A DNA stretch of 64,000 bases from Bordetella flabilis (GTDB lineage Bacteria > Pseudomonadota > Gammaproteobacteria > Burkholderiales > Burkholderiaceae_B): positions 4,712,001-4,776,000 of the forward strand of contig NZ_CP016172.1 of the NCBI RefSeq assembly GCF_001676725.1, given 5' to 3'. Shown here piece after piece: positions 1 through 64,000 of the stretch (position 1 is the stretch's first letter; each line of letters starts with the position of its first letter). Made by a program: the position numbers and the translations under genes. The notes under the pieces were generated by a model. The model was not told where the DNA came from and made no database searches. It saw only the letters and a list, made by a program, of their open reading frames with translations.

Positions 1-971
1 AGCGGCCCTTCTACGACTGGACGCTGGCGCGCCTGGCCGAACTGGGCATGCTGGCGCAGCCGCTGCCGCACCAATACGAGTTCGCCCGGCTGAACCTGAC
101 CTATGTCGTCACCAGCAAGCGCAAGCTGCTGCAACTGGTGCGCGACGGCCACGTCGACGGCTGGGACGACCCACGCATGCCCACGCTGTTCGGCATGCGC
201 CGGCGCGGCTATCCGGCATCGGCCATCCGCCTGTTCTGCGATCGTACCGGCGTATCGAAGTCCGATTCGCGCATCGACTACAGCCTGCTGGAAGCGGCGG
301 TGCGTGACGAACTGGATCCGATCGCGCCACGGTCCGTCGCGGTGCTTCAGCCGCTGAAACTGGTCATCACGAACTATCCGGAAGATCGCGTCGAAATGTG
401 CAGCGCGCCGCGCAACCCGCACGATGCGGCGCAGGGGCAGCGCGAATTCCCCTTTTCGCGCACGCTATGGATCGAACGGGACGACTTCCGCGAAGATCCG
501 CCGAAGAAGTATTTCCGGCTGTTCCCCGGCAATACGGTCAGGCTGAAATACGGCTATGTCGTGCGCTGCACCGGCTGCGTCAAGGACGACCAGGGCAATG
601 TCGTGGAAGTGCATGCCGAGTACCTGCCGGAGACGCGCAGCGGCACGCCGGGCGCGGACGCCGTGAAGGTCAAGGGCACGATTACCTGGGTCAGCGCCGC
701 GCACGCGCTGGGCGTCACCATACATCTGTACGACCGGCTCTTCGCGGACCCGCATCCGGACGCGGGCGAGAAGGACTTCATCGCCGCGCTGAATCCCGAT
801 TCGCGCAAGACGGTCCAGGCCTGGCTCGAACCGGGCACCGCGCTGGAGCCGGGCGTTGCGTGGCAGTTCGAACGCCTGGGCTACTTCATCCTGGATAGCG
901 CGACGTCGACCGCCGAGCGGCCGATCATCAACCGGGTCGTCACGCTGAAGGATTCCTGGACGCAGCCCTGA
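1..971 (+). CDS. glnS: Glutaminyl-tRNA synthetase, C-terminal part (5' end outside window)
   Basis: This class I aminoacyl-tRNA synthetase charges tRNA-Gln in the cytoplasm. The reading frame is already open at base 3, so only the C-terminal part of about 322 residues is visible. A KMSKS-type loop (V-T-S-K-R-K, near bases 108-125) closes the catalytic domain. It is followed by the segment with FGMRRRGYPASAIR and then the two beta-barrel anticodon-binding domains typical of GlnRS. The ending (IINRVVTLKDSW) is the usual one for the family. No clear terminator with a T-run follows. A GC-only inverted repeat (GGCGCCC-ATCAC-GGGCGCC, 1009-1027) overlaps the end of the next, opposite gene. Identity is well supported; the start cannot be judged. 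Confidence 0.96.
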   Translation, partial: RPFYDWTLARLAELGMLAQPLPHQYEFARLNLTYVVTSKRKLLQLVRDGHVDGWDDPRMPTLFGMRRRGYPASAIRLFCDRTGVSKSDSRIDYSLLEAAVRDELDPIAPRSVAVLQPLKLVITNYPEDRVEMCSAPRNPHDAAQGQREFPFSRTLWIERDDFREDPPKKYFRLFPGNTVRLKYGYVVRCTGCVKDDQGNVVEVHAEYLPETRSGTPGADAVKVKGTITWVSAAHALGVTIHLYDRLFADPHPDAGEKDFIAALNPDSRKTVQAWLEPGTALEPGVAWQFERLGYFILDSATSTAERPIINRVVTLKDSWTQP

Positions 972-1016
972 CCGGTCGAGGGCCGCGCTCCGCTTCGCGG
1001 GCGCGTGCGGCGCCCA

Positions 1017-1373
1017 TCACGGGCGCCGGCGCCCGGGATCCGGATCCAGGTCGACCGCGCCCGGCGCACTGTCGTCGGGGCGGTCCATGGGCGGCGTCGC
1101 GGCATCTCCGGACGGCACCAGCCCCCGTCGCTCGGCGTCGGCCAGGGGCTTGCCCCGCGCGGGCGAGGACCCGCCCGCTTGCGCGCCTTCGGCGGGTTTG
1201 CGGCCTTGCCCAGTGGCGGAATCGTCGCCCGGCTTGCGGGTCGGATCGTCCGAATGGTCGGGATCGGGCAAGGCGCCGCCGTCGGGGTCATAGCCCTTTT
1301 CCAGCGCGCGCAGGTCCTCCTCTTCCTGGCCGCTCAACCCGGCGGGACGTTTCGGCGTGGTGTCGTTCGACAT
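1017..1373 (-). CDS. Small disordered acidic protein of unknown function
   Basis: The 118-residue product is almost entirely low-complexity: rich in Asp, Pro, Gly, Ala and Ser, with no hydrophobic core, membrane segment or signal peptide, and it ends in an Arg/Pro tail. I do not recognise a family. The case for a real gene is a strong Shine-Dalgarno sequence (AAGGAG, six bases before the ATG) and its fit between glnS and minC without overlap. It is transcribed away from minC and convergent with glnS. GC-rich DNA often keeps open frames of this composition, so a spurious ORF remains possible. Confidence 0.55.
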
Positions 1374-1608
1374 GGGCGCTCCTTATGGGCTCGTGGGATC
1401 GGCTCGCAATACAGCCGTTCGCAGGGGCAAGGCCTGTGCCTGCACGGCCGTGCGCCGCCGGGGCCGAGCCGCGCGCGGCGCCAGGAGGGACCGGGCGGCG
1501 TCCAAGAGCGCGCTGACAGCGTCCTGCTTCCTTACTGACGCGAGCGTGCTCGGTTATCATGCCCGACATTCCGCAACCGGGGCAGCGCTCCGGGCCTTTC
1601 CTACCGAC

Positions 1609-2658
1609 ATGAACACCGAATCCCTCGCCCTGGACTTCAAGAGCGCCACGCTCTATGCCGTGCGCGTCGTGCTGCACAGCGCCGAAATCGAGCGGCTCGC
1701 CGCCGCGCTGGACAAGCGCATGGCCGATGCGGGCAGTTTCTTCGAGAACGAGCCCGTAGTCATCGACGCCAGCCGCGTCGATGGGCCCGTGGACTGGACG
1801 GCGCTGCTGCATGCCCTGCGCGGCCACAACCTGCCGCCCATAGGCGTCGTCGCGGAAGGCGACAACCTGCGCGCGGCGCAGGCGGCCGGGCTGACCCCGG
1901 TCGAACTGTCGACGCCTCCGGTGCGTCCCGCCGCGGTGGACACCGCCACGACGCCGCCACCCCTGCCCACGCAGCGCGCGGCCGCACTGACGACGGCGCC
2001 GGCGCCGGACGCCCCGGCGTCCCAGGACAAAAGCGCGGATGCCGTGGATGTGGATCCCGCCAGCGCCACGGCCGCCGAACAGGCCCCCGGGAAGGATGTC
2101 CAGGCCGAAGCGGGGCATGCCGCGCCGAATCCCGCGTCAAATGATGGCGGCAAGCCGGACGCCGCGCATGCCGCCCCCGGCGAAGGTGCGCCCGACGCGG
2201 ACGCCTCCAGCGCTGGCGCCGCGCGCCCGGCCACTCCCGCCACAAGCCGGGAACCGCTGCCGGCCAGGGCTGCGCGCGCCACCACTTCGGCTCCCACGCC
2301 CACCCCGGGCGATCCGCAATCGTCGTCCGCGCTGGTAATCAGCCGTCCTTTGCGATCCGGGCAACGCGTGTACGCGCGCCACAGTGACCTGGTCGTCATC
2401 GGCATGGTCAGTCCCGGCGCGGAAGTCATCGCGGACGGCAACGTCCATGTCTATGGACCGCTGCGCGGCAAGGCCATGGCCGGCGCACGCGGCGATACTT
2501 CGGCGCGCATTTTCACGACCCACCTGGACGCCGAATTATTGGCTGTCGCCGGGGTATATCGCGTAGTCGAAGACAAGCTCGATGCGACGCTGCACGGCCA
2601 ACCGGCGCTGGTGCGCCTGGATGGCGACACATTACGTATCGAAGCACTGAAGGCATGA
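1609..2658 (+). CDS. minC: Septum site-determining protein MinC (long-linker form)
   Basis: MinC inhibits FtsZ polymerisation and is recruited to the membrane by MinD, blocking polar septation. The ATG at 1609 gives 349 residues. The frame stays open upstream to 1357, but that stretch does not resemble MinC. Residues 1 to about 100 form the FtsZ-binding N domain. Residues about 245-349 form the MinD-binding beta-helix ([12 protein letters not shown]..., then [21 protein letters not shown], broken here for length). Between them lies about 140 residues of Ala/Pro/Asp-rich linker, so the protein is much longer than the 231-residue E. coli protein. It is first in the minCDE cluster, 117 bases upstream of minD. 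Confidence 0.95.
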
Positions 2659-2775
2659 CGGCCGCGCGCCGCGCGATTGGTGACCAACGGTTGCCGCCGC
2701 AGTTGAAGAAACGCTAAACCCTGTGTTTTGCTTTACGATACTGCGATTTATCCAGGACATAAGGGTTCTATAGAC

Positions 2776-3591
2776 ATGACGCGTATTGTTGTGGTCACTT
2801 CCGGCAAAGGCGGGGTGGGCAAGACGACCACCAGCGCCAGTTTCTCTTCGGGCCTCGCGATGCGCGGGCACAAGACCGCCGTAATCGACTTCGACGTCGG
2901 CTTGCGCAATCTGGACCTGATCATGGGTTGCGAACGCCGGGTGGTATACGACTTCGTGAACGTGATCCAGGGTGAAGCTACGCTGAACCAGGCCCTCATC
3001 AAGGACAAGCAGCTCCAGAACCTGTTCGTCCTGCCTGCGTCCCAGACCCGCGACAAGGACGCGCTGACGCAGGAAGGCGTCGGCAAGGTGATGGAGGAAC
3101 TCAAGGAAATGGGGTTCGAGTACATCATCTGCGATTCGCCGGCCGGTATCGAAACCGGTGCGCTGATGGCGGCATACTTCGCCGACGACGCGCTGGTGGT
3201 CACGAATCCGGAAGTCTCGTCGGTACGGGATTCCGATCGCATCCTCGGCATCCTGGCCGCCAAGTCACGCCGTGCCGTGCAAGGCGACGAGCCCGTCAAG
3301 GAATACCTGCTGCTGACCCGCTACAACCCCAAACGCGTGTCGGACGGCGAAATGCTGTCGCTGACGGATATCGAAGACATCCTGCGCATCAAGCTGATCG
3401 GCGTGATTCCGGAGTCGGAATCGGTGCTGCAGGCCTCCAACCAGGGTCTGCCGGCCATCCACTTGAACAACACCGACGTGTCGGAAGCCTACAAGGATGT
3501 CGTGGCCCGTTATCTGGGCGAGGAACGGTCGCTCCGTTTCACCGATTATGCGCGCCCCGGATTCCTGAAACGCATATTCGGAGGCAAGTAA
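2776..3591 (+). CDS. minD: Septum site-determining ATPase MinD
   Basis: MinD is a ParA/MinD-family ATPase that dimerises on the inner membrane with ATP, recruits MinC and is displaced by MinE, giving pole-to-pole oscillation. The ATG at 2776 gives 271 residues. The deviant Walker A motif (SGKGGVGKTT, about residues 8-17) follows the start directly. The C-terminus (RPGFLKRIFGGK) is the amphipathic membrane-targeting helix. AAGGG at about 2761 is a slightly distant ribosome-binding site. The gene lies between minC and minE, with three bases between its stop and the minE ATG. The frame extends upstream to 2728 but those codons are not conserved. Confidence 0.98.
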   Translation: MTRIVVVTSGKGGVGKTTTSASFSSGLAMRGHKTAVIDFDVGLRNLDLIMGCERRVVYDFVNVIQGEATLNQALIKDKQLQNLFVLPASQTRDKDALTQEGVGKVMEELKEMGFEYIICDSPAGIETGALMAAYFADDALVVTNPEVSSVRDSDRILGILAAKSRRAVQGDEPVKEYLLLTRYNPKRVSDGEMLSLTDIEDILRIKLIGVIPESESVLQASNQGLPAIHLNNTDVSEAYKDVVARYLGEERSLRFTDYARPGFLKRIFGGK

Positions 3592-3594
3592 CCG

Positions 3595-3849
3595 ATGTCG
3601 CTTTTGTCCTTTCTACTCGGTCAGAAGAAATCCTCCGCCAGCGTCGCAAAGGAGCGCTTGCAGATCATTCTGGCGCATGAACGTTCGGGACGCGACGGAT
3701 CGCCCGATTACCTGCCGCAACTGCAGCAGGAGCTGATCGCCGTCATTTCGAAATACGTGAAGATCAATCCGGACGACATCAAGGTGCACCTGGAACGCCA
3801 GGACACGCTGGAGATCCTGGAAGTCAAGATCGAAATGCCGCAGCCCTGA
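3595..3849 (+). CDS. minE: Cell division topological specificity factor MinE
   Basis: MinE stimulates the MinD ATPase and sweeps MinCD off mid-cell, so that division occurs only there. The 84-residue length is normal. The N-terminus ([16 protein letters not shown]) is the membrane-binding helix. It is followed by the MinD-contact region ([13 protein letters not shown]), and then the C-terminal dimerisation domain ([21 protein letters not shown]). It starts three bases after the minD stop, so translational coupling is likely. It closes the minCDE operon and is followed by a clear intrinsic terminator. Confidence 0.98.
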
Positions 3850-3866
3850 GGCGGCGCCGCCATGAA

Positions 3867-3905
3867 GAAGCCCGCCCGGCGCATTCGCGCCAGGCGGGCT
3901 TTTCG
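3867..3905 (+). terminator. Intrinsic terminator of minCDE
   Basis: AAGCCCGCC, a short interrupted stem through the GGCGC/GCGCC pairing and a small loop, then GGCGGGCTTTTC. The GC-rich hairpin followed by TTTT starts about 20 bases after the minE stop on the same strand. Confidence 0.85.
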
Positions 3906-3967
3906 TTGGGACGCCGCCGGTACACGCCGGGCCAGGCCCGGCCTGGGCGCTACCGACGGCCGCGTGG

Positions 3968-4189
3968 CTACTTGCCGACCTGGTTGCCGATGACACCGCC
4001 GATGGCGGCGCCTCCGACCGTGCCCAGCACCCCGCCATTGGTGATGACCGCGCCGGCCACGCCGCCGACACCGGCCCCGGTTACCGTGGCCTTCTGCCGA
4101 TGGCTCATGCCGTCCCAGGTGGAGCAGCCGGCCGCCGACAGGGCCAGCAGGCTTACCGCACAAAGCTTCGTAATGGATGTGATTTTCAT
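3968..4189 (-). CDS. Small glycine-zipper outer-membrane lipoprotein
   Basis: The 73-residue product has a lipoprotein signal: a basic start (MKITSITKLC), a hydrophobic stretch and the lipobox LSAAGC, with lipidated Cys22. The mature part contains a glycine-zipper two-transmembrane repeat (GAGVGGVAGAVITNGG, then GTVGGAAIGGVIGNQVG), as in OsmB and SlyB-type stress lipoproteins. The ATG at 4189 is preceded by GGAGGAAAGG, a very strong ribosome-binding site; the longer upstream frame has no such support. It is a single gene convergent with minE. An OsmB-like envelope-stress role is a family inference. Confidence 0.85.
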   Translation of the reverse strand: MKITSITKLCAVSLLALSAAGCSTWDGMSHRQKATVTGAGVGGVAGAVITNGGVLGTVGGAAIGGVIGNQVGK

Positions 4190-4395
4190 GATCCTTTCCT
4201 CCAGACATCGAAGACACCGCAGGAACTCGGGTTTACCGCCCGGGCGGCCATCAGATGTCTCCGGCGATGCCGTCATCAACGACAGGATCAGCTTCGCAAA
4301 CGGCGCGCCCGGGGGGTGTGAGGAATGCCCAGCAGTTGTGTCAAAGCAGTTCCGCAAATTGCACAATCGCCTTGACCTGTTGCAACGGCGCGCTG

Positions 4396-4932
4396 CTATT
4401 TGACCAGACGTAACACCTCGCGGAAGGCCGGATGCTCGCAAGTCCCCAGCCATTCGAACAAGACCATTTCAGTCGTCACCACATCGATCCCGTGCGCGCG
4501 GGCGCGCTGCAAGGCCAGTTCGCGATCTTCCCGGCGCCGCGAGCCGCAGGCGTCGGCCACCAGGGCGACGCGACGATGAAGCTGCTTCAAGCCCAGCGCA
4601 GTCTGCAGCACGCAGATATGCGTTTCGCAACCGGCCACGAAAATCGTGTCGCGCGCATTGGGCAGCCAGCTTTCGAACCCGGCTTCCGCCGCCGCGGAAA
4701 AGTGCATCTTGGAAAACACCGCGCGCACGTGGCGCGCGACGTCATCCACCGTGGCCCCGAGCGCGGCGCGGTGATGCTCCGTCGCCACCACCGGCACCTC
4801 CAGCAGCCGCGCGCCGGCCGAAAGCCTGGCGGCCGCCGCCAGCACGGCGGGGCCGTCGTGGATGGCCGGCATCAGGCGAGCCTGCATATCGACGATAAGC
4901 AGGGTGGCGTCGGCAGCGTGGTACGTCGACAT
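4396..4932 (-). CDS. Isochorismatase-family cysteine hydrolase
   Basis: This is a 178-residue alpha/beta hydrolase of the isochorismatase/nicotinamidase superfamily. It has the catalytic Asp in LLIVDMQ (residue 16), a Lys in the VFSKMHFS region and the nucleophile Cys in VAGCETHICVLQTA. Such enzymes hydrolyse small amides or vinyl ethers; the YcaC-like layout suggests an amide, but the substrate cannot be read from the sequence. The ATG at 4932 was chosen over the longer frame because MSTYHAADATLLIVDMQ is a normal family start. It is 59 bases downstream of ettA on the same strand. Confidence 0.8.
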   Translation of the reverse strand: MSTYHAADATLLIVDMQARLMPAIHDGPAVLAAAARLSAGARLLEVPVVATEHHRAALGATVDDVARHVRAVFSKMHFSAAAEAGFESWLPNARDTIFVAGCETHICVLQTALGLKQLHRRVALVADACGSRRREDRELALQRARAHGIDVVTTEMVLFEWLGTCEHPAFREVLRLVK

Positions 4933-4991
4933 GGATACTCCGGTACGCGAACGACGGGCTGGCCGATATGCCTGGGCCAGCCCGGCGCCCG

Positions 4992-6665
<1,674 letters not shown>

Positions 6666-6873
6666 GGGTCATTCGAAAGTGTGTGTCGAAGGGCGATTGT
6701 AGGGCGTGGCGCGCGGCATGGGGATGGCAGCAGCGCTGCGTGCCATCAGCCGACAAGGAATAAAAACGAGGGACGCCCCTCAGGCCGATTCTCCTTTGCC
6801 CTGTCTTTCGATATTCTTACAGCTTTCCGGCGTGCGTCAGCCATGACGTGACGTCGTTGCCGTAGGAACGCCC

Positions 6874-7398
6874 ATGTCCGCTTCAGCCACCCCCCCCGAT
6901 TCCATATCCCGCTTCCAGGCGGCCGAGCTCGATATGCTGGCCAAGACCGCCGATGCGCTCAGCGCCTATTTGGGCAAGCCGGTCCTGGCCGAAGTAGGCA
7001 CCGCCGAAGACGGACTCGAGTGGGTCACCTTCGGCATCCCGCTGGACGAAGACGCCTTGGACGGCGATAACGAGCACGAGCCGGTGCGCGTGCAGCTGGG
7101 CGGCCCGGATGCGCGCCTGTTGGGCAACCGCGGCGGCCTGACCGGGACCGACGAAGACGCCTACGACTGCCTTTATCTTTGGGCGATCCAGATCACCCTG
7201 GCGGAAGGCGAGCATTTCGTGAAGCTGGACCAGGATGGCGAAGAATCCGCGTGGTCCGATACCTTGGCCGATGTCCTGCCCTTTGCCTTGTCGGAAGACA
7301 ACCTGCTGCTGCTGGAAGACGACGAGGATGACGACGACGACGACCAGGACGACGACGAGCACAACGGGCACGCGCGGATAGTGATGCCGCGCCACTGA
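6874..7398 (+). CDS. Conserved-looking protein of unknown function with poly-Asp tail
   Basis: This is a 174-residue soluble protein with no signal peptide or membrane segment. Residues about 10-140 look like a compact mixed alpha/beta domain (ELDMLAKTADALSAYLGKP; EDAYDCLYLWAIQITLAEGEH, broken for length). The C-terminus is extremely acidic (EDDEDDDDDDQDDDEH) before a short HARIVMPRH end. I do not recognise a family. Regular codon structure and a folded-looking sequence favour a real gene. The two flanking genes (ettA divergent, ABC transporter downstream) do not indicate a role. Confidence 0.75.
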   Translation: MSASATPPDSISRFQAAELDMLAKTADALSAYLGKPVLAEVGTAEDGLEWVTFGIPLDEDALDGDNEHEPVRVQLGGPDARLLGNRGGLTGTDEDAYDCLYLWAIQITLAEGEHFVKLDQDGEESAWSDTLADVLPFALSEDNLLLLEDDEDDDDDDQDDDEHNGHARIVMPRH

Positions 7399-7553
7399 GC
7401 GCGTCCGGCCGCGGATGGACGCGGCACATCTCCGTCATGCGACGGCACGCTCCGGATTCATCCAAGGCACGAAACAGCCGGTCGGCACACCCGCGGGGCA
7501 GCAGGCTGCGTGGTTCAATAGCGGGCATTTCGTTCACGCCCTGGAGTTCCCCC

Positions 7554-8702
7554 ATGCCGTTCAGAATCCTGCGCGCCGCGCTCGCGGCGCTGGCCCTGGG
7601 CCTTGCGTTACCGGCGCTTGCCCAATTGAAGATCGGTGTCGTCACCTCGTCCACGGGCCCGACCGCGCTGGTCGGCATTCCGCAGAAGAACAGCGTGCCG
7701 CTGCTGCCGACCAGAATCGGCGACCTGACGGTGCAGTACATCGTCCTCGACGACGCCAGCGACACCACGCAGTCCGTCACCGCGGTACGCAAGCTCATCA
7801 ACGAAGACCGCGTGGACGCGATCATCGGACCGCCCGGGTCGCCCAATACGCTGGCCATCCTGCCCTTCGTCGCGGAAGCGGGCGTGCCGCTGCTGGCGCC
7901 GGTGGGAAGCGCGGCGGCCGTGCTGCCCATGGACAACCAGCGCAAGTGGGTGTTCAAGACCACCCAGAACGACGACATCATCGCCAAGGCCCTGGTCGAA
8001 CACATGATCCGCACGGGCATCAAGCGCGTCGGCTTCATCGGCCTGAACGACCCGTACGGCGAGAACTGGTACAAGGTATTCAGCGCGCTGGCCGCGCAGC
8101 AACGCATCGACATCGTCGCCAGCGAGCGGTACCTGCGCACCGACAGTTCGGTCACGGGCCAGGCGCTGAAGCTGCTGGCGGCAGCGCCGGATGCCGTCCT
8201 GGTGGCCGCGCCGGGGGGCGCCAGCGTGCTGCCCGAGACCACCCTGTTCGACCTGGGCTACAAAGGCAAGTTCTACCAGACGCATGGCGCCGCCCTGCCC
8301 GACTTCCTGAAACTGGGTGGAAAGAAGGTGGAAGGCACCATCCTCGCCGCCAGTCTCATGCTGGTACTGCCGGAGATACCGGACAGCAATCCCTCCAAGA
8401 AGGTAGCGGCGGCGTATATCGACGCCTACAGCAAGCGGTATGGCACGGCGCCCGCGACCTTCGGCGCCAACGTCTACGACGCCGGCCTGCTGCTGGAGCG
8501 CGCCGTGCCGCTGGCGGAAAAAGCCGGCAAGCCTGGTACTTCGGATTTCCGCCGGGCGCTGCGCGATGCCCTGGAGCAGACGCACGAGCTGGTGGGTACG
8601 CAGGGCGTCTACAACATGACGCCGGCCGACCACAGCGGATTCGACGAACGCGGGCGGGAATTGATCACCGTGAAGGACGGCGCCTGGACGCTTGCGAAAT
8701 AG
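7554..8702 (+). CDS. Branched-chain amino acid-type ABC transporter, periplasmic binding protein
   Basis: This is a 382-residue Leu/Ile/Val-BP family (Peripla_BP_6) receptor. The ATG at 7554 gives a clean signal peptide (MPFRILRAALAALALGLALPALAQ) and a mature start of LKIGVVTSSTGPTALVG. Two typical lobes follow, with the segments DDASDTTQSVTAVRKLI and VGFIGLNDPYGENWYK. It heads an operon with the permease and permease-ATPase genes directly downstream. Binding-protein relatives take branched-chain amino acids, amides, urea or aromatic acids, so the ligand is not predictable. The upstream part of the frame (from 7437) would spoil the signal peptide and is rejected. Confidence 0.92.
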   Translation: MPFRILRAALAALALGLALPALAQLKIGVVTSSTGPTALVGIPQKNSVPLLPTRIGDLTVQYIVLDDASDTTQSVTAVRKLINEDRVDAIIGPPGSPNTLAILPFVAEAGVPLLAPVGSAAAVLPMDNQRKWVFKTTQNDDIIAKALVEHMIRTGIKRVGFIGLNDPYGENWYKVFSALAAQQRIDIVASERYLRTDSSVTGQALKLLAAAPDAVLVAAPGGASVLPETTLFDLGYKGKFYQTHGAALPDFLKLGGKKVEGTILAASLMLVLPEIPDSNPSKKVAAAYIDAYSKRYGTAPATFGANVYDAGLLLERAVPLAEKAGKPGTSDFRRALRDALEQTHELVGTQGVYNMTPADHSGFDERGRELITVKDGAWTLAK

Positions 8703-8760
8703 CGCCTGCGACCCGACCCTGCCGCAAGAACGCCCGCGCCGCGCCGAGGAACCAGCCCGC

Positions 8761-9849
8761 ATGAACGCACAGATCGCCCTGATCCTGGGCCAGGATGGAA
8801 TGGCCAACGGCGCCATCTATGCCTTGCTCGCCTTGTGCATCCTGCTGGTCTTTTCGGTGACCCGCGTGCTGCTTATCCCCCAGGGGGAATTCGTGGTCTA
8901 TGGCGCGTTATGCATGGCCGCCCTGCAGGCCGGCCGCGCGCCTTCGCTGGTGTGGCTGGTGGCGGCCTTCGCGGTGGCCGAGGCCCTCGCCGAGACGACC
9001 GGCCGGCGCTGGACACGGGTCTCCCGGGCGCCTCCCGCCCCCGGCGCGCCGGCCCAGGCCGCCGGTACAGGCCGGCACCCATCATGGGGACTGGCGGCAC
9101 GGACCGCCTATCCCTTTGTCCTCGCCGCCCTGCTGCATGGGCTGCCCCTGGCCAGCTTGCCCATGTGGTCGCAAGCCGCGCTCACCTTGGCCATCGTCGC
9201 GCCCCTGGGTCCCCAGCTCTATCGCCTGTTCTACCAGCCGGCCGCGGAGGCATCGACGCTGGTCCTGCTGATCGTGTCCATCGCGGTGCACCTGGCCCTG
9301 GTCGGGCTGGGCCTGCTCGCCTTCGGTCCCGAAGGCGCGCGCAGCGCACCGATCGACGATGCGCGCCTGGCCTGGGGCCCGCTGAACCTGGCGGCCCAGA
9401 ACCTGTGGATCGTCGCGGTGGCGGGTTTGCTGATGCTGGCCCTGTACCGCTTCTTCGGCCGCACGCTGTACGGCAAAGCGCTGCGCGCCGCTGCAGACAA
9501 TCGCGCCGGCGCGCGGTTGGTGGGGATATCGCCGGCCTTTGCCGGGCGAACGGTGTTTTTTCTCGCCGCCGCCATCGGCGCGGGTTCGGGGATCCTGGTC
9601 GGTCCTGCCACGACGCTGTACTACGACTCCGGCTTCCTCATCAGCCTGAAGGGCTTCGTGGCCGCCATCGTCGGGGGGCTGGCCAGCTATCCGCTGGCGG
9701 TCGCCGGCGCTGTCGCGGTGGGCCTGGTGGAATCGTTTTCAGCGTTCTGGGCCAGCGCCTACAAGGAGATCGTGGTCTTCACGCTGATCATCCCCTTCCT
9801 GGTGTGGCGATCGCTGCGCACCCACGGAATCGAGGAGGAAGAGGAATGA
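8761..9849 (+). CDS. Branched-chain amino acid-type ABC permease, LivH family
   Basis: This 362-residue inner-membrane permease begins with MNAQIALILGQDGMANGAIY and has about eight hydrophobic segments. It ends with the conserved region around GKALRAAADNRAGARLVGIS and the final TM block (GLASYPLAVAGAVAVGLVES). It is about 70 residues longer than a typical LivH. The extra length includes a Pro/Ala/Arg-rich cytoplasmic stretch near residues 80-110. The stop overlaps the next start as ATGA (9846-9849), so the two permeases are translationally coupled. The substrate is unknown. Confidence 0.9.
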   Translation: MNAQIALILGQDGMANGAIYALLALCILLVFSVTRVLLIPQGEFVVYGALCMAALQAGRAPSLVWLVAAFAVAEALAETTGRRWTRVSRAPPAPGAPAQAAGTGRHPSWGLAARTAYPFVLAALLHGLPLASLPMWSQAALTLAIVAPLGPQLYRLFYQPAAEASTLVLLIVSIAVHLALVGLGLLAFGPEGARSAPIDDARLAWGPLNLAAQNLWIVAVAGLLMLALYRFFGRTLYGKALRAAADNRAGARLVGISPAFAGRTVFFLAAAIGAGSGILVGPATTLYYDSGFLISLKGFVAAIVGGLASYPLAVAGAVAVGLVESFSAFWASAYKEIVVFTLIIPFLVWRSLRTHGIEEEEE

Positions 9850-11636
9850 CGCGCCGACATGCGCTGGCGGTCTTCCTTGCCGCGCTGGCCGCGGCGCCCT
9901 GGCTGCTGCCTCCTTTCTACATCAGCCTGTTGCAGTCCATCGGCCTGTACGCCCTGGTTGCCCTGGGACTGGTGCTCCTGACCGGCATCGCGGGCCTCAC
10001 CAGTTTCGGACAGGCTGCCTTCGTGGGCGTGGGCGCCTACACCACCGCCGTACTGACCGCGCGCGCCGATACGCTACCGGGCTGGCTGGCATGGCTGGGC
10101 GGCTCGCCGTGGCTGGCGCTGATCGCGGGCCTGGCCTTGGCATGGGTGCTGGCGCGCGCGATAGGCGCCATTACCTTGCGGCTGTCGGGGCATTTCCTGC
10201 CCCTGGGGACGATTGCCTGGGGGCTGAGCCTTTACTTCCTGTTCGGCGCGCTGCCCGGACTCGGCGGCTACAGCGGCATCGGCGACATCCCGCCCGTGCG
10301 CATCGCGGGTTGGGCGTTGGGGGTGCGCGGCACCTACTTCCTGATCTGGCTATTCCTGCTGCTCGCGGTCTGGAATACGCGCAACCTGCTGGACTCGCGC
10401 CAGGGCCGGGCGATGCGCGCCCTGCGCGGCGGCCGCATCATGGCGGAAGCCATGGGCGTGGACACCACGCGCACCCGCACGGCCATTTTCCTGATTGCCG
10501 CCCTGCAGGCCTGCGCGTCGGGCTGGCTGTACGCGCACATGCAGCGCTTCGTCAATCCGACACCCTTCGGCCTGCAGATGGGAATCGAGTACCTGTTCAT
10601 GACGGTCGTCGGCGGCGCCGGCCAGGTATGGGGGGCGCTGGCCGGCGCGGGCATCTTCACGCTGGCCAAACAGGGGCTGCAAGACTGGCTGCCGCGGCTG
10701 CTGGGCGAGAACGGCAATTTCGAGATCATCGTCTTCGGCTTCGGGATGGTGCTGCTGCTGCATCGCGCGCGCAGCGGCCTGTGGCCGGTCATCGCGCGTT
10801 GGGCGCCGATCAAGCGCGAGCCCCGGCCGCTCAATATGTCCGCCGAACCGCTGCCGCGGCGACCGCTGCCACCGCGTGGCGACGTGGTACTGGAAGCCTG
10901 CGGCCTGACCCGGCGCTTCGGCGGGCTGGTGGCCAACAGCGGCATCGACGTGGCCGTCGAGGCGGGAAGCATCGTGGCGGTGATCGGCCCGAATGGCGCG
11001 GGCAAGAGCACCCTGTTCAACCTGCTGTCCGGCATCGACGCGCCGACTTCGGGATCCATTCTGTTCCTGGGCGAACCGGTGGCCGGACGCGAAGCGCGCC
11101 ATATCGCCGCGCTGGGCATGAGCCGGACCTTCCAGCATGTGCGCCTGCTGGCGCGCATGAGCGTCCTCGACAACGCGGCGCTGGGCGCCCATCTGCGCGG
11201 AACGCATGGTGTCTGCGCCGCCGCGTGGCGCGCCGACCGCCGGGAGGAGGCGCGCCTGCTGGCCGAGGCCGCGCGCCAGGTGGAGCGCGTCGGCCTGGGC
11301 GCCCACATGCATGACGAAGCCGGCACATTGCCCCTGGGACGGCAGCGCATCCTGGAAGTGGCGCGCGCCCTGGCCGCCGACCCCTGCCTGCTGCTGCTGG
11401 ACGAGCCGGCGGCCGGGCTGCGCTTGCAGGAGAAGCGCGAACTCGCCGCCCTGCTGAGGAGACTCCGGGCCGAGGGCCTGGCCATCCTCGTGGTCGAACA
11501 CGACATGGAATTCGTCATGGACCTGGCCGACCATGTCATCGTGATGGACTTCGGCGAGAAGATCGCGGAAGGCACGCCCGCGGCGATCCAACGACACCCC
11601 GCAGTACTCGAAGCGTATCTGGGGACGGTGGAATGA
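9846..11636 (+). CDS. Fused LivM permease / LivG ATPase
   Basis: This is a 596-residue fusion. Residues 1 to about 320 form a LivM-type permease (LLTGIAGLTSFGQAAFVGVGA is the family hallmark, broken for length). Residues about 345-596 form a LivG-type ATPase: Walker [10 protein letters not shown] near residue 381, a Q-loop in MSRTFQHVRLL, the signature replaced by LPLGRQR, Walker B LLLLDEPAAG and the switch His in VVEHDMEFVMDLADH. Its start overlaps the livH stop by four bases. A separate second ATPase (LivF) is absent: the next gene is a LysR regulator. Fusions of this type occur in the family, but the missing LivF is notable. Confidence 0.92.
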   Translation: MTRRHALAVFLAALAAAPWLLPPFYISLLQSIGLYALVALGLVLLTGIAGLTSFGQAAFVGVGAYTTAVLTARADTLPGWLAWLGGSPWLALIAGLALAWVLARAIGAITLRLSGHFLPLGTIAWGLSLYFLFGALPGLGGYSGIGDIPPVRIAGWALGVRGTYFLIWLFLLLAVWNTRNLLDSRQGRAMRALRGGRIMAEAMGVDTTRTRTAIFLIAALQACASGWLYAHMQRFVNPTPFGLQMGIEYLFMTVVGGAGQVWGALAGAGIFTLAKQGLQDWLPRLLGENGNFEIIVFGFGMVLLLHRARSGLWPVIARWAPIKREPRPLNMSAEPLPRRPLPPRGDVVLEACGLTRRFGGLVANSGIDVAVEAGSIVAVIGPNGAGKSTLFNLLSGIDAPTSGSILFLGEPVAGREARHIAALGMSRTFQHVRLLARMSVLDNAALGAHLRGTHGVCAAAWRADRREEARLLAEAARQVERVGLGAHMHDEAGTLPLGRQRILEVARALAADPCLLLLDEPAAGLRLQEKRELAALLRRLRAEGLAILVVEHDMEFVMDLADHVIVMDFGEKIAEGTPAAIQRHPAVLEAYLGTVE

Positions 11637-11682
11637 TGTCCACGCCGCCGAAGTAAAATCCCGCCATTCTTCCGGATCGCGC

Positions 11683-12600
11683 ATGGACGCCGCCACTGTT
11701 CAACTGAACGACATCGCGCTTTTTGTCGAGGTCGCCCGCCGCAAGAGTTTCAGCGTGGCCGCGCGCGCGCTGAGTATCCCGACGTCCACCTTATCGCGCC
11801 GCATCAGCGAACTGGAGCGCGCGGTGGGAATGCGGCTATTGAACCGCAACACCCGCCGCCTGGACCTGACCGAAGCGGGATCCCAGTACTTCGAGCGCTG
11901 CCAGGGCCTGGTCGACGAGGCGCGCTTTGCCCACGAGCAACTGTTTTCGCTGTCGGCGCGGCCACAGGGACGGTTGATGATCAGCCTGCCCACCAGCCTG
12001 GCGACGCTGCTGCTGCCGGAATCCCTGCAGGCCTTCACCGACGAATATCCGGAAATCGAATGCGAGCTGGACTTGAGCCTGCGCTCCGCCGACCCGCACG
12101 CCGCCCCCTTCGACGTCATGCTGCGCCTGGGCGAGCCGACCATGACGGACGGCATGGAAGTGCGCCAGCTGCTCATGCTGACGCGGCACCTTTATGCGTC
12201 GCAGGAATACCTGGACAAGCACGGCGAGCCCGTCATCCCCATGGACCTGGGCAAGCATGAATGCCTGCGCGGGTTTTCCGACGAGGTCGGATCCACCTGG
12301 GAGCTGAGCCGCGATGGCGAGGTGCAGCGCATCACCGTGAGCGGCCGCATCGTCGCCAACAACATGGGCCTGTTGAGCGATTTCGCCAGCATGGGACTGG
12401 GCATCGCGCCCCTGCCCGTGTACGCCGCGACACGCGGCCGGATCTCGCGCGATCATCGACTGCAACGGGTCTTGCCGGAATGGTCCGCCGCGCCGCTGCC
12501 CGTCTACGCCATTTTTCCATCCCGCATCCTGCCGGCCAAGACGCGCGCCTTCATGGACTTCATCGTTCCCAAGCTGGCGCCGGCGAACGGCGATGAATAA
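11683..12600 (+). CDS. LysR-family transcriptional regulator
   Basis: This 305-residue LysR-type regulator has the N-terminal winged HTH at residues about 8-65 (FSVAARALSIPTSTLSRRIS) and a C-terminal LysR substrate domain. The HTH and the C-terminal segment IFPSRILPAKTRAFMDFI place it in the CrgA/DsdC-like group that often has a divergent or downstream target. It lies 46 bases after the ABC operon in the same direction. That could mean co-transcription and control of the transporter, but no palindrome near either promoter shows this. No T-rich plus-strand terminator follows. Confidence 0.9.
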   Translation: MDAATVQLNDIALFVEVARRKSFSVAARALSIPTSTLSRRISELERAVGMRLLNRNTRRLDLTEAGSQYFERCQGLVDEARFAHEQLFSLSARPQGRLMISLPTSLATLLLPESLQAFTDEYPEIECELDLSLRSADPHAAPFDVMLRLGEPTMTDGMEVRQLLMLTRHLYASQEYLDKHGEPVIPMDLGKHECLRGFSDEVGSTWELSRDGEVQRITVSGRIVANNMGLLSDFASMGLGIAPLPVYAATRGRISRDHRLQRVLPEWSAAPLPVYAIFPSRILPAKTRAFMDFIVPKLAPANGDE

Positions 12601-12618
12601 CGCCGGCGTGGGTCGTAC

Positions 12619-12648
12619 CAAAAACAAAACCGCCGGCGAGCGGCGGTC
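12619..12648 (-). terminator. Leftward intrinsic terminator after the 42-residue ORF
   Basis: On the minus strand the sequence reads ACCGCCGCTCGCCGGCGGT followed by TTTGTTTTTGG. This is a compact GC hairpin with a T-rich tail oriented only leftwards. It lies about 90 bases downstream of the 42-codon ORF and so ends that transcript, and possibly the whole IclR/aldolase/kinase operon. Confidence 0.75.
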
Positions 12649-12734
12649 TGGTCGCGGCTGATCCCCAGCGGGATCGGCGCGCGTATGGCACGCGGGGTTG
12701 GCCCGATGCGTCGGGGCCTTGCCCGATCAGGCGA

Positions 12735-12863
12735 TCAGGCGCGCTTGATCTTTTCCAGCATCTTGAACACGCCCTTCGGCGATTTCACGAAGAGGCGCTT
12801 GAAAGCCTTGCCCAGGCAACGGCGTTCCAGGGTGTTGCGACGCACGCGTTTGCGTTCAGCCAT
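12735..12863 (-). CDS. 42-residue highly basic protein of unknown function
   Basis: A short frame reads MAERKRVRRNTLERRCLGKA, then FKRLFVKSPKGVFKMLEKIKRA (broken for length), and stops with TGA. About 17 of 42 residues are Lys or Arg; there is one Cys and no membrane segment. GGAG lies eight bases before the ATG. A leftward intrinsic terminator follows. A TAGAAT -10-like hexamer lies on the minus strand at 12930-12935. The gene is 79 bases after kdgK, so it could be the last gene of that operon or separate. I do not recognise the family; it matches none of the small ribosomal proteins I can recall. The composition suggests RNA or nucleoid binding, which is inference only. Confidence 0.6.
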   Translation of the reverse strand: MAERKRVRRNTLERRCLGKAFKRLFVKSPKGVFKMLEKIKRA

Positions 12864-12942
12864 GATGGATCTCCAGTCGAGGTTGCACGCGGCGGATACC
12901 CCGGTCGCGGCGAATAAGGAAAACCCGGCATTCTACCCCGTT

Positions 12943-13878
12943 TCAGGGATTCCCGCCGGCGTCAAGGAAAGCCGCCACCTCGCCCGCGGTAGGCAGCGGC
13001 TGCACCGCGCCGAAACCCCGTGTGGACAACGCAGCCGCCGCGTTGGCATGGACGACGGCGCGCCGCCATTCATCCCCCCGCGCGCGGCGCGCCAGCAGAT
13101 TGCCGGCGAAGCAGTCCCCGGCGCCGGTCGCGTCCACGGCATCGACTCTCAGGCCGGGCACCATGTGGCGGTCCTGGCCGTCGTCCAGGATGGCCCCCTC
13201 GCGGCCCAGCTTGAGCACCACGACGCCGGTCGCGCCGGCGTCGCGTATCCAGTCCAGGGTGGCGACCGGGTCGGTATGCCCGGTCAGGTGCTGCATATCG
13301 TCCATGCTGGGCAGGAAGACGTCGCTCAGCCGCATGGCTTCGCACAGGATGGCGCGCGCGCGGTCAACCGGCCATAGGCGCAGCCGCAGATTCGAATCCA
13401 GGCAGACGTGGGTACCGGCCGCGCGCGCGCGGCCGATCGCCGCGAACACGGTGTCGCACGCGCTGGCGCTGATGGCCAGGCTGATGCCCGACACATGGAG
13501 GAACACCGCTCGCTCCACCAGCCCATGGCGCAGGTCGTCCGGCTGCATACGGCTGGCCGCGGAATCGCGCCGCATATAGCTGAACACATGCCCCTGGGGG
13601 CCGTGCTGCACGAAATAGAGGCCGGTATGCGCCTGGGCATCGACGACCACGCCGGCCGTGTCGACGTTTTCGGTGCGCCACAGCTGCAGCAGTTGTTCAC
13701 CGAAGGCATCCGCGCCCACGCGGGTCAGGTAGGCGCAGCGCGCGCCCTGGCGGGCCGCCGCGATGACGGCGTTGGACGTATCGCCCCCATACCCCTGGAG
13801 GTACTCCGGCTGGCCCGCCCGCGTCTGGTTGAACTCCATCATGGGTTCGCCCAGCGCGACGATATCGTAGTCACGCAT
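12943..13878 (-). CDS. kdgK: 2-dehydro-3-deoxygluconokinase (PfkB family)
   Basis: This 311-residue ribokinase-like sugar kinase phosphorylates 2-keto-3-deoxygluconate (KDG) to KDPG. The N-terminal motif GEPMMEFNQTRAGQPEYLQG, containing the Glu and Asn that contact the acid sugar, is typical of KdgK. The PfkB signature DATGAGDCFAGNLLARRARG near the C-terminus carries the catalytic Asp and anion hole. The start MRDYDIVALGEPMMEF at 13878 overlaps the aldolase stop by eight bases. Kinase and aldolase together convert KDG to pyruvate and glyceraldehyde 3-phosphate. No dehydratase producing KDG is in the window. Confidence 0.92.
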   Translation of the reverse strand: MRDYDIVALGEPMMEFNQTRAGQPEYLQGYGGDTSNAVIAAARQGARCAYLTRVGADAFGEQLLQLWRTENVDTAGVVVDAQAHTGLYFVQHGPQGHVFSYMRRDSAASRMQPDDLRHGLVERAVFLHVSGISLAISASACDTVFAAIGRARAAGTHVCLDSNLRLRLWPVDRARAILCEAMRLSDVFLPSMDDMQHLTGHTDPVATLDWIRDAGATGVVVLKLGREGAILDDGQDRHMVPGLRVDAVDATGAGDCFAGNLLARRARGDEWRRAVVHANAAAALSTRGFGAVQPLPTAGEVAAFLDAGGNP

Positions 13879-14530
13879 GGGCGGCCTCGCGGGTGCGGAT
13901 GATCTGCGCCACCAGGGCCGCCGTGTCGCGCGCCGCGAAGGCGTCCTTGTCGTATAGATTGCTGCCGATGCCGACGATCGCCGCACCGGCCTTGAAATAG
14001 TCGCCCATGTTCTTCTCCGTGACGCCGCCGGTGGGGCAGAACGCGGTATCCGGGAAGACCGACTTCAGCGCGGCCAGATGGCGCGGCCCACCCGTCTCGG
14101 CGGGAAAGATCTTGACCATGTCCGCGCCGGCGCGACGCGCCTGGATCACTTCGGAGGGGGTAAAGGCGCCGGGCAGGCACAGGGCCGACGCGGCATGCGC
14201 CAGCGGCACCATTTCCGGCACCAGGCCCGGGGACACCAGGAAGTCCACGCCGGCCCGCAGCGCATCGTGCGCCTGCGCTTCGGTCAGTACCGTGCCCAGG
14301 CCCAGCAACAGCGCGTCGCCGTGCTTGTCGCGCAGGGCCTTGACCAGGTCCAGCACGCCGGGAATGGTCCACGTCAGCTCCAGCGTCGTGCAGCCGGCGG
14401 CGACGGCAACCTCGGCGGCGTAGGCCGCCGTGGCGGCGTCGCCATAACGCAGCACCGGAATGACGCGGGCGGCCATCAAAGTCTGGCGCTTGGCGGCGCG
14501 GGCGTCCTGCGGGGCGGTTGTCGTATTCAT
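13871..14530 (-). CDS. 2-dehydro-3-deoxy-phosphogluconate (KDPG/KDPGal) aldolase
   Basis: This 219-residue class I aldolase cleaves KDPG, or its galacto epimer, to pyruvate and glyceraldehyde 3-phosphate. The catalytic Glu51 (LELTWTIPG) and Schiff-base Lys140 (ADMVKIFPAE) are both present, as is the phosphate-binding CPTGGVTEKNMGDYF. The start overlaps the stop of the IclR gene as ATGA (14527-14530), and its own end overlaps kdgK. The three genes are therefore one coupled operon. An Entner-Doudoroff Eda cannot be told from a galactonate-pathway DgoA by eye; the kdgK partner favours KDG/KDPG. Confidence 0.92.
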   Translation of the reverse strand: MNTTTAPQDARAAKRQTLMAARVIPVLRYGDAATAAYAAEVAVAAGCTTLELTWTIPGVLDLVKALRDKHGDALLLGLGTVLTEAQAHDALRAGVDFLVSPGLVPEMVPLAHAASALCLPGAFTPSEVIQARRAGADMVKIFPAETGGPRHLAALKSVFPDTAFCPTGGVTEKNMGDYFKAGAAIVGIGSNLYDKDAFAARDTAALVAQIIRTREAAHA

Positions 14531-15348
14531 GTGTCCTCTCGGAAAAAAGCGCCGCCGGCGGACGCCGGCCAGGCGCTGAATTTGGCGTGGGCGGCATCGC
14601 GCAGCCGCATCAGCGGGGCGATATAGCGCGATGGCGGCGTACCGTTCTGGCGGAACTGCAGCGTGCTGACGCTGACGCAGGCCAGCGGCCGATCGCGCTG
14701 CCCGACGATCGCCACTCCATAGCAGACAATGCCGCGCTCGTTCTCTTCGTCATCGACGGCGTAGCCACGTTGGCGGATGCGCGCCATGTCGGCGTGCAAG
14801 GCGGCCGGCTGCGTGATGGTGTTCGGCATGCGGCCCACCAGCGCCAGCGACTCGACGGCGGCGGCCGCCTCGGCGGCCGGCAGGGCCGCCAGGTAGGCCT
14901 TTCCGGCCGCCGTGCAATGCAGCGCGAGCCGGCCCCCCACGCGCGACGCCATGCGCACGGGGCCCTGGCCTTCCAGCTTGTCGATGTAGATCATTTCATG
15001 GCCCGCAGGAACCGCCAGGTGCACGGTTTCGCCGGTCTCCTCACGCAGCGCCAGCAGGTCGTCCGCCAGCGCGGCGCGCAGGTCCAGCTGCGACCACGCC
15101 CGGTTCGCCAGCAGCAGCAGGCGCGGCCCGAGGCCGTAGCGCGTGCCGGCGCCGGACGCCGTCGTTTCGACGATCAGACCCTGTTGCAGCAGGGCGGCGA
15201 CGATGCGATAGACCGTGGCGCGGGGGTAGCCGCTGGCGCGCACCAGCTGCGGCATGCCGGGCGGCGCCGGCGCATCCGCCACCGCCTGCAGCACGGTCAT
15301 GAACTTCGAGAATGCGGCCGTCCCCGCCACCTGGGTCAAACTGTCCAT
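14527..15348 (-). CDS. IclR-family regulator of the KDG/KDPG operon
   Basis: This 273-residue IclR regulator has a winged HTH at residues about 15-75 (FMTVLQAVADAPAPPGMPQL; SGYPRATVYRIVAALLQQGL, one block each) and a C-terminal effector domain with GRLALHCTAAGKAYLAALP and the DDEENERGIVCYGVAI region. The ATG at 15348 (MDSLTQVAGTAAFSKF) was preferred to the longer frame, which would run across the operator palindrome. It is the first gene of the operon with the aldolase and kinase, so autoregulation is likely. KDG or KDPG as ligand is inferred from context, as for KdgR of enterobacteria. Confidence 0.92.
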   Translation of the reverse strand: MDSLTQVAGTAAFSKFMTVLQAVADAPAPPGMPQLVRASGYPRATVYRIVAALLQQGLIVETTASGAGTRYGLGPRLLLLANRAWSQLDLRAALADDLLALREETGETVHLAVPAGHEMIYIDKLEGQGPVRMASRVGGRLALHCTAAGKAYLAALPAAEAAAAVESLALVGRMPNTITQPAALHADMARIRQRGYAVDDEENERGIVCYGVAIVGQRDRPLACVSVSTLQFRQNGTPPSRYIAPLMRLRDAAHAKFSAWPASAGGAFFREDT

Positions 15349-15436
15349 AAAGCTGTTCTGCAAGGAAGCGGTTCCCGAAGGACGCTGGCCACGAAGGTTC
15401 CGGTCCGGCGACAGCGCGACACGGGGACGGCTGCCC

Positions 15437-15462
15437 ATATTGTGGACGGCTTTCCACAATAT
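15437..15462. promoter_or_regulatory. Perfect 26-bp palindrome, putative IclR operator
   Basis: ATATTGTGGA - CGGCTT - TCCACAATAT: two exact 10-bp arms around a 6-bp spacer. It lies midway between the divergent IclR gene (start 89 bases away) and uvrA (start 86 bases away). IclR-family proteins bind short symmetrical sites of the GTGGA...TCCAC / TGGAA...TTCCA type. Autoregulation is the simple reading, and uvrA could be affected as well. Confidence 0.7.
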
Positions 15463-15547
15463 AGGCGGATTATCCCACAGCTTGCGTATCCCTACCCGGC
15501 GCGCGGGCTCGCCCGGCACGGATCATGGGTCAGGCTACGATTACGGC

Positions 15548-18500
15548 ATGACATCCGAAATCCGCATTGTTGGCGCTCGCCAGAACAACCTTAAAAACCT
15601 GGACGTATCCTTCGCCACCGGCGAACTGGTCGTCGTCACCGGCGTCTCGGGCTCGGGCAAAAGTTCCCTGGCTTTCGACACCTTGTATGCAGAGGGACAA
15701 CGGCGCTACGTCGAGACCTTCTCGCCCTACGCGCGCCAGTTCCTGGACCGCATGGACAAGCCGCAGGTCGACCGCATCGAAGGCATCCTGCCCGCGATCG
15801 CGATCGACCAGACCAATCCGGTGCGCAGCTCGCGCAGCACCGTCGGCACCATGACCGAACTGAACGATCACCTCAAGCTGCTGTTCGCGCGCGGCGCGCG
15901 GCTGTATTGCCGCGGCTGCGGGCTGCCCGTGCGGCGGGACACGGCCGAATCGGTTTACCGTTCGCTATCCACGCGCGCCGTCGAAGCGGGCGACCGCCGC
16001 CTGGTGGTGACGTTCCCGATCAAGGTTCCGGCGAACTTCAGCGAAGAGGAAGTGCGCGGTTTCCTGGAGCAGCAAGGCTATACGCGCGTGCACGGCGAGG
16101 CCGCCCCGGCCGATAGCGCCGGCGCGCGGGCCGATGCGGGCGGGCAGGCGGACAAGCCTCACAAGGCAGGCAAGGCCGCCAGGACCATCGCCCCGCACGG
16201 CTCCGAAGCGCTGCGCGTGCTCCATGTGGTGCAGGACCGCTTTCGCTTTTCCACCGTGGAGCGCGACCGCGCGATGGAAGCGCTGGATACGGCGTTGCGC
16301 ATGGGCGCGGGACACCTGTCCGTGCACGTACTGGACGACGACGGCAACGATGCGGTGGTCTGGAAATACAGCGACCGGCTGCATTGCGCCGACTGCGACA
16401 TCGAGTACACCGATCCGTTGCCCAGCTCCTTCTCCTTCAATTCGCCGCTGGGCGCCTGCGAGGCCTGCCGCGGCTTCGGCCGCGTGATCGGCATCGACTT
16501 CGGCCTGGTGGTGCCGGACGAGAACAAGACCCTGCTGGAAGGCGCCATCAAGCCATGGCAGACCGCCAGCTACAAGGAATGCCAGGACGACCTGCAGAAG
16601 TACGCCCCGAAGGCGGGCGTGCCCTTGTCCGTCCCCTGGAAGAGCCTTACGCCGGCGCAACGCGACTGGGTGCTGCATGGCGATCCGGACTTCAAGGGCG
16701 GCAGCCAGGCCTGGAAAACCCAGTGGTATGGCGTACAGCGCTTTTTCGCCTGGCTGGAGACCAAGTCGTACAAGATGCATGTGCGCGTGCTGTTGTCCAA
16801 GTACCGCAGCTACACGCCCTGCCCCACCTGCCACGGCTCGCGCCTGAAGCCCGATGCCTTGCTGTGGCGCACCGGCACACGCGAGGAAGCCGATGCGGTC
16901 CTGCCGCCGGACGACGGCCGCTACAAGCGCTTCAAGCCCGTGCACGCGAACTGGTCGGACGAGCTGCTGAACCTGCTCGACGGCCTGTCGATCCATGACC
17001 TGATGCTGCTGCCTATCGAGCGGGTGCGCGGCTTCTTCGACCGCCTGACCTTCGCCGGCGTACTCGATGCGGCTACCGACCTGTTGCTGACGGAAGTGCG
17101 GGCGCGCTTGAAATTCCTGTGCGACGTCGGCCTGGGCTACCTGACCCTGGACCGCCAGAGCCGCACGCTCTCGGGCGGCGAAGTACAGCGCATCAACCTG
17201 ACCACGGCACTCGGCACTTCCCTGGTCAACACGCTGTTCGTGCTGGACGAGCCCTCCATCGGCCTGCATCCGCGCGACATGCATCGCGTGGTCGAAGTCA
17301 TGCATCGCCTGCGCGATGCGGGCAACACGCTGGTAGTGGTGGAACACGATCCACAGGTCATGGTGGCCGCCGACCGCATCATCGACGTCGGTCCCGGACC
17401 GGGCGAGCGGGGCGGCCGCATCGTGTTCGACGGCACACCGGCGCAACTGCGCCAGGCACGAACCCTGACAGGCGATTACCTGGGCGGCCGCATGCGCGTC
17501 GAGGCCCCGCGCCCCATGCCGGTCGCGCCCAACACGCCGCGGCTGCTGCTGGAAGGCGTGAACGCGCACAACCTGAAGCACGTCTCCGTGGAGATTCCGC
17601 TGGGACGCCTGGTCTGCGTGACCGGCGTGTCCGGCTCGGGCAAGTCGACGCTGGTGCAGGATGTGCTCTACCCGGCGCTGCTCAAGCTCAAGGGCAAGCC
17701 GTCCGAAGCGCCCGGCGCGCACGCGCGCCTGCTGGGCGCCGAGCAGATCACCGATGTCGTCATGGTCGACCAGGCGCAGATCGGCAAGACGGCGCGCTCG
17801 AACCCGGCCAGCTACGTGGGCGCCTTCGACGCCATCCGCAAGCTGTTCGCACAGGCGCCGCTGGCGAAGGAACGCGCCTACACCGCGGGCATGTTCAGTT
17901 TCAACAGCGGCGAAGGCCGCTGCCCCACCTGCGGCGGCACGGGCTTCGAGCACGTGGAAATGCAGTTCCTGTCGGACGTCTACCTGCGCTGTCCCGATTG
18001 CGACGGCAAACGATTCCGGCCCGAAGTGCTGCAGGTACGCGTCGAACACCTGGGCAACAGTGCATCCATCGACCAGGTGCTGGACATGACCGTCAGCGAG
18101 GCGCTGGCCTTCTTCAAGGGTTTGCGCGACGTGCAGACCGGCCTGGCGCCGCTGGCCGATGTGGGCCTGGAATACGTGCGGCTGGGCCAACCGGTACCCA
18201 CGCTGTCCGGCGGCGAAGCGCAGCGCCTGAAACTGGCCGGCCACCTGGCCGAGGCCGCCCGCAGCGGCATATCGTCGGCCAAGGTAGCCAAGAAAGGCAG
18301 CCTGTTCCTGTTCGACGAGCCCACCACCGGGCTGCATTTCGACGACGTCGCCCGCCTGATGCGGGCGTTCCGCCAGTTGCTCGGCGCCGGGCACACGCTG
18401 CTGGTGATCGAACACAACCTGGACGTGATCCGCGCCGCCGACTGGCTGATCGACCTGGGCCCGGAAGGCGGCGACGCCGGCGGCCTGCTGGTGGGTGTCG

Positions 18501-21304
18501 GCACGCCGCGCGATCTCATGGAGAACCCGGCGTCGCACACCGGCGCGGCCCTGCGCGACTACGAAACAGCCATCGTGCCGGACGCCCCGGCCGCCGAGGA
18601 CGGAAGCACGGTGGCCGAGCCTGCGGTGCGCTACGCCAACGGAGACGGCGATGCCGGCACCCCGCTGCAGACGGCGGTGCGGCGGCGCGCGGCCCAAGCC
18701 ATCGAGATCCGCAACGCCCGCGAACACAACCTGAAGAACATCAGCGTGGAGATCCCGCGCGACAAGTTCACGGTGATCACGGGCGTATCGGGGTCGGGCA
18801 AATCGACGCTGGCCTTCGACATCCTCTTCAACGAAGGGCAGCGGCGCTATCTGGAATCGCTGAACGCCTATGCGCGCGCCATCGTCCAGCCCGCCGGCAA
18901 GCCCGATGTGGACGCCATCTTCGGCATTCCACCGACGGTGGCCATCGCCCAGCGCACCAGCCGCGGCGGCCTGAAGTCCACCGTCGCCACCATGACGGAG
19001 ATCCACCATTTCCTGCGCCTGCTGTATGTAAAGCTGGGTGTGCAGTACTCGCCCGACTACAACGTGCCGGTGGAACCGCAGACCCCGGACCAGATCGTCG
19101 CGCGCATCATGCGCGACCGCGCGGGCCAGCACATCGGCGTGCTGGCGCCGCTGGTCACGGCGCGCAAGGGTTTCTACACCGACCTGGCCAAATGGGCCGG
19201 TGGCAAGGGCCATACGCACCTCCGGGTGGACGGCGTCTTCACGCCCGTCAGCCCGTGGCCTCGCCTGGACCGCTACAAGGAACACACCATCGAGCTGCCG
19301 GTGGCCGACGTGGTCGTGGACGCCGCCAACGAAGCCGCCCTGCGCGATGCGGTGCGGCGGGCCCTGGATTACGGCCAGGGCGCATTGAGCGTGATCTGGC
19401 CCTTGGACACGCTGCGCGACAACGCGGCGGCGCCCCTGGAGCAGTTGCACTTCTCCACCAAGCGCACCTGCCCGATCAGCGGCGTCAGCTTTCCCGAACT
19501 CGACCCGCGCATGTTCTCGTACAACTCCAAGCATGGCTGGTGCCCCACCTGCTACGGCGCGGGCGTCGTGATGCCGGATTTCGACGAAGAGCAAAGCGGC
19601 GAGGAGGCCGCCTGGGCCGACAGCAATATGGGCGAAGCCAAGGTCTGCCCGACTTGCCATGGCCAGCGCCTGAACCGTGTCGCGCTGGCCGTGCGCTGGC
19701 GCGACCGCTCCATCGCGCAGCTGGCCGGCATGTCGGTCAGCGAAGCGCATACCTTCTTCGAAGGCCTGGTGGTGCGCGGCCGCGAGGCGGAAATCTCCCG
19801 CGACATCCTGCAGGAGATCCGCAGCCGGCTGAATTTCATGAAAGAGGTGGGACTGGACTATCTGGCGCTGGACCGCGCCGCGCCGACGCTGTCGGGCGGC
19901 GAGGCGCAGCGTATCCGCCTGGCCGCACAGCTCGGCTCGAATATGCAGGGCGTGTGCTACGTGCTGGACGAACCGACCATCGGGCTGCATCCGCGCGACA
20001 ACCGCATCCTGCTCGATGCGCTGAGCCGCCTGGAGGGCAATGGCAATACCCTGGTGGTGGTGGAGCACGACGACGACACCATACGCCGCGCCGCGCACAT
20101 CATCGACATCGGTCCCGGGGCCGGCGTGCGCGGCGGCCGCGTGGTCGCGCAAGGCACGGCGCAGGACCTGATCGACGCGCCGGAATCGGTCACGGGCCGC
20201 TACCTGGCCCAGCCGCTGCGCCATCCCCTGCAGGGCCGCCGCGCCGTGGACAAGAACACCGCGTTCATCGAAATCCGCAATGCCCACCTGCACAACCTGC
20301 ACAACGTGACGGCGCGCCTGCCCATCGGCCGGCTCAGCGTCGTGACCGGCGTATCGGGCTCCGGCAAGTCGACGCTGGCGCGCGAGGTGCTGCTGGACAA
20401 CCTGCTGCATGCCGTATCGCAGGGCAAGGCGCCGACGTGGAAGGGCTGCACCGGCATCACGGGCTGGGAGGCCCTGGACCGCGTGCTGGAGGTCGACCAG
20501 ACGCCGATCGGTAAAACGCCGCGTTCCTGCCCCAGCACCTATATCGGATTCTGGGACGAAGTGCGCAAGCAGTTCGCCGACACGCGCGAAGCGCGCATGC
20601 GTGGCTGGACGCCGGCGCGCTTCTCCTTCAATACCGGCGACGGCCGCTGCCCCATCTGCGAGGGCCAGGGCATGCGCACCATCGAAATGAACTTCCTGCC
20701 CGACGTGAAGGTTCCCTGCGACGCCTGCAACGGCGCGCGCTTCAATGCGGACACCTTGTCCGTGCAACTGCGGGGCAAGCATGCGGGCGCGGTGCTGTCC
20801 ATGGAAGTGGACGACGCCCTGGCCTATTTCGAGGCGCATCCCAAGGTGCGCCGGCCGCTGCAATTGATGCAGGACGTCGGGCTGGGCTACCTGACGCTGG
20901 GCCAGCCTTCGCCCACCTTGTCGGGCGGCGAGGCCCAGCGCATCAAGCTGGTGACCGAGCTGTCGAAGGCCCGCCTGACCGAAGGGGTGATCACGACGGG
21001 CCGCGCCTCGCGCGTGCCGCACACCTTGTACGTGCTGGACGAACCGACCGTGGGCCTGTCCATGGCTGACGTGGAGAAACTCATACACGTGCTGCACCGG
21101 CTGGTGGAAGCGGGCAATACCGTGGTGGTGATCGAGCACAACCTGGATGTCATCGCCGAAGCCGACTGGCTGCTGGACCTGGGGCCCGAAGGCGGTACCG
21201 GCGGCGGCCGGCTGGTCGCGCAAGGCTCGCCGGAACACGTGATGGGGCTGCGCGAACGCTCGCACACGGGCCGCGTGCTGTCCGAATTCCTGGCGCAAGC
21301 CTAG
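15548..21304 (+). CDS. uvrA: Double-length UvrA (excinuclease ABC subunit A, tandem form)
   Basis: The UvrA-type DNA-damage recognition ATPase here is 1918 residues, about twice a normal UvrA of about 940. It is two UvrA-like halves in one chain. Four Walker A motifs of the form GVSGSGKS lie near residues 32, 692, 1079 and 1601. Matching LSGGE signatures and zinc-type CXXC pairs (CADC/CEAC, CPTC/CPDC, CPTC/CPTC, CPIC/CDAC) occur in both halves. The halves join near residue 1060 through a variable Ala/Asp-rich linker. The ATG at 15548 ([20 protein letters not shown]) is the family start. Long forms of this kind exist in some betaproteobacteria, I believe, usually beside a normal UvrA, so this may not be the main repair copy. 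Confidence 0.93.
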
Positions 21305-21325
21305 GGCCGGGGACGGGGGGTCCGC

Positions 21326-22456
21326 ATGTTCTGTCGCTTCGAGGACCGCCTGGCCGGGCAGGCCCTGCAACTGGAGGGCGCCCGTGACCGCATCGAGGCG
21401 CGCAGCGCCGCCGGGCTGTCGCCGGCCCTGGACGCCATCGAAACGGCGCGCCGCCAGGGGTGCTGGGTCGCCCTGATGGTGGACTTCGAAGTGGGTGAAT
21501 GGCTGCAGCCGACATCCATGCACGAAGCGGAGGGCGAAGCGGCGCGTCCGGCGCCGCGCTTGCGGGCGCTGGTCTTCGACACGATGCGCGAAGACCGGCC
21601 ATGGACCGCGCCCGCCGTGGCCGCCGGCGGCATCCTCGATGTCACGCCCCGGATGGCGCAGGCTGACTATGTGCCGCGCATCCAGGCCATACGCGCCGGC
21701 ATCGAGCGGGGCGCCTTCTACCAGGTCAACTACACCATGCCCCTGGACCTGCGCGTGGCCGGCGACCTGCGCGCGCTGTATGCGCGTATCGCGCAGCGCA
21801 ATCCGGTGGCGCATGGGGCCTACATCGAGGACGACGGCGAGACCATCCTGTCGTTTTCGCCGGAGCTGTTCGTCGCCCGGCACGGCGCAACACTGACGAC
21901 GCGGCCGATGAAGGGCACCGCCCCGCGCGATACCGACCCGGCACGCGACGAGGCGTTGGGCCGGGAACTCCAGGCCAGCATCAAGAACCGCGCCGAAAAC
22001 CTGATGATCGTGGACCTGCTGCGTAACGACCTGGGCCGCATCGCGCGCACGGGCAGCGTACAAGTGCAGGCGCTGTTCACCCTGGAGCGCTACCCCACGG
22101 TATGGACGCTGACGTCCACAGTGACGGCGCAGGCGCCGGACGCCACCCTGGGAGACGTGCTGCGCGCGCTGTTTCCTTGCGGCTCGGTCACCGGCGCGCC
22201 CAAACTGGCCGCGTTGTCGCATATCCGCCGCACCGAAATCGCGCCGCGCGGCCTGTATTGCGGCAGCATAGGCTGGCTGGCGCCCAACGGCGACTTTTCG
22301 TTGAATGTGGCGATCCGCACGCTGGTGGTGGACGAGGCGGGACATGGCGTCTATGGTGTGGGCGGAGGCATCGTCCACGATTCGGATCCGCATTCCGAAT
22401 GGCAGGAATGCCTGTGGAAAGCCCGCATCCTCGAGCCGGAGCGCAACCGCCCGTGA
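21326..22456 (+). CDS. pabB: Aminodeoxychorismate synthase component I
   Basis: This 376-residue chorismate-binding enzyme converts chorismate with ammonia or glutamine to 4-amino-4-deoxychorismate for folate synthesis. Key motifs are the Lys in TTRPMKGTAPRD (the PIKGT-type motif of PabB), NRAENLMIVDLLRNDLG and CGSVTGAPKLAA. It lacks the long N-terminal domain of TrpE and is short, as in many PabB. A G-rich ribosome-binding stretch (GGACGGGGGG) precedes the ATG. It starts 21 bases after uvrA and is followed by pabC 12 bases on, so the two form one operon. Confidence 0.94.
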   Translation: MFCRFEDRLAGQALQLEGARDRIEARSAAGLSPALDAIETARRQGCWVALMVDFEVGEWLQPTSMHEAEGEAARPAPRLRALVFDTMREDRPWTAPAVAAGGILDVTPRMAQADYVPRIQAIRAGIERGAFYQVNYTMPLDLRVAGDLRALYARIAQRNPVAHGAYIEDDGETILSFSPELFVARHGATLTTRPMKGTAPRDTDPARDEALGRELQASIKNRAENLMIVDLLRNDLGRIARTGSVQVQALFTLERYPTVWTLTSTVTAQAPDATLGDVLRALFPCGSVTGAPKLAALSHIRRTEIAPRGLYCGSIGWLAPNGDFSLNVAIRTLVVDEAGHGVYGVGGGIVHDSDPHSEWQECLWKARILEPERNRP

Positions 22457-22468
22457 AACCTGAGATCC

Positions 22469-23137
22469 ATGAAGCCTGAAAGTCCCGACCTTATCGAAAC
22501 CATGCGGGTGGACGTCGACGGCCGTGTACCGCTGCTGGACCGCCATCTGGACCGGCTGCGGGCTTCCTGCCGGGCGCTGGCCTATCCCTGGGATGAAACG
22601 GCCATCCGCGGCCAGGTGCTGACGGAAGCCGGGACGGCCGACGGACCTGGCCCGCACCGCCTGCGGCTGCTGCTGCACCCCGACGGCGGCTGCACCGTGC
22701 GGACGGCGCCGCTGCCGGACCTGCCGATGCCGCAGGGGGTATGCCTCTGGTCGTCCCGGCTGGCGTCCACCGAACCGATGCTGCGCCACAAAACCACGCA
22801 TCGACCCTGGTATGACGGCATTACGGAATGGCTGGCCGGACATCCCGATATCTTCGACGCCCTGTTCTGCAACGAACGCGGCGAACTATGCGAGGGCAGC
22901 CGCACGAATGTCTATCTTTTGATGGGCGGCGTGTGGTTCACCCCGCCGGTGGCCTGCGGCTGCCTGCCCGGGGTACAGCGGGCGGCCCTGCTGGACGCCG
23001 GCAAGGCGCAGGAACGGATCCTTTACGAAGACGACGTGCAGCGCGCCAGCCGCATCCGTCTTTCCAATGCGCTGCGCGGATGGATGGACGTCGAGTTGAG
23101 ACTGGGCGCCAAGGCGCGCCGGCCGGGGTCGCCCTAG
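22469..23137 (+). CDS. pabC: Aminodeoxychorismate lyase-like class IV PLP enzyme
   Basis: This 222-residue fold-type IV PLP protein lies directly downstream of pabB. PabC eliminates pyruvate from aminodeoxychorismate to give p-aminobenzoate. The PLP lysine is Lys108 (MLRHKTTHRPWYD). The family segment DALFCNERGELCEGSRTNVY (one block) and the LPGVQRAALL motif are present. It is shorter than E. coli PabC (269), mainly at both ends, as in the C-terminal PabC domain of fused PabB-PabC proteins. Context and motifs support the function. Branched-chain or D-amino acid aminotransferase is less likely. Confidence 0.88.
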   Translation: MKPESPDLIETMRVDVDGRVPLLDRHLDRLRASCRALAYPWDETAIRGQVLTEAGTADGPGPHRLRLLLHPDGGCTVRTAPLPDLPMPQGVCLWSSRLASTEPMLRHKTTHRPWYDGITEWLAGHPDIFDALFCNERGELCEGSRTNVYLLMGGVWFTPPVACGCLPGVQRAALLDAGKAQERILYEDDVQRASRIRLSNALRGWMDVELRLGAKARRPGSP

Positions 23138-23226
23138 ACAGTTGATCCCCTGCCGCTGCATCGCCGGGCTGCCAGCCGTCCCGGCCGCCTGATGCCGTCA
23201 GGCCTTGCCTGCGTATCGGCCGGGCC

Positions 23227-24087
23227 CTAGGGGGCGGCGCGTTCCACCAGGATGCCGCGCAAGGCAATGTCCGCGGCGGCCATCCCCATGGTGGCGGTAA
23301 TGGTGACCGACGAGCCATAGCCGGCGCACGACAAGCCCTGCGGGGCCAGCGTCCCGGCCATGGCGCCCACGTCGTCTTCGCCTTCGCGCGCCGCCGTCCA
23401 GGCGGCCGGCAGTATGGCCGGCTGGTCGAACCACAGCGCGCTGACACGCATCTTCGGCATGCGGGCCGGCGCCTTGCCGGCCTTGGGTGCCGCCTTCGGA
23501 TAGCCATGATGGCGACGCAGGGTGTTGCGCAGCTTGGCCAGTAGCGCGTCATTGCAGGCCTGGGACAGGTCGCCCGTGCGCAAGGACAGCGGATCGGTCT
23601 TGCCGCCGGCGCCCCCGCATACCAGCAACGGCCATCCGCGTTCGCGGGCGTGCAGGATCATGGCGATCTTGGCGGAAGCCTGGTCCGTGCAATCGACCAC
23701 GGCGTCATAAGGCCCATCCAGCAGGCGCGCCACGTTGTCCGGCGCGACGAAATCGTCCACGCTTGTGACGCGGCAATCCGGATTGATACCGGCGACGCGG
23801 GCCGCCATCGCCTCCACCTTGGCCTGGCCCAGCGTGGCGGAAAGCGCGTGGATCTGGCGATTGACGTTGGACTCGGCGATATGGTCGAGGTCGACCAGGG
23901 TCAAGGCGCCGACGCCGCAGCGCGCCAAGGCTTCAGCGGTCCAGGAACCCACGCCGCCCAGGCCGACCACGGCGACGTGCGCATCGCGCAGGCGCGCCGG
24001 CGCGCCGGGGCCATACAGGCGCGCCAGCCCGCCGAAACGGCGCTCGGCATCGATATCGCAGGCAGGAAGGTCATGGGGGTGCGTCAT
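23227..24087 (-). CDS. tcdA: tRNA threonylcarbamoyladenosine dehydratase TcdA
   Basis: TcdA is an E1/ThiF-like enzyme that uses ATP to cyclise t6A37 to ct6A in tRNA. Its hallmark sequence is RRFGGLARLYGPGA, then the nucleotide-binding VAVVGLGGVGSWTAEALARC (one block), the Asp of LTLVDLDHIAESNVNRQIHA and VVDCTDQASAKIAMI. The ATG at 24087 gives MTHPHDLPACDIDAERRFGG, 286 residues. A second ATG four codons upstream (24099) is equally possible because neither has a good ribosome-binding site. It is an isolated leftward gene convergent with pabC. Confidence 0.93.
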   Translation of the reverse strand: MTHPHDLPACDIDAERRFGGLARLYGPGAPARLRDAHVAVVGLGGVGSWTAEALARCGVGALTLVDLDHIAESNVNRQIHALSATLGQAKVEAMAARVAGINPDCRVTSVDDFVAPDNVARLLDGPYDAVVDCTDQASAKIAMILHARERGWPLLVCGGAGGKTDPLSLRTGDLSQACNDALLAKLRNTLRRHHGYPKAAPKAGKAPARMPKMRVSALWFDQPAILPAAWTAAREGEDDVGAMAGTLAPQGLSCAGYGSSVTITATMGMAAADIALRGILVERAAP

Positions 24088-24257
24088 GGCGGGCACCATT
24101 TTCGCACGCGGCGGCCCGCGGCGCGGTCAGGGCCATGGCCGCGTGCGGCGATGCAAGCGCACACGGTGTCTATCCGATGCCGATGCGGTGCGGCTGCTGT
24201 GTCAATGCAGTGGCAACCGCAGTGCTCACCGCTGGCCGCAGCGCCGCCGTTGCAGCT

Positions 24258-24926
24258 TCAATGCAGTTCGAGCTTGTACCCGACGCCGTAGATCGAGCGG
24301 ATCAGGTCGTGGCCGGGCAGGACCGCCTCGAACTTGCGCCGCAGGTTCTTGATATGGCTGTCCACCGTGCGGTCGGTGACGACGCGATGGTCGGCATAAA
24401 GGTAGTTCAGCAAGGCGTCGCGCGACAGGATTTTGCCCTCGGCGGCGGCCAGCGCCTGGAGCAGGCGGAATTCCACGGGTGTCAGCGACAAGGGACGGCC
24501 ATCGAGCGTGGCCATGTGGTGCTCCGGGCGGATGTCCAGCAGCGAAGGCTGCGGCGTCCCTTGGGCGGCGTTGCGGGCACGCCGCAGGATGGCCTTGACC
24601 CGCGCCACGACTTCACGCGGGCTGAACGGCTTGCAGATATAGTCGTCCGCGCCCATCTCCAGGCCGATCAGGCGGTCGATCTCCTCTACCCGCGCGGTGA
24701 CCATGATGACCGGCACATCGCTGAAGGTGCGCAGTTCGCGGCAGATCTCCAGGCCATCGCGTCCGGGCAGCATCAGGTCGAGCAGCACCAGCTCCGGCTT
24801 GTGGCGGCGGATCGCGGCCAGCGCCTCGCGCCCGTCGGATACCGATTCGGTTTCGTGCTGCGCCGCGCGCAGATAGTCCGTCAGCAGCGAGGACAGCTTG
24901 GGTTCGTCTTCTACGATAAGGATCAT
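24258..24926 (-). CDS. baeR: OmpR-family response regulator, BaeR-like
   Basis: This 222-residue response regulator has a receiver domain with the acidic pair at residues 6-7, phospho-Asp50 (VLLDLMLPGRDG) and Lys near 99 (DDYICKPF). A winged-helix DNA-binding domain follows, with DRTVDSHIKNLRRKFEAVLP (one block) and the closing GVGYKLEL. The recognition helix resembles BaeR more than OmpR or PhoB. It lies 15 bases downstream of its kinase. In enterobacteria BaeSR answers envelope stress and controls drug exporters; a similar role is inferred. Confidence 0.9.
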   Translation of the reverse strand: MILIVEDEPKLSSLLTDYLRAAQHETESVSDGREALAAIRRHKPELVLLDLMLPGRDGLEICRELRTFSDVPVIMVTARVEEIDRLIGLEMGADDYICKPFSPREVVARVKAILRRARNAAQGTPQPSLLDIRPEHHMATLDGRPLSLTPVEFRLLQALAAAEGKILSRDALLNYLYADHRVVTDRTVDSHIKNLRRKFEAVLPGHDLIRSIYGVGYKLELH

Positions 24927-24941
24927 GGTGTGCCTACGGTA

Positions 24942-26423
24942 TCAAATCGATTCGGCCGGCGCGGCCAGGGGAAACACGATGCGCACGCGCAGGCCGCCCA
25001 GCGCCGAGGGCAGCGCCTGGATGCTGCCGCGGTGCGATTCGACGATGCGCTGGCAAATGGCCAGGCCCAGGCCGGCGCCGCCGCTTTCGCGCGAACGCGA
25101 GGCGTCGACGCGGAACAGCCGATCGAACAGCCGTGGCAGGAGCGGTTCCGGCACTCCCGGCGCGGAGTCCTCGCATTCGACGGCCAGGACATGGCCCTCG
25201 GCCCGCACGGACACGCGCACGATGCCGTCCGGATCGGTGTAGCGCAGCGTGTTTTCCAGCAAATTGTTCATCAGCTGGGTCAGACGCTGCGCGTCGCCTT
25301 CGATCACACGCGGCCCGGCAGGGATATCCGTCTCGAGGCGCAGGCGGCGCGCGCCGAATCGCTCACGGAACGCATCCACCGCGTGCTCCGCGATGCTGCC
25401 CATGTCGAGCGGCAACATGCGGTACGAGAGCGCGCCCACGTCGGCCAGTGCAAGTTCGTACAGGTCGTCGATCAGCTTGCTGAGCATGGTGACTTCCGAC
25501 TGCAATGACGTGAGGGCCGCGGGTGTAAACGGCCGCACGCCGTCCTGCAGCGCTTCCATCTCGCCGCGCAGCACCGCCAGCGGCGTGCGCAGTTCATGCG
25601 AGATATCGGCGACCATTTCGCGCCGCAGCGCCTCGTTGCGTTCCAGGGTATGCGCCAGGCGGTTGAAGTCCTGGCCCAGGCGGCCCAGCTCGTCGGCCGA
25701 GGTGACGTTGACGCGGGTCGCGTAGTCGCCGGCGGACAGGCGGTGCGTGGCGCTGGCCAGGCGCCGCACCGGCGCCAGGAAGATGCGCGCCAGCGAAATA
25801 CTGACGGCCGCGGCCAGCAGGGCCGCCAGCATGCCGATGACCCAGGTGGCCTCGGACTGCTCGCGCTGGAAGCGCTGGTCGGCTTCGCTGGGCAGGCGAT
25901 TGGGAAATGGCGTCACCAGCCATCCCACCGTCATGCCGTCCACGTCGATGGGCCGGCGCGGCGCGCCGGGCATCGGCGCCGAATAGCCGGCGACGACGCG
26001 GAGCTGGTTGTCGAGCAAGGTAAAGGGCAGGGCCAGGAAGTCGCGGCCCCGGGACCAGTCGTCGAAGGCGGACGGTTCCGCGGCCGGCCCCGGCGGGGCC
26101 ACATTGGGATCGAACTCCGAGAGCCATTCGATCACCCCGCCATGCGTGGGAAGCCGCCGCACGCCAGGCTCCATGGGCGGGACCGTCAAGATGTGGTTCC
26201 AGAGCGATGGATTGCCGCGCAGGGCTTCCCAGTTGCCCCGTTCCCGATACAAGTCCGCCAGGGACATCCGCATCCGCTCCACCCGCCGCAGCTCACGTTC
26301 CTTTACGTACGAAAAGAAATGGCGCTCGAAGTTCCAGCGCACGGCCGTCCCCATGGCCAGGGTCACGGCCAGCGAGGTGGCCAGGATGGCCAGGAAGAGC
26401 TTGAAGGTGATGCCTAGTCTCAT
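24942..26423 (-). CDS. baeS: Sensor histidine kinase, BaeS-like
   Basis: This 493-residue inner-membrane kinase has TM1 at residues about 8-28 (FLAILATSLAVTLAMG), a periplasmic domain of about 160 residues, TM2, then HAMP (RLASATHRLSAGDYATRV). The H-box is ADISHELRTPLAVLRGE, the N-box MNNLLENTLRYTDPDG, the G1-box CEDSAPGVP and the G2-box GGAGLGLAI. The start MRLGITFKLFLAILA at 26423 gives a normal first helix; the longer frame adds only six residues. It is upstream of and co-directional with the response regulator, and divergent from an MFS gene across 256 bases. Confidence 0.92.
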   Translation of the reverse strand: MRLGITFKLFLAILATSLAVTLAMGTAVRWNFERHFFSYVKERELRRVERMRMSLADLYRERGNWEALRGNPSLWNHILTVPPMEPGVRRLPTHGGVIEWLSEFDPNVAPPGPAAEPSAFDDWSRGRDFLALPFTLLDNQLRVVAGYSAPMPGAPRRPIDVDGMTVGWLVTPFPNRLPSEADQRFQREQSEATWVIGMLAALLAAAVSISLARIFLAPVRRLASATHRLSAGDYATRVNVTSADELGRLGQDFNRLAHTLERNEALRREMVADISHELRTPLAVLRGEMEALQDGVRPFTPAALTSLQSEVTMLSKLIDDLYELALADVGALSYRMLPLDMGSIAEHAVDAFRERFGARRLRLETDIPAGPRVIEGDAQRLTQLMNNLLENTLRYTDPDGIVRVSVRAEGHVLAVECEDSAPGVPEPLLPRLFDRLFRVDASRSRESGGAGLGLAICQRIVESHRGSIQALPSALGGLRVRIVFPLAAPAESI

Positions 26424-26679
26424 GGTGGCGCCGCTCGGCACGGAGGTGGCGCGCCTTGTCCGGACGATGGTGATCCGGCGGGCATCTTACCCATACCGCG
26501 CAGCCCGCGGCGGCGATTGCGCCATGGTTTCATAATCTTTACGCCTTGCGACACAGCGGGAACGTGGCCCCCTCTCCGCGGCCGCCCCCGGCTGTTGCAA
26601 AAATGTTGCTGGCGCTTCTGGGTGCCCTGGTCGGCTCGACATAGCAAGAAGATAGGGACAGAATAAGACTAATCTGACC

Positions 26680-27891
26680 GTGCCACAGCCTGCCTCTTCC
26701 TCCCCCATCGCGCCTATCGCCACCTCCGCCTCCGGAGCCGTGTCGCTATGCCTGATCGCCATGCTCAATCATGTGGCCTTGACCGGGGGACGGGTGACCG
26801 TCTCGCTGAGCGCCCTGCACCTGGGCCTGTCGACCCTGACAGTCGGCGTATTGATCGCGGTTTTCGCCGTACTTCCCATGATTTTCTCGGTCAAAGCCGG
26901 GAGATGGGTGGACGAGGTGGGTATCAGGCAGCCCATGTTCATCGGTACCGCGCTCATCGTGGTGGGTACCCTGGCGCCCGCCGTAGCGCCTACCCGCATT
27001 TCGCTGCTGTTGGCCTCATGTTGCATCGGTATCGGCTTCATGCTGCACCAGGTCGCGACGCAGAACGTGTTGGGCCAGACCCGTCCGCACCACCGCTTGC
27101 GCAATTTCTCGTGGATGTCGCTGGCCCTGGCGGCCTCCGGCTTTGCCGGTCCGCTGTTCGGCGGGGTGGCGATCGACCACATGGGCAGCGATTCGGCCTT
27201 CGGCCTCCTGGCGCTGGGGCCACTGGGAGCCGCCGCCGGACTGTACCGGGTGCGGCGCCACCTGGGACAGGGCCGCATACCGGGCGCCGTGCGGGACGCC
27301 GAGCGGCGGCGGGTTACGGAGCTGCTGGCCCTGCCGCCCCTGCGGCGCATTCTATTGGTCAACACTATCCTATCGGGAGCCTGGGACAGCCACCTATTCG
27401 TCGTGCCGCTGTTCGGCGTCGCCATCGGGCTGTCGGCCACTACCATCGGCATCATATTGGCCTCCTTTTCTGCAGCAACTTTCGTCATCCGGCTCGCATT
27501 GCCCTTCGTACAGCGCCGGGTACGCTCCTGGACCCTGATCCGCGTGGCCATGGGCACGGCGGCGGCCGACTTCATGATTTACCCGTTTTTCACCGACGTT
27601 GTCATCCTGATCTCGCTGTCCTTCGCGCTCGGACTGGCGCTGGGCTCCAGCCAGCCCAGCATCCTGGCCCTCTTGCACCAGCACTCCCCGCCCGGCCGCG
27701 CGGCGGAGGCGGTGGGGCTGCGCATGGCCTTGATCAACGGCTCCCAGGTGTCCTTGCCCCTCACCTTCGGCGCGCTGGGCGCCGTCATTGGCGTGGCGCC
27801 CCTGTTCTGGGCCTATGCCCTGGCGCTGGCCACCGGGGGGTGGCTGAACCGCAAGCCGCCGGGCGAGCCGGATGGGAGGGCGGAACCGTGA
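26680..27891 (+). CDS. MFS transporter
   Basis: This is a 403-residue major facilitator with about 12 hydrophobic segments, starting at GTG 26680. The MFS loop 2-3 motif appears as KAGRWVDEVG (residues about 72-81), which marks a transporter with the usual two six-helix halves. It is likely an exporter or metabolite carrier; the substrate is unknown. The stop overlaps the chaC start as GTGA (27888-27891). The gene is divergent from baeSR, whose E. coli relative activates drug exporters, so control by BaeR is a reasonable inference. Confidence 0.88.
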   Translation: MPQPASSSPIAPIATSASGAVSLCLIAMLNHVALTGGRVTVSLSALHLGLSTLTVGVLIAVFAVLPMIFSVKAGRWVDEVGIRQPMFIGTALIVVGTLAPAVAPTRISLLLASCCIGIGFMLHQVATQNVLGQTRPHHRLRNFSWMSLALAASGFAGPLFGGVAIDHMGSDSAFGLLALGPLGAAAGLYRVRRHLGQGRIPGAVRDAERRRVTELLALPPLRRILLVNTILSGAWDSHLFVVPLFGVAIGLSATTIGIILASFSAATFVIRLALPFVQRRVRSWTLIRVAMGTAAADFMIYPFFTDVVILISLSFALGLALGSSQPSILALLHQHSPPGRAAEAVGLRMALINGSQVSLPLTFGALGAVIGVAPLFWAYALALATGGWLNRKPPGEPDGRAEP

Positions 27892-28598
27892 CGCCGGCCG
27901 ATAACGGCAATCCCGATGCCGTGCCCTCCGATGCCATCCCCCTCGATGCCGTCCCCCCCGATGCCGGACCCACGGGTGGCGCCGGCCTGCCATTCCGTTT
28001 GTGGACGGCGCAGGAGCGGCAGGCCTCCATGGAGACCGCCTTGCGGCATTGGCGGGAAGGCGAGGATGTGTGGGTCTTCGGTTACGGCTCGCTGATCTGG
28101 CGTCCGGAATTCGATTACGAGGGACGCCGGCTGGCCACGCTGCGGGGCTACCATCGCGCCCTGTGCCTGTGGTCGCGCGTGAATCGCGGCACCCCTGAGT
28201 CGCCGGGGCTGGTCTTCGCCCTGGACCGGGGCGGCTCGTGCCGCGGCGTGGTGTACCGCCTGCCGGGCGCCGTCGTGCCGCGTTTCTTCCCCGCCCTTTG
28301 GCAGCGCGAGATGTCCACCGGGGCCTATCTGCCGCGCTGGCTCTCCTGCCAAACCGAAGCCGGCACCGTCAAGGCGCTGGTATTCGTGATGAACCGCAGC
28401 AACCCTGCCTATATCCCTGCCCTGCCTGAAGCCGAGATACTGGCGATCGTGCGGCGCGCCAGCGGCCGCTATGGCCCCTGCATCGACTACGTACTGCATA
28501 CGGCCGAGGCACTGCACGCCGCCGGCATCCACGACGCCCGGCTGGCCCGCGTGGCCGGCCTGCTGGCGGCACAGCGCCATACGCTTCCGGAAGGCTGA
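27888..28598 (+). CDS. chaC: Glutathione-specific gamma-glutamylcyclotransferase, ChaC family
   Basis: ChaC cleaves glutathione to 5-oxoproline and Cys-Gly. The 236-residue product starts at GTG 27888, overlapping the MFS stop. The substrate-binding motif [13 protein letters not shown] (about residues 63-75) is diagnostic. It is followed by [20 protein letters not shown] (one block), and the catalytic Glu is expected in the segment around [14 protein letters not shown]. The first 45 residues are an Ala/Pro/Asp-rich extension coded by a 15-bp tandem repeat, not part of the family. An internal ATG (28030) would give a shorter but complete catalytic domain. Confidence 0.9.
27915..27974 (+). repeat. 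15-bp tandem repeat, four units, in the chaC N-terminus
   Basis: Four copies of a 15-base unit beginning GATGCC start at 27915, 27930, 27945 and 27960. They encode DA(V/I/G)P-type five-residue repeats. Units match in the first six bases and most of the C-rich tail. In-frame copy-number change would only alter linker length. Confidence 0.75.
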
Positions 28599-28678
28599 CG
28601 CCCGGGCTTCCTCGCGCAAGGGCGGTAAACTGGTGGCTTCGCCACCCGCTGACGCAGCCGTGCTGCGCGGAACCTGCC

Positions 28679-29320
28679 ATGACTATCGCTGATCTGCGCC
28701 AAAGCTACGAAAAAAACGTTCTACTGGAAAGCGATGCCGCGGCATCGCCCTTCGACCAGTTCGCCGCCTGGTTCGACGAAGCGCTGGCCGCCGAAGTGCC
28801 CGAACCGAACGCCATGACGCTGGCGACGGTCGATGGCCAGGGCCGGCCGTCGGCGCGCATCGTCCTCGTCAAGGGCGCCGACGAACGCGGATTCGTGTTC
28901 TATACCAACTATGAATCGCGCAAGGGACAGGAACTGGCGCACAACCCGAGGGCGTGCCTGCTGTTCTTCTGGCAACCGCTGGAACGGCAGGTGCGCATCG
29001 AGGGCCGGGTGGAAAAGACGATGCCCGAGGAATCCGACGCGTATTTCCACAGCCGTCCGCTGGGCTCGCGCCTGGGCGCCTGGGCCTCGAAGCAGAGCCA
29101 GCCGGTGACCCGCGAGGTGCTGGAAGCCTCACTGGCGGACTGTCAGCAGCGCTATGGCGACTCCCCGCCGCGGCCGGACCACTGGGGCGGCTACCGCCTG
29201 GTGCCGGACCGCTTCGAATTCTGGCAGGGACGGCCTTCGCGCCTGCATGACCGGCTGGTCTACGAGTCGCAGGGCACGCCGCCCGGCCATCCCTGGCGCA
29301 TCGTCCGGCTTTCGCCCTAG
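28679..29320 (+). CDS. pdxH: Pyridoxamine/pyridoxine 5'-phosphate oxidase
   Basis: This is a 213-residue FMN enzyme forming pyridoxal 5'-phosphate from PNP or PMP. Family motifs are [20 protein letters not shown] (one block), [20 protein letters not shown] (one block), the FMN-contact [20 protein letters not shown] (one block) and the C-terminal signature [14 protein letters not shown]. Length and start are canonical. It begins the rightward run pdxH / flavin reductase / oxidase / purU, with short gaps. Confidence 0.97.
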
Positions 29321-29368
29321 GGCCTGTTGACGCTGGCCTTCTTCCGGCTCTCTACGAAGCATCCCCGC

Positions 29369-29899
29369 ATGTCCGCATCCTCTCCCGATTTCGACGCAGG
29401 ATATTTCCGCACCGCCCTGGGCCGCTTCGCCACCGGCGTCACGGTGGTCACGGCCAGCGCGCCGGACGGCGCACCGCTGGGGCTGACGGTCAGCTCCTTC
29501 AATTCGGTATCGCTGGATCCCCCCTTGATCCTGTGGAGCCTGTCCACGGCGTCGGCCTCGCGGGAAGCCTTCATGCGCTGCGAACGCTATGTCGTCAATG
29601 TGCTGGCGGCGGACCAACTGGCCCTGGCCGAGCGCTTCGCCCGCGGCAACCTGCTGGAACGGTATGCCGGGATGCGCGACGTGCGCGCGCCGGGGGGGAC
29701 GCGCATGCTGGACCAGCACTGCGCCGCCTGGTTCGAGTGCTATAACCGCAGCCGCTATGAAGAAGGCGACCACATCATCATGGTCGGCCAGGTGGAGCAT
29801 TGCGGCCATAGCGGCGCCCTGCCGCTGGTCTACCATGCCGGCGGCTTCGACCTGACGCCGGCGGCGGCCACCGCCGATTCAGAGAATACGGAAGCATGA
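29369..29899 (+). CDS. Flavin reductase-like FMN-binding protein
   Basis: This is a 176-residue member of the flavin reductase domain family (HpaC/NtaB type). The opening [20 protein letters not shown] and the flavin-binding [20 protein letters not shown] (one block) are diagnostic. The enzymes supply reduced FMN or FAD to monooxygenases, or act as NAD(P)H:flavin reductases. No obvious partner monooxygenase is adjacent. The ATG at 29369 was chosen because the frame upstream starts with TTG and lacks conservation. The stop overlaps the next gene as ATGA (29896-29899). Confidence 0.9.
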
Positions 29900-31005
29900 G
29901 CACCGACATCGATTGCGTCGTCGTCGGCGCGGGCGTGGTCGGGCTGGCCGTCGCCCGCGCCCTGGCCATGGCGGGGCGCGAGGTGCTGGTGGCCGAAGCC
30001 ACGGAGGGCATCGGCACGGGCACCAGCTCGCGCAACTCCGAGGTCATCCACGCCGGTATCTATTACCCCGCCGGCAGCCTGAAGGCGACGCTGTGCGTGC
30101 GCGGCAAGCACATGCTGTACGACTACTGCGCCGAACGGGGCATTCCGCATCGCCGCCTCGGCAAGCTGATCGTCGCCACCGACGCCGCGCAGGCGGCCCT
30201 GCTCGACGATATCGCACGGCGCGCCAGGGCCAACGGCGTCGACGACATGGAACGTATTTCAGGCGCCGAGGCCGTCCGCATGGAGCCCGCGCTGCAATGC
30301 ACCGCAGCCCTGCTGTCGCCCTCGACGGGCATCGTCGACAGCCACGCCCTGATGCTGGCGCTGCAGGGCGACGCGGAAAACGCCGGGGCGCAATGTGTCT
30401 TTCACACGCCGCTGCTGTCCGGCAGCGTGCGCGCCGAAGGCGGCTTCGACCTGCGCTTCGGCGGCGACGAGGCGATGAGCCTGTCCTGCACGACCCTGGT
30501 CAACGCCGCCGGCCTGCATGCGCCCACGGTGGCGCGCCGCATCGAAGGCGTACCCGCCGGCTCCATTCCGCGCGAATACCTGTGCAAGGGCAGCTACTTC
30601 ACGCTGGCCGGCCGGGCGCCGTTTTCGCGCCTGATCTACCCGGTGCCGCAACACGCCGGCCTGGGCGTGCACCTGACGCTGGACATGGGCGGGCAGGCCA
30701 AGTTCGGGCCCGATACGGAATGGATAGAAAGCGAGGACTACACGCTGGATCCGCGCCGCGCCGACGTGTTCTATGCCGCGGTACGAAGCTACTGGCCCGA
30801 CCTGCCGGACGGTGCGCTGGCCCCCGGATACACCGGCATCCGGCCCAAGATTTCCGGCCCGCACGAACCTGCTGCGGACTTCATGATCGCCGGCCCGGCA
30901 CGCCACGGCGTGGCTGGACTGGCAAGCCTGTTCGGCATCGAATCGCCGGGACTGACGTCCTGCCTGGCAATCGCCGAGGAAACCGTGGCCGCCCTGCGTG
31001 CCTGA
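29896..31005 (+). CDS. FAD-dependent oxidoreductase, LhgO-like (L-2-hydroxyglutarate oxidase family)
   Basis: This is a 369-residue DAO-fold flavoenzyme. The FAD Rossmann motif [20 protein letters not shown] (one block) starts at about residue 11, followed by [20 protein letters not shown] (one block), which is typical of L-2-hydroxyglutarate oxidases, and GIRPKISGP near the C-terminus. LhgO oxidises L-2-hydroxyglutarate to 2-oxoglutarate, passing electrons to the quinone pool. Related proteins act on glycerol 3-phosphate or unknown hydroxy acids, so the substrate is probable rather than certain. It is coupled to the flavin reductase gene and is followed by purU 34 bases on. Confidence 0.88.
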
Positions 31006-31039
31006 CCCCATCGACATCGCGCCTTCCGCGGCGCCCACC

Positions 31040-31894
31040 ATGCAACATAACGACTACATCCTTACCCTCTCCTGCCCCGACCGCACGGGCATCGTCTACC
31101 GGGTCAGCGGCCTGCTGTTCGAGCTGGGCTGCAATATCCTGGACTCGCAGCAGTTCGGCGACGAGGAGACAGGCCGGTTCTTCCTGCGTGTGCATTTCGA
31201 CCTGCCGACCACGGTGGCGCCCGAGGACCTGCGCGGAAAATTCGGCACGCTGGCCGCGTCGCATGCAATGCAATGGCAGATCCACGACGCGCGCCGCAAG
31301 GCGCGCCTGCTCATCATGGTGAGCAAGCAGGGGCACTGCCTGAACGACCTGCTGTTCCGCGTGAGCAGCGGACAGTTGCACGCCGAGGTGGCGGCGATTG
31401 TTTCCAACCATCCCGATTATGCCGGGCTGGCGGCGTCGTATGGCATCCCCTTCCACCACCTGCCGGTAACGCCCGGCACCAAGGCCGAGCAGGAACGGCA
31501 GATCCTCGCCCTGGTGGAAACGGCGCGCATCGACCTGGTGGTGCTGGCGCGCTATATGCAGATTCTTTCCGAGGATCTATGCCGCGCCCTGGAAGGGCGC
31601 GCCATCAATATCCACCACAGCTTCCTGCCCAGTTTCAAGGGCGCGCGCCCGTATCACCAGGCGCACCAGCGCGGGGTGAAGATCATCGGGGCAACCGCGC
31701 ATTACGTGACGCCCGACCTCGACGAGGGCCCGATCATCGAACAGGACATCGAACGCGTCGACCACACGATGTCGGCCCAGGACCTGGGCCAGGTCGGCAG
31801 CGATGTCGAGTCCCTGGTGCTGGCCCGGGCCGTGCGCAGCCATGTGGAGCACCGGATCCTGCTGAACGGCAACCGGACGGTGGTGTTCCGCTAG
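31040..31894 (+). CDS. purU: Formyltetrahydrofolate deformylase
   Basis: PurU hydrolyses 10-formyl-THF to THF and formate, balancing one-carbon pools. The 284-residue protein has an N-terminal ACT domain (residues about 5-80, starting YILTLSCPDRTGIVYRVSGL, one block) and a C-terminal formyltransferase-type domain with the catalytic Asn-His pair in NIHHSFLPSF and the Asp in LDEGPIIEQD. The ATG at 31040 was preferred to a GTG at 30998 that overlaps the upstream stop, because MQHNDYILTL is the usual beginning. It ends the pdxH run. Confidence 0.96.
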   Translation: MQHNDYILTLSCPDRTGIVYRVSGLLFELGCNILDSQQFGDEETGRFFLRVHFDLPTTVAPEDLRGKFGTLAASHAMQWQIHDARRKARLLIMVSKQGHCLNDLLFRVSSGQLHAEVAAIVSNHPDYAGLAASYGIPFHHLPVTPGTKAEQERQILALVETARIDLVVLARYMQILSEDLCRALEGRAINIHHSFLPSFKGARPYHQAHQRGVKIIGATAHYVTPDLDEGPIIEQDIERVDHTMSAQDLGQVGSDVESLVLARAVRSHVEHRILLNGNRTVVFR

Positions 31895-31921
31895 GGCGCC
31901 GCGGTCGGGACCGCGGCGCCC
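31894..31921. terminator. Long GC hairpin between convergent purU and gltL
   Basis: GGGCGCCGCGGTC and GACCGCGGCGCCC are exact 13-base complements separated by GG, beginning on the last base of the purU stop. No T-run follows on either strand. It may act as a bidirectional, factor-assisted 3' end or mRNA-stabilising hairpin. The remaining sequence to gltL (31922-32054) is GC-rich with further weak inverted repeats. Confidence 0.45.
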
Positions 31922-32054
31922 GGCAAGCGGCGAAAGCGGCAAGCGAAGCGGACGGAGGCCGGGCGGTAACGCCAGCCGCGACGCCGCCGTCCGGCCTGCC
32001 ACGGCGGGACGCCCGGACGCCGGTCCGCCCGGGCTCCGCCGCGCAGGCGGCGAC

Positions 32055-32798
32055 TCAGTGCGACAGGATCTTCGACAGGAACTGCTGGGCCCGCGGCGAA
32101 CGGGCTTCCAGGTTGCCGAAGAATTCTTCCTTGGTGCAGTCTTCGACGATATGCCCCCCCACGTCCATGAAGACGACCCGGTTGGCCACCTTGCGGGCGA
32201 AGCCCATTTCGTGGGTCACCACCATCATGGTCATGCCTTCCCGGGCGAGGTCGACCATCACGTCCAGCACCTCGTTCACCATTTCGGGATCGAGCGCGGA
32301 AGTGGGTTCGTCGAACAACATCGCGATCGGGTCCATCGACAGGGCGCGGGCGATCGCCACGCGCTGCTGCTGGCCGCCGGACAACTGGCCGGGGAACTTG
32401 TCCTTGTGGGCGCTCAGGCCAACGCGGTCCAGCAGCTTCAGCCCGCGCGCCATGGCTTCGTCCTTGCTGCGGCCCAGGACCTTGACCTGGGCCAGCGCCA
32501 GGTTCTGCGTCACCGACAGATGCGGGAAGAGCTCGAAATGCTGGAACACCATGCCCACGCGCGAGCGCAGCTTGGGCAGGTCGGTCTTGGGCGAACCCAC
32601 CGACGTGCCGTCCACGGTGATGTCGCCTTTCTGGAACGGCTCCAGGCCGTTCACCGTCTTGATCAGCGTGGATTTGCCGGAACCCGACGGGCCGCACACC
32701 ACCACCACTTCGCCCTTGGCGACCGACACCGTGCAATCCGTCAGCACCTGGAAGCTGCCGTACCACTTGCTGACGTTGTTGATTTCTATCATTGCCAT
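32055..32798 (-). CDS. gltL: Glutamate/aspartate ABC transporter ATPase
   Basis: This 247-residue polar-amino-acid uptake ATPase has Walker A GPSGSGKST near residue 38, Q-loop FQHFELFPHLSV, signature LSGGQQQRVAIARAL, Walker B AMLFDEPTSALDPE and switch His in VVTHEMGFARKV. It is the last gene of gltIJKL. The ATG at 32798 has AGGGG eight bases upstream; a GTG one codon before and an ATG two codons after are alternatives. Confidence 0.95.
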   Translation of the reverse strand: MAMIEINNVSKWYGSFQVLTDCTVSVAKGEVVVVCGPSGSGKSTLIKTVNGLEPFQKGDITVDGTSVGSPKTDLPKLRSRVGMVFQHFELFPHLSVTQNLALAQVKVLGRSKDEAMARGLKLLDRVGLSAHKDKFPGQLSGGQQQRVAIARALSMDPIAMLFDEPTSALDPEMVNEVLDVMVDLAREGMTMMVVTHEMGFARKVANRVVFMDVGGHIVEDCTKEEFFGNLEARSPRAQQFLSKILSH

Positions 32799-32825
32799 CA
32801 CGAAAACCCCTGAATTGCGCGCGCG

Positions 32826-33518
32826 TCAGCGCACGATCGCCATGCGCGTTTGCAAGCGCTTCACCAGGCGCGACGCGGTGAAGCAGATAACGAAGTACAC
32901 CGCCGCGGCGAACAAATACATTTCCACCAGCCGGCCGTCACGCTGCGCCACCTTGGCGGCCGCGCCCATGAAGTCCGTCAAGGAGAGCACATAGACCAGC
33001 GACGTGTCCTGGAACAGCACGATGGTCTGGGTCAGCAATACCGGCATCATGTTGCGGAAGGCCTGCGGCAGAATGACATGGCGCATGATCTGGAAATAGC
33101 GCAACCCGAGCGCCTGGCCCGCCGCCACCTGTCCGCCGGGAATCGACTGGATGCCGGCGCGCATGATCTCGCAGTAGTAGGCCGCTTCGAACAGCGTGAA
33201 GGTGATCAGGGCCGATGTGAACCCGCCCACCGCCAACGGCCGGTCGGAACCCACGATCCACGCCCCGATGTACGGCACCAGGAAGTAGAACCAGAAAATC
33301 ACCAGCAGCAGCGGCAGCGCCCGCAAGCCGTTGACGTATACCGTCCCGACCGTATTGAAAAGGCGGTTCTTGGACAGGCGCATCATCGCCAGGATCGTTC
33401 CCAGGACCAGCCCGCCGATTGCCGACAATATCGTCAGCTTCAGCGTGAACACCATCCCATCCCGGAACAGGTAGGGCAGCGATCGCGCGATGACATCAAA
33501 ATCGAAACCATCGTTCAT
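32826..33518 (-). CDS. gltK: Glutamate/aspartate ABC permease GltK
   Basis: This is a 230-residue polar-amino-acid permease (HisM family). It has about five membrane segments and the EAA loop: AAGQALGLRYFQIMRHVILP (one block). It pairs with GltJ to form the membrane channel. It starts 10 bases after gltJ and ends 27 bases before gltL. The order binding protein / J / K / L is that of E. coli gltIJKL. Confidence 0.95.
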   Translation of the reverse strand: MNDGFDFDVIARSLPYLFRDGMVFTLKLTILSAIGGLVLGTILAMMRLSKNRLFNTVGTVYVNGLRALPLLLVIFWFYFLVPYIGAWIVGSDRPLAVGGFTSALITFTLFEAAYYCEIMRAGIQSIPGGQVAAGQALGLRYFQIMRHVILPQAFRNMMPVLLTQTIVLFQDTSLVYVLSLTDFMGAAAKVAQRDGRLVEMYLFAAAVYFVICFTASRLVKRLQTRMAIVR

Positions 33519-33528
33519 GTCGTTCCCC

Positions 33529-34287
33529 TTAATGGCCGCCGGTGCCGGTGGTGCGCGAGCCGACGAAGCCGGGAACCGACACGCGCCGCTCCAGCACGCG
33601 CGCGCCGAACTGCACGACGATATTCAGCGCGAAATACAGCAGGGTCGCGCCGGCGAATGCCTCGAAGACCTGGAAGCTGAATTCCTGCATGGAGCGGGCC
33701 GCGCCTGTCAGTTCCAGCAAGCCGATGGTAAAGGCGATGGACGTGTTCTTGATCAGGTTCAGGAACTCGGATGTCAGCGGCGGCAGGATGATGCGGTAAG
33801 CCATGGGCAGCAGCACATAGCGGTAGACCTGCGACGGTCGCAGCCCCATGGCGGTGCCCGCCATGCGCTGTCCGCGCGGCAGCGAGCCGATGCCGGCGCG
33901 TACCTGCTCGGCCACGCGCGACGACGTAAAGAAACCCAGGCAAAGCACCGCCGGCCAGAACATGGCCCAGGGCGGCGCCATCTGCTTGATCGTATCGCCC
34001 AGCGCCCGCGGCACGAGTTCGGGCACGACGAAATACCAGATGAACATCTGCACCAGCAGCGGCACGTTGCGGAAGATTTCCACGTAGGTCGTGCCGATGC
34101 GCTGGGCAATCTTGCTGTCGGTGGTGCGCATCACGCCGATCACCGAGCCCAGCGAGAAAGCCAGCGCCCAGGCCAGCAGCGCCGTCGATACCGTCCAGCC
34201 CAGGCCGTGCAGCAGCGTGTCCAGGTAGGAACCCGACCCGTCGGGCGCCATCTGGAAGAAGATGGACCAGTTCCAGTTGTAATGCAT
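33529..34287 (-). CDS. gltJ: Glutamate/aspartate ABC permease GltJ
   Basis: This 252-residue polar-amino-acid permease starts MHYNWNWSIFFQMAPDGSGS, the characteristic GltJ N-terminus. It has several membrane segments and the EAA loop region MAGTAMGLRPSQVYRYVLLP (one block). The frame extends upstream to 34359 but would cover the intercistronic hairpin; MHYNWNW is the recognised start. It follows gltI by 120 bases. Confidence 0.95.
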   Translation of the reverse strand: MHYNWNWSIFFQMAPDGSGSYLDTLLHGLGWTVSTALLAWALAFSLGSVIGVMRTTDSKIAQRIGTTYVEIFRNVPLLVQMFIWYFVVPELVPRALGDTIKQMAPPWAMFWPAVLCLGFFTSSRVAEQVRAGIGSLPRGQRMAGTAMGLRPSQVYRYVLLPMAYRIILPPLTSEFLNLIKNTSIAFTIGLLELTGAARSMQEFSFQVFEAFAGATLLYFALNIVVQFGARVLERRVSVPGFVGSRTTGTGGH

Positions 34288-34308
34288 GTGTGATCCTGCA
34301 TAAAAGCC

Positions 34309-34332
34309 GCGCCGGCGATCATGCGCCGGCGC
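34309..34332 (-). terminator. Hairpin between gltI and gltJ (attenuator or mRNA stabiliser)
   Basis: On the minus strand GCGCCGGCG and CGCCGGCGC form a 9-bp stem around a 6-base loop, followed by GGCTTTTATG. The short T-run suggests partial termination after gltI, a common way to make more binding protein than permease. Confidence 0.5.
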
Positions 34333-34407
34333 AGGGAAAAAGCGGCACGCCGCGCCCATGGCGCGGCCGGGAGGGCCGGTGGGCCCTCACCGCTCAGGGT
34401 GTTGCCA

Positions 34408-35337
34408 TTATTGCTTGTATGCCGCGGGATCGCCCGAATCCGTCGGGTTGGCGAGAACCTTCTTCAGTTGCTCGCTCATCGGCAGGTCGAGGTTGACGTT
34501 CTTGGGCGGGATCGGCGACAGGAACCACTTGGTGTACAGCTTCTCGACGGTCCCATCCTTGATCATGGCGACCACGGCGTCATCGACCACCTTCTTGAAG
34601 GCCGGATCGTCCTTGGGCTCGATGATGGCATAGGGCTCGACCGAGTAGGCCTCCTTGCTGATCATCCATTCCTTGGGATTGCGCGAGGTCGCCACCAAGC
34701 CGGCCAACAATACGTCGTCCATGAAGAAGGCTGCGGCGCGGCCGCTTTCGACGGTCAGGAAGGCTTCGGCGTGATCCTTGGCCGGGATGATATTCATGCC
34801 CAGCGCCGGTACCGCCGCGCCAGTGAGCAGTTTGGCATTGCCGCTATTGGCTTCCGTCACCCACTTGATATTGCTGGTGCCGGCGGTGGAGATGACCGTC
34901 TTGCCCTTCATATCCTGCAGCGATTCCAGCTTCGACGACTTCTTGGCGACGAAACGGTTGGCCGTGACGAAGGTGGTGGGCGCGAAACTGACCTGCTTCT
35001 GGCGCTCCAGGTTATTGGTGGTGGAGCCGCACTCCAGGTCCACCGTGCCGTTGGCCACCAGCGGAATCCGCGTGGACGACGTCACCGGAACCAGGTTCAC
35101 CTTCAGCGGCTTGCCGACGCTCTTTTCCACGGCCTTGACGACGCCATAGCAGATGTCCATGGAATAGCCGATCGGCTTCTGGTTATCGTCCAGGTAGGAA
35201 AACGGCAGCGAGGCGTCGCGATAGCCGAGGGAGATGGTGCCGGACGATTTGATGTTGTCCAGGCGGCCGGCCTGGGCCGACATCGACGTGAGCGCCGTGG
35301 CGGTGGCGATGGCAGCGAAGAGCAGCGTTTTTTTCAT
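34408..35337 (-). CDS. gltI: Glutamate/aspartate periplasmic binding protein
   Basis: This 309-residue SBP family 3 receptor has a signal peptide of residues 1-23 (MKKTLLFAAIATATALTSMS then AQA). The mature segments GTISLGYRDASLPFSYLDDN (one block), VDLECGSTTNNLERQKQVSF (one block) and GRAAAFFMDDVLLAGL are typical of GltI, which binds L-glutamate and L-aspartate. It is the first gene of gltIJKL. A 9-bp leader hairpin and an 8-bp inverted repeat lie upstream, and the LysR gene upstream reads in the same direction. Confidence 0.95.
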   Translation of the reverse strand: MKKTLLFAAIATATALTSMSAQAGRLDNIKSSGTISLGYRDASLPFSYLDDNQKPIGYSMDICYGVVKAVEKSVGKPLKVNLVPVTSSTRIPLVANGTVDLECGSTTNNLERQKQVSFAPTTFVTANRFVAKKSSKLESLQDMKGKTVISTAGTSNIKWVTEANSGNAKLLTGAAVPALGMNIIPAKDHAEAFLTVESGRAAAFFMDDVLLAGLVATSRNPKEWMISKEAYSVEPYAIIEPKDDPAFKKVVDDAVVAMIKDGTVEKLYTKWFLSPIPPKNVNLDLPMSEQLKKVLANPTDSGDPAAYKQ

Positions 35338-35366
35338 GAAGTTATCCCATGGTCAGGAGAAACACC

Positions 35367-35391
35367 CGGACGGCGCGGGTACCGCCGTCCG
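35367..35391 (-). other. Leader hairpin of gltI
   Basis: CGGACGGCG and CGCCGTCCG are exact 9-base complements around a 7-base loop, 30 bases before the gltI start. No T-run follows. It may stabilise the leader or limit initiation; gltI has only a weak ribosome-binding site (GGGAT). Confidence 0.4.
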
Positions 35392-35404
35392 AGACTAGAA
35401 AGCT

Positions 35405-35433
35405 ATTGTTTCAGATTCAGGAGCGGAAACAAT
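35405..35433. promoter_or_regulatory. Inverted repeat upstream of gltI, putative LysR operator
   Basis: ATTGTTTC and GAAACAAT are exact 8-base complements separated by 13 bases. The site is 68 bases upstream of gltI and downstream of the LysR gene that precedes the transporter. Spacing and symmetry fit a LysR recognition site. Confidence 0.5.
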
Positions 35434-35561
35434 CGGTATTACCCCTTTGATCCGTTGTCCGAAAAGCCCAGGCGGGTGGCATTTTTCAACGGCGTTTAAG
35501 CGTTCCAGGCGGCCTGGGGGCGTCCGGGGGCCGTGAAGCCGGCAACGACCTCCGTCTAAGA

Positions 35562-36455
35562 CTAAGCGGAGACTACACCCTGCAGCCATGTCTGAAAGGT
35601 CCGCAAGGCATCCGATCGACTAACGCGTTCGGGGTAGCCGAAGTAATAACCCTGCGTCACCGGCAAGACCGCCGGCGTGGGCGTCACCACCAACCCCTGC
35701 TGCAGCGGCTCCTCGGCGAGGAAGCGTGGCACCAGCCCTACCCCCAGCCCGGCCTGCGCGGCGGCGAGCACCATCGAAAACAGCTCATAGCGCGGCCCGC
35801 CCGCGGCCTGCGGACCGAACAGGAAATGATTCTCCGTGTACCACAGGCGCCAGGCGTCCGGGCGCGAGTTCAGATGCAGGTGCGGCATGCCGCCAATGGG
35901 GCTGCCCGCCTGTTCCCGGCTGGCCTGGGCCAGGGACGGGGCGCAAACCGGAATCAATTCCCGCTCGCGGAACAGCAGCACCCCCCGAGTGCCCGGCCAG
36001 ACGTGGTCGGCATGGTACAGCGCGCCATCGAAAGGCTGGTCCTTGAACTGGAAAGGCAGCGTGCGCACGGACAGGCTGACCGTGATATCCGGATGCAGGC
36101 GATTGAAACCGGCCAGCCGCGGAATCAGCCAGGTGGTGGCCAGGGTGGGCACCACGGCGATATGCACGCTGCGGCCCATCCCGGTGCGGCTGACCAGGCC
36201 GAAGGTGTCTTTTTCGATCTGGTCCAGGTGATGCCGGATGCGCCCGGCGTACTCGGCGCCATGATCGGTCAAGGCGATACGGCGCCGGACACGGGTGAAC
36301 AGTTGCACGCCCAGCCGCGCCTCGAGGCTGGCGACCTGGCGATAGACAGCGCTGTGGGTCAGGGACAGCTCCTCGGCGGCGCGCGAAAACGTGCCCAGGC
36401 GCGCGGTGGCCTCGAACGCCTGCAGCGCGCTCAGATTCGGAATGCCTTTTCTCAT
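35562..36455 (-). CDS. LysR-family regulator, GcvA-like, next to gltIJKL
   Basis: This 297-residue LysR regulator starts MRKGIPNLSALQAFEATARL, the GcvA-group beginning. It has the HTH GTFSRAAEELSLTHSAVYRQ (one block) and a C-terminal effector domain. It is 224 bases upstream of gltI on the same strand and divergent from a second LysR gene. Control of the glutamate/aspartate transporter is likely by position but not proven. The longer frame to 36506 would cross the conserved 27-bp element and is rejected. Confidence 0.9.
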   Translation of the reverse strand: MRKGIPNLSALQAFEATARLGTFSRAAEELSLTHSAVYRQVASLEARLGVQLFTRVRRRIALTDHGAEYAGRIRHHLDQIEKDTFGLVSRTGMGRSVHIAVVPTLATTWLIPRLAGFNRLHPDITVSLSVRTLPFQFKDQPFDGALYHADHVWPGTRGVLLFRERELIPVCAPSLAQASREQAGSPIGGMPHLHLNSRPDAWRLWYTENHFLFGPQAAGGPRYELFSMVLAAAQAGLGVGLVPRFLAEEPLQQGLVVTPTPAVLPVTQGYYFGYPERVSRSDALRTFQTWLQGVVSA

Positions 36456-36490
36456 GTGTGCCCAGGATAGGGACGGCCCGCGGGACGCAA

Positions 36491-36517
36491 TGTGCGATTT
36501 TATCAATGATCATGTGC
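36491..36517. promoter_or_regulatory. 27-bp shared element, copy 1 (between two divergent LysR genes)
   Basis: TGTGCGATTTTATCAAT, five variable bases, TGTGC. The same pattern with one change in the first 17 bases occurs at 41952-41978. The two TGTGC repeats start 22 bp apart. It is 36 bases from the GcvA-like LysR start and 86 bases from the rightward LysR start, so either could autoregulate here. Confidence 0.65.
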
Positions 36518-36602
36518 CTGTACGGCAACTTGCCGCGGCCCTCCGTGTAGGCGGCGCGCCGTTATGCCACACTCGCACGCCAGGCAAGGACGAGGGGGAA
36601 GC

Positions 36603-37529
36603 ATGCTGACGTTCAAACAACTGGAAGCCGTACGCTGGGTCGCCGAACTGGGCACCTTCGCCGCCGCCGCCGAAAGGCTTTATACGAGCGAATCGGCGAT
36701 CTCCAAGCGCATAGGGGAACTCGAAAAACTGTTCGGGGTGGCGCTGTTCGACCGCAGCCGCCGGACGGCGCGGCTGACCCGCCCGGGACGCGACCTGCTG
36801 GCCCATGCCGTCGATATCCTGCAAGCCCGCGACCGGCTGGTCACGGGCATGGGCAAGGCCGATACGCTGGTGCGGCGCTATCGCGTCGGGGTGACCGAAC
36901 TGGTATCCCTGACGTGGCTGCCGGAATTGCTGAAGACATTCCAGACACGTTATCCCGGCATCGAGTTCGAGCCCGAAATCGACCTCAGTCCCGTGCTCTG
37001 TGAAAAGCTCAATGACGGCATTCTCGACCTGGTGATCGTCCCGCCGGTATTTCACGACCCGCGCGCCGTATCCGTGCCCCTGAAGAAGCTGGCGCTGTCC
37101 TGGATGTGCCGGCCGGATATGCTCGACGGCGCGGATCTGCTGCCGCTGCGCGATATCGCGCGTTATCCGATCATCGCGCAGTCCGGGCGCTCCGGCGTCG
37201 ACGCGGTCTACGAGCAGTGGTTCCGCGCGCACGATGTGCCAATACGGAAGGTGTACTCCGGCAACAGCCTGATTTCGCTCGCCGCGCTGACCATGTCCGG
37301 CCTGGGCGTCAGCTACCTGCCGTCGCTGTATTTCGCGGATCTGGTGGAGCAAGGCCGCCTGCGCGTCTTCCATACCAGCGAGCCTATCCCCGAAATCCCC
37401 TACTACGCGGTCTATCGCGGCGACGACAGCATCGCGCCCTTCAGCGCCGCCGTGGCCGCCCTGTGCGCGCAGCTTTGCGATTTCTCCAAGCCGGTCGCCG
37501 GCCCGACGGTGTATCGGTCCGCCGAATAG
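36603..37529 (+). CDS. LysR-family regulator of the adjacent catabolic operons (putative)
   Basis: This 308-residue LysR regulator has the HTH GTFAAAAERLYTSESAISKR (one block, residues about 17-36) followed by IGELEKLFGVALFDRSRRTA (one block). A C-terminal substrate domain follows with the segment VTELVSLTWLPELLKTFQTR (one block). The start MLTFKQLEAVRWVAELG at 36603 is standard; the longer frame is not conserved. It precedes the aconitase-like operon in the same direction. The 27-bp element upstream recurs at the next operon's promoter, making it the best candidate regulator of both. Confidence 0.9.
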   Translation: MLTFKQLEAVRWVAELGTFAAAAERLYTSESAISKRIGELEKLFGVALFDRSRRTARLTRPGRDLLAHAVDILQARDRLVTGMGKADTLVRRYRVGVTELVSLTWLPELLKTFQTRYPGIEFEPEIDLSPVLCEKLNDGILDLVIVPPVFHDPRAVSVPLKKLALSWMCRPDMLDGADLLPLRDIARYPIIAQSGRSGVDAVYEQWFRAHDVPIRKVYSGNSLISLAALTMSGLGVSYLPSLYFADLVEQGRLRVFHTSEPIPEIPYYAVYRGDDSIAPFSAAVAALCAQLCDFSKPVAGPTVYRSAE

Positions 37530-37748
37530 AGGGTCGCTGGAACGGCTGCCCAAGCGCCCATGCGGGTCCATGGAGGAATCCTGTCGTTCCGGCCGAGCGT
37601 CGCCTGGGCCGGACAAGCCATACATGAAAAAAATTCCGCCTTCAGACGGATATTAAATCGCTTTTCCTTTCGCCCAGCGGCGGCCATACTCCTGCGCATT
37701 CAGCTGGATGACAACTAGGGCCGTCGCCGACGGCAGAAGGGGCACACG

Positions 37749-39011
37749 ATGGCGGGCCGTACCATCGCGGAGAAGATCCTGGGCCGCGCAGCGGGCAAGC
37801 CGGTGCGGGCGGGAGAATTGGCGATTTGCGAGCCGGACATCGCCATGGGCACGGACGGCTCGATTCCGATGGCCCTGGACTACCTGCACAGCATGCGTCC
37901 CGGCGCGGCGCCCCGCCATCCGGAACGCCTGGTGTTCGCGCTGGACCATTACGGTCCGGTGTCCGGAGACAAGGCCCTGGCATTGCAGGCGCGCGCCCGG
38001 GCCTACGGGCGCCGGCACGGCATCCTCATCCATGAAGCCGGCACGGGCATTGGCCACCAGCTGATACTGGAAACCGGCCTGGCCCGTCCCGGCCTGCTGA
38101 TGGTGGGCGCCGATTCGCACAGCACCTCGTACGGGGCAGTGAACGCCTTCGCCACCGGCATCGGCTCGTCCGACCTGGCGGGGGTGATGCTGTGCGGGCA
38201 GATCTGGCTGAAGGTGCCCGACACCATCCGTGTCGCGCTGCACGGCGCCTTGCGCGAAGGCGTTTCGGCCAAGGACGTCGCGCTCAGGCTGGCACGCGAT
38301 CTCGGGGCCGATGGCGCGGCCTACCAGGTCCTGGAATTCACCGGCCCGGGCGTCGCGGCGCTCGATATGGACGACCGCATCGTGCTGTCGAATATGTCCG
38401 TGGAGGTCGGCGCGAAAGCCGGCATCTTTCCCTGCGACGCCGTCACGGCGCGATGGCTGCACGCGTGCGGTGCGGCGCCGCCGCAGCCAGTCCAGCGCGA
38501 TGACGACGCGCAGTATGTCCGCACCCTGACCCTGTTGCTGGACGAGGTCGTCCCCCAGGTCGCGCTACCGCATCGGGTGGACAACGTCATGGATGCCGCC
38601 AGGGTGCCGTCCACGCGCGTCGACATGGTCTACCTGGGCACCTGCACCGGCGGCCGCGCGCGCGATTATGCCGAGGCGCTGGCTGAAATCCGCAGCGGTG
38701 GCGGGATCGCCGCCGGGGTACGGGTTATCGTCACGCCCGCCTCGCTGGCCGTGCAGCAGGAACTGGAGCGCGACGGCACGCTGGACGCCTTCAAGGCGCT
38801 GGGCGCCGAACTGCAGCCGCCCGGTTGCGGCTCCTGCTGCGGCACCTGCGGCACCGTGCCGGCCGCCGGCCAGAACGTGGTCTCCACCGCCAACCGCAAC
38901 TTCAAGGGAAGAATGGGCAACGCGCAGGCCGCCATCTACCTGGCCTCGCCGCGCCTCTGCGGCCGGGCCGCGGCGACCGGCAGCATCGGCTCACCGGAGG
39001 ACGCGCGATGA
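37749..39011 (+). CDS. Aconitase-family hydro-lyase, large subunit (LeuC/homoaconitase-like)
   Basis: This 420-residue iron-sulfur hydro-lyase subunit has the [4Fe-4S] ligands Cys299 (YLGTCTGGRARDYAEAL), Cys360 and Cys363 (PPGCGSCCGTCGT). An extra Cys364 and Cys367 sit beside them. The substrate-site segments VGADSHSTSYGAVNAFATGI (one block) and FALDHYGP are clear. Length and pattern fit the prokaryotic LeuC/HacA/2,3-dimethylmalate dehydratase group. The substrate is probably a 2- or 3-hydroxy di- or tricarboxylate. Ordinary isopropylmalate isomerase is less likely because no leuA or leuB is nearby. A GAAGGGG ribosome-binding site precedes the ATG. Confidence 0.88.
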   Translation: MAGRTIAEKILGRAAGKPVRAGELAICEPDIAMGTDGSIPMALDYLHSMRPGAAPRHPERLVFALDHYGPVSGDKALALQARARAYGRRHGILIHEAGTGIGHQLILETGLARPGLLMVGADSHSTSYGAVNAFATGIGSSDLAGVMLCGQIWLKVPDTIRVALHGALREGVSAKDVALRLARDLGADGAAYQVLEFTGPGVAALDMDDRIVLSNMSVEVGAKAGIFPCDAVTARWLHACGAAPPQPVQRDDDAQYVRTLTLLLDEVVPQVALPHRVDNVMDAARVPSTRVDMVYLGTCTGGRARDYAEALAEIRSGGGIAAGVRVIVTPASLAVQQELERDGTLDAFKALGAELQPPGCGSCCGTCGTVPAAGQNVVSTANRNFKGRMGNAQAAIYLASPRLCGRAAATGSIGSPEDAR

Positions 39012-39520
39012 AGCTCCTGCCGCTGGAAGGCCGCGCCCGCGTCGTGGGCGACGACATCAGCACCGACACCATCATCTCGTCGCACCGCAAGAAAGACAGC
39101 ATCGATCCGGCGCACCTGCGGAATTACCTCCTGGAAGACCTGGACGCAGGCTTCGCCGCATCGGTGCGGCCGGGCGACATCCTGGTCGCGGGCTGCAATT
39201 TCGGCTGCGGTTCGGCGATGGAAGTGGCGGTGACGGTGGTGCTGGGCGCCGGCATCAAGGCCGTCGTCGCGCGCAGTTTCGCGCGCACCTATCTGCGCAA
39301 TGCCATGAACAACGGCCTGCTGGCGATCGAAGCGGATACGCGCGGCGTCGGCGAAGGCGACGGCCTTCGCCTGGCGGCCGACGGCCAGCGCGGCCTTGAA
39401 CTGGAGGTCAATGGGCACACGCGGATTCCCTGCGCGCCCATGCCCGAATTCATGCTGCAGATGCTGGAGGCCGGCGGCCTGGTCCCGTACCTGCGCGCGC
39501 ATGGCCGCTTCGCCGGCTGA
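39008..39520 (+). CDS. Aconitase-family hydro-lyase, small subunit (LeuD/homoaconitase-like)
   Basis: This 170-residue swivel-domain subunit starts ATGA-overlapped with the large subunit stop (39008-39011). Motifs are DDISTDTIISSHRKKDSIDP (one block), the substrate loop GCNFGCGSAMEVAV and the Arg-containing RSFARTYLRNAMNNGLLAIE (one block). The length is that of archaeal and type 2 LeuD rather than the 200-residue enterobacterial form, again pointing to the homoaconitase/dimethylmalate side of the family. Confidence 0.88.
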   Translation: MKLLPLEGRARVVGDDISTDTIISSHRKKDSIDPAHLRNYLLEDLDAGFAASVRPGDILVAGCNFGCGSAMEVAVTVVLGAGIKAVVARSFARTYLRNAMNNGLLAIEADTRGVGEGDGLRLAADGQRGLELEVNGHTRIPCAPMPEFMLQMLEAGGLVPYLRAHGRFAG

Positions 39521-39560
39521 CGCGCCCACGCTTTTCCATTGCTCCTTCGAGGACGTTTTC

Positions 39561-40766
<1,206 letters not shown>

Positions 40767-40841
40767 CGTCCGGGTGACGGGCACGTGAAGAACCGCGGCC
40801 ACGCGGCCAGAAGTCCAACTTGAACGACGAAGGGGAAGAAC

Positions 40842-41819
40842 ATGAATTACCGCAAGCTGCTGGGGCTGTCCCTGGTGACCATGGCGCTGGGCGCCGCCGC
40901 GCCCGCGTGCGCGCAGACGGCGTTTCCGCAAGGGCCGATGACCTTGGTCATCCCGTTCTCGCCGGGCGGGTCGACCGACGTGATCGGCCGTCTCCTGGCC
41001 GAGAAGATGGGCGCGGCCCTGGGCCAGAGCGTGATCGTGGAGAACCGCCCGGGCGCCGGCGGCAATATCGGCGCATCGCTGGTCGCGCGGGCCAAGCCCG
41101 ACGGCCATACCTTGCTGCTGGGGACGACCGGCGTGCTGGCGGTCAACGAGTTCATCTACGCCAATCCCGGCTATTCGGTCGAACGCGACCTGACGCCCGT
41201 CGCCTACACCGCCTCGATAAGCAACGTGCTGATCGTCAACAAGGACCTGCCGGTCACCAACGTGGCCGAGCTCATCAAGCTGGCCAAGGCCAAGCCGGGC
41301 CAGTTGTCCTTCGCATCCTCGGGGGCCGGCAGCTCCACCCACCTGTCGGGCGAGCTCTTCAAGCGCATGGCCGACGTGGACATCATGCACGTCCCCTACA
41401 AGGGCAGCGGCCAGGCGCTGGTGGACCTGGTGGGCGGCCAGATCAGCATGATCTTCGACAACGCGCCCTCGGCGGTCCCCATGGCGCAATCGGGCAAGGT
41501 CAAGGCGCTTGCAGTCACCAGCATGAAACCCCTGCCCGCGCTGCCGGAAGCGCCGACGCTGGACCAGGCGGGACTGAAGGGCTACGAGTCCCTGTCGTGG
41601 ACCGGCATCGTCGCGCCCAAGGGTACGCCGCCGGACGTCATCGCCAAGCTCAACGCCACGCTGAACACCATCCTGGCCGACAAGGGGGTGCAGCAGCGCA
41701 TGGCTGAACTCGGCGCCCAGACCACGGGTGGAACCCCGCAGGACTTCACCGCCCATATGCAGGCCGAACGCGCCAAATGGGGCAAGCTGGTCAAGGAAGC
41801 CGGCATCAAGGCGAACTAG
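40842..41819 (+). CDS. Bug-family periplasmic binding protein (TctC-like)
   Basis: This 325-residue periplasmic receptor of the Bordetella uptake gene family has a signal peptide of residues 1-25 (MNYRKLLGLSLVTMALGAAA then PACAQ). The family hallmarks are VIPFSPGGSTDVIGRLLAEK (one block), ENRPGAGGNIGA and LLLGTTGVLAVNEFIY. Bug proteins bind carboxylates, often for a tripartite tricarboxylate transporter or as sensors; no TctA or TctB is in the window. As the last gene of the aconitase-like operon it probably binds the pathway substrate. Confidence 0.92.
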   Translation: MNYRKLLGLSLVTMALGAAAPACAQTAFPQGPMTLVIPFSPGGSTDVIGRLLAEKMGAALGQSVIVENRPGAGGNIGASLVARAKPDGHTLLLGTTGVLAVNEFIYANPGYSVERDLTPVAYTASISNVLIVNKDLPVTNVAELIKLAKAKPGQLSFASSGAGSSTHLSGELFKRMADVDIMHVPYKGSGQALVDLVGGQISMIFDNAPSAVPMAQSGKVKALAVTSMKPLPALPEAPTLDQAGLKGYESLSWTGIVAPKGTPPDVIAKLNATLNTILADKGVQQRMAELGAQTTGGTPQDFTAHMQAERAKWGKLVKEAGIKAN

Positions 41820-41883
41820 CCCCGCAGCCAGGGAAGACCGCCGGGCCGACGCAAGGGCATTGCGTCAGCGCCCCGGCTGGCAA

Positions 41884-41911
41884 GCAAGGCGCCCACCGGG
41901 CGCCTTTTTGC
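41884..41911 (+). terminator. Intrinsic terminator of the aconitase-like operon
   Basis: AGGCGCCC-ACC-GGGCGCCTTTTT: a GC stem with a 3-base loop and a T5 tail, about 65 bases after the Bug gene stop. The AGCA and TGCT outside the arms extend the pairing. Confidence 0.85.
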
Positions 41912-41951
41912 TGCACCACAGCAAAAGCGACGTGCCGCCCGCGCACTAGAT

Positions 41952-41978
41952 TGTGCGGTTTTATCAATTGCGTTGTGC
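41952..41978. promoter_or_regulatory. 27-bp shared element, copy 2 (promoter of the TPP/acyl-CoA dehydrogenase operon)
   Basis: TGTGCGGTTTTATCAAT, five variable bases, TGTGC. It matches the element at 36491-36517 in 21 of 27 positions with the same 22-bp TGTGC spacing. A possible promoter overlaps its right edge: TTGCGT (41968-41973), 18 bases, TATTCT (41992-41997). The TPP enzyme begins at 42036. This is the arrangement expected of an activator site. Confidence 0.65.
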
Positions 41979-42035
41979 GGGTTTGGAACACTATTCTCAC
42001 GATTACCTTTGTCCGCGTTCATCGAATTCCATCCC

Positions 42036-43724
42036 ATGCCGACTCCGCAGCCATCCCGCCTGGGCGGGCATATTCTTGTCGATCAACTCATTGCCCAGGG
42101 CGTGAAGCACGTGTTCTGCGTGCCTGGCGAAAGCTACCTGGCCGTCCTGGACGGCCTGCATGACGCCCGTATCGAGGTCACGGTCTGTCGCCAGGAAGGC
42201 GGCGCCGCCATGATGGCCGATGCCCATGGGAAGCTCACCGGCGAGCCGGGCATCTGCATGGTCACCCGCGGGCCGGGGGCGTCGAACGCCCTGGCGGGCG
42301 TGCACATCGCGATGCAGGATTCCACCCCCCTGATCCTTTTCGTAGGCCAGATCGAACGCGGCATGCGCGAGCGCGAAGCCTTCCAGGAGATGGATTACCG
42401 CGCCGTGTTCGGCACCCAGGCGAAATGGGTGACCGAAATCGACCAGGTCGAACGCATTCCCGAACTGGTATCGCGCGCCTTCCACGTCGCGACCTCGGGC
42501 CGGCCCGGGCCCGTGGTCATCGCGCTGCCCGAGGACATGCTGGTCGAAACGGCCGAAGTCGCCGACGCGCCGCATTACGAAGTCATCGATAGCGCGCCCA
42601 CGCCGGCGCAACTGGCCGAACTCGAAACGCTGCTGAAGTCGGCCCGCGCGCCCATCGCCATCCTGGGCGGCGCGCGCTGGGACGCCGACGCCGTGCAGGG
42701 TTTCGCCGATTTCGCCACCCGCTTCCAATTGCCGGTCGCGGTGTCGTTCAGGCGGCAGATGCTGTTCCCGGCCGACCATCCCTGCTACGCCGGCGACGTC
42801 GGCATCGGCCTGAACCCGGCCCTGCTCAAGCGCGTGCAGGATGCGGACGTGGTGCTGCTGGTGGGCGGCCGCATGTCGGAAATGCCCAGCCAGTCCTATA
42901 CGCTCTTCGACATCCCCGTGCCCAGGCAGAAGCTGGTGCATGTGCATCCGGACAGCGGCGAATTGAACCGCGTGTATCGTGCGACGCTGGCGATCAATGC
43001 CTCCCCCATCGCCTTCACCCAGGCGCTGGCGGACCTACGCCCCACGAGCGGCGCGGCGGGGTGGCCGCAGGATACGGAAGCGGCGCATGCCTCGTATCTG
43101 TCGTGGAGCGACCCTGCCGCGGTCAGAACCCCGGGCGCCCTGCAGATGGGCGCTGTGATGCAGACGCTGCGCGAAACCCTGCCCGCCGACGCCATCATGA
43201 CCAACGGCGCGGGCAATTACGCCACCTGGCTGCATCGCTTCCACCGCTTCCAGCGCTACGGCACGCAGTTGGCGCCCACGTCCGGCTCCATGGGTTATGG
43301 CCTGCCGGCTGCGGTGGGCGCCAAGCGGGTGTATCCCGACCGCACGGTGGTCTGCCTGGCCGGCGACGGCTGCTTCCTGATGCATGGCCAGGAGTTCGCG
43401 ACGGCGGTGCAGTACGACCTGCCCATTCTGGTGCTGGTCATCGACAACCGCATGTACGGCACCATCCGCATGCACCAGGAACGGCACTATCCGGGCCGGG
43501 TTTCGGCGACGGAACTGCGCAATCCCGATTTCGCCGCCTATGCGCGCGCCTTCGGCGGCCACGGCGAACGCGTCGAATCCACGGAGGAATTCGCGCCGGC
43601 ATTGCAGCGCGCGCTGTCCAGCGGCAAGCCTGCCATCGTGCATTGCCTGATCGACCCCGAGGTCATCACGCCGACCACCACCCTCGAGAAGATCCGCGAC
43701 GCGGCATTGAAGGCCAGGCACTGA
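42036..43724 (+). CDS. Thiamine diphosphate-dependent enzyme (acetolactate synthase-like)
   Basis: This is a 562-residue ThDP enzyme with three domains. The proton-relay Glu54 is in CRQEGGAAMMADAHGKLTGE (one block). The ThDP/Mg motif begins at about residue 443 (AGDGCFLMHGQEF) and ends with the Asn in VIDNRMYG. It is nearest to the large-subunit-like decarboxylase/ligase group that includes acetolactate synthase and oxalyl-CoA or benzaldehyde-type enzymes. No small regulatory subunit gene is present. Residues GAGNYATWLHRFHRFQRYGT (one block) suggest a specialised substrate. It is followed by an acyl-CoA dehydrogenase, so formation or use of an acyl-CoA or aldehyde intermediate is a reasonable inference. 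Confidence 0.88.
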   Translation: MPTPQPSRLGGHILVDQLIAQGVKHVFCVPGESYLAVLDGLHDARIEVTVCRQEGGAAMMADAHGKLTGEPGICMVTRGPGASNALAGVHIAMQDSTPLILFVGQIERGMREREAFQEMDYRAVFGTQAKWVTEIDQVERIPELVSRAFHVATSGRPGPVVIALPEDMLVETAEVADAPHYEVIDSAPTPAQLAELETLLKSARAPIAILGGARWDADAVQGFADFATRFQLPVAVSFRRQMLFPADHPCYAGDVGIGLNPALLKRVQDADVVLLVGGRMSEMPSQSYTLFDIPVPRQKLVHVHPDSGELNRVYRATLAINASPIAFTQALADLRPTSGAAGWPQDTEAAHASYLSWSDPAAVRTPGALQMGAVMQTLRETLPADAIMTNGAGNYATWLHRFHRFQRYGTQLAPTSGSMGYGLPAAVGAKRVYPDRTVVCLAGDGCFLMHGQEFATAVQYDLPILVLVIDNRMYGTIRMHQERHYPGRVSATELRNPDFAAYARAFGGHGERVESTEEFAPALQRALSSGKPAIVHCLIDPEVITPTTTLEKIRDAALKARH

Positions 43725-43778
43725 TACGCGGCACGCACGGTCCACGATTTGAAAACCAGCAAGACCAGGAGTTTTTCG

Positions 43779-44972
43779 ATGTCATCCAATCCTTCTTTCC
43801 ATTGGCAGGATCCGCTGTTGCTCGACGCGCAGCTCAACGAGGACGAACGCATGGTGCGCGAGGCGGCTGCCGCGTACGCGCAGGACAAGCTGGCGCCGCG
43901 CGTGCTGGAAGCGTTTCGCCATGAAAAAACCGATCCGGCCATCTTCCGCGAAATGGGCGAGCTGGGGCTGCTGGGCCCGACCATCCCGACCGAATACGGC
44001 GGCGCCGGCCTGAACTATGTCTGCTATGGCCTGATCGCGCGCGAAGTGGAACGCATCGACTCCGGCTATCGCTCGATGATGAGCGTGCAGTCGTCCCTGG
44101 TCATGGTGCCGATCAATGAATTCGGCAGCGAAGAACAGAAAAGCAAATACCTGCCCAAGCTCGCCAGCGGGGAATGGATAGGCTGCTTCGGATTGACCGA
44201 ACCGAATCACGGCTCGGACCCCGGCAGCATGGAAACGCGTGCGGTATTGAGCGGATCCACCTACAGGCTGACCGGCAGCAAGATGTGGATCACCAATTCG
44301 CCGATCGCCGATGTATTCGTGGTCTGGGCCAAGTGCGTCGGCGGCGATCACGACGGCAAGATCCGTGGCTTCATCCTGGAAAAGGGCATGAAGGGCCTGT
44401 CCGCGCCGGCCATCCACGGCAAGGTCGGCTTGCGCGCGTCCATTACCGGCGAAGTGGTCATGGACGAAGTCGAGGTATCCGAGGCGCAAATGCTGCCGCA
44501 CGTCAGCGGACTGAAGGGACCCTTCACCTGCCTGAATTCCGCGCGCTATGGCATTGCCTGGGGCGCGCTGGGCGCGGCCGAGTTCTGCTGGCATACCGCG
44601 CGCCAGTACACCATGGACCGCAAGCAGTTCGGCCGCCCGTTGGCGGCCAACCAGCTCATACAGAAAAAGCTCGCGGACATGCAGACGGAAATCACGCTGG
44701 GCCTGCAAGGCTGCCTGCGGCTGGGACGCATGAAGGACGAAGGAACGGCGGCCGTGGAAATCACCTCGCTGATGAAGCGCAATTCCTGCGGCAAGGCCCT
44801 GGACGTGGCCCGCATGGCGCGCGACATGATGGGCGGCAACGGCATTTCCGACGAGTTCGGCGTGGCGCGCCACCTGGTCAACCTGGAAGTCGTCAACACC
44901 TATGAAGGCACGCACGACGTGCATGCCTTGATCCTGGGCCGCGCGCAGACCGGCATCCAGGCGTTCTGCTGA
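43779..44972 (+). CDS. gcdH: Glutaryl-CoA dehydrogenase
   Basis: This 397-residue acyl-CoA dehydrogenase oxidises and decarboxylates glutaryl-CoA to crotonyl-CoA, an end step of lysine, tryptophan and aromatic degradation. The family features [20 protein letters not shown] (one block) at the N-terminus, [20 protein letters not shown] (one block), and the catalytic Glu at about 377 in [20 protein letters not shown] (one block) match GcdH, not short-chain dehydrogenases. The ATG at 43779 has AGGAG upstream. It is 54 bases after the TPP enzyme, in the same operon. A CaiB-type CoA transferase often partners GcdH but is absent here. Confidence 0.93.
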
Positions 44973-44990
44973 ACCGGGCTGCCAGGCTCA

Positions 44991-45025
44991 CGCCGTTCCC
45001 GCGGGCCGGACCCGCGCGAACGGCG
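44991..45025 (+). terminator. Hairpin after gcdH
   Basis: CGCCGTTC / GAACGGCG (8 bp) encloses CGCGGG / CCCGCG (6 bp), with one C-C mismatch and a CCGGA loop. It starts 18 bases after the gcdH stop. There is no T-run, so it may be a factor-dependent or mRNA-end structure. Confidence 0.4.
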
Positions 45026-45186
45026 AACGCGGCGAATGGCAAGCAGCAACCAACGGGGTGCCGCGCCCCGCTCAACACTCCGATACCAAACATTACGCCC
45101 TGCCCCCGTGCCGAGCCCGGGGACCATGGCGATACTGTCCGCGCACGGATTTTCGACGCACGAGGCGCTCGAGGGGGAGTGGCCGC

Positions 45187-45894
45187 ATGGACGATTGGGA
45201 GCGAGAGCGGGTAGAGCTATTGCTGGTGGCGGGCAACCAGCAGCGCTTTTTCAACCTCCTGCGCGACATCGCGGGACGGCTGGGCTTCGACTACTACGCC
45301 TTCGGCATGCGGTTGCCCTTGCCGGTCAGCAACCCCAGGCTGATCCTTCACGATAATTGCCCGGCGGGATGGCAATGGGCCACGATGACCACCGCCCTGG
45401 CGTTTGCAAGAACAGGCAGCGGCCCGATCGACGATGCGACGAACCCGCTGGTCTGGTCTACCGAACTTCCCATGTATCCCCCGCCGTTCTGGCAAGACGC
45501 CACAATGCATGGCCTGAAGGCGGGCTGGGGCCAGACATGCCACGGCCCCAGGGGCGTCAGCAGCGCACTCAACCTGGCGAGCACCCAGTCCCGGATGCCC
45601 AGGGACCTGGACCAACTGTCGCCGCGCCTGACCTGGCTGGCCCACACGGCGCACCGTGGCCTTGCCCAGTTGCTGATACCGAAATACATGCCTGAAACCC
45701 GCGCCAGTCTTTCGGGCCAGGAAGTCCAGATACTGCGGCTGACCGCCGACGGCAAGACCAGCGGCGCCATCGGCCGCATCATGCACATCTCCGAACGGAC
45801 CGTGAATTTCCATATGGAGAAAATCCTCCAGAAGCTGACGGCGGCCAACAAGACCGCCGCCGCGCTGAAGGCCGCGATGCTCGGCTTGCTGTAG
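45187..45894 (+). CDS. LuxR-family regulator with autoinducer-binding domain (LuxR solo)
   Basis: This 235-residue regulator has an N-terminal autoinducer-binding domain (residues about 10-150) and a C-terminal LuxR HTH (LSGQEVQILRLTADGKTSGA, one block, then SERTVNFHMEKILQKLTAAN, one block). No luxI synthase gene is in the window. The two pocket tryptophans (PAGW and NPLVW) are 28 residues apart, exactly as W57 and W85 of TraR. At that spacing Tyr61, Asp70 and Pro71 are replaced by Thr, Arg and Thr. GGGGGAG upstream of the ATG at 45187 fixes the start. It converges with the autotransporter gene, only 7 bases between the stops. Confidence 0.9.
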   Translation: MDDWERERVELLLVAGNQQRFFNLLRDIAGRLGFDYYAFGMRLPLPVSNPRLILHDNCPAGWQWATMTTALAFARTGSGPIDDATNPLVWSTELPMYPPPFWQDATMHGLKAGWGQTCHGPRGVSSALNLASTQSRMPRDLDQLSPRLTWLAHTAHRGLAQLLIPKYMPETRASLSGQEVQILRLTADGKTSGAIGRIMHISERTVNFHMEKILQKLTAANKTAAALKAAMLGLL

Positions 45895-45901
45895 GGCGGC
45901 C

Positions 45902-48900
45902 CTAGAACAGATACCGTATCCCCACATTCGCGGACACCGAGCTCGTGCCGTGGCCGAGGCGCTGCTGCCCGGACAGATCGCCGTAGACGGACAGGTTGGG
46001 CGTAAGCCGCCCCGTGGCGCCGACCTGCAGCTGCAGCGCCGTGCCGACCGTGCCGGGCGTGAACGAGGTATCCGCCAGCTTGACTTCGTTGTTGCCACCC
46101 CAGGTTTGCAAGAGGTTGGCCGCCACATACGGCTTCCATTGCGGCGCCGAGGGCACCGGAATGGATACCTTCACGCCGCCGCGGGCCGTCAGGTAGGTGT
46201 TGTCGCTCCAGTCGGTATGGACGCCGTCCACGTCGGTGTGATCGTCGAAGCGGAACGTCTGGCTCATCAACTGCAATTGCGGTTCGATCACGTAGCCGTT
46301 GTCGAGCGTGAAGGCCTTGCCGGTCTCCACGGACGCTTCCAGGCTATTGCCCTTGATCTTTCCGGCCTTGCCGCTCTTGTCGGTTTCGATATCGCCGTCG
46401 AAGGTGCCCGCCGACAGCACGCCGTCGACGTACCAGCCGCTCTTGTGCTGCCATGTGCCGGTCAGCGCCAGGCTGCGCGCATCGACCCGGAATTTGCTGG
46501 ATTCCGCATCCTCCGTCTTCGGACGCACGGATGTCGAGCCGATGGTCACCGCCGCGCCCAGGCGCAGGTTCTGGTCCTGGTCCGCCAGGTGCAGCCAGTT
46601 GCCGCCGATCTGCATGGCCTGGATGTCCTGGTGGAAGTCGTAGCCATAGTCATCGAAATCCCGGTTGGAACGGTAGCTGCTGCTGGAGGCGATGACGCGG
46701 CTGAACATTTCAGCTCGGTTGTCCGGCGGCGGACCGTCGTCCCCGCGGATTTCTCCCAGGCGACGGTTGAGGCTGCTCATGACCGTGGCGCCATAGTTCT
46801 GCATGGCCAATGGCGCGACCAGGTCGGAGCTCGCCTGCGCCACGACGGCAGGACGTCCGCCGCCGGGTCCACCCGGACCGCCCGGCCCCCCGGGACCGCC
46901 GCCGGGCGCGGGGACGCCCGGAACGGGATTGCCATTCGCGTCCAGATAGGCCGTCTGCAGGCGATAATCCCAATCCAGGCTGGACGCGCCCAACAGCGAT
47001 TGCGAAGCCGCCGTCTGTCCTGGCCCATAGGCGAAGACCCGGTACTGGTAGGGGCTGCCGTTGGCCGCGACATAACCGCCGGCCAGCTTGAACGAATCGC
47101 CCGATGCGTTGCCGGAGACCTGGGCCAGCGAGATGCCTTCCGTCGGCACCATCAGGTTGTTCAGCGACGTGTTCGTGTTCGCGCCGGTTCCCGTAGTATT
47201 GAGCTGTAGCGTCGTCGTGCCGGTCACGTTGCCCTTGATGAGCAAGCGGTCGGTGCTTTGCGCCGCCAAGGGGCCGCCGGTATTCAGGGCCGTGTTCATC
47301 ACCACGGTGCCACCGCCGTTGTAATCGCCGTTTACCGTCAGCGATTTATACGCCCCGCCGGACGGCGCGCCGAAGGCCACCGTACCGGCATTGGTCAGGC
47401 CGCTCACGGTCGCATCGCCTGTGACATTCCAGACGCTGGATGCGTCGTTCACATTCACCGCCGCGGTGCTGGTGGCATCCCCCAGCGTGGGCGTGCCCGT
47501 ATAGACGCTGCCGTTATTCAGATTCAGGACCAGCCCGGCGCCCGCGTCGGCGCGCAGCGTGCCCGACAAGGCCTGGCCGTCCGCGTTCAGCGTGCCTTGG
47601 CCGCCGGCCACGCGATACAGCGCCTTGCCCGCGGCAGCGTTCAAGGTTGTCCCGCTCAGGTTGACCACGCTCGCACCGTCGGAAACGATCGCGTCATCGG
47701 CGCTGTTGATCGTACCGCCCGTGAAACCGACGGTGCTGCCATGCACCGCAACGGCGGCGGTCCCAGCCGCCGTGCTGTCCACGGTGGCCGCCCCCATATC
47801 GAGTTCCCCGGCGTTGGCGACGACCCCGCCCACCTGGCTCGCGCCGCTCAAGGCCAGGCGGCCGGCGCCGTTCTTGGTGAAGGTAAGGCCGGCGCCGTTG
47901 TCGACCACGGCGCGCCAAGTCGTGTCCTGGCCGGCCTCCACATTGACCGCGCCCGCCGTGCGCAGTTCGATATTGCGCGCGGAGCTGAAGCTGCCGCCAA
48001 CATCCAGGTCGCCGCCATCCAGCACCACTTCGCGGGCGACCGAGGTATCGCCCAGGTTGCTATCGCTGGTGACCTTCAGGGTCCCGCCTTCGATGCGCGT
48101 GTTGCCGACATAATTGTTGGCGCCGCTCAATTCGAGGGTGCCGGCCCCCTGCTTGACGACGAATATGCCCTGGCCGTTCGGCGTGGTGCCATCGCCCAGG
48201 TGGTACGCCACCGTCTGCGTGGCGCCCGCGCCGACGTTATAGGTCATGTTGTCGTCGGCGCCGATGATGCCGCCCTGGCTGGCATTGGCGCCCTGGTTCA
48301 CCGTGATGTTGGGCCAGTTGTTCGCCGTCGTCTCATTGGGCGGGCCGACATCCGACAGGTCCAGCCAGCCGCCATCGAGCGTCACCGTCCTGGTGAACGT
48401 GGCGGGGGTGACGTTGCGGATCGCCAGGACACCGGACTCGATATCCGTGCCGCCCACATAACCGAACGCGTTGTTGCCCGACAGGATAAGCGTGCCCGGG
48501 CCTTTCTTTATCAGGCCCATGCCAGCCGCGTTACCGCCCGTCAGCGTGCCGGAGAATGTACCCGTGCTGGTGCCATCCAGGTTGTTGACACCGTCGACGG
48601 TCAGGGAGTTCGCGCCCAGATTGATCGTGCCGTCGCCGGAGATCATGCCGGTATTGAAATTCCCGTCGGGATTCGACACCGCCGACACGTCGAGCACGCC
48701 GGGCCCGCTCACATTGAAGGTGCGCTGGGTGGCATTGGCGGCCCCCGCCACCGCCAGCGTACCGTCCTGCACCAGAACGCCGCCGCCGCTGCCGGCGCCG
48801 AAATTGAACACATTGGCGCCCGAAAGCGTCAGGGTGCCGGTCCCCGCCTTGGTCAACCGGCCATTGCCTTGCGGCGCGTCCTGAATCGTGCCGCTGAAAT

Positions 48901-50893
48901 CGGAAGCCTGCGCAGACGATACGGTGAGATTGCTGGAGCCCAGGCTGATCGTGCCATTGCCCGCGGCAAGGCTGTTGATACGGCCCACCTGTACGCCGCC
49001 TGGCGCCGTCGAACCGGAAATATCCAGCGTGGCGCCGGGCGCCGAAAAATCGAAAGCGACCCCGGTGCCCTGCGCGGCGCCCGCCAGGCCCAGCGTGGCG
49101 GTATCCCGGATATGCGCGGTGCCGGTGAAGTTCGTCAGCGCATTGGCGCCCGTGAGCGTGAGGCTGCCGGTTCCGCTGCGGATAAGGTCGCCGTTGCCCT
49201 GTATTTGACCCGCGTAGCTGGTCTGCTGGGCGCCTGCGATGTCGAGGTCGACGGGGCCGATCAACACTTCACCGGTGCCCGCGGTACCGGTCCCCTGCAG
49301 GGAGTCCAGCGTGAAGGTGCTGGTCGGGCTGCGCGGGCTGATGTCCAGAAGGCCGTAGTCGTCCACTTGCGCGTGCAGATCCGTGGCCGTCACGCCGGCA
49401 TCCAGGCGTATCGTGCCAATCGCGGCCGGCCCGCTGCCGGCCGCCCAGAGTCCTAGCCCGTTCAGCGACGCCGTACCGGTTATGGCAGCCACGCCGCCGT
49501 TCGTCGCGTGCAAGCCCCAGGAATTCGCCCCAAGCGTGAGCGCGCTGGTCTGTGTTGCATCAAGCGTGACGTCATTGAGGAAGGCCTGGGTGCCCACGCC
49601 GTTGACCTGGATCGCAGCGCCCCCGTCACCCGTCACGCTGAAGCGGGGCAACACGGTCGCGCCGGCCGGGAGCGCCGGGTCGAAGGTCATGACCGCCGCG
49701 TTGTCCAGCACGAGCCCATTGGCGCCCGGCCCTGCCGCCTGCAGCAAGGTCGTGGGCGAGAACTGGACCGTGCTGGCTGCCTGGTTCACGCGCATCGCGT
49801 CGCTTGCGTTCGCGCCGGCGGCGATGGTCGTGTCGGTCAGCGTCACCCTGCCGGCATCGGTGGCGGAACCCACGGCCAGGCCCACCGCGCCGGCGCCGGT
49901 GGCGTTGACCGTCAGGGGTCCGCTCGCACCCAGCAGCAGCCGGGCGCCGTTGTTCACCGACAAGCCCGTCGAGTTGGTCCCGGCGGCGTTGACGGTCGTG
50001 CCGTTCATATTCAGGATCGAGCCGTTCACCACCTGTGCGCCGATCGATTGGCCGTCCACCGTAATGACGCCGTTGGTCATCGTCGCGTTGGTACCCACCC
50101 CGCCGCCGACGAGCAGGCCGCCAGCGGCGTTGCCCGAGGTATGGATGGTCGTATTCGTCAGCGTCGGTACGCCGCTGGTCGATATGAACACCCCGATGGA
50201 CTGGTCGCCGGACGTCGTGAAGCTGGCGCCTTGCACATTCAGGTTCTGCAGCACGCCTTCGAAGTCGCCGCCCAGCGCGTTGGTGCCTGTCGTGACGAAC
50301 TGCGACCCGTTGATGTTTATGGCGCTGGACTGGCCCGACGTGCCCGTCACCCGGATACCGGCGACGTTGCTGCCCAGCCCGCTCGCGCCGCCGTTGCCAT
50401 GCACGTTCACCACCGTGTTGGCGTCCATGGTGACGGTGGAGGAGGTGGAGAGACTCACGCCGTTCGAACCATTGCCTTCGACCGTGATATTCGTGCCCAC
50501 CAGGTTGACCGTGCCGCCGTTGCGGGCCACGACGCCGTCGGCATTCTGGCCGCGTGTAAGGATGGTGTTGCCGCCCGGCGCGGTGATGGACGTGCCATCG
50601 GCCAGTACGCCGATCTCGGTATCGTTGCAGGTTTCCACCGCCTGGCCGGCGCCCAGGTTGGTGGTCTGGGTCGGACCGCAGGCTGCGTAGGCCGCATTGG
50701 CCGTAAGCAGGAAGGACGCCGCCGTCCCGCCCAGCCACCACAGTGCGGATGCACCATGGCGGCGCGGGGACCGTACGCCGCCGACCACGCCGCCCGACCC
50801 GCCATGCGACGACGGATCACCCTTGGCAAGCTCGGATGCGGCCACGATCTGGCCGGTTTTCCTGCTTCGTATCAAACGATAGACTCGATTCAT
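45902..50893 (-). CDS. Large pertactin-like autotransporter (type Va)
   Basis: This is a 1663-residue autotransporter. The start at 50893 (MNRVYRLIRSRKTGQIVAAS) is the extended signal peptide region, and the frame upstream lacks it. The signal peptide ends at about residue 70 (FLLTANAAYA then ACGP). The passenger (residues about 71-1320) is beta-helix-like, with many GTLxLSGAN-type repeats such as GAGTLELSGANNYVGNT. A Pro/Gly-rich segment (about residues 1324-1346), a pertactin-type autochaperone region and a 12-strand outer-membrane barrel follow, ending in the aromatic C-terminal VGIRYLF. It is the last gene of a leftward cluster; a 152-base AT-richer gap before it could hold its own promoter. 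Likely a surface adhesin. Confidence 0.95.
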   Translation of the reverse strand: MNRVYRLIRSRKTGQIVAASELAKGDPSSHGGSGGVVGGVRSPRRHGASALWWLGGTAASFLLTANAAYAACGPTQTTNLGAGQAVETCNDTEIGVLADGTSITAPGGNTILTRGQNADGVVARNGGTVNLVGTNITVEGNGSNGVSLSTSSTVTMDANTVVNVHGNGGASGLGSNVAGIRVTGTSGQSSAININGSQFVTTGTNALGGDFEGVLQNLNVQGASFTTSGDQSIGVFISTSGVPTLTNTTIHTSGNAAGGLLVGGGVGTNATMTNGVITVDGQSIGAQVVNGSILNMNGTTVNAAGTNSTGLSVNNGARLLLGASGPLTVNATGAGAVGLAVGSATDAGRVTLTDTTIAAGANASDAMRVNQAASTVQFSPTTLLQAAGPGANGLVLDNAAVMTFDPALPAGATVLPRFSVTGDGGAAIQVNGVGTQAFLNDVTLDATQTSALTLGANSWGLHATNGGVAAITGTASLNGLGLWAAGSGPAAIGTIRLDAGVTATDLHAQVDDYGLLDISPRSPTSTFTLDSLQGTGTAGTGEVLIGPVDLDIAGAQQTSYAGQIQGNGDLIRSGTGSLTLTGANALTNFTGTAHIRDTATLGLAGAAQGTGVAFDFSAPGATLDISGSTAPGGVQVGRINSLAAGNGTISLGSSNLTVSSAQASDFSGTIQDAPQGNGRLTKAGTGTLTLSGANVFNFGAGSGGGVLVQDGTLAVAGAANATQRTFNVSGPGVLDVSAVSNPDGNFNTGMISGDGTINLGANSLTVDGVNNLDGTSTGTFSGTLTGGNAAGMGLIKKGPGTLILSGNNAFGYVGGTDIESGVLAIRNVTPATFTRTVTLDGGWLDLSDVGPPNETTANNWPNITVNQGANASQGGIIGADDNMTYNVGAGATQTVAYHLGDGTTPNGQGIFVVKQGAGTLELSGANNYVGNTRIEGGTLKVTSDSNLGDTSVAREVVLDGGDLDVGGSFSSARNIELRTAGAVNVEAGQDTTWRAVVDNGAGLTFTKNGAGRLALSGASQVGGVVANAGELDMGAATVDSTAAGTAAVAVHGSTVGFTGGTINSADDAIVSDGASVVNLSGTTLNAAAGKALYRVAGGQGTLNADGQALSGTLRADAGAGLVLNLNNGSVYTGTPTLGDATSTAAVNVNDASSVWNVTGDATVSGLTNAGTVAFGAPSGGAYKSLTVNGDYNGGGTVVMNTALNTGGPLAAQSTDRLLIKGNVTGTTTLQLNTTGTGANTNTSLNNLMVPTEGISLAQVSGNASGDSFKLAGGYVAANGSPYQYRVFAYGPGQTAASQSLLGASSLDWDYRLQTAYLDANGNPVPGVPAPGGGPGGPGGPGGPGGGRPAVVAQASSDLVAPLAMQNYGATVMSSLNRRLGEIRGDDGPPPDNRAEMFSRVIASSSSYRSNRDFDDYGYDFHQDIQAMQIGGNWLHLADQDQNLRLGAAVTIGSTSVRPKTEDAESSKFRVDARSLALTGTWQHKSGWYVDGVLSAGTFDGDIETDKSGKAGKIKGNSLEASVETGKAFTLDNGYVIEPQLQLMSQTFRFDDHTDVDGVHTDWSDNTYLTARGGVKVSIPVPSAPQWKPYVAANLLQTWGGNNEVKLADTSFTPGTVGTALQLQVGATGRLTPNLSVYGDLSGQQRLGHGTSSVSANVGIRYLF

Positions 50894-51045
50894 TCCTGTA
50901 CGCCGCCCATATGGTTGCCCGACACACACGCCGGAATTTTCCTAGACCGAAATTCGTCAAGCCCACGAGATTAGGTTTCCGATAAACGGTTATGAATAAG
51001 AAAATCCTTAGGCGCCGCGCCAGCAAGCGGGCATACGGCCTGCCG

Positions 51046-52485
51046 TCACGATGTGGTATCGGTCGCAAGGCCGACGGATCGCGTGTCGGAATACAGCGTC
51101 ACATCGCCCCGCCGCACTTCGTACTGCGCCACCAGCGTGGCGTTGGGGCCGTCGAAGCCGGACAATTGGTTCTCCGGAAACACGAAGGAGAACCGGCCCC
51201 ATAACTGGTCCGCGGGAATGGCGAATTCCGGACTGGACAGCGTGACGGACTTGGGGTTTTCCGTACCGGGAAAGCGGCCGTTCAGGAAGAGGTTCATGAC
51301 AACGGTGTCGCCACTCTGGAAAGCGGTGTACGACTGCGGGACGAATACCTGCAGGCCGCCGGCGATTGCATCACTGTCCACCGGATCGGGATTCCCGGGG
51401 AAGTAAGGCGCCAGTCCCTGCAATGCCGGGCTGGGCCGTTGGGCGCGGGCCGCGGTCACCGCGCCCATCACATTCACGGGAAGGTAGTTCGAATCCAGGC
51501 CATTGCCGCTGATGGCCGGGACGACGGTATAGGCGACGTTATTGGGCGTCTTGTCCGTCGTGTTCAACGACATGAAGTACTGCTTCGGGATTTTCACGGT
51601 ATCCCCGACCTTCAACTGGTAGGCGGCCGTCATGAAGCCGTTCAGCCAGAAACCCAGCAGGATGGGGGTGCCGTTCGTCATCCAGTCGACGCTCGGATCG
51701 GCGTCGATGGTGACCGGCACGCCGGTAGCGTCGTAATCGTCCAGGTCCACGATGTCCGGCATATCGGGCACCTGGACCCCGGTTTCCAGCCAGGTGGTGC
51801 CCAATGCGGAGAACACGAGCGGGAAGGGCCGGGTCAGCACACCGCCCCAGGTGCACCCCATCGGGATAATGGAAGGTCCGGTATTCGCGAACTTCAGGGC
51901 CGTGCGGCCATTGCGGTCCGTATACGTCAGGAAGGTATTGCCCGTGATATCGCTGGGGTCGGTCTGCGGGTTCTTGTTATCCGCGGTCAATACATAGGTC
52001 GGATTGCCCAGGTAGCCTTTCCACGTCACCTTGCTGTTGTTCAGCGGCGTCCCCTCGTCCGCGTCGCTCAGCCATAGCGTGAGCATCACGACCTTGTCCG
52101 GGTCCGGATGGTTGGAGTCGAATGGAGAGCGTTCCGGGTCCGCGGTTTCGCCATAGCCGCGGCTCATGCTGGACTGCATGCGCGGCCGGGCGCAGTCGAA
52201 CAATGCCGTGCAGTGTCCGGCGTCCGGCGCATTGGTGTCCCAGACCGAAACCAGGACCATGCGCTGGCTATCGACCCCGGGCCTGCTCTTGATGCCGACC
52301 TTGAACGTGGCCACGCCGGCCTCGACCTTCGCGGTTCCCGACTTCGCCCCGGACAGCGACGCCGTCGGAATGACGGACCATGAAATCGTATCGCCGGTAT
52401 TGCCGCCGACCCGCACCGTAAGCGTATTGAAGGTACCCACGATCAGCTGCGTATCGGGACCTGGATTGTTGAACTGGACGTCCAT
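51046..52485 (-). CDS. Ig-like repeat protein of unknown function (paralogue of the 458-residue gene)
   Basis: This 479-residue protein has no signal peptide: it starts MDVQFNNPGPDTQLIVGTFN. It appears to hold several beta-sandwich modules, for example residues about 140-210 with NNSKVTWKGYLGNPTYVLTA (one block), which resembles bacterial Ig-like (Big/invasin-type) domains. The C-terminal part (from about residue 380) matches the 458-residue gene: VFVP, a GD motif, FLNG, PG-NP, IPA and closing YS. GAGGTGAG precedes the ATG. I do not know a named family. It is in the middle of the operon between a 104-residue ORF and the autotransporter. Confidence 0.8.
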   Translation of the reverse strand: MDVQFNNPGPDTQLIVGTFNTLTVRVGGNTGDTISWSVIPTASLSGAKSGTAKVEAGVATFKVGIKSRPGVDSQRMVLVSVWDTNAPDAGHCTALFDCARPRMQSSMSRGYGETADPERSPFDSNHPDPDKVVMLTLWLSDADEGTPLNNSKVTWKGYLGNPTYVLTADNKNPQTDPSDITGNTFLTYTDRNGRTALKFANTGPSIIPMGCTWGGVLTRPFPLVFSALGTTWLETGVQVPDMPDIVDLDDYDATGVPVTIDADPSVDWMTNGTPILLGFWLNGFMTAAYQLKVGDTVKIPKQYFMSLNTTDKTPNNVAYTVVPAISGNGLDSNYLPVNVMGAVTAARAQRPSPALQGLAPYFPGNPDPVDSDAIAGGLQVFVPQSYTAFQSGDTVVMNLFLNGRFPGTENPKSVTLSSPEFAIPADQLWGRFSFVFPENQLSGFDGPNATLVAQYEVRRGDVTLYSDTRSVGLATDTTS

Positions 52486-52560
52486 GGCATCTCACCTCAA
52501 TATTGGGTTCATCGCGCACGAACCGCCGTGCGGCCATGCGCGGCCACGCACCGACGCACG

Positions 52561-52875
52561 TCAGGACCGTGCGGTCTGCCGAGAAGGAGGCCAATCCGGA
52601 ATCTGGAGCTGGGCGGAATAAACGTCGTCGTTCTCATCGTCGTCGTCCTTCAGGCCGTACAAGGTCAGGCTGTATGTGTATGCCGTATCGAACTGCATGG
52701 GCAGCGACACCGAAACCGCGGCGGCGTCCCGCACCAGGAAGGCATTGAAGCCGTTCATCCAGTCGATGCGGACAGAGAAGCCGACGTTGCCGTCGAGCTT
52801 CAGCAGATCCCAAGTCGCGCTCACGATCCCCGCGGGGTCGTAAGTGGCCGTCTTCAGATTTATCGCGTAGGCCAT
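52561..52875 (-). CDS. 104-residue beta-rich protein of unknown function
   Basis: The product begins MAYAINLKTATYDPAGIVSA and has alternating hydrophobic strands (VGFSVRIDWMNGFNAFLVRD, one block; QFDTAYTYSLTLYGLKDDDD, one block), then an acidic stretch. It looks like one small beta-sandwich domain, without signal peptide or membrane segment. GGAGGG lies shortly before the ATG. I do not recognise the family. It sits between the Hint-domain gene and the second Ig-like gene on the same strand, so it is presumably part of their function, perhaps as a chaperone or subunit. Confidence 0.7.
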   Translation of the reverse strand: MAYAINLKTATYDPAGIVSATWDLLKLDGNVGFSVRIDWMNGFNAFLVRDAAAVSVSLPMQFDTAYTYSLTLYGLKDDDDENDDVYSAQLQIPDWPPSRQTARS

Positions 52876-52952
52876 GGCTTATCCCTCCGAAATATCGTCG
52901 ACATCCGCCCGGCGGATTCGCCCGGCCTCGTCCTGTCATGCGACCGGCTGAA

Positions 52953-54746
52953 TCACTTCTTGCCCTGCATTCTGTCGTTGGCCGCCTGGCGCCTGAGGGC
53001 GGCCTGCGCGACGTGGTCGCCCACCAGGATGGCGCCGGCATAGAAGGCGTGATCGTCGGTATCGGCCAGGGCGCCTCCATTGGCGGCGGCAAGATGCACG
53101 CTATACACGGCGGACGGCTTGTCGCGGTTATCCATGCGCACCTCGCGCAAGGCGGACGGACCGTTGCGTCCGTACACGGTATCGCCCACCTTCAGATGGT
53201 CGGCCCGGCGCATGCCGTCCGTCGTCAAAACCGGATGGTCGAAGGTCACTACCACGGCGTCGCCCGCGGCATTCACCAGCTTGACGAAGTTCCGGTCGTG
53301 GCCCGGAGTAATCCCCGTCACGCGCAGGTGCTTCCCGGACGGTCCCATCACGATATCGCCGGCTTTCAGCTTTTCGATGGGTACGCTGCCGCCGTCCGCC
53401 AGGGCGACCGGGGTTCCCTCTATGACGCAGCCCCATTGGAAACCGACAGGCGGAAGCAGCTTGTTGGTGTCGTAGCCGTCCGCGTCCGACAGGGAACCCA
53501 GCCCGATCGGTATGTAGTTCATCGGCTGCCCGTTCACGACATCGTAGAGCGACGCGACCATGAACCAGTCCTGTACATCGCTGGGGCTGAGGGCCGTGCA
53601 TGCCGATATCGAGCCCGCGCTCAGGTAGTTCTTGGCATCCGTCCGGTCGTTAGGATTGGAGAACTGCCAGGTCAGCTTGTTGCCGTTTACGTAGAAGCCC
53701 TTCCACGGCGCGCCCAGGTTGAATACCGCATCGCATGCGCCGCCTTCGACCTTCACCAGCTTGATCATCAAGGACGCGGGCTTACCGCCGCCCTTGCTGG
53801 GAAAGCCTGGAACGACCCGGCCGTCGTCCAGCGTGACCGTATAGATATTGTTGAGGGTGGTCAGCGTCCCCGCGAATGGAAACAGCAGGTCCAGGTTGTC
53901 GTTCTCCGTGCCAGGCTCCGTCGGCCCGTAATCGCAGAAATCCCCGGCCGTGTTGGTCGCGCCGCGGTTCAGGCAGATAATCGTGCGGTCCTTGCCGGTG
54001 GCCGGCTTCTGATGGCCGGTGGCAAAGGTTGGGTCCCATACGTTCACCGACGTCGTACCCCCGCTGCGGTCACGGTCCATGCGGACATTCCAGCAGAACG
54101 GGCTGCCCCCGGCCTCGCCCACGAAGGTGACCACCGTGATCACGTTCGCCATGGATGGGTTATTCGGGCCCGTGCCGAATCCCTCCGCCACGACCGGCAT
54201 ATACCGCATGCTGGCGTCGCCGTCATTGGTGCCGGCCGCGATCAGCTGATAGGCCAGCCCGTTCGAGTCTTTCGTATAGACGTTGACCGTCTGGCTCTCG
54301 TACTTGGACGTGTCCGTATCGTTGACGAACATGGTGCTGAAGGACATCGCCGTGACGTTCCTGAAATAAACATCCGTCGCGGTAATGTGGACCACGGAGT
54401 AACCGTCCGGGGCGTGGTTCATGCCATAGCGGACCGGCCGCCCGGTCGCGGTACGGTCGGGGAACTTCCACTTGCTCGTCTTCAATTTATCCAAGGTGCG
54501 GTACGCGGCGGGAAAGCTCTTCGGATCGCGGCCCCACATATTCAACAGCGCCCGGTAGGCGGGCTCGAAATCCTGGCTGCATGCCACCGGCTCGCCCGTC
54601 GCCGGTATGTTGTCCGCGGCGGCGCGCATCGCGCGATCGTCTTCGGGACTGGGCGGGTGGAAGGTCTTGGCAAAGGCTGCATGCATGGGCATCAGCGCCA
54701 TCAAGGCGCACACCGCGATAGCCGCGATCGACAAAGGGGGCCGCAT
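52953..54746 (-). CDS. Secreted protein with C-terminal Hint (hedgehog/intein-like) domain
   Basis: This 597-residue protein has a signal peptide (MRPPLSIAAIAVCALMALMP then MHAAFAK). Residues about 27-439 form a secreted domain of unknown fold with several Cys. From Cys440 on is a Hint self-processing domain: Gly439-Cys440 followed by VIEGTPVALADGG, IEKLKAGDIVMGPSG, and the TxxH motif Thr501-His504 in VVTFDHPVLT. It ends with a region like DDHAFYAGAILVGDH, where classic inteins end in HN. The lack of the terminal Asn suggests cleavage or acyl transfer at Cys440 instead of splicing. AGGAG precedes the ATG. It is the second gene of the cluster. Confidence 0.88.
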   Translation of the reverse strand: MRPPLSIAAIAVCALMALMPMHAAFAKTFHPPSPEDDRAMRAAADNIPATGEPVACSQDFEPAYRALLNMWGRDPKSFPAAYRTLDKLKTSKWKFPDRTATGRPVRYGMNHAPDGYSVVHITATDVYFRNVTAMSFSTMFVNDTDTSKYESQTVNVYTKDSNGLAYQLIAAGTNDGDASMRYMPVVAEGFGTGPNNPSMANVITVVTFVGEAGGSPFCWNVRMDRDRSGGTTSVNVWDPTFATGHQKPATGKDRTIICLNRGATNTAGDFCDYGPTEPGTENDNLDLLFPFAGTLTTLNNIYTVTLDDGRVVPGFPSKGGGKPASLMIKLVKVEGGACDAVFNLGAPWKGFYVNGNKLTWQFSNPNDRTDAKNYLSAGSISACTALSPSDVQDWFMVASLYDVVNGQPMNYIPIGLGSLSDADGYDTNKLLPPVGFQWGCVIEGTPVALADGGSVPIEKLKAGDIVMGPSGKHLRVTGITPGHDRNFVKLVNAAGDAVVVTFDHPVLTTDGMRRADHLKVGDTVYGRNGPSALREVRMDNRDKPSAVYSVHLAAANGGALADTDDHAFYAGAILVGDHVAQAALRRQAANDRMQGKK

Positions 54747-54823
54747 TTTGGTACTCCTGGTGGTATGGAGCTATCCCGCGCGCACTGCCGGTCCCGGCCT
54801 TGATGGCCGTACCGGGCCGCCAA

Positions 54824-54854
54824 CCGGATCAGCGTGGGCGGCACGCCGATCCGG
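54824..54854. other. Intercistronic hairpin between the first Ig-like gene and the Hint gene
   Basis: CCGGATC / GATCCGG (7 bp) encloses GCGTG / CACGC (5 bp) around GGCGG. No T-run follows. It lies between two genes of the surface-protein operon and may set a processing or stability boundary. Confidence 0.45.
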
Positions 54855-54862
54855 CCTGCGCA

Positions 54863-56239
54863 TCAAGCCGTCACGAGCGGAATGATGGGCGACAGGGGCG
54901 CCGAATAGGTCGACTTATCGCCTGCGCTCCCCCAGCCCTTGTAGTAATAGCACTCGAACGTGCCGCGCTCGTTGTTGTTGGCTGCGTAGCCACCCAGGTT
55001 GCCCGCCGGGATCATGACCGCGTTGGTGCCTGTCGTCGTGGCCGTATATTCCACGGGGTAGCTGTTCGCGATGGCATCGGGCGGGTTCTGGCCGGGCGCC
55101 CAGCCGTTGAGGAAATAAACCAGGGTGATCTTATCGCCGGTGGTCAGCTCCGGCACGAATACCGTGATGTCGCCTTTCAGCAGCAAGGGGATGTTGATAA
55201 TGCCGATACCCAGGACATACGGTTTGGCCAGTTCCCCGTCCGTGGGCGGATGCTGCCAGGTATCTCCCGTCACCGTAGCCAGCACGGCCTGGGACTGCGT
55301 CGTGATGCCGCTCGTGGTGTCGGTAGTCATCCAGTTCACGTAGTACTCGGTCTGCCCCGAGAACTTCTGCTTCTGTATGTTGACGCCGGTCTTCAGGCTT
55401 TCGTACGGCACGATATCGCTTGCGGCGGTACGGTTCACCAAGGCAATCACGGGCTGCGTCGGCGGCACGGTATGGTCCAGGTCGCCCACGATCGTGGCGT
55501 TGACGAAGGGTCCCGGGAAATCATCCAGGTTCAAGGGCGACCACAGATTGAACTGGGGCAGCGGTCCGCCCGTCAGTTCCGGCATGAAACTCAGGTGGTC
55601 GTTATCGGCGGAGTACTGGCTGCCATAGCGCACGCTGCAGGTGTACACGCCTTCGAACTCGCTCGACACCTTGAAGGTTGCCGGCTGGCCGGTGCTGCCG
55701 GTATAGAAATAATAGTTGTAGTTGGCGTCCGGCTGCAGTTCGTTGCCGGCGGAATCGTATACATGCACGTTCGCCTGCATTTGGAAGGCGACCGGATAGT
55801 TCTTGAGCGGCGTACCATGCCACGTGAACTGCACGGTCGCGGTGGCGGTATAGCCTGGTTTCCCCAGGTCGCTGGGTTGCGGGGCGACGGGCACGGACTT
55901 CGGGCTCAGCACCAGCTTGCCAGTCTTGACCCACGCCGTCGTGTAAGTCCCGCTGATATAGGGCGTGCCGGTAGGCGAAGGCCTGACATCGATGGTCACC
56001 GTCTCGTTTTCGGTGAGCGCCCCGTATATCACCGTCACCGCCAGTTCTCCCGTGACGGGGTCCGTCATTACGGGCGCAGCCTGCGGCGGTTCGAACTTCA
56101 CATTGCTGTCGGTGCAGGTGAAGACGACCGGGACGTCCTTGGGATCGGCGGGCCCGGGCGGCACATAGGTAAAGACGAATCGCATCGGGGCGTCCACGCC
56201 CATGGCCGAACCACTGGGCGGCATAATCGTATTGGCCAT
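54863..56239 (-). CDS. Ig-like repeat protein of unknown function, first gene of the surface-protein operon
   Basis: This 458-residue protein starts MANTIMPPSGSAMGVDAPMR with GGAG six bases before it. It has no signal peptide. The body is a series of beta-rich modules, including FVFTYVPPGPADPKDVPVVF (one block) near the start and VQFTWHGTPLKNYPVAFQMQ (one block) in the middle, like bacterial Ig-like domains. The C-terminal domain from about residue 360 (VFVPELTTGDKITLVYFLNG, one block) is shared with the 479-residue protein. How it leaves the cell, if it does, is unclear. It is nearest to the lux-box promoter. Confidence 0.8.
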   Translation of the reverse strand: MANTIMPPSGSAMGVDAPMRFVFTYVPPGPADPKDVPVVFTCTDSNVKFEPPQAAPVMTDPVTGELAVTVIYGALTENETVTIDVRPSPTGTPYISGTYTTAWVKTGKLVLSPKSVPVAPQPSDLGKPGYTATATVQFTWHGTPLKNYPVAFQMQANVHVYDSAGNELQPDANYNYYFYTGSTGQPATFKVSSEFEGVYTCSVRYGSQYSADNDHLSFMPELTGGPLPQFNLWSPLNLDDFPGPFVNATIVGDLDHTVPPTQPVIALVNRTAASDIVPYESLKTGVNIQKQKFSGQTEYYVNWMTTDTTSGITTQSQAVLATVTGDTWQHPPTDGELAKPYVLGIGIINIPLLLKGDITVFVPELTTGDKITLVYFLNGWAPGQNPPDAIANSYPVEYTATTTGTNAVMIPAGNLGGYAANNNERGTFECYYYKGWGSAGDKSTYSAPLSPIIPLVTA

Positions 56240-56359
56240 CTGGAATCTCCTTGGCGTGTTGGATGATTTCAAAGCCCCAGGTCCGGCAGCGCGCAAGAAC
56301 CAGGTCCGGCAGCGCGCGAGTGATATTTCCCGCGCAACCGAATGTTCGTCATGGAAATC

Positions 56360-56386
56360 ATTCTATGGAGCCGCCGATGTAATACG
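56360..56386 (-). promoter_or_regulatory. Candidate sigma-70 promoter of the surface-protein operon
   Basis: On the minus strand, TTCGTA (overlapping the last bases of the lux-type palindrome) is followed after 17 bases by TAGAAT (56365 to 56360). The predicted start is near 56353. The -35 is poor, as in promoters that need an activator. Confidence 0.4.
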
Positions 56387-56406
56387 AACTGGCAGAAGTG
56401 CCAGTT
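56387..56406. promoter_or_regulatory. Perfect 20-bp palindrome, lux-box type
   Basis: AACTGGCA-GAAG-TGCCAGTT, arms identical to their complements. It contains CT-N12-AG, the core of lux/las/rhl boxes. Its centre is about 157 bases before the start of the first operon gene, and about 43.5 bases before the predicted transcription start. It could also look like a rightward terminator because TTTATTTT follows, but no rightward gene ends here. Confidence 0.6.
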
Positions 56407-56556
56407 TTTATTTTGCGGAAGCCTCGGCCGGCCAAGGGAATTCAAAACTGCCGGCAGGCTGCCCGGAGCGGCGCGCGCGGACTGCCCCGGCAAGGAAACG
56501 GGATGACGCCCCGCGACCGCGGAGGCCGTGTTTGCCGCCTTCGTGGCGTAGCAGCG

Positions 56557-57381
56557 TCAGGGCTGGATATCGGCGGGCATCGTGCCTACGCCGCGGGACA
56601 GGAAGCGCCAGTAGCGCGGTCCCGTACCGGTATCTGTTACGACGGCGCCGCCCACATTGACCCGGCCCTGTCGCGGACACGACGGGTCGCGCGCCATCTG
56701 CACGGAAGCGTTGCCCCGTGCAGCCAGCATCAGCCACTCGCGCGGCGCGTAGCCTTGTTCGACCGGCACGCCGGTGATGGCGAGACGGGTGCACAGGCCC
56801 ACGAAGGTTTGCGGACCCAGCAAGGCGAAACGGATAGGGGTCGTTCCGGGATTGTCCACGCGCAGCCAGACCGCGGCACCGTGAACGGCATCGCTACGCT
56901 GTCCCAGCACGGTAATGCGCAAGGGCTGCTCCAGGGCCGGGTCGCGCGGCCATTGCAGATCGGCGCGCGCCTGGCCGGCCAGCACCTGGCGCGCCGTATC
57001 GGCCGCGAAGGCGGCACGGCCGCGCCATTGCGCGAATGCTTCGGTCTTGCAGCCGCCGGCATTGCCCACCACCCCCACGGCTTGCTCGGGCGTCATCAGG
57101 ACCGGTGGCGTTTCGTCCTGCAACCTTTCCAGCATGGCTTTGGCCGAGAGCTTCAGGCGCTGCCTGGCGACCGTTTCCAGTTCCCTGAAACGACGCGCCT
57201 CGCGGTCCCGGTCGCCATCGGGGCACAGGACATCGACCTTGGCCAGCATGTCCCACGCTGTGACGGCCTGGCGCAAGGTGTAGTGTTCGCCGGCCTCCAC
57301 GGCAGGCGCGCCGGTGGCCTGCATCGCGACGCCGGACAGCAAGGCCGCGATCAGCGCCGTCGGCCGGCGCGCCGGCCGCAT
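56557..57381 (-). CDS. Exported protein of unknown function
   Basis: This 274-residue product starts MRPARRPTALIAALLSGVAM, an apparent signal peptide cleaved near AQATGA/APAVEA. The mature part has alpha-helical stretches (REARRFRELETVARQRLKLS, one block) and several Cys; no family is recognised. An alternative start at 57492 overlaps the MaoC stop as ATGA and adds 37 Arg-rich residues before the hydrophobic segment. I prefer the internal start because it yields a normal signal peptide, but the coupled start is possible. It is the last leftward gene of the box cluster. Confidence 0.65.
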   Translation of the reverse strand: MRPARRPTALIAALLSGVAMQATGAPAVEAGEHYTLRQAVTAWDMLAKVDVLCPDGDRDREARRFRELETVARQRLKLSAKAMLERLQDETPPVLMTPEQAVGVVGNAGGCKTEAFAQWRGRAAFAADTARQVLAGQARADLQWPRDPALEQPLRITVLGQRSDAVHGAAVWLRVDNPGTTPIRFALLGPQTFVGLCTRLAITGVPVEQGYAPREWLMLAARGNASVQMARDPSCPRQGRVNVGGAVVTDTGTGPRYWRFLSRGVGTMPADIQP

Positions 57382-57488
57382 CGCCAACCGGACCAGCAAG
57401 TCCCTGGCCGACCGACGTCCGGCCCGGCGTCCCGCGCCAACGACCGGCCCGAACGCGCCCCGGAACCCCCGCGCCATCATTCCGGGAC

Positions 57489-57938
57489 TCAAGCGGACGT
57501 GTCCTCGCCCAGTTCGAACAGGCTGGTCGCGTCCAGCTCCAGCACCGCTTCGTCGTGCTGGTTGTAGACGGTCCAGCTCCAGTTGATGATGCCCAGGTCG
57601 CTGCGCGACGAAGAATTACGCACGCCATGCACGCGTGCCTCCAGCCGCAACTGGTCGCCGGGCCGCACCGGCACGCGCCAGCGCACTTCGCCCAGCCCGG
57701 GGGAACCGAAGGACTCCGAATCGTGCAGGGCCGCATCCACGGCCATGCGCATCGCCATGGCGCAGGTGTGCCAGCCGCTGGCGATCAACCCGCCCCAGCG
57801 GCCCTGTTCGGCGCGCTGGACATCGGTATGGAACCACTGTGGATCGTACTTGCGGGCGAAATCGAGGATTTCGGCCTCGGTAACCTTGACGGGACCGGCA
57901 TGGATCACCATGCCCTGCTTGAAATCGGCGAACTTCAT
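57489..57938 (-). CDS. MaoC-family hydratase-like protein
   Basis: This 149-residue hot-dog-fold protein resembles the MaoC (R)-specific enoyl-CoA hydratase family. The active-site motif FARKYDPQWFHTDVQRAEQG (one block) carries the Asp-His pair, and LIASGWHTCAMAMRM is the conserved Gly-Trp-His segment. It is 81 bases downstream of boxA on the same strand. Hydration of an enoyl-CoA intermediate of the box or following beta-oxidation route is possible. It may alternatively be a thioesterase-like relative. Confidence 0.85.
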   Translation of the reverse strand: MKFADFKQGMVIHAGPVKVTEAEILDFARKYDPQWFHTDVQRAEQGRWGGLIASGWHTCAMAMRMAVDAALHDSESFGSPGLGEVRWRVPVRPGDQLRLEARVHGVRNSSSRSDLGIINWSWTVYNQHDEAVLELDATSLFELGEDTSA

Positions 57939-58019
57939 AAAGCGGCTTCCTGTTGGCGACCGCGCGGGGCTTCGCCATGCCGGACGCCGGTCGGGCGCCT
58001 GGGCGAAGAAGCGTCGCGG

Positions 58020-59354
58020 TCAGTACGTCTCGAAATGCAGCCTGCCTTGGCGGCACAAGGCCTGGTGGAGGATAGTCCAATCCTGGCCGGCTTGCACAAC
58101 GGCGTGCCGCAGGGCCTCCAGCACGCCGGTTTCCATCCCCTTCAGGCCACAAACGTACACGCACGTCTTCTCGTCGTTCAGCAAGGCGAGCACGTCCTCC
58201 GCCCGTTCCACGATCAGGTCCTGCACGTAGCGCCTGGGCCGCCCGGGCTCGCGCGACAAGGCAAGGTTGATGTCGATGAAGTCCCTGGGCAGTTTCATCA
58301 GCGGGCCGAAGTACGGCAGTTCGCGCCGCGTGCGGGCGCCGAAGAACAGCATCAGCTTGCCGTTTTCGTCGCCGCCCATGCGGCGCCGGCAACGCTCGGT
58401 CATGGCGCGCATGGGCGCCGAGCCGGTGCCCGTGCAGATCATCAGCAGATTGGCGCCCGGCCGGCCGGGCATCAGGAAGGTATTGCCGAAGGGACCGATC
58501 ACGCGCACCGTATCGTGCTTGGCCAGGTCGCACAGGTAGTTCGAGCACACACCCGCGTGGGTATTTCCGTCTTGGCCCGCCACCACGCGCTTCACGGTCA
58601 GGGACAGGTTGTTGTAGCCGGGGCGCTCGCCGTCGCGCGGGCTGGCGATGGAATACTGGCGAGCGTGATGGGGCCGGCCCCGCGCATCCACGCCCGGCGG
58701 CAGGATGCCGATGGATTGGCCTTCCAGCACGGGGAACGGCGCTTCGCCGAAGTCCAGCACGATGTGACGTACATCGCTTTCGGCGTCGCCATCGGTGACG
58801 CGGTAATTGCCGACCACGGTGGCGGTGACCGGTTCCTTGTGGGTGTAGAGGTTGACGTAGGGGTGGGCCGCCGACCAGGGCGGGACGACGGCGCCGGCAA
58901 CCTGGGCCGGTTTTGCCGTATCCGCCGCATCGTCGGCTGCTTCGCCGGCCGTCGCCACGGCCGCGCCGGGGCCGGCGGCCGCGGCCGCAGCGGCGGGCGA
59001 GTTCACCGCCGGCGCCGAAGCGGACGCCGGAGCGGCCTCCGCGTCCGCCGCCGCGGCGGCGGCCAACAGATCTTCCACGGGCTCCTGCGGCGGCAAGGCA
59101 TCCCAGCCGAATTGCGCGTCCACGCCATACGCCCGCGCGCGCGGGATGACGCGCCAGTTATCGATGGACCCCGTGGGGCAAGGCGGCACGCAGGCCATGC
59201 AGCCGTTGCAGATGTCCGGATTGACGACGTAGTTATTGCCATCGTGCGTGATGGCGCCGATGGGACAGGTCTCCTCGCAGGTGTTGCAGCGGATGCAGAT
59301 CTCCGGATCGATCAGGTGCTGCTTCAACAGCGTGGCAGGCAGGGGCGCGTTCAT
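58020..59354 (-). CDS. boxA: Benzoyl-CoA oxygenase reductase component
   Basis: BoxA is the NADPH-dependent iron-sulfur flavoprotein that feeds electrons to BoxB. The 444-residue protein has two [4Fe-4S] motifs at the N-terminus ([14 protein letters not shown] and [14 protein letters not shown]), a linker rich in Ala (residues about 95-155), then a ferredoxin-reductase-like domain with FAD segment [20 protein letters not shown] (one block) and NADP segment [12 protein letters not shown]. It follows boxB by 36 bases, in the boxCBA order on one strand. The Ala-rich linker is longer than I would expect. Confidence 0.95.
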
Positions 59355-59390
59355 CGTTTCACCCTCGGTGCGGCGGACGCGTGCCGCGGT

Positions 59391-60818
59391 TCAATTGAAG
59401 CGCACGTACTCGAAGTCGACCGGCTGGCGGTTCACCCCCATGACGGGCGGTGCGATCCAGTTGGCGAACTTTCCGGGCTCGGTGACGCGGCCCATGAGCG
59501 AGGCGACGAAGGCACGGTCATCCTCGGTGGGCAGCCAGCGCGCCTGGCCGGCGCGCCACTGCGCGTCGTCCACGATCTCGCCTTCGGGCGTGACCTTGAT
59601 GCCGGCCAGCGTGCCGATCTGGCGGTTGAAGGCCTTGTGCGGCACGGCCAGCCGGAAGGGAATCCCGTTCTTTTCGATGACCTTGTTCCAGCGGCCGACG
59701 CCGGCCATCGAATCGCGGATGAAGTCATCGCGCAGCACTTCGTTGAGGGCGTTCAACATGGGCACTTCGACTTCGTGCAGCTTGCCGCCGTCCAGCGCCA
59801 GGATGCGATAAATGTCGTGCTTGAGCTGGTGGTCGTCCTTGCGCTTGCCTTCCTCGTAGCGCCCCTTCAGGCCGGCGCTGTAGAAGATGGCGGCATTGGA
59901 CGACTGGTCGGCGCCGAACAGGTCGATGGTGACGCTGTAGTGGAAGTTCAGGTAGCGCTGGATGGTGGGCAGGTCGATCACGCCCGCGGCGCGCACCGCG
60001 GCGGGGTCGTCGGTCTTCAACTGGTTCATCACCTCGCAGGTGCGCTGGATGATGCGCGAGACGCCGGACTCGCCGACGAACATGTGGTGCGCCTCTTCGG
60101 TCAGCATGAACTTCGTCGTGCGCGCCAGCGGGTCGAAGCCGGATTCCGCCAGCGCGCACAACTGGAACTTGCCGTCCCGATCGGTGAAGTAGGTGAACAT
60201 GTAGAAGGACAGCCAGTCCGGCGTCCTTTCGTTGAAAGCGCCCAGGATGCGCGGATTATCGGCGTCGCCGGACGTGCGCTGCAGCAGCGCGTCGGCCTCT
60301 TCACGGCCATCGCGGCCGAAATAGCGGTGCAGCAGATAGACCATGGCCCACAGGTGCCGGCCTTCTTCCACGTTGATCTGGAACAGATTGCGCAAATCGT
60401 ATTGCGACGGCGCGGTCAGCCCCAGGTGGCGCTGCTGCTCAATGGAGGCGGGTTCCGTGTCGCCCTGCGTGACGATGATGCGGCGCAGGTTCGCCCGGTG
60501 TTCGCCGGGCACGTCCTGCCACACGTCGCGGCCCGCGTTTTCGCCGAAGTGGATCTTGCGCTGGCCGTCCTGCGGCGCCAGGAAAATGCCCCAACGGTAG
60601 TCGGGCATCTTCACATGGGCGAAATGCGCCCAGCCGTCGGGCTCGACGCTGACGGCCGTGCGCAGGTACACGTCGTGGTTGTGCGAACCGTCGGGGCCCA
60701 TGTCGCGCCACCACTGCAGGTAGTTCGGCTGCCAGTGCTCGAGGGCGCGCTGCAGGGCGCGGTCGCCGGACAGATTGACGTTGTTGGGAATCTTGTCGGA
60801 ATAGTTGACGCCTGGCAT
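59391..60818 (-). CDS. boxB: Benzoyl-CoA 2,3-epoxidase (oxygenase component)
   Basis: BoxB is a di-iron epoxidase forming 2,3-epoxybenzoyl-CoA. The 475-residue length is normal (about 473). The start MPGVNYSDKIPNNVNLSGDR (one block) is canonical. Ferritin-like metal ligands are visible in NVEEGRHLWAMVYLLHRYF and LTEEAHHMFVGESGVSRII. The C-terminus VNRQPVDFEYVRF is the family's. It lies 14 bases after boxC and before boxA. The upstream frame extension to 61073 overlaps boxC and is not coding. Confidence 0.97.
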   Translation of the reverse strand: MPGVNYSDKIPNNVNLSGDRALQRALEHWQPNYLQWWRDMGPDGSHNHDVYLRTAVSVEPDGWAHFAHVKMPDYRWGIFLAPQDGQRKIHFGENAGRDVWQDVPGEHRANLRRIIVTQGDTEPASIEQQRHLGLTAPSQYDLRNLFQINVEEGRHLWAMVYLLHRYFGRDGREEADALLQRTSGDADNPRILGAFNERTPDWLSFYMFTYFTDRDGKFQLCALAESGFDPLARTTKFMLTEEAHHMFVGESGVSRIIQRTCEVMNQLKTDDPAAVRAAGVIDLPTIQRYLNFHYSVTIDLFGADQSSNAAIFYSAGLKGRYEEGKRKDDHQLKHDIYRILALDGGKLHEVEVPMLNALNEVLRDDFIRDSMAGVGRWNKVIEKNGIPFRLAVPHKAFNRQIGTLAGIKVTPEGEIVDDAQWRAGQARWLPTEDDRAFVASLMGRVTEPGKFANWIAPPVMGVNRQPVDFEYVRFN

Positions 60819-60832
60819 ATCGGTGCTCCCGG

Positions 60833-62491
60833 TTAAACGCGGTTCCAGTCGAAGGCGGCTTGCTCGCCCTTGCCGTACACCTTCAACGCACCCTTTTCCC
60901 CCACGGCGTTGGGGCGGTTGAAGATCCAGTTCTGCCATGCCGTCAGCCGGCCGAAGATGCGGGTTTCCATGGTTTCGCGCGGGCCGGAGCGGAGGTTCGC
61001 CTCCATGCCCGTCAACGCGTCGGGCGACAGCGCGCTGCGCTCTTCCAGCGCCAGCCGGACTTCGTCGTCCCAATCGATCGCGTCCGGAGCCAGGGTCACC
61101 AGGCCGAGGTCCAGGGCCCGTGGCGCGGACAAGGGCTGCCCGGCCTGCGCCCGCAGCGCCTGCAGCGGCTCGGCTTCGCCATGGAAGCGGCGCTGCAGGC
61201 GGCTTTCGCCGTTAACCATGGGATAGGCGCCGAAGTTGCGTTCGCCCACCACGATGCGCGCCGGCGTGGCGGCGTCCTCGTCATCCAGCATATAGATGCG
61301 GTCTGCCGCCAGCGCCAGTTCCAGCAAGGTGCCGGCGAAGCAGGACCCCGGTTCCACCAAGCCGAACAGGGTGCGCGAAGTCACGTCCAGGCGCGCCAGG
61401 GTACGCCGCAGCATGCCCGCCGTTTCATTGACGAACCAGTGCCCGGCATGAGCCTGCAGCGCGGCATCGGCGGCCAGCACGGCCGCCGGATCGCCATGCG
61501 TGCGCAGCAGCCAGGTACCGATGTCCAGCTCGTTGGCGCGCATCCACAGAATGGCATCATCCAGCTCGCGCGCCATCTGCAGGGGCCACCAGTCCGCGCC
61601 CTGCGCGACGATGGCCCGCAGATCCTGCGCCACGGGTTCGTCCGGCGCGCGCACCGTCCAGTTGGCCACGCGCCGCGCGCGGTCGATTTCCACATCGACG
61701 TAGCGATAGGACAGGCTGTCCGGGCCATCGCGGCGCGCCAGCGGCGTCAGCGCCACGCCGGGTCCTTGCCCGGGGCGGCTGCTCCCTTCCGCCAAGGCCA
61801 GCGCGCGCTCGCGCACCCCGGCCGCGAACTGCTGCGGCTTGATCAGTTCATCGACCAGGCGCCAGGCCTTGGCGCGTTCCCCCCGCACGCCTTCCACCAG
61901 CGTGCAGAAGATATCGGCATGATCGTGCCGCACCTTGCGCTTGTCGGTCACGCGCGTCAGGCCGCCCGTGCCGGGAAGCACGCCCAGCAGCGGCACTTCG
62001 GGCAAGGCCACGGCCGACGAGCGGTCGTCCACCAGCAGGATTTCGTCGCAGGCCAGCGCCAGCTCATAACCGCCGCCCGCGCAGGCGCCGTTGACCGCGG
62101 CGATGAACTTCAGGCCGCTATGCCGGCTGGCGTCTTCGATGCCGTTGCGCGTTTCGTTGGTGAACTTGCAGAAGTTCACTTTCCAGGCGTGCGACGACAG
62201 GCCCAGCATGAAGATGTTCGCGCCGGAACAGAAAACCCGGTCCTTCAGGCTGGTCACCACGACCGTCCGCACTTCGGGGTGTTCGAAGCGGATGCGCTGC
62301 AAGGCGTCGTGCAGCTCGATGTCGACCCCCAGGTCGTAGGAGTTCAGCTTGAGCTTGTAGCCGGGGCGCAGGCCGCCATCTTCGGCCACATCCATGGCCA
62401 GCGTGGCGATCGGGCCTTCGGTGGTCAGGCGCCAGTGGCGGTAGCGGCTGGGGTCGGTGCGGAACTCGACCGGGGGCGCGGCGTTCGTCAT
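60833..62491 (-). CDS. boxC: Benzoyl-CoA-dihydrodiol lyase / epoxybenzoyl-CoA hydrolase
   Basis: BoxC opens 2,3-epoxybenzoyl-CoA to 3,4-dehydroadipyl-CoA semialdehyde with loss of formate. The 552-residue protein is a double crotonase. The oxyanion segments VVVTSLKDRVFCSGANIFML (one block) and AAVNGACAGGGYELALACDE (one block) are in the first half, and a second crotonase-like half follows with WQNWIFNRPNAVGEKGALKV (one block) near the C-terminus. GGAG precedes the ATG at 62491. It is the first gene of boxCBA, just downstream of three BoxR-type sites. Confidence 0.96.
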   Translation of the reverse strand: MTNAAPPVEFRTDPSRYRHWRLTTEGPIATLAMDVAEDGGLRPGYKLKLNSYDLGVDIELHDALQRIRFEHPEVRTVVVTSLKDRVFCSGANIFMLGLSSHAWKVNFCKFTNETRNGIEDASRHSGLKFIAAVNGACAGGGYELALACDEILLVDDRSSAVALPEVPLLGVLPGTGGLTRVTDKRKVRHDHADIFCTLVEGVRGERAKAWRLVDELIKPQQFAAGVRERALALAEGSSRPGQGPGVALTPLARRDGPDSLSYRYVDVEIDRARRVANWTVRAPDEPVAQDLRAIVAQGADWWPLQMARELDDAILWMRANELDIGTWLLRTHGDPAAVLAADAALQAHAGHWFVNETAGMLRRTLARLDVTSRTLFGLVEPGSCFAGTLLELALAADRIYMLDDEDAATPARIVVGERNFGAYPMVNGESRLQRRFHGEAEPLQALRAQAGQPLSAPRALDLGLVTLAPDAIDWDDEVRLALEERSALSPDALTGMEANLRSGPRETMETRIFGRLTAWQNWIFNRPNAVGEKGALKVYGKGEQAAFDWNRV

Positions 62492-62514
62492 GGAAGTCTC
62501 CTGCATCGTGCGCA

Positions 62515-62597
62515 TGCAGAATATTGCATGCGGTATTGTGGGATGCAGAATAGTGCAGCCGAAGGCACGCGTCAAGGCGCGTATGCAACAAAGTGCA
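62515..62597. promoter_or_regulatory. Three TGCA-N6-TGCA sites, putative BoxR operator
   Basis: Exact repeats at 62515-62528 (spacer GAATAT), 62544-62557 (GAATAG) and 62584-62597 (ACAAAG). They lie between the boxR stop and the boxC start, in the box promoter. This arrangement agrees with the TGCA sites reported for BzdR-type repressors. Confidence 0.8.
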
Positions 62598-62604
62598 GGG
62601 CGCC

Positions 62605-63510
62605 TTACAGCGGAAGTCCGCCGGCCGTGCGTACCTGGGCGCGCAGGCCCGCGAAGCACTCGCCCACGTCCATATGGCTGGTGTTCCAGGTCAGGTCGGC
62701 CTTGGCGTAGAAGGCCTCGCGGCCTGCCAGGATGCGCTTGAGGTCGGCCATGGCCTCGCTGTTGCCGGACATGGGGCGGAAATCCCCTTGCGCCATGACC
62801 CGGCCCATGTGCTCCTCGGGCGTGGCGCGCAGCCACACCGTATAGCAATGCGCGAGCAGCAGGTTGAAGGTGGCGGCTTCCGACACCAGGCCCCCGGGCG
62901 TGGCCAGGACCATCTCCGGATAAAGCTGCACGGCCTCTTCCAGCGCGCGCCGCTCGTAGCGGCGGTAGGCGTTGGGACCGTACAGATTATGGATTTCCAG
63001 GATGCCGCAACCGGCGACGCGCTCGATTTCGACATTGAGTTCGACGAAGGGGTAGCCCAGGTCGTCCGCCAGCATCTGGCCCAGCGTGGATTTGCCCGCC
63101 CCGCGCAGGCCGATCAGGGCGATGCGCTGGATGCGATTGGGCCGCTGCCCGCCGCCGACGCCGAACAACTGCGCCAGCGATTCGCGCGCGCGCTGCAGAT
63201 CGGCTTCGCTGCGTCCGCTCAGCAGCTCGCGGATCAGCAGCCATTCCGGAGACTCCGTGGTGACGTCGCCCACCAGTTCGGCCAGCGCGCAGTTGAACGC
63301 CTTGGCGATCTGCAGCAGCACCAGGATGGAAGCATTGCCGACGCCGTGCTCCAGGTTGGCCAGATGGCGCTCGGAGACGCCCGTGGCTTGCGCGAGCGCC
63401 TTGCGCGTCATGCCGCGGATCGCCCGCAGGCGGCGCACGCGTTCGCCCAGGGCCACCAGAAAGGCCTCGCGAGGCGGTTCGGGCGCCGCCATATCCAACG
63501 CTTGAGTCAT
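62605..63510 (-). CDS. boxR: BoxR/BzdR-family benzoyl-CoA-responsive repressor
   Basis: This 301-residue repressor has an N-terminal XRE-type HTH (residues about 20-75; GMTRKALAQATGVSERHLAN, one block) fused to a shikimate-kinase-like domain with Walker A LIGLRGAGKSTLGQML and the segment LNVEIERVAG. In this family benzoyl-CoA binds the kinase-like domain and releases the repressor from the promoter. It is directly upstream of boxC, with its likely target sites in between. Divergent from benzoate-CoA ligase. Confidence 0.95.
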   Translation of the reverse strand: MTQALDMAAPEPPREAFLVALGERVRRLRAIRGMTRKALAQATGVSERHLANLEHGVGNASILVLLQIAKAFNCALAELVGDVTTESPEWLLIRELLSGRSEADLQRARESLAQLFGVGGGQRPNRIQRIALIGLRGAGKSTLGQMLADDLGYPFVELNVEIERVAGCGILEIHNLYGPNAYRRYERRALEEAVQLYPEMVLATPGGLVSEAATFNLLLAHCYTVWLRATPEEHMGRVMAQGDFRPMSGNSEAMADLKRILAGREAFYAKADLTWNTSHMDVGECFAGLRAQVRTAGGLPL

Positions 63511-63552
63511 GGGTCTCCTTGCTCCGAGATTTCCCTAGGGCGTGACGGTTCA

Positions 63553-63594
63553 TGCATTATAGTGCTTGACCCAGGACCATTAAAGCACTATTTT
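63553..63594. promoter_or_regulatory. Divergent boxR/ligase control region with inverted GTGC repeat
   Basis: ATAGTGCTT (63559-63567) and AAGCACTAT (63583-63591) are exact complements; TGCATTATAGTGCT at 63553 is a degenerate BoxR-like repeat. They overlap a likely rightward promoter: TTGACC (63566-63571), 17 bases, TATTTT (63589-63594). Confidence 0.6.
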
Positions 63595-63786
63595 TCCTGC
63601 CATATTGAACAACGGCTGACATCGCAGGACGGATAGCGCCCAGGGGGCGGGCCTGTGATTCTAGTGGAGCGCCAGGGCCCGCGAGATGGCCGCCCCGCTC
63701 CCGCCGCGCCTGGCGCGGTTGAACGAATGACCACCGGCCCATGACGCCGGCGGCGGAACGGGACAAGAGACACCAGGAGACACGTC

Positions 63787-64000
63787 GTGGAAAGCTGTCC
63801 GCAGGAATTGAATTTCGCGAGTCACCTGGCCGCGTTGAACGCGGCGCGGGCCGACAAGACCGCCTATATCGACGACTTCGGCACCCTGCGCTACGGTGAG
63901 CTGGCGGATCGCACGGCGCGTTTCGGCGGCCTGCTGAAACAGCTCGGCTTGCGGCGCGAAGAGCGGCTGTTGCTATTGATGCACGATACCGCGGACTGGC
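63787..64000 (+). CDS. bclA: Benzoate-CoA ligase, N-terminal part (3' end outside window)
   Basis: From GTG 63787 the frame reads VESCPQELNFASHLAALNAA, RADKTAYIDDFGTLRYGELA, DRTARFGGLLKQLGLRREER and on into LLLLMHDTADW at the window edge. This is the beginning of the acyl-CoA synthetase/BadA-like benzoate-CoA ligase: early FASHL, then YIDDFGTLRYGEL and ER-LLLLMHDT. AGGAG is about 10 bases before the GTG. The enzyme would make the benzoyl-CoA used by BoxB. It is divergent from boxR. Only 71 codons are visible, so the call rests on position and motif; another aromatic CoA ligase is possible. Confidence 0.82.
   Translation, partial: MESCPQELNFASHLAALNAARADKTAYIDDFGTLRYGELADRTARFGGLLKQLGLRREERLLLLMHDTADW

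What the first reader, a model, noticed from the sequence alone, without database searches (positions are those of the whole stretch)
45187..56406. LuxR-linked operon of Ig-like proteins, a Hint-domain protein and a giant autotransporter behind a perfect lux-type box
Five leftward genes run from 56239 to 45902: Ig-like protein, Hint protein, small beta protein, second Ig-like protein and autotransporter. Upstream is the 20-bp palindrome AACTGGCA-GAAG-TGCCAGTT, whose core fits CT-N12-AG. A candidate -10 places its centre near -43.5, where lux boxes act. A LuxR-family regulator lies at the other end, and no other regulator lies between. I know of no described system with this combination. I infer a quorum- or signal-controlled surface-display module.
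Basis: partly seen in the sequence, partly recalled or inferred. Interest (0 to 1): 0.85.

Follow-up and report, generated by a model that had tools for sequence, protein, structure and literature searches.

The report
LuxR solo controlling surface-protein operon
A Bordetella-type bacterium carries a former quorum-sensing regulator that appears to have kept its ancestral DNA target but lost the usual signal-binding residues, and that target now sits in front of an operon of immunoglobulin-like, intein-like (Hint) and autotransporter proteins.

Summary
Five leftward genes (56239-45902) lie behind a perfect 20-bp palindrome (56387-56406), with a convergent luxR at the far end. The palindrome is best read as a lux-type box. 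A motif learned from flanks of 57 luxR relatives, without using the window, is AACTGTCAAnnTTGACAGTT; its best match in the 64 kb is this palindrome (18.7 bits; reached by 3 of 200 whole-window and 0 of 20,000 local shuffles). The -10 (TAGAAT) lies 21 nt past the box, the peak spacing in 29 luxI promoters of relatives. An over-extended related protein (P0018) back-translates to the same box and -10, so the element is conserved in that locus. 'Quorum control' is not supported: no luxI in the window, and AHL-motif residues Y61, D70 and P71 are lost in 8 of 8 operon-type LuxRs, each kept in 60 of 61 relatives. The Ig-Hint-Ig core also occurs without linked luxR: four other Burkholderiales genomes have it with another lipoprotein instead of the autotransporter. 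The Ig proteins show no signal peptide, so 'surface display' is supported only for the autotransporter. LuxR solos with altered D70 are known; this is a new variant.

The parts
56387..56406 (.). lux-type box, perfect 20-bp palindrome AACTGGCA-GAAG-TGCCAGTT
   Evidence: conserved in the locus of P0018
56360..56365 (-). candidate -10 TAGAAT, 21 nt past the box
   Evidence: same offset as the peak in 29 luxI promoters of relatives; compatible codons in P0018. The strict sigma-70 scan did not list it
54863..56239 (-). Ig1: 458-aa protein of tandem Ig-like domains, no visible signal peptide
52953..54746 (-). Hint protein, 597 aa: signal peptide by inspection, beta-rich N-terminal part, C-terminal Hint domain
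53016..53429 (-). Hint domain from C440 to D577 (C440, T501-x-x-H504 kept; 'LVGD' where inteins have 'VHN')
   Evidence: (C440, T501, H504, G576, D577 invariant in 15 sequences); intein block comparison recalled
52561..52875 (-). small 104-aa beta protein, resembling an extra N-terminal domain of Ig2 in L099/L100
   Evidence: BLASTP against single subjects, no composition correction: L100 23% over 73 aa, E 1.4e-5; L099 21%, E 4.3e-4
51046..52485 (-). Ig2: 479-aa Ig-like protein, no visible signal peptide
   Evidence: a relative (L099) hits Big_1 weakly, below cutoff
45902..50893 (-). type Va autotransporter (ESPR, PATR repeats, AC_1 autochaperone, beta-barrel)
45187..45894 (+). luxR solo, 235 aa, Autoind_bind + GerE, ligand motif W-T-R-T-W instead of W-Y-D-P-W

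Best explanation
The operon is under control of the convergent LuxR protein, a LuxR solo descended from an AHL receptor. It would bind as a dimer to the palindrome at 56387-56406, which overlaps the -35 position, and recruit RNA polymerase at the TAGAAT promoter, as its relatives presumably do at luxI. The DNA-binding half and the target were kept while the AHL pocket was rewritten (Y61 and P71 lost, D70 to Arg/Lys in 7 of 8) and no luxI remains at the locus, so the input is most likely a non-AHL ligand or none. The output is the autotransporter plus a conserved Ig-Hint-Ig cassette: a secreted Hint protein that may cut itself at C440, and signal-less Ig-like proteins. SHOWN by computation: gene content, motif match, promoter spacing, element conservation in one related locus, motif loss, cassette synteny. 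INFERRED: binding, activation, ligand, single transcript, Hint cleavage, and function of the Ig proteins.
For: Motif from 57 luxR loci, seeded only from their flanks, ranks 56387 first in 64 kb; 3 of 200 window shuffles and 0 of 20,000 local shuffles reach the score. 29 of 35 luxI loci carry the box upstream of luxI, with a -10 peak at 21 nt; the window's TAGAAT (5 of 6) is at 21 nt. P0018 back-translation: 16 of 16 arm positions compatible, 12 uniquely determined; of 112,566 positions x frames in 138 held proteins only P0018 itself fits. LuxR and Hint and/or Ig1 relatives share exact contig lengths: 261019, 577709, 42545, 457747. DNA-binding half more conserved than ligand half, 60-88% against 36-76%, in 7 of 7 pairs. 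Y61, D70, P71 lost in 8 of 8, each kept in 60 of 61 relatives; group support 100/100.
Against: The box carries G/C where the relatives' consensus has T/A (G is 4% in that column). DNA of orthologous loci could not be read: none was found among the genomes searched, so conservation rests on one protein-coded stretch. luxR is convergent and 10.5 kb from the box, so adjacency alone says little. The hairpin also scores as a plus-strand terminator. The window's own genome could not be searched for luxI or other LuxRs.
Confidence: 0.72

Rival explanations
1. The palindrome is an intrinsic terminator, not a protein site.
For: Stable hairpin (z -4.3 on +, -3.6 on -) with a T-rich tail on the + strand.
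Against: The T-rich tail points along the + strand, where the ORFs (54800-56266 antisense to Ig1; 56202-56660 across the palindrome) look mechanical, though I did not test them. Terminator-like sites in the region are no more frequent than in shuffles (9 against 7.6). It does not explain the match to the luxR-flank motif, the -10 spacing, or the conservation of box and -10 together.
Confidence: 0.06
2. LuxR is still an AHL receptor of the SdiA/QscR eavesdropping kind, so the operon is under true quorum or foreign-AHL control.
For: Autoind_bind domain over threshold; nearest solved relatives are RhlR, QscR and SdiA; many ligand-half residues invariant in the group; luxI in 39 of 60 relative loci rows.
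Against: Y61, D70 and P71 lost in 8 of 8. D70 binds the AHL amide in TraR, and alanine at the equivalent D75 stops PluR and PauR (passages of PMC4414361). No luxI in the window.
Confidence: 0.13
3. The regulator works without a small ligand, as an apo-activator or repressor, and responds only to its own level.
For: Destroyed AHL motif with better-kept DNA-binding half.
Against: Many ligand-half residues stay invariant in the group; a basic residue at position 70 in 7 of 8 suggests a new contact rather than decay.
Confidence: 0.2
4. The operon is governed mainly by another regulator (e.g. a Bvg-type system) and the LuxR link is incidental.
For: Two distant cassettes lie beside a BvgS-like kinase gene; the four distant loci lack a linked luxR.
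Against: Box plus -10 and luxR co-occur in the contig of P0018/P0020, and luxR with operon genes in further contigs.
Confidence: 0.1

Closest known systems
LuxR solos with altered ligand motif (PluR/PauR; plant-associated solos; the hchA-adjacent group in PMC4338825)
   Same: LuxR domain plan, no adjacent luxI, substitutions among W57-Y61-D70-P71-W85-G113. The hchA-adjacent group lists Y61T/S, D70R and P71T among its changes (passage seen).
   Different: Different genomic context and target operon; basic residue at D70 in 7 of 8. A word search of two surveys' main texts finds no Bordetella.
LuxR/LuxI pairs of Oxalobacteraceae and kin (loci L001-L055)
   Same: Best matches outside the operon-type group; near-identical box and -10 spacing.
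   Different: Nearly all keep W-Y-D-P-W and many have luxI; where luxI is present the box usually fronts it, here it fronts a surface-protein operon.
Hint/intein-like domains (BIL domain 2lwy; Hedgehog autoprocessing domain 1at0)
   Same: Same fold (2lwy TM-score 0.81 by target length); C440 and TxxH kept.
   Different: No C-terminal His-Asn; sits at the C-terminus of a secreted beta-rich protein of unknown function.
Ig1-Hint-Ig2-lipoprotein loci of other Burkholderiales (L097-L100)
   Same: Homologous Hint, Ig2 and, by profile comparison, Ig1.
   Different: Lipoprotein with He_PIG and Kelch domains (Pfam run on L098 and L099 only) in place of the autotransporter, no linked luxR; BvgS-like kinase gene beside the L099 and L100 cassettes.
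Type Va autotransporters
   Same: ESPR, PATR, AC_1 and barrel domains.
   Different: Placed as last gene of an Ig/Hint operon.

Membership tests
LuxR solo | Autoinducer-binding domain plus LuxR-type HTH | tested here: met
   both over the gathering score
LuxR solo | No cognate luxI in the genome | tested here: inconclusive
   none in the 64-kb window with five luxI queries; whole genome not held
AHL-responsive LuxR receptor | W57-Y61-D70-P71-W85 motif residues | tested here: not met
   Y61, D70, P71 lost; W57, W85 kept
AHL-responsive LuxR receptor | Response to an AHL | not testable with these tools
   needs a reporter assay
lux-type box promoter | CT-N12-AG dyad matching the motif of the LuxR subfamily | tested here: met
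lux-type box promoter | Box spaced from the -10 as in relatives' targets | tested here: met
   21 nt, as in luxI promoters of relatives; start site itself not mapped
lux-type box promoter | Bound by LuxR | not testable with these tools
   needs EMSA or ChIP
Hint superfamily | Hint fold | tested here: met
Hint superfamily | Catalytic Cys1 and TxxH | tested here: met
   C440, T501, H504 invariant in 15 sequences
Splicing intein / BIL type A | C-terminal His-Asn for Asn cyclisation | tested here: not met
   G576-D577 invariant at the end of the conserved block; place of His-Asn in inteins recalled
Type Va autotransporter | C-terminal barrel with signal region | tested here: met
Secreted Ig-like surface protein (Ig1, Ig2) | Signal peptide | tested here: not met
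   hydropathy of the first 80 residues of the window proteins and seven relatives; no dedicated signal-peptide predictor available

The most novel reading that the evidence does not exclude
A former AHL receptor was converted to a non-AHL sensor with a basic pocket residue and captured, with its ancestral box, an Ig-Hint-Ig cassette whose secreted Hint protein works Hedgehog-like: its thioester at C440 transfers the N-terminal domain to a partner on the cell surface, coupling a chemical signal to covalent surface assembly.
Probability: 0.12. Interest if true: 0.88.

Novelty: new variant of a known kind. Interest (0 to 1): 0.57.

Why it matters
It is a compact example of regulatory rewiring that can be tested directly: same DNA box, no synthase at the locus, rewritten ligand pocket, new target. 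It gives a ready reporter (box, -10, LuxR) for finding a non-AHL ligand in Bordetella-type bacteria. It also brings to view a multi-genome cassette of Ig-like and Hint proteins for which my literature searches (capped listings of open-access papers only) listed no description.

Tried and rejected
Hint alignment against genome contigs: no relatives; viral contigs: none; phages: no match; plasmids: 7 weak records. Search of 268 genomes of the family nearest to the window (family of G497; 300 asked, 268 returned): 1 weak hit, to the Hint part only, and 0 of 6 in the genus, so palindrome conservation could not be read from DNA of orthologous loci. Ranking by the acyl-CoA dehydrogenase was used only to find that family. 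Perfect palindromy as evidence by itself was rejected: 6 such in the window, 63 with spacers 0-10. A first count seeded with the window's own palindrome (85 sites within 4 mismatches in L001-L055 against 37.3 expected) was replaced by the unseeded motif. The second motif hit, 26825 (12.7 bits), was rejected as chance: 32 of 200 shuffles reach it and it lies inside an ORF. Terminator reading weighed and put low. A prophage or plasmid origin found no support.

Limits of my own tests. The motif search fixed a width of 20 and a palindromic form beforehand. Box counts near luxR (48 of 57 loci have at least 12 bits within 1.5 kb; 74 sites in 205 kb near, 12 in 766 kb far) are partly circular, since the motif was trained on 1-kb flanks; 9 of 57 have none, and 6 of 35 luxI loci have no box of 12 bits before luxI. 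'Operon-type' LuxRs means the window and P0019-P0025; four share exact contig lengths with operon proteins, one (P0022) is linked only through its species, P0019 and P0021 are unproved. L033 was dropped from the tree because of a stop; P0026 and L007 in it are the same protein. The search scored only the first candidates per genome. Hydropathy stands in for a signal-peptide predictor.
Full report
OBSERVATION. Reading leftward from 56239: a 458-aa Ig-like protein (Ig1), a 597-aa protein with a C-terminal Hint domain, a 104-aa beta protein, a 479-aa Ig-like protein (Ig2) and an autotransporter ending at 45902. Gaps are 116, 77, 75 and 116 nt, the last counted to the GTG of the autotransporter ORF, so one transcript is plausible but not shown. 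luxR (45187-45894, +) is convergent with the autotransporter, 7 bp apart. Pfam gives Autoind_bind and GerE for LuxR, and ESPR, PATR, AC_1 and the barrel for the autotransporter. Hint matches lie below gathering scores, Ig1 and Ig2 have only chance-level matches, the small protein none. No other regulator is among the five products.

THE PALINDROME. AACTGGCAGAAGTGCCAGTT at 56387-56406 is unique in the window within three mismatches. Palindromy alone is weak evidence: six perfect 8-4-8 palindromes occur in 64 kb, one with CT-N12-AG. The better test used relatives. LuxR relatives were found in named genomes (102 confirmed, best 80 kept). From the 1-kb flanks of 57 of these 80 I learned a 20-bp palindromic motif with seeds taken only from those flanks: AACTGTCAAnnTTGACAGTT. 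Scanned over the window, its best hit is 56387 with 18.7 bits, the next 12.7. A second motif from the other 23 loci (16 of them Pseudomonas), ACCTACCAGATCTGGTAGGT, also ranks 56387 first (12.7 bits). In dinucleotide shuffles of the window, 3 of 200 reach 18.7; in shuffles of the 317-bp upstream region, 0 of 20,000. The site differs from the relatives' outer consensus by one symmetric base, G/C where T/A is usual (G is 4% there).

PROMOTER GEOMETRY. In 29 of 35 relatives with luxI a box of at least 12 bits lies within 300 bp upstream of luxI (28 of 29 at about 64-92 bp before the start, one at about 280), and matches to TATAAT peak 21 nt after the box (mean 3.03 of 6, against 1.65 over all offsets; 2.83 at 22 nt). 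In the window the best hexamer, TAGAAT (5 of 6), is 21 nt after the box. A strict two-hexamer scan finds no sigma-70 promoter here, which would fit a box that replaces the -35.

CONSERVATION. DNA of orthologous loci was out of reach: genome contigs and 268 genomes of the nearest family gave no Bordetella-type operon, and the window's own genome is not held. One window into a related locus exists. P0018, an Ig1 relative (49% identity) on a 261,019-base contig, was called with 61 extra N-terminal residues. They contain NWQFCQLVLHRPLHRMIS. Back-translated, these fit the palindrome at 16 of 16 arm positions (12 uniquely determined) and the -10. The box lies 165 nt before the ATG there and 167 nt in the window, so in the window the stretch is out of frame with Ig1 and is conserved as DNA. 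Among 138 held proteins (112,566 positions x frames) only this stretch of P0018 fits the palindrome.

CO-OCCURRENCE. Operon-type LuxRs (identity at least 56%) number seven besides the window's own: P0019-P0025 (the next is 49%). P0020, P0023 and P0024 share exact contig lengths with both Hint and Ig1 relatives (261019, 577709, 42545), and P0025 with an Ig1 relative (457747). P0019 (1,717-base contig) and P0021 are undecided.

THE REGULATOR. In a tree of 69 rows the eight operon-type LuxRs form one group with 100/100 support. TraR positions Y61, D70 and P71 are lost in all eight (D70: R 4, K 3, G 1), while among 61 other rows Y, D and P are each kept in 60; W57 and W85 are kept in all 69. luxI is found in 39 of the 60 loci rows of that tree; none is found in the window with five luxI queries. 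The DNA-binding half is more conserved than the ligand half in 7 of 7 pairs. PMC4414361 (passages) states that D70 contacts the AHL amide in TraR and that alanine at the equivalent D75 stops PluR and PauR. PMC4338825 (passages) lists solos with D70R and P71T beside hchA, so a change here is not new in itself. A word search of its main text and of PMC10134790 finds no Bordetella. Listings for Bordetella with LuxR or AHL terms showed nothing on this locus (10 of 4,267 shown; 3 of 3; 12 of 277); only listings were seen.

THE CASSETTE. The Hint alignment found full-length distant relatives in four of 398 genomes drawn from another Burkholderiales family (six more had hits to all or part of the Hint domain only). 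In these four (L097-L100) an Ig1-like gene, Hint, Ig2 and a further lipoprotein gene are neighbours; in L098 Hint comes before Ig1. Pfam, run on the L098 and L099 copies, gives He_PIG plus Kelch for the lipoprotein. Ig2 relatives are clear by tblastn in L098-L100 (E 1.7e-20 to 3.1e-15); in L097 only by position and alignment (27%). Ig1 is weak by sequence (21-23%) but clear by profile: window-type against L097/L098 97.7% (E 1.8e-12), L097/L098 against L099/L100 98.4% (E 8.7e-15), window-type directly against L099/L100 85.9%. In L099 and L100 a BvgS-like hybrid kinase gene lies next to the cassette (Pfam for L099; L100 by likeness). In both, Ig2 carries an extra N-terminal domain that resembles the window's small protein (weak), which suggests the two work together. 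LuxR homologs exist in these genomes but not in the 20-kb stretches; the best in G101 is about 59 kb away. No box of 12 bits is in L098-L100; L097 has one before a neighbouring gene, not before the cassette. So regulator and outer-surface partner differ between lineages while the Ig-Hint-Ig core is shared. Weaker Hint relatives on Pseudoalteromonas and Tistrella plasmids also lie in runs of secreted-looking or large hypothetical proteins.

STRUCTURE. The Ig1 model (pLDDT 84.8) is mostly beta; its matches are tandem Ig/macroglobulin-type proteins, intimin D0-D1 and an S-layer protein, with low whole-chain TM-scores, so only the domain type is supported. The Hint model (pLDDT 70.8; blocks of residues 441-580 at 75-92) matches the bacterial intein-like domain 2lwy (TM-score 0.81 by target) and Hedgehog autoprocessing domains. 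C440, T501 and H504 are invariant in 15 sequences; the block ends in invariant G576-D577, not the His-Asn of splicing inteins (recalled), so cleavage or transfer at C440 is possible but splicing is unlikely.

VERDICT. A Bordetella-type LuxR solo whose ancestral lux box and promoter spacing are retained in front of an Ig-Hint-Ig-autotransporter operon, with the AHL pocket rewritten. The regulatory reading of the first stage is largely right; 'quorum' is doubtful; 'surface display' is half supported. The window's organism is inferred, not told: its Ig1 matches a protein on a 5,835,727-base contig (P0011) and its named close relatives are Bordetella.

Noticed in passing
L097:3047-3066: Strong lux-type box (22.9 bits, AACTGTCATTTACGACAGTT) about 42 bp before a 330-aa secreted-looking ORF (2012-3004, -) with no Pfam match, about 1.7 kb past the cassette's lipoprotein gene.
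   Followed up: partly
L099:3424-6735 and L100:12446-15754: BvgS-like hybrid sensor kinase genes lie directly beside the Ig-Hint-Ig cassette in two genomes (Pfam for L099).
   Followed up: partly
L104:3407-12020: Pseudoalteromonas plasmid run: M4 peptidase/PKD/GEVED protein, Hint protein, internalin-like and GEVED proteins; a related Hint-with-surface-proteins arrangement.
   Followed up: partly
contig of P0020/P0009/P0018 (261,019 bases): LuxR is 87% identical to the window's while Hint and Ig1 are only 49%: the structural genes diverge much faster than the regulator, or were exchanged.
   Followed up: no
window 57489-61073: Leftward genes with MaoC, ferredoxin/NAD-oxidoreductase and a sub-threshold PaaA_PaaC match, which look like a benzoyl-CoA box pathway (name recalled).
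   Followed up: no
L015: Labelled Kiritimatiellae, but its LuxR is nearly identical to Rugamonas: probably a binning error.
   Followed up: no
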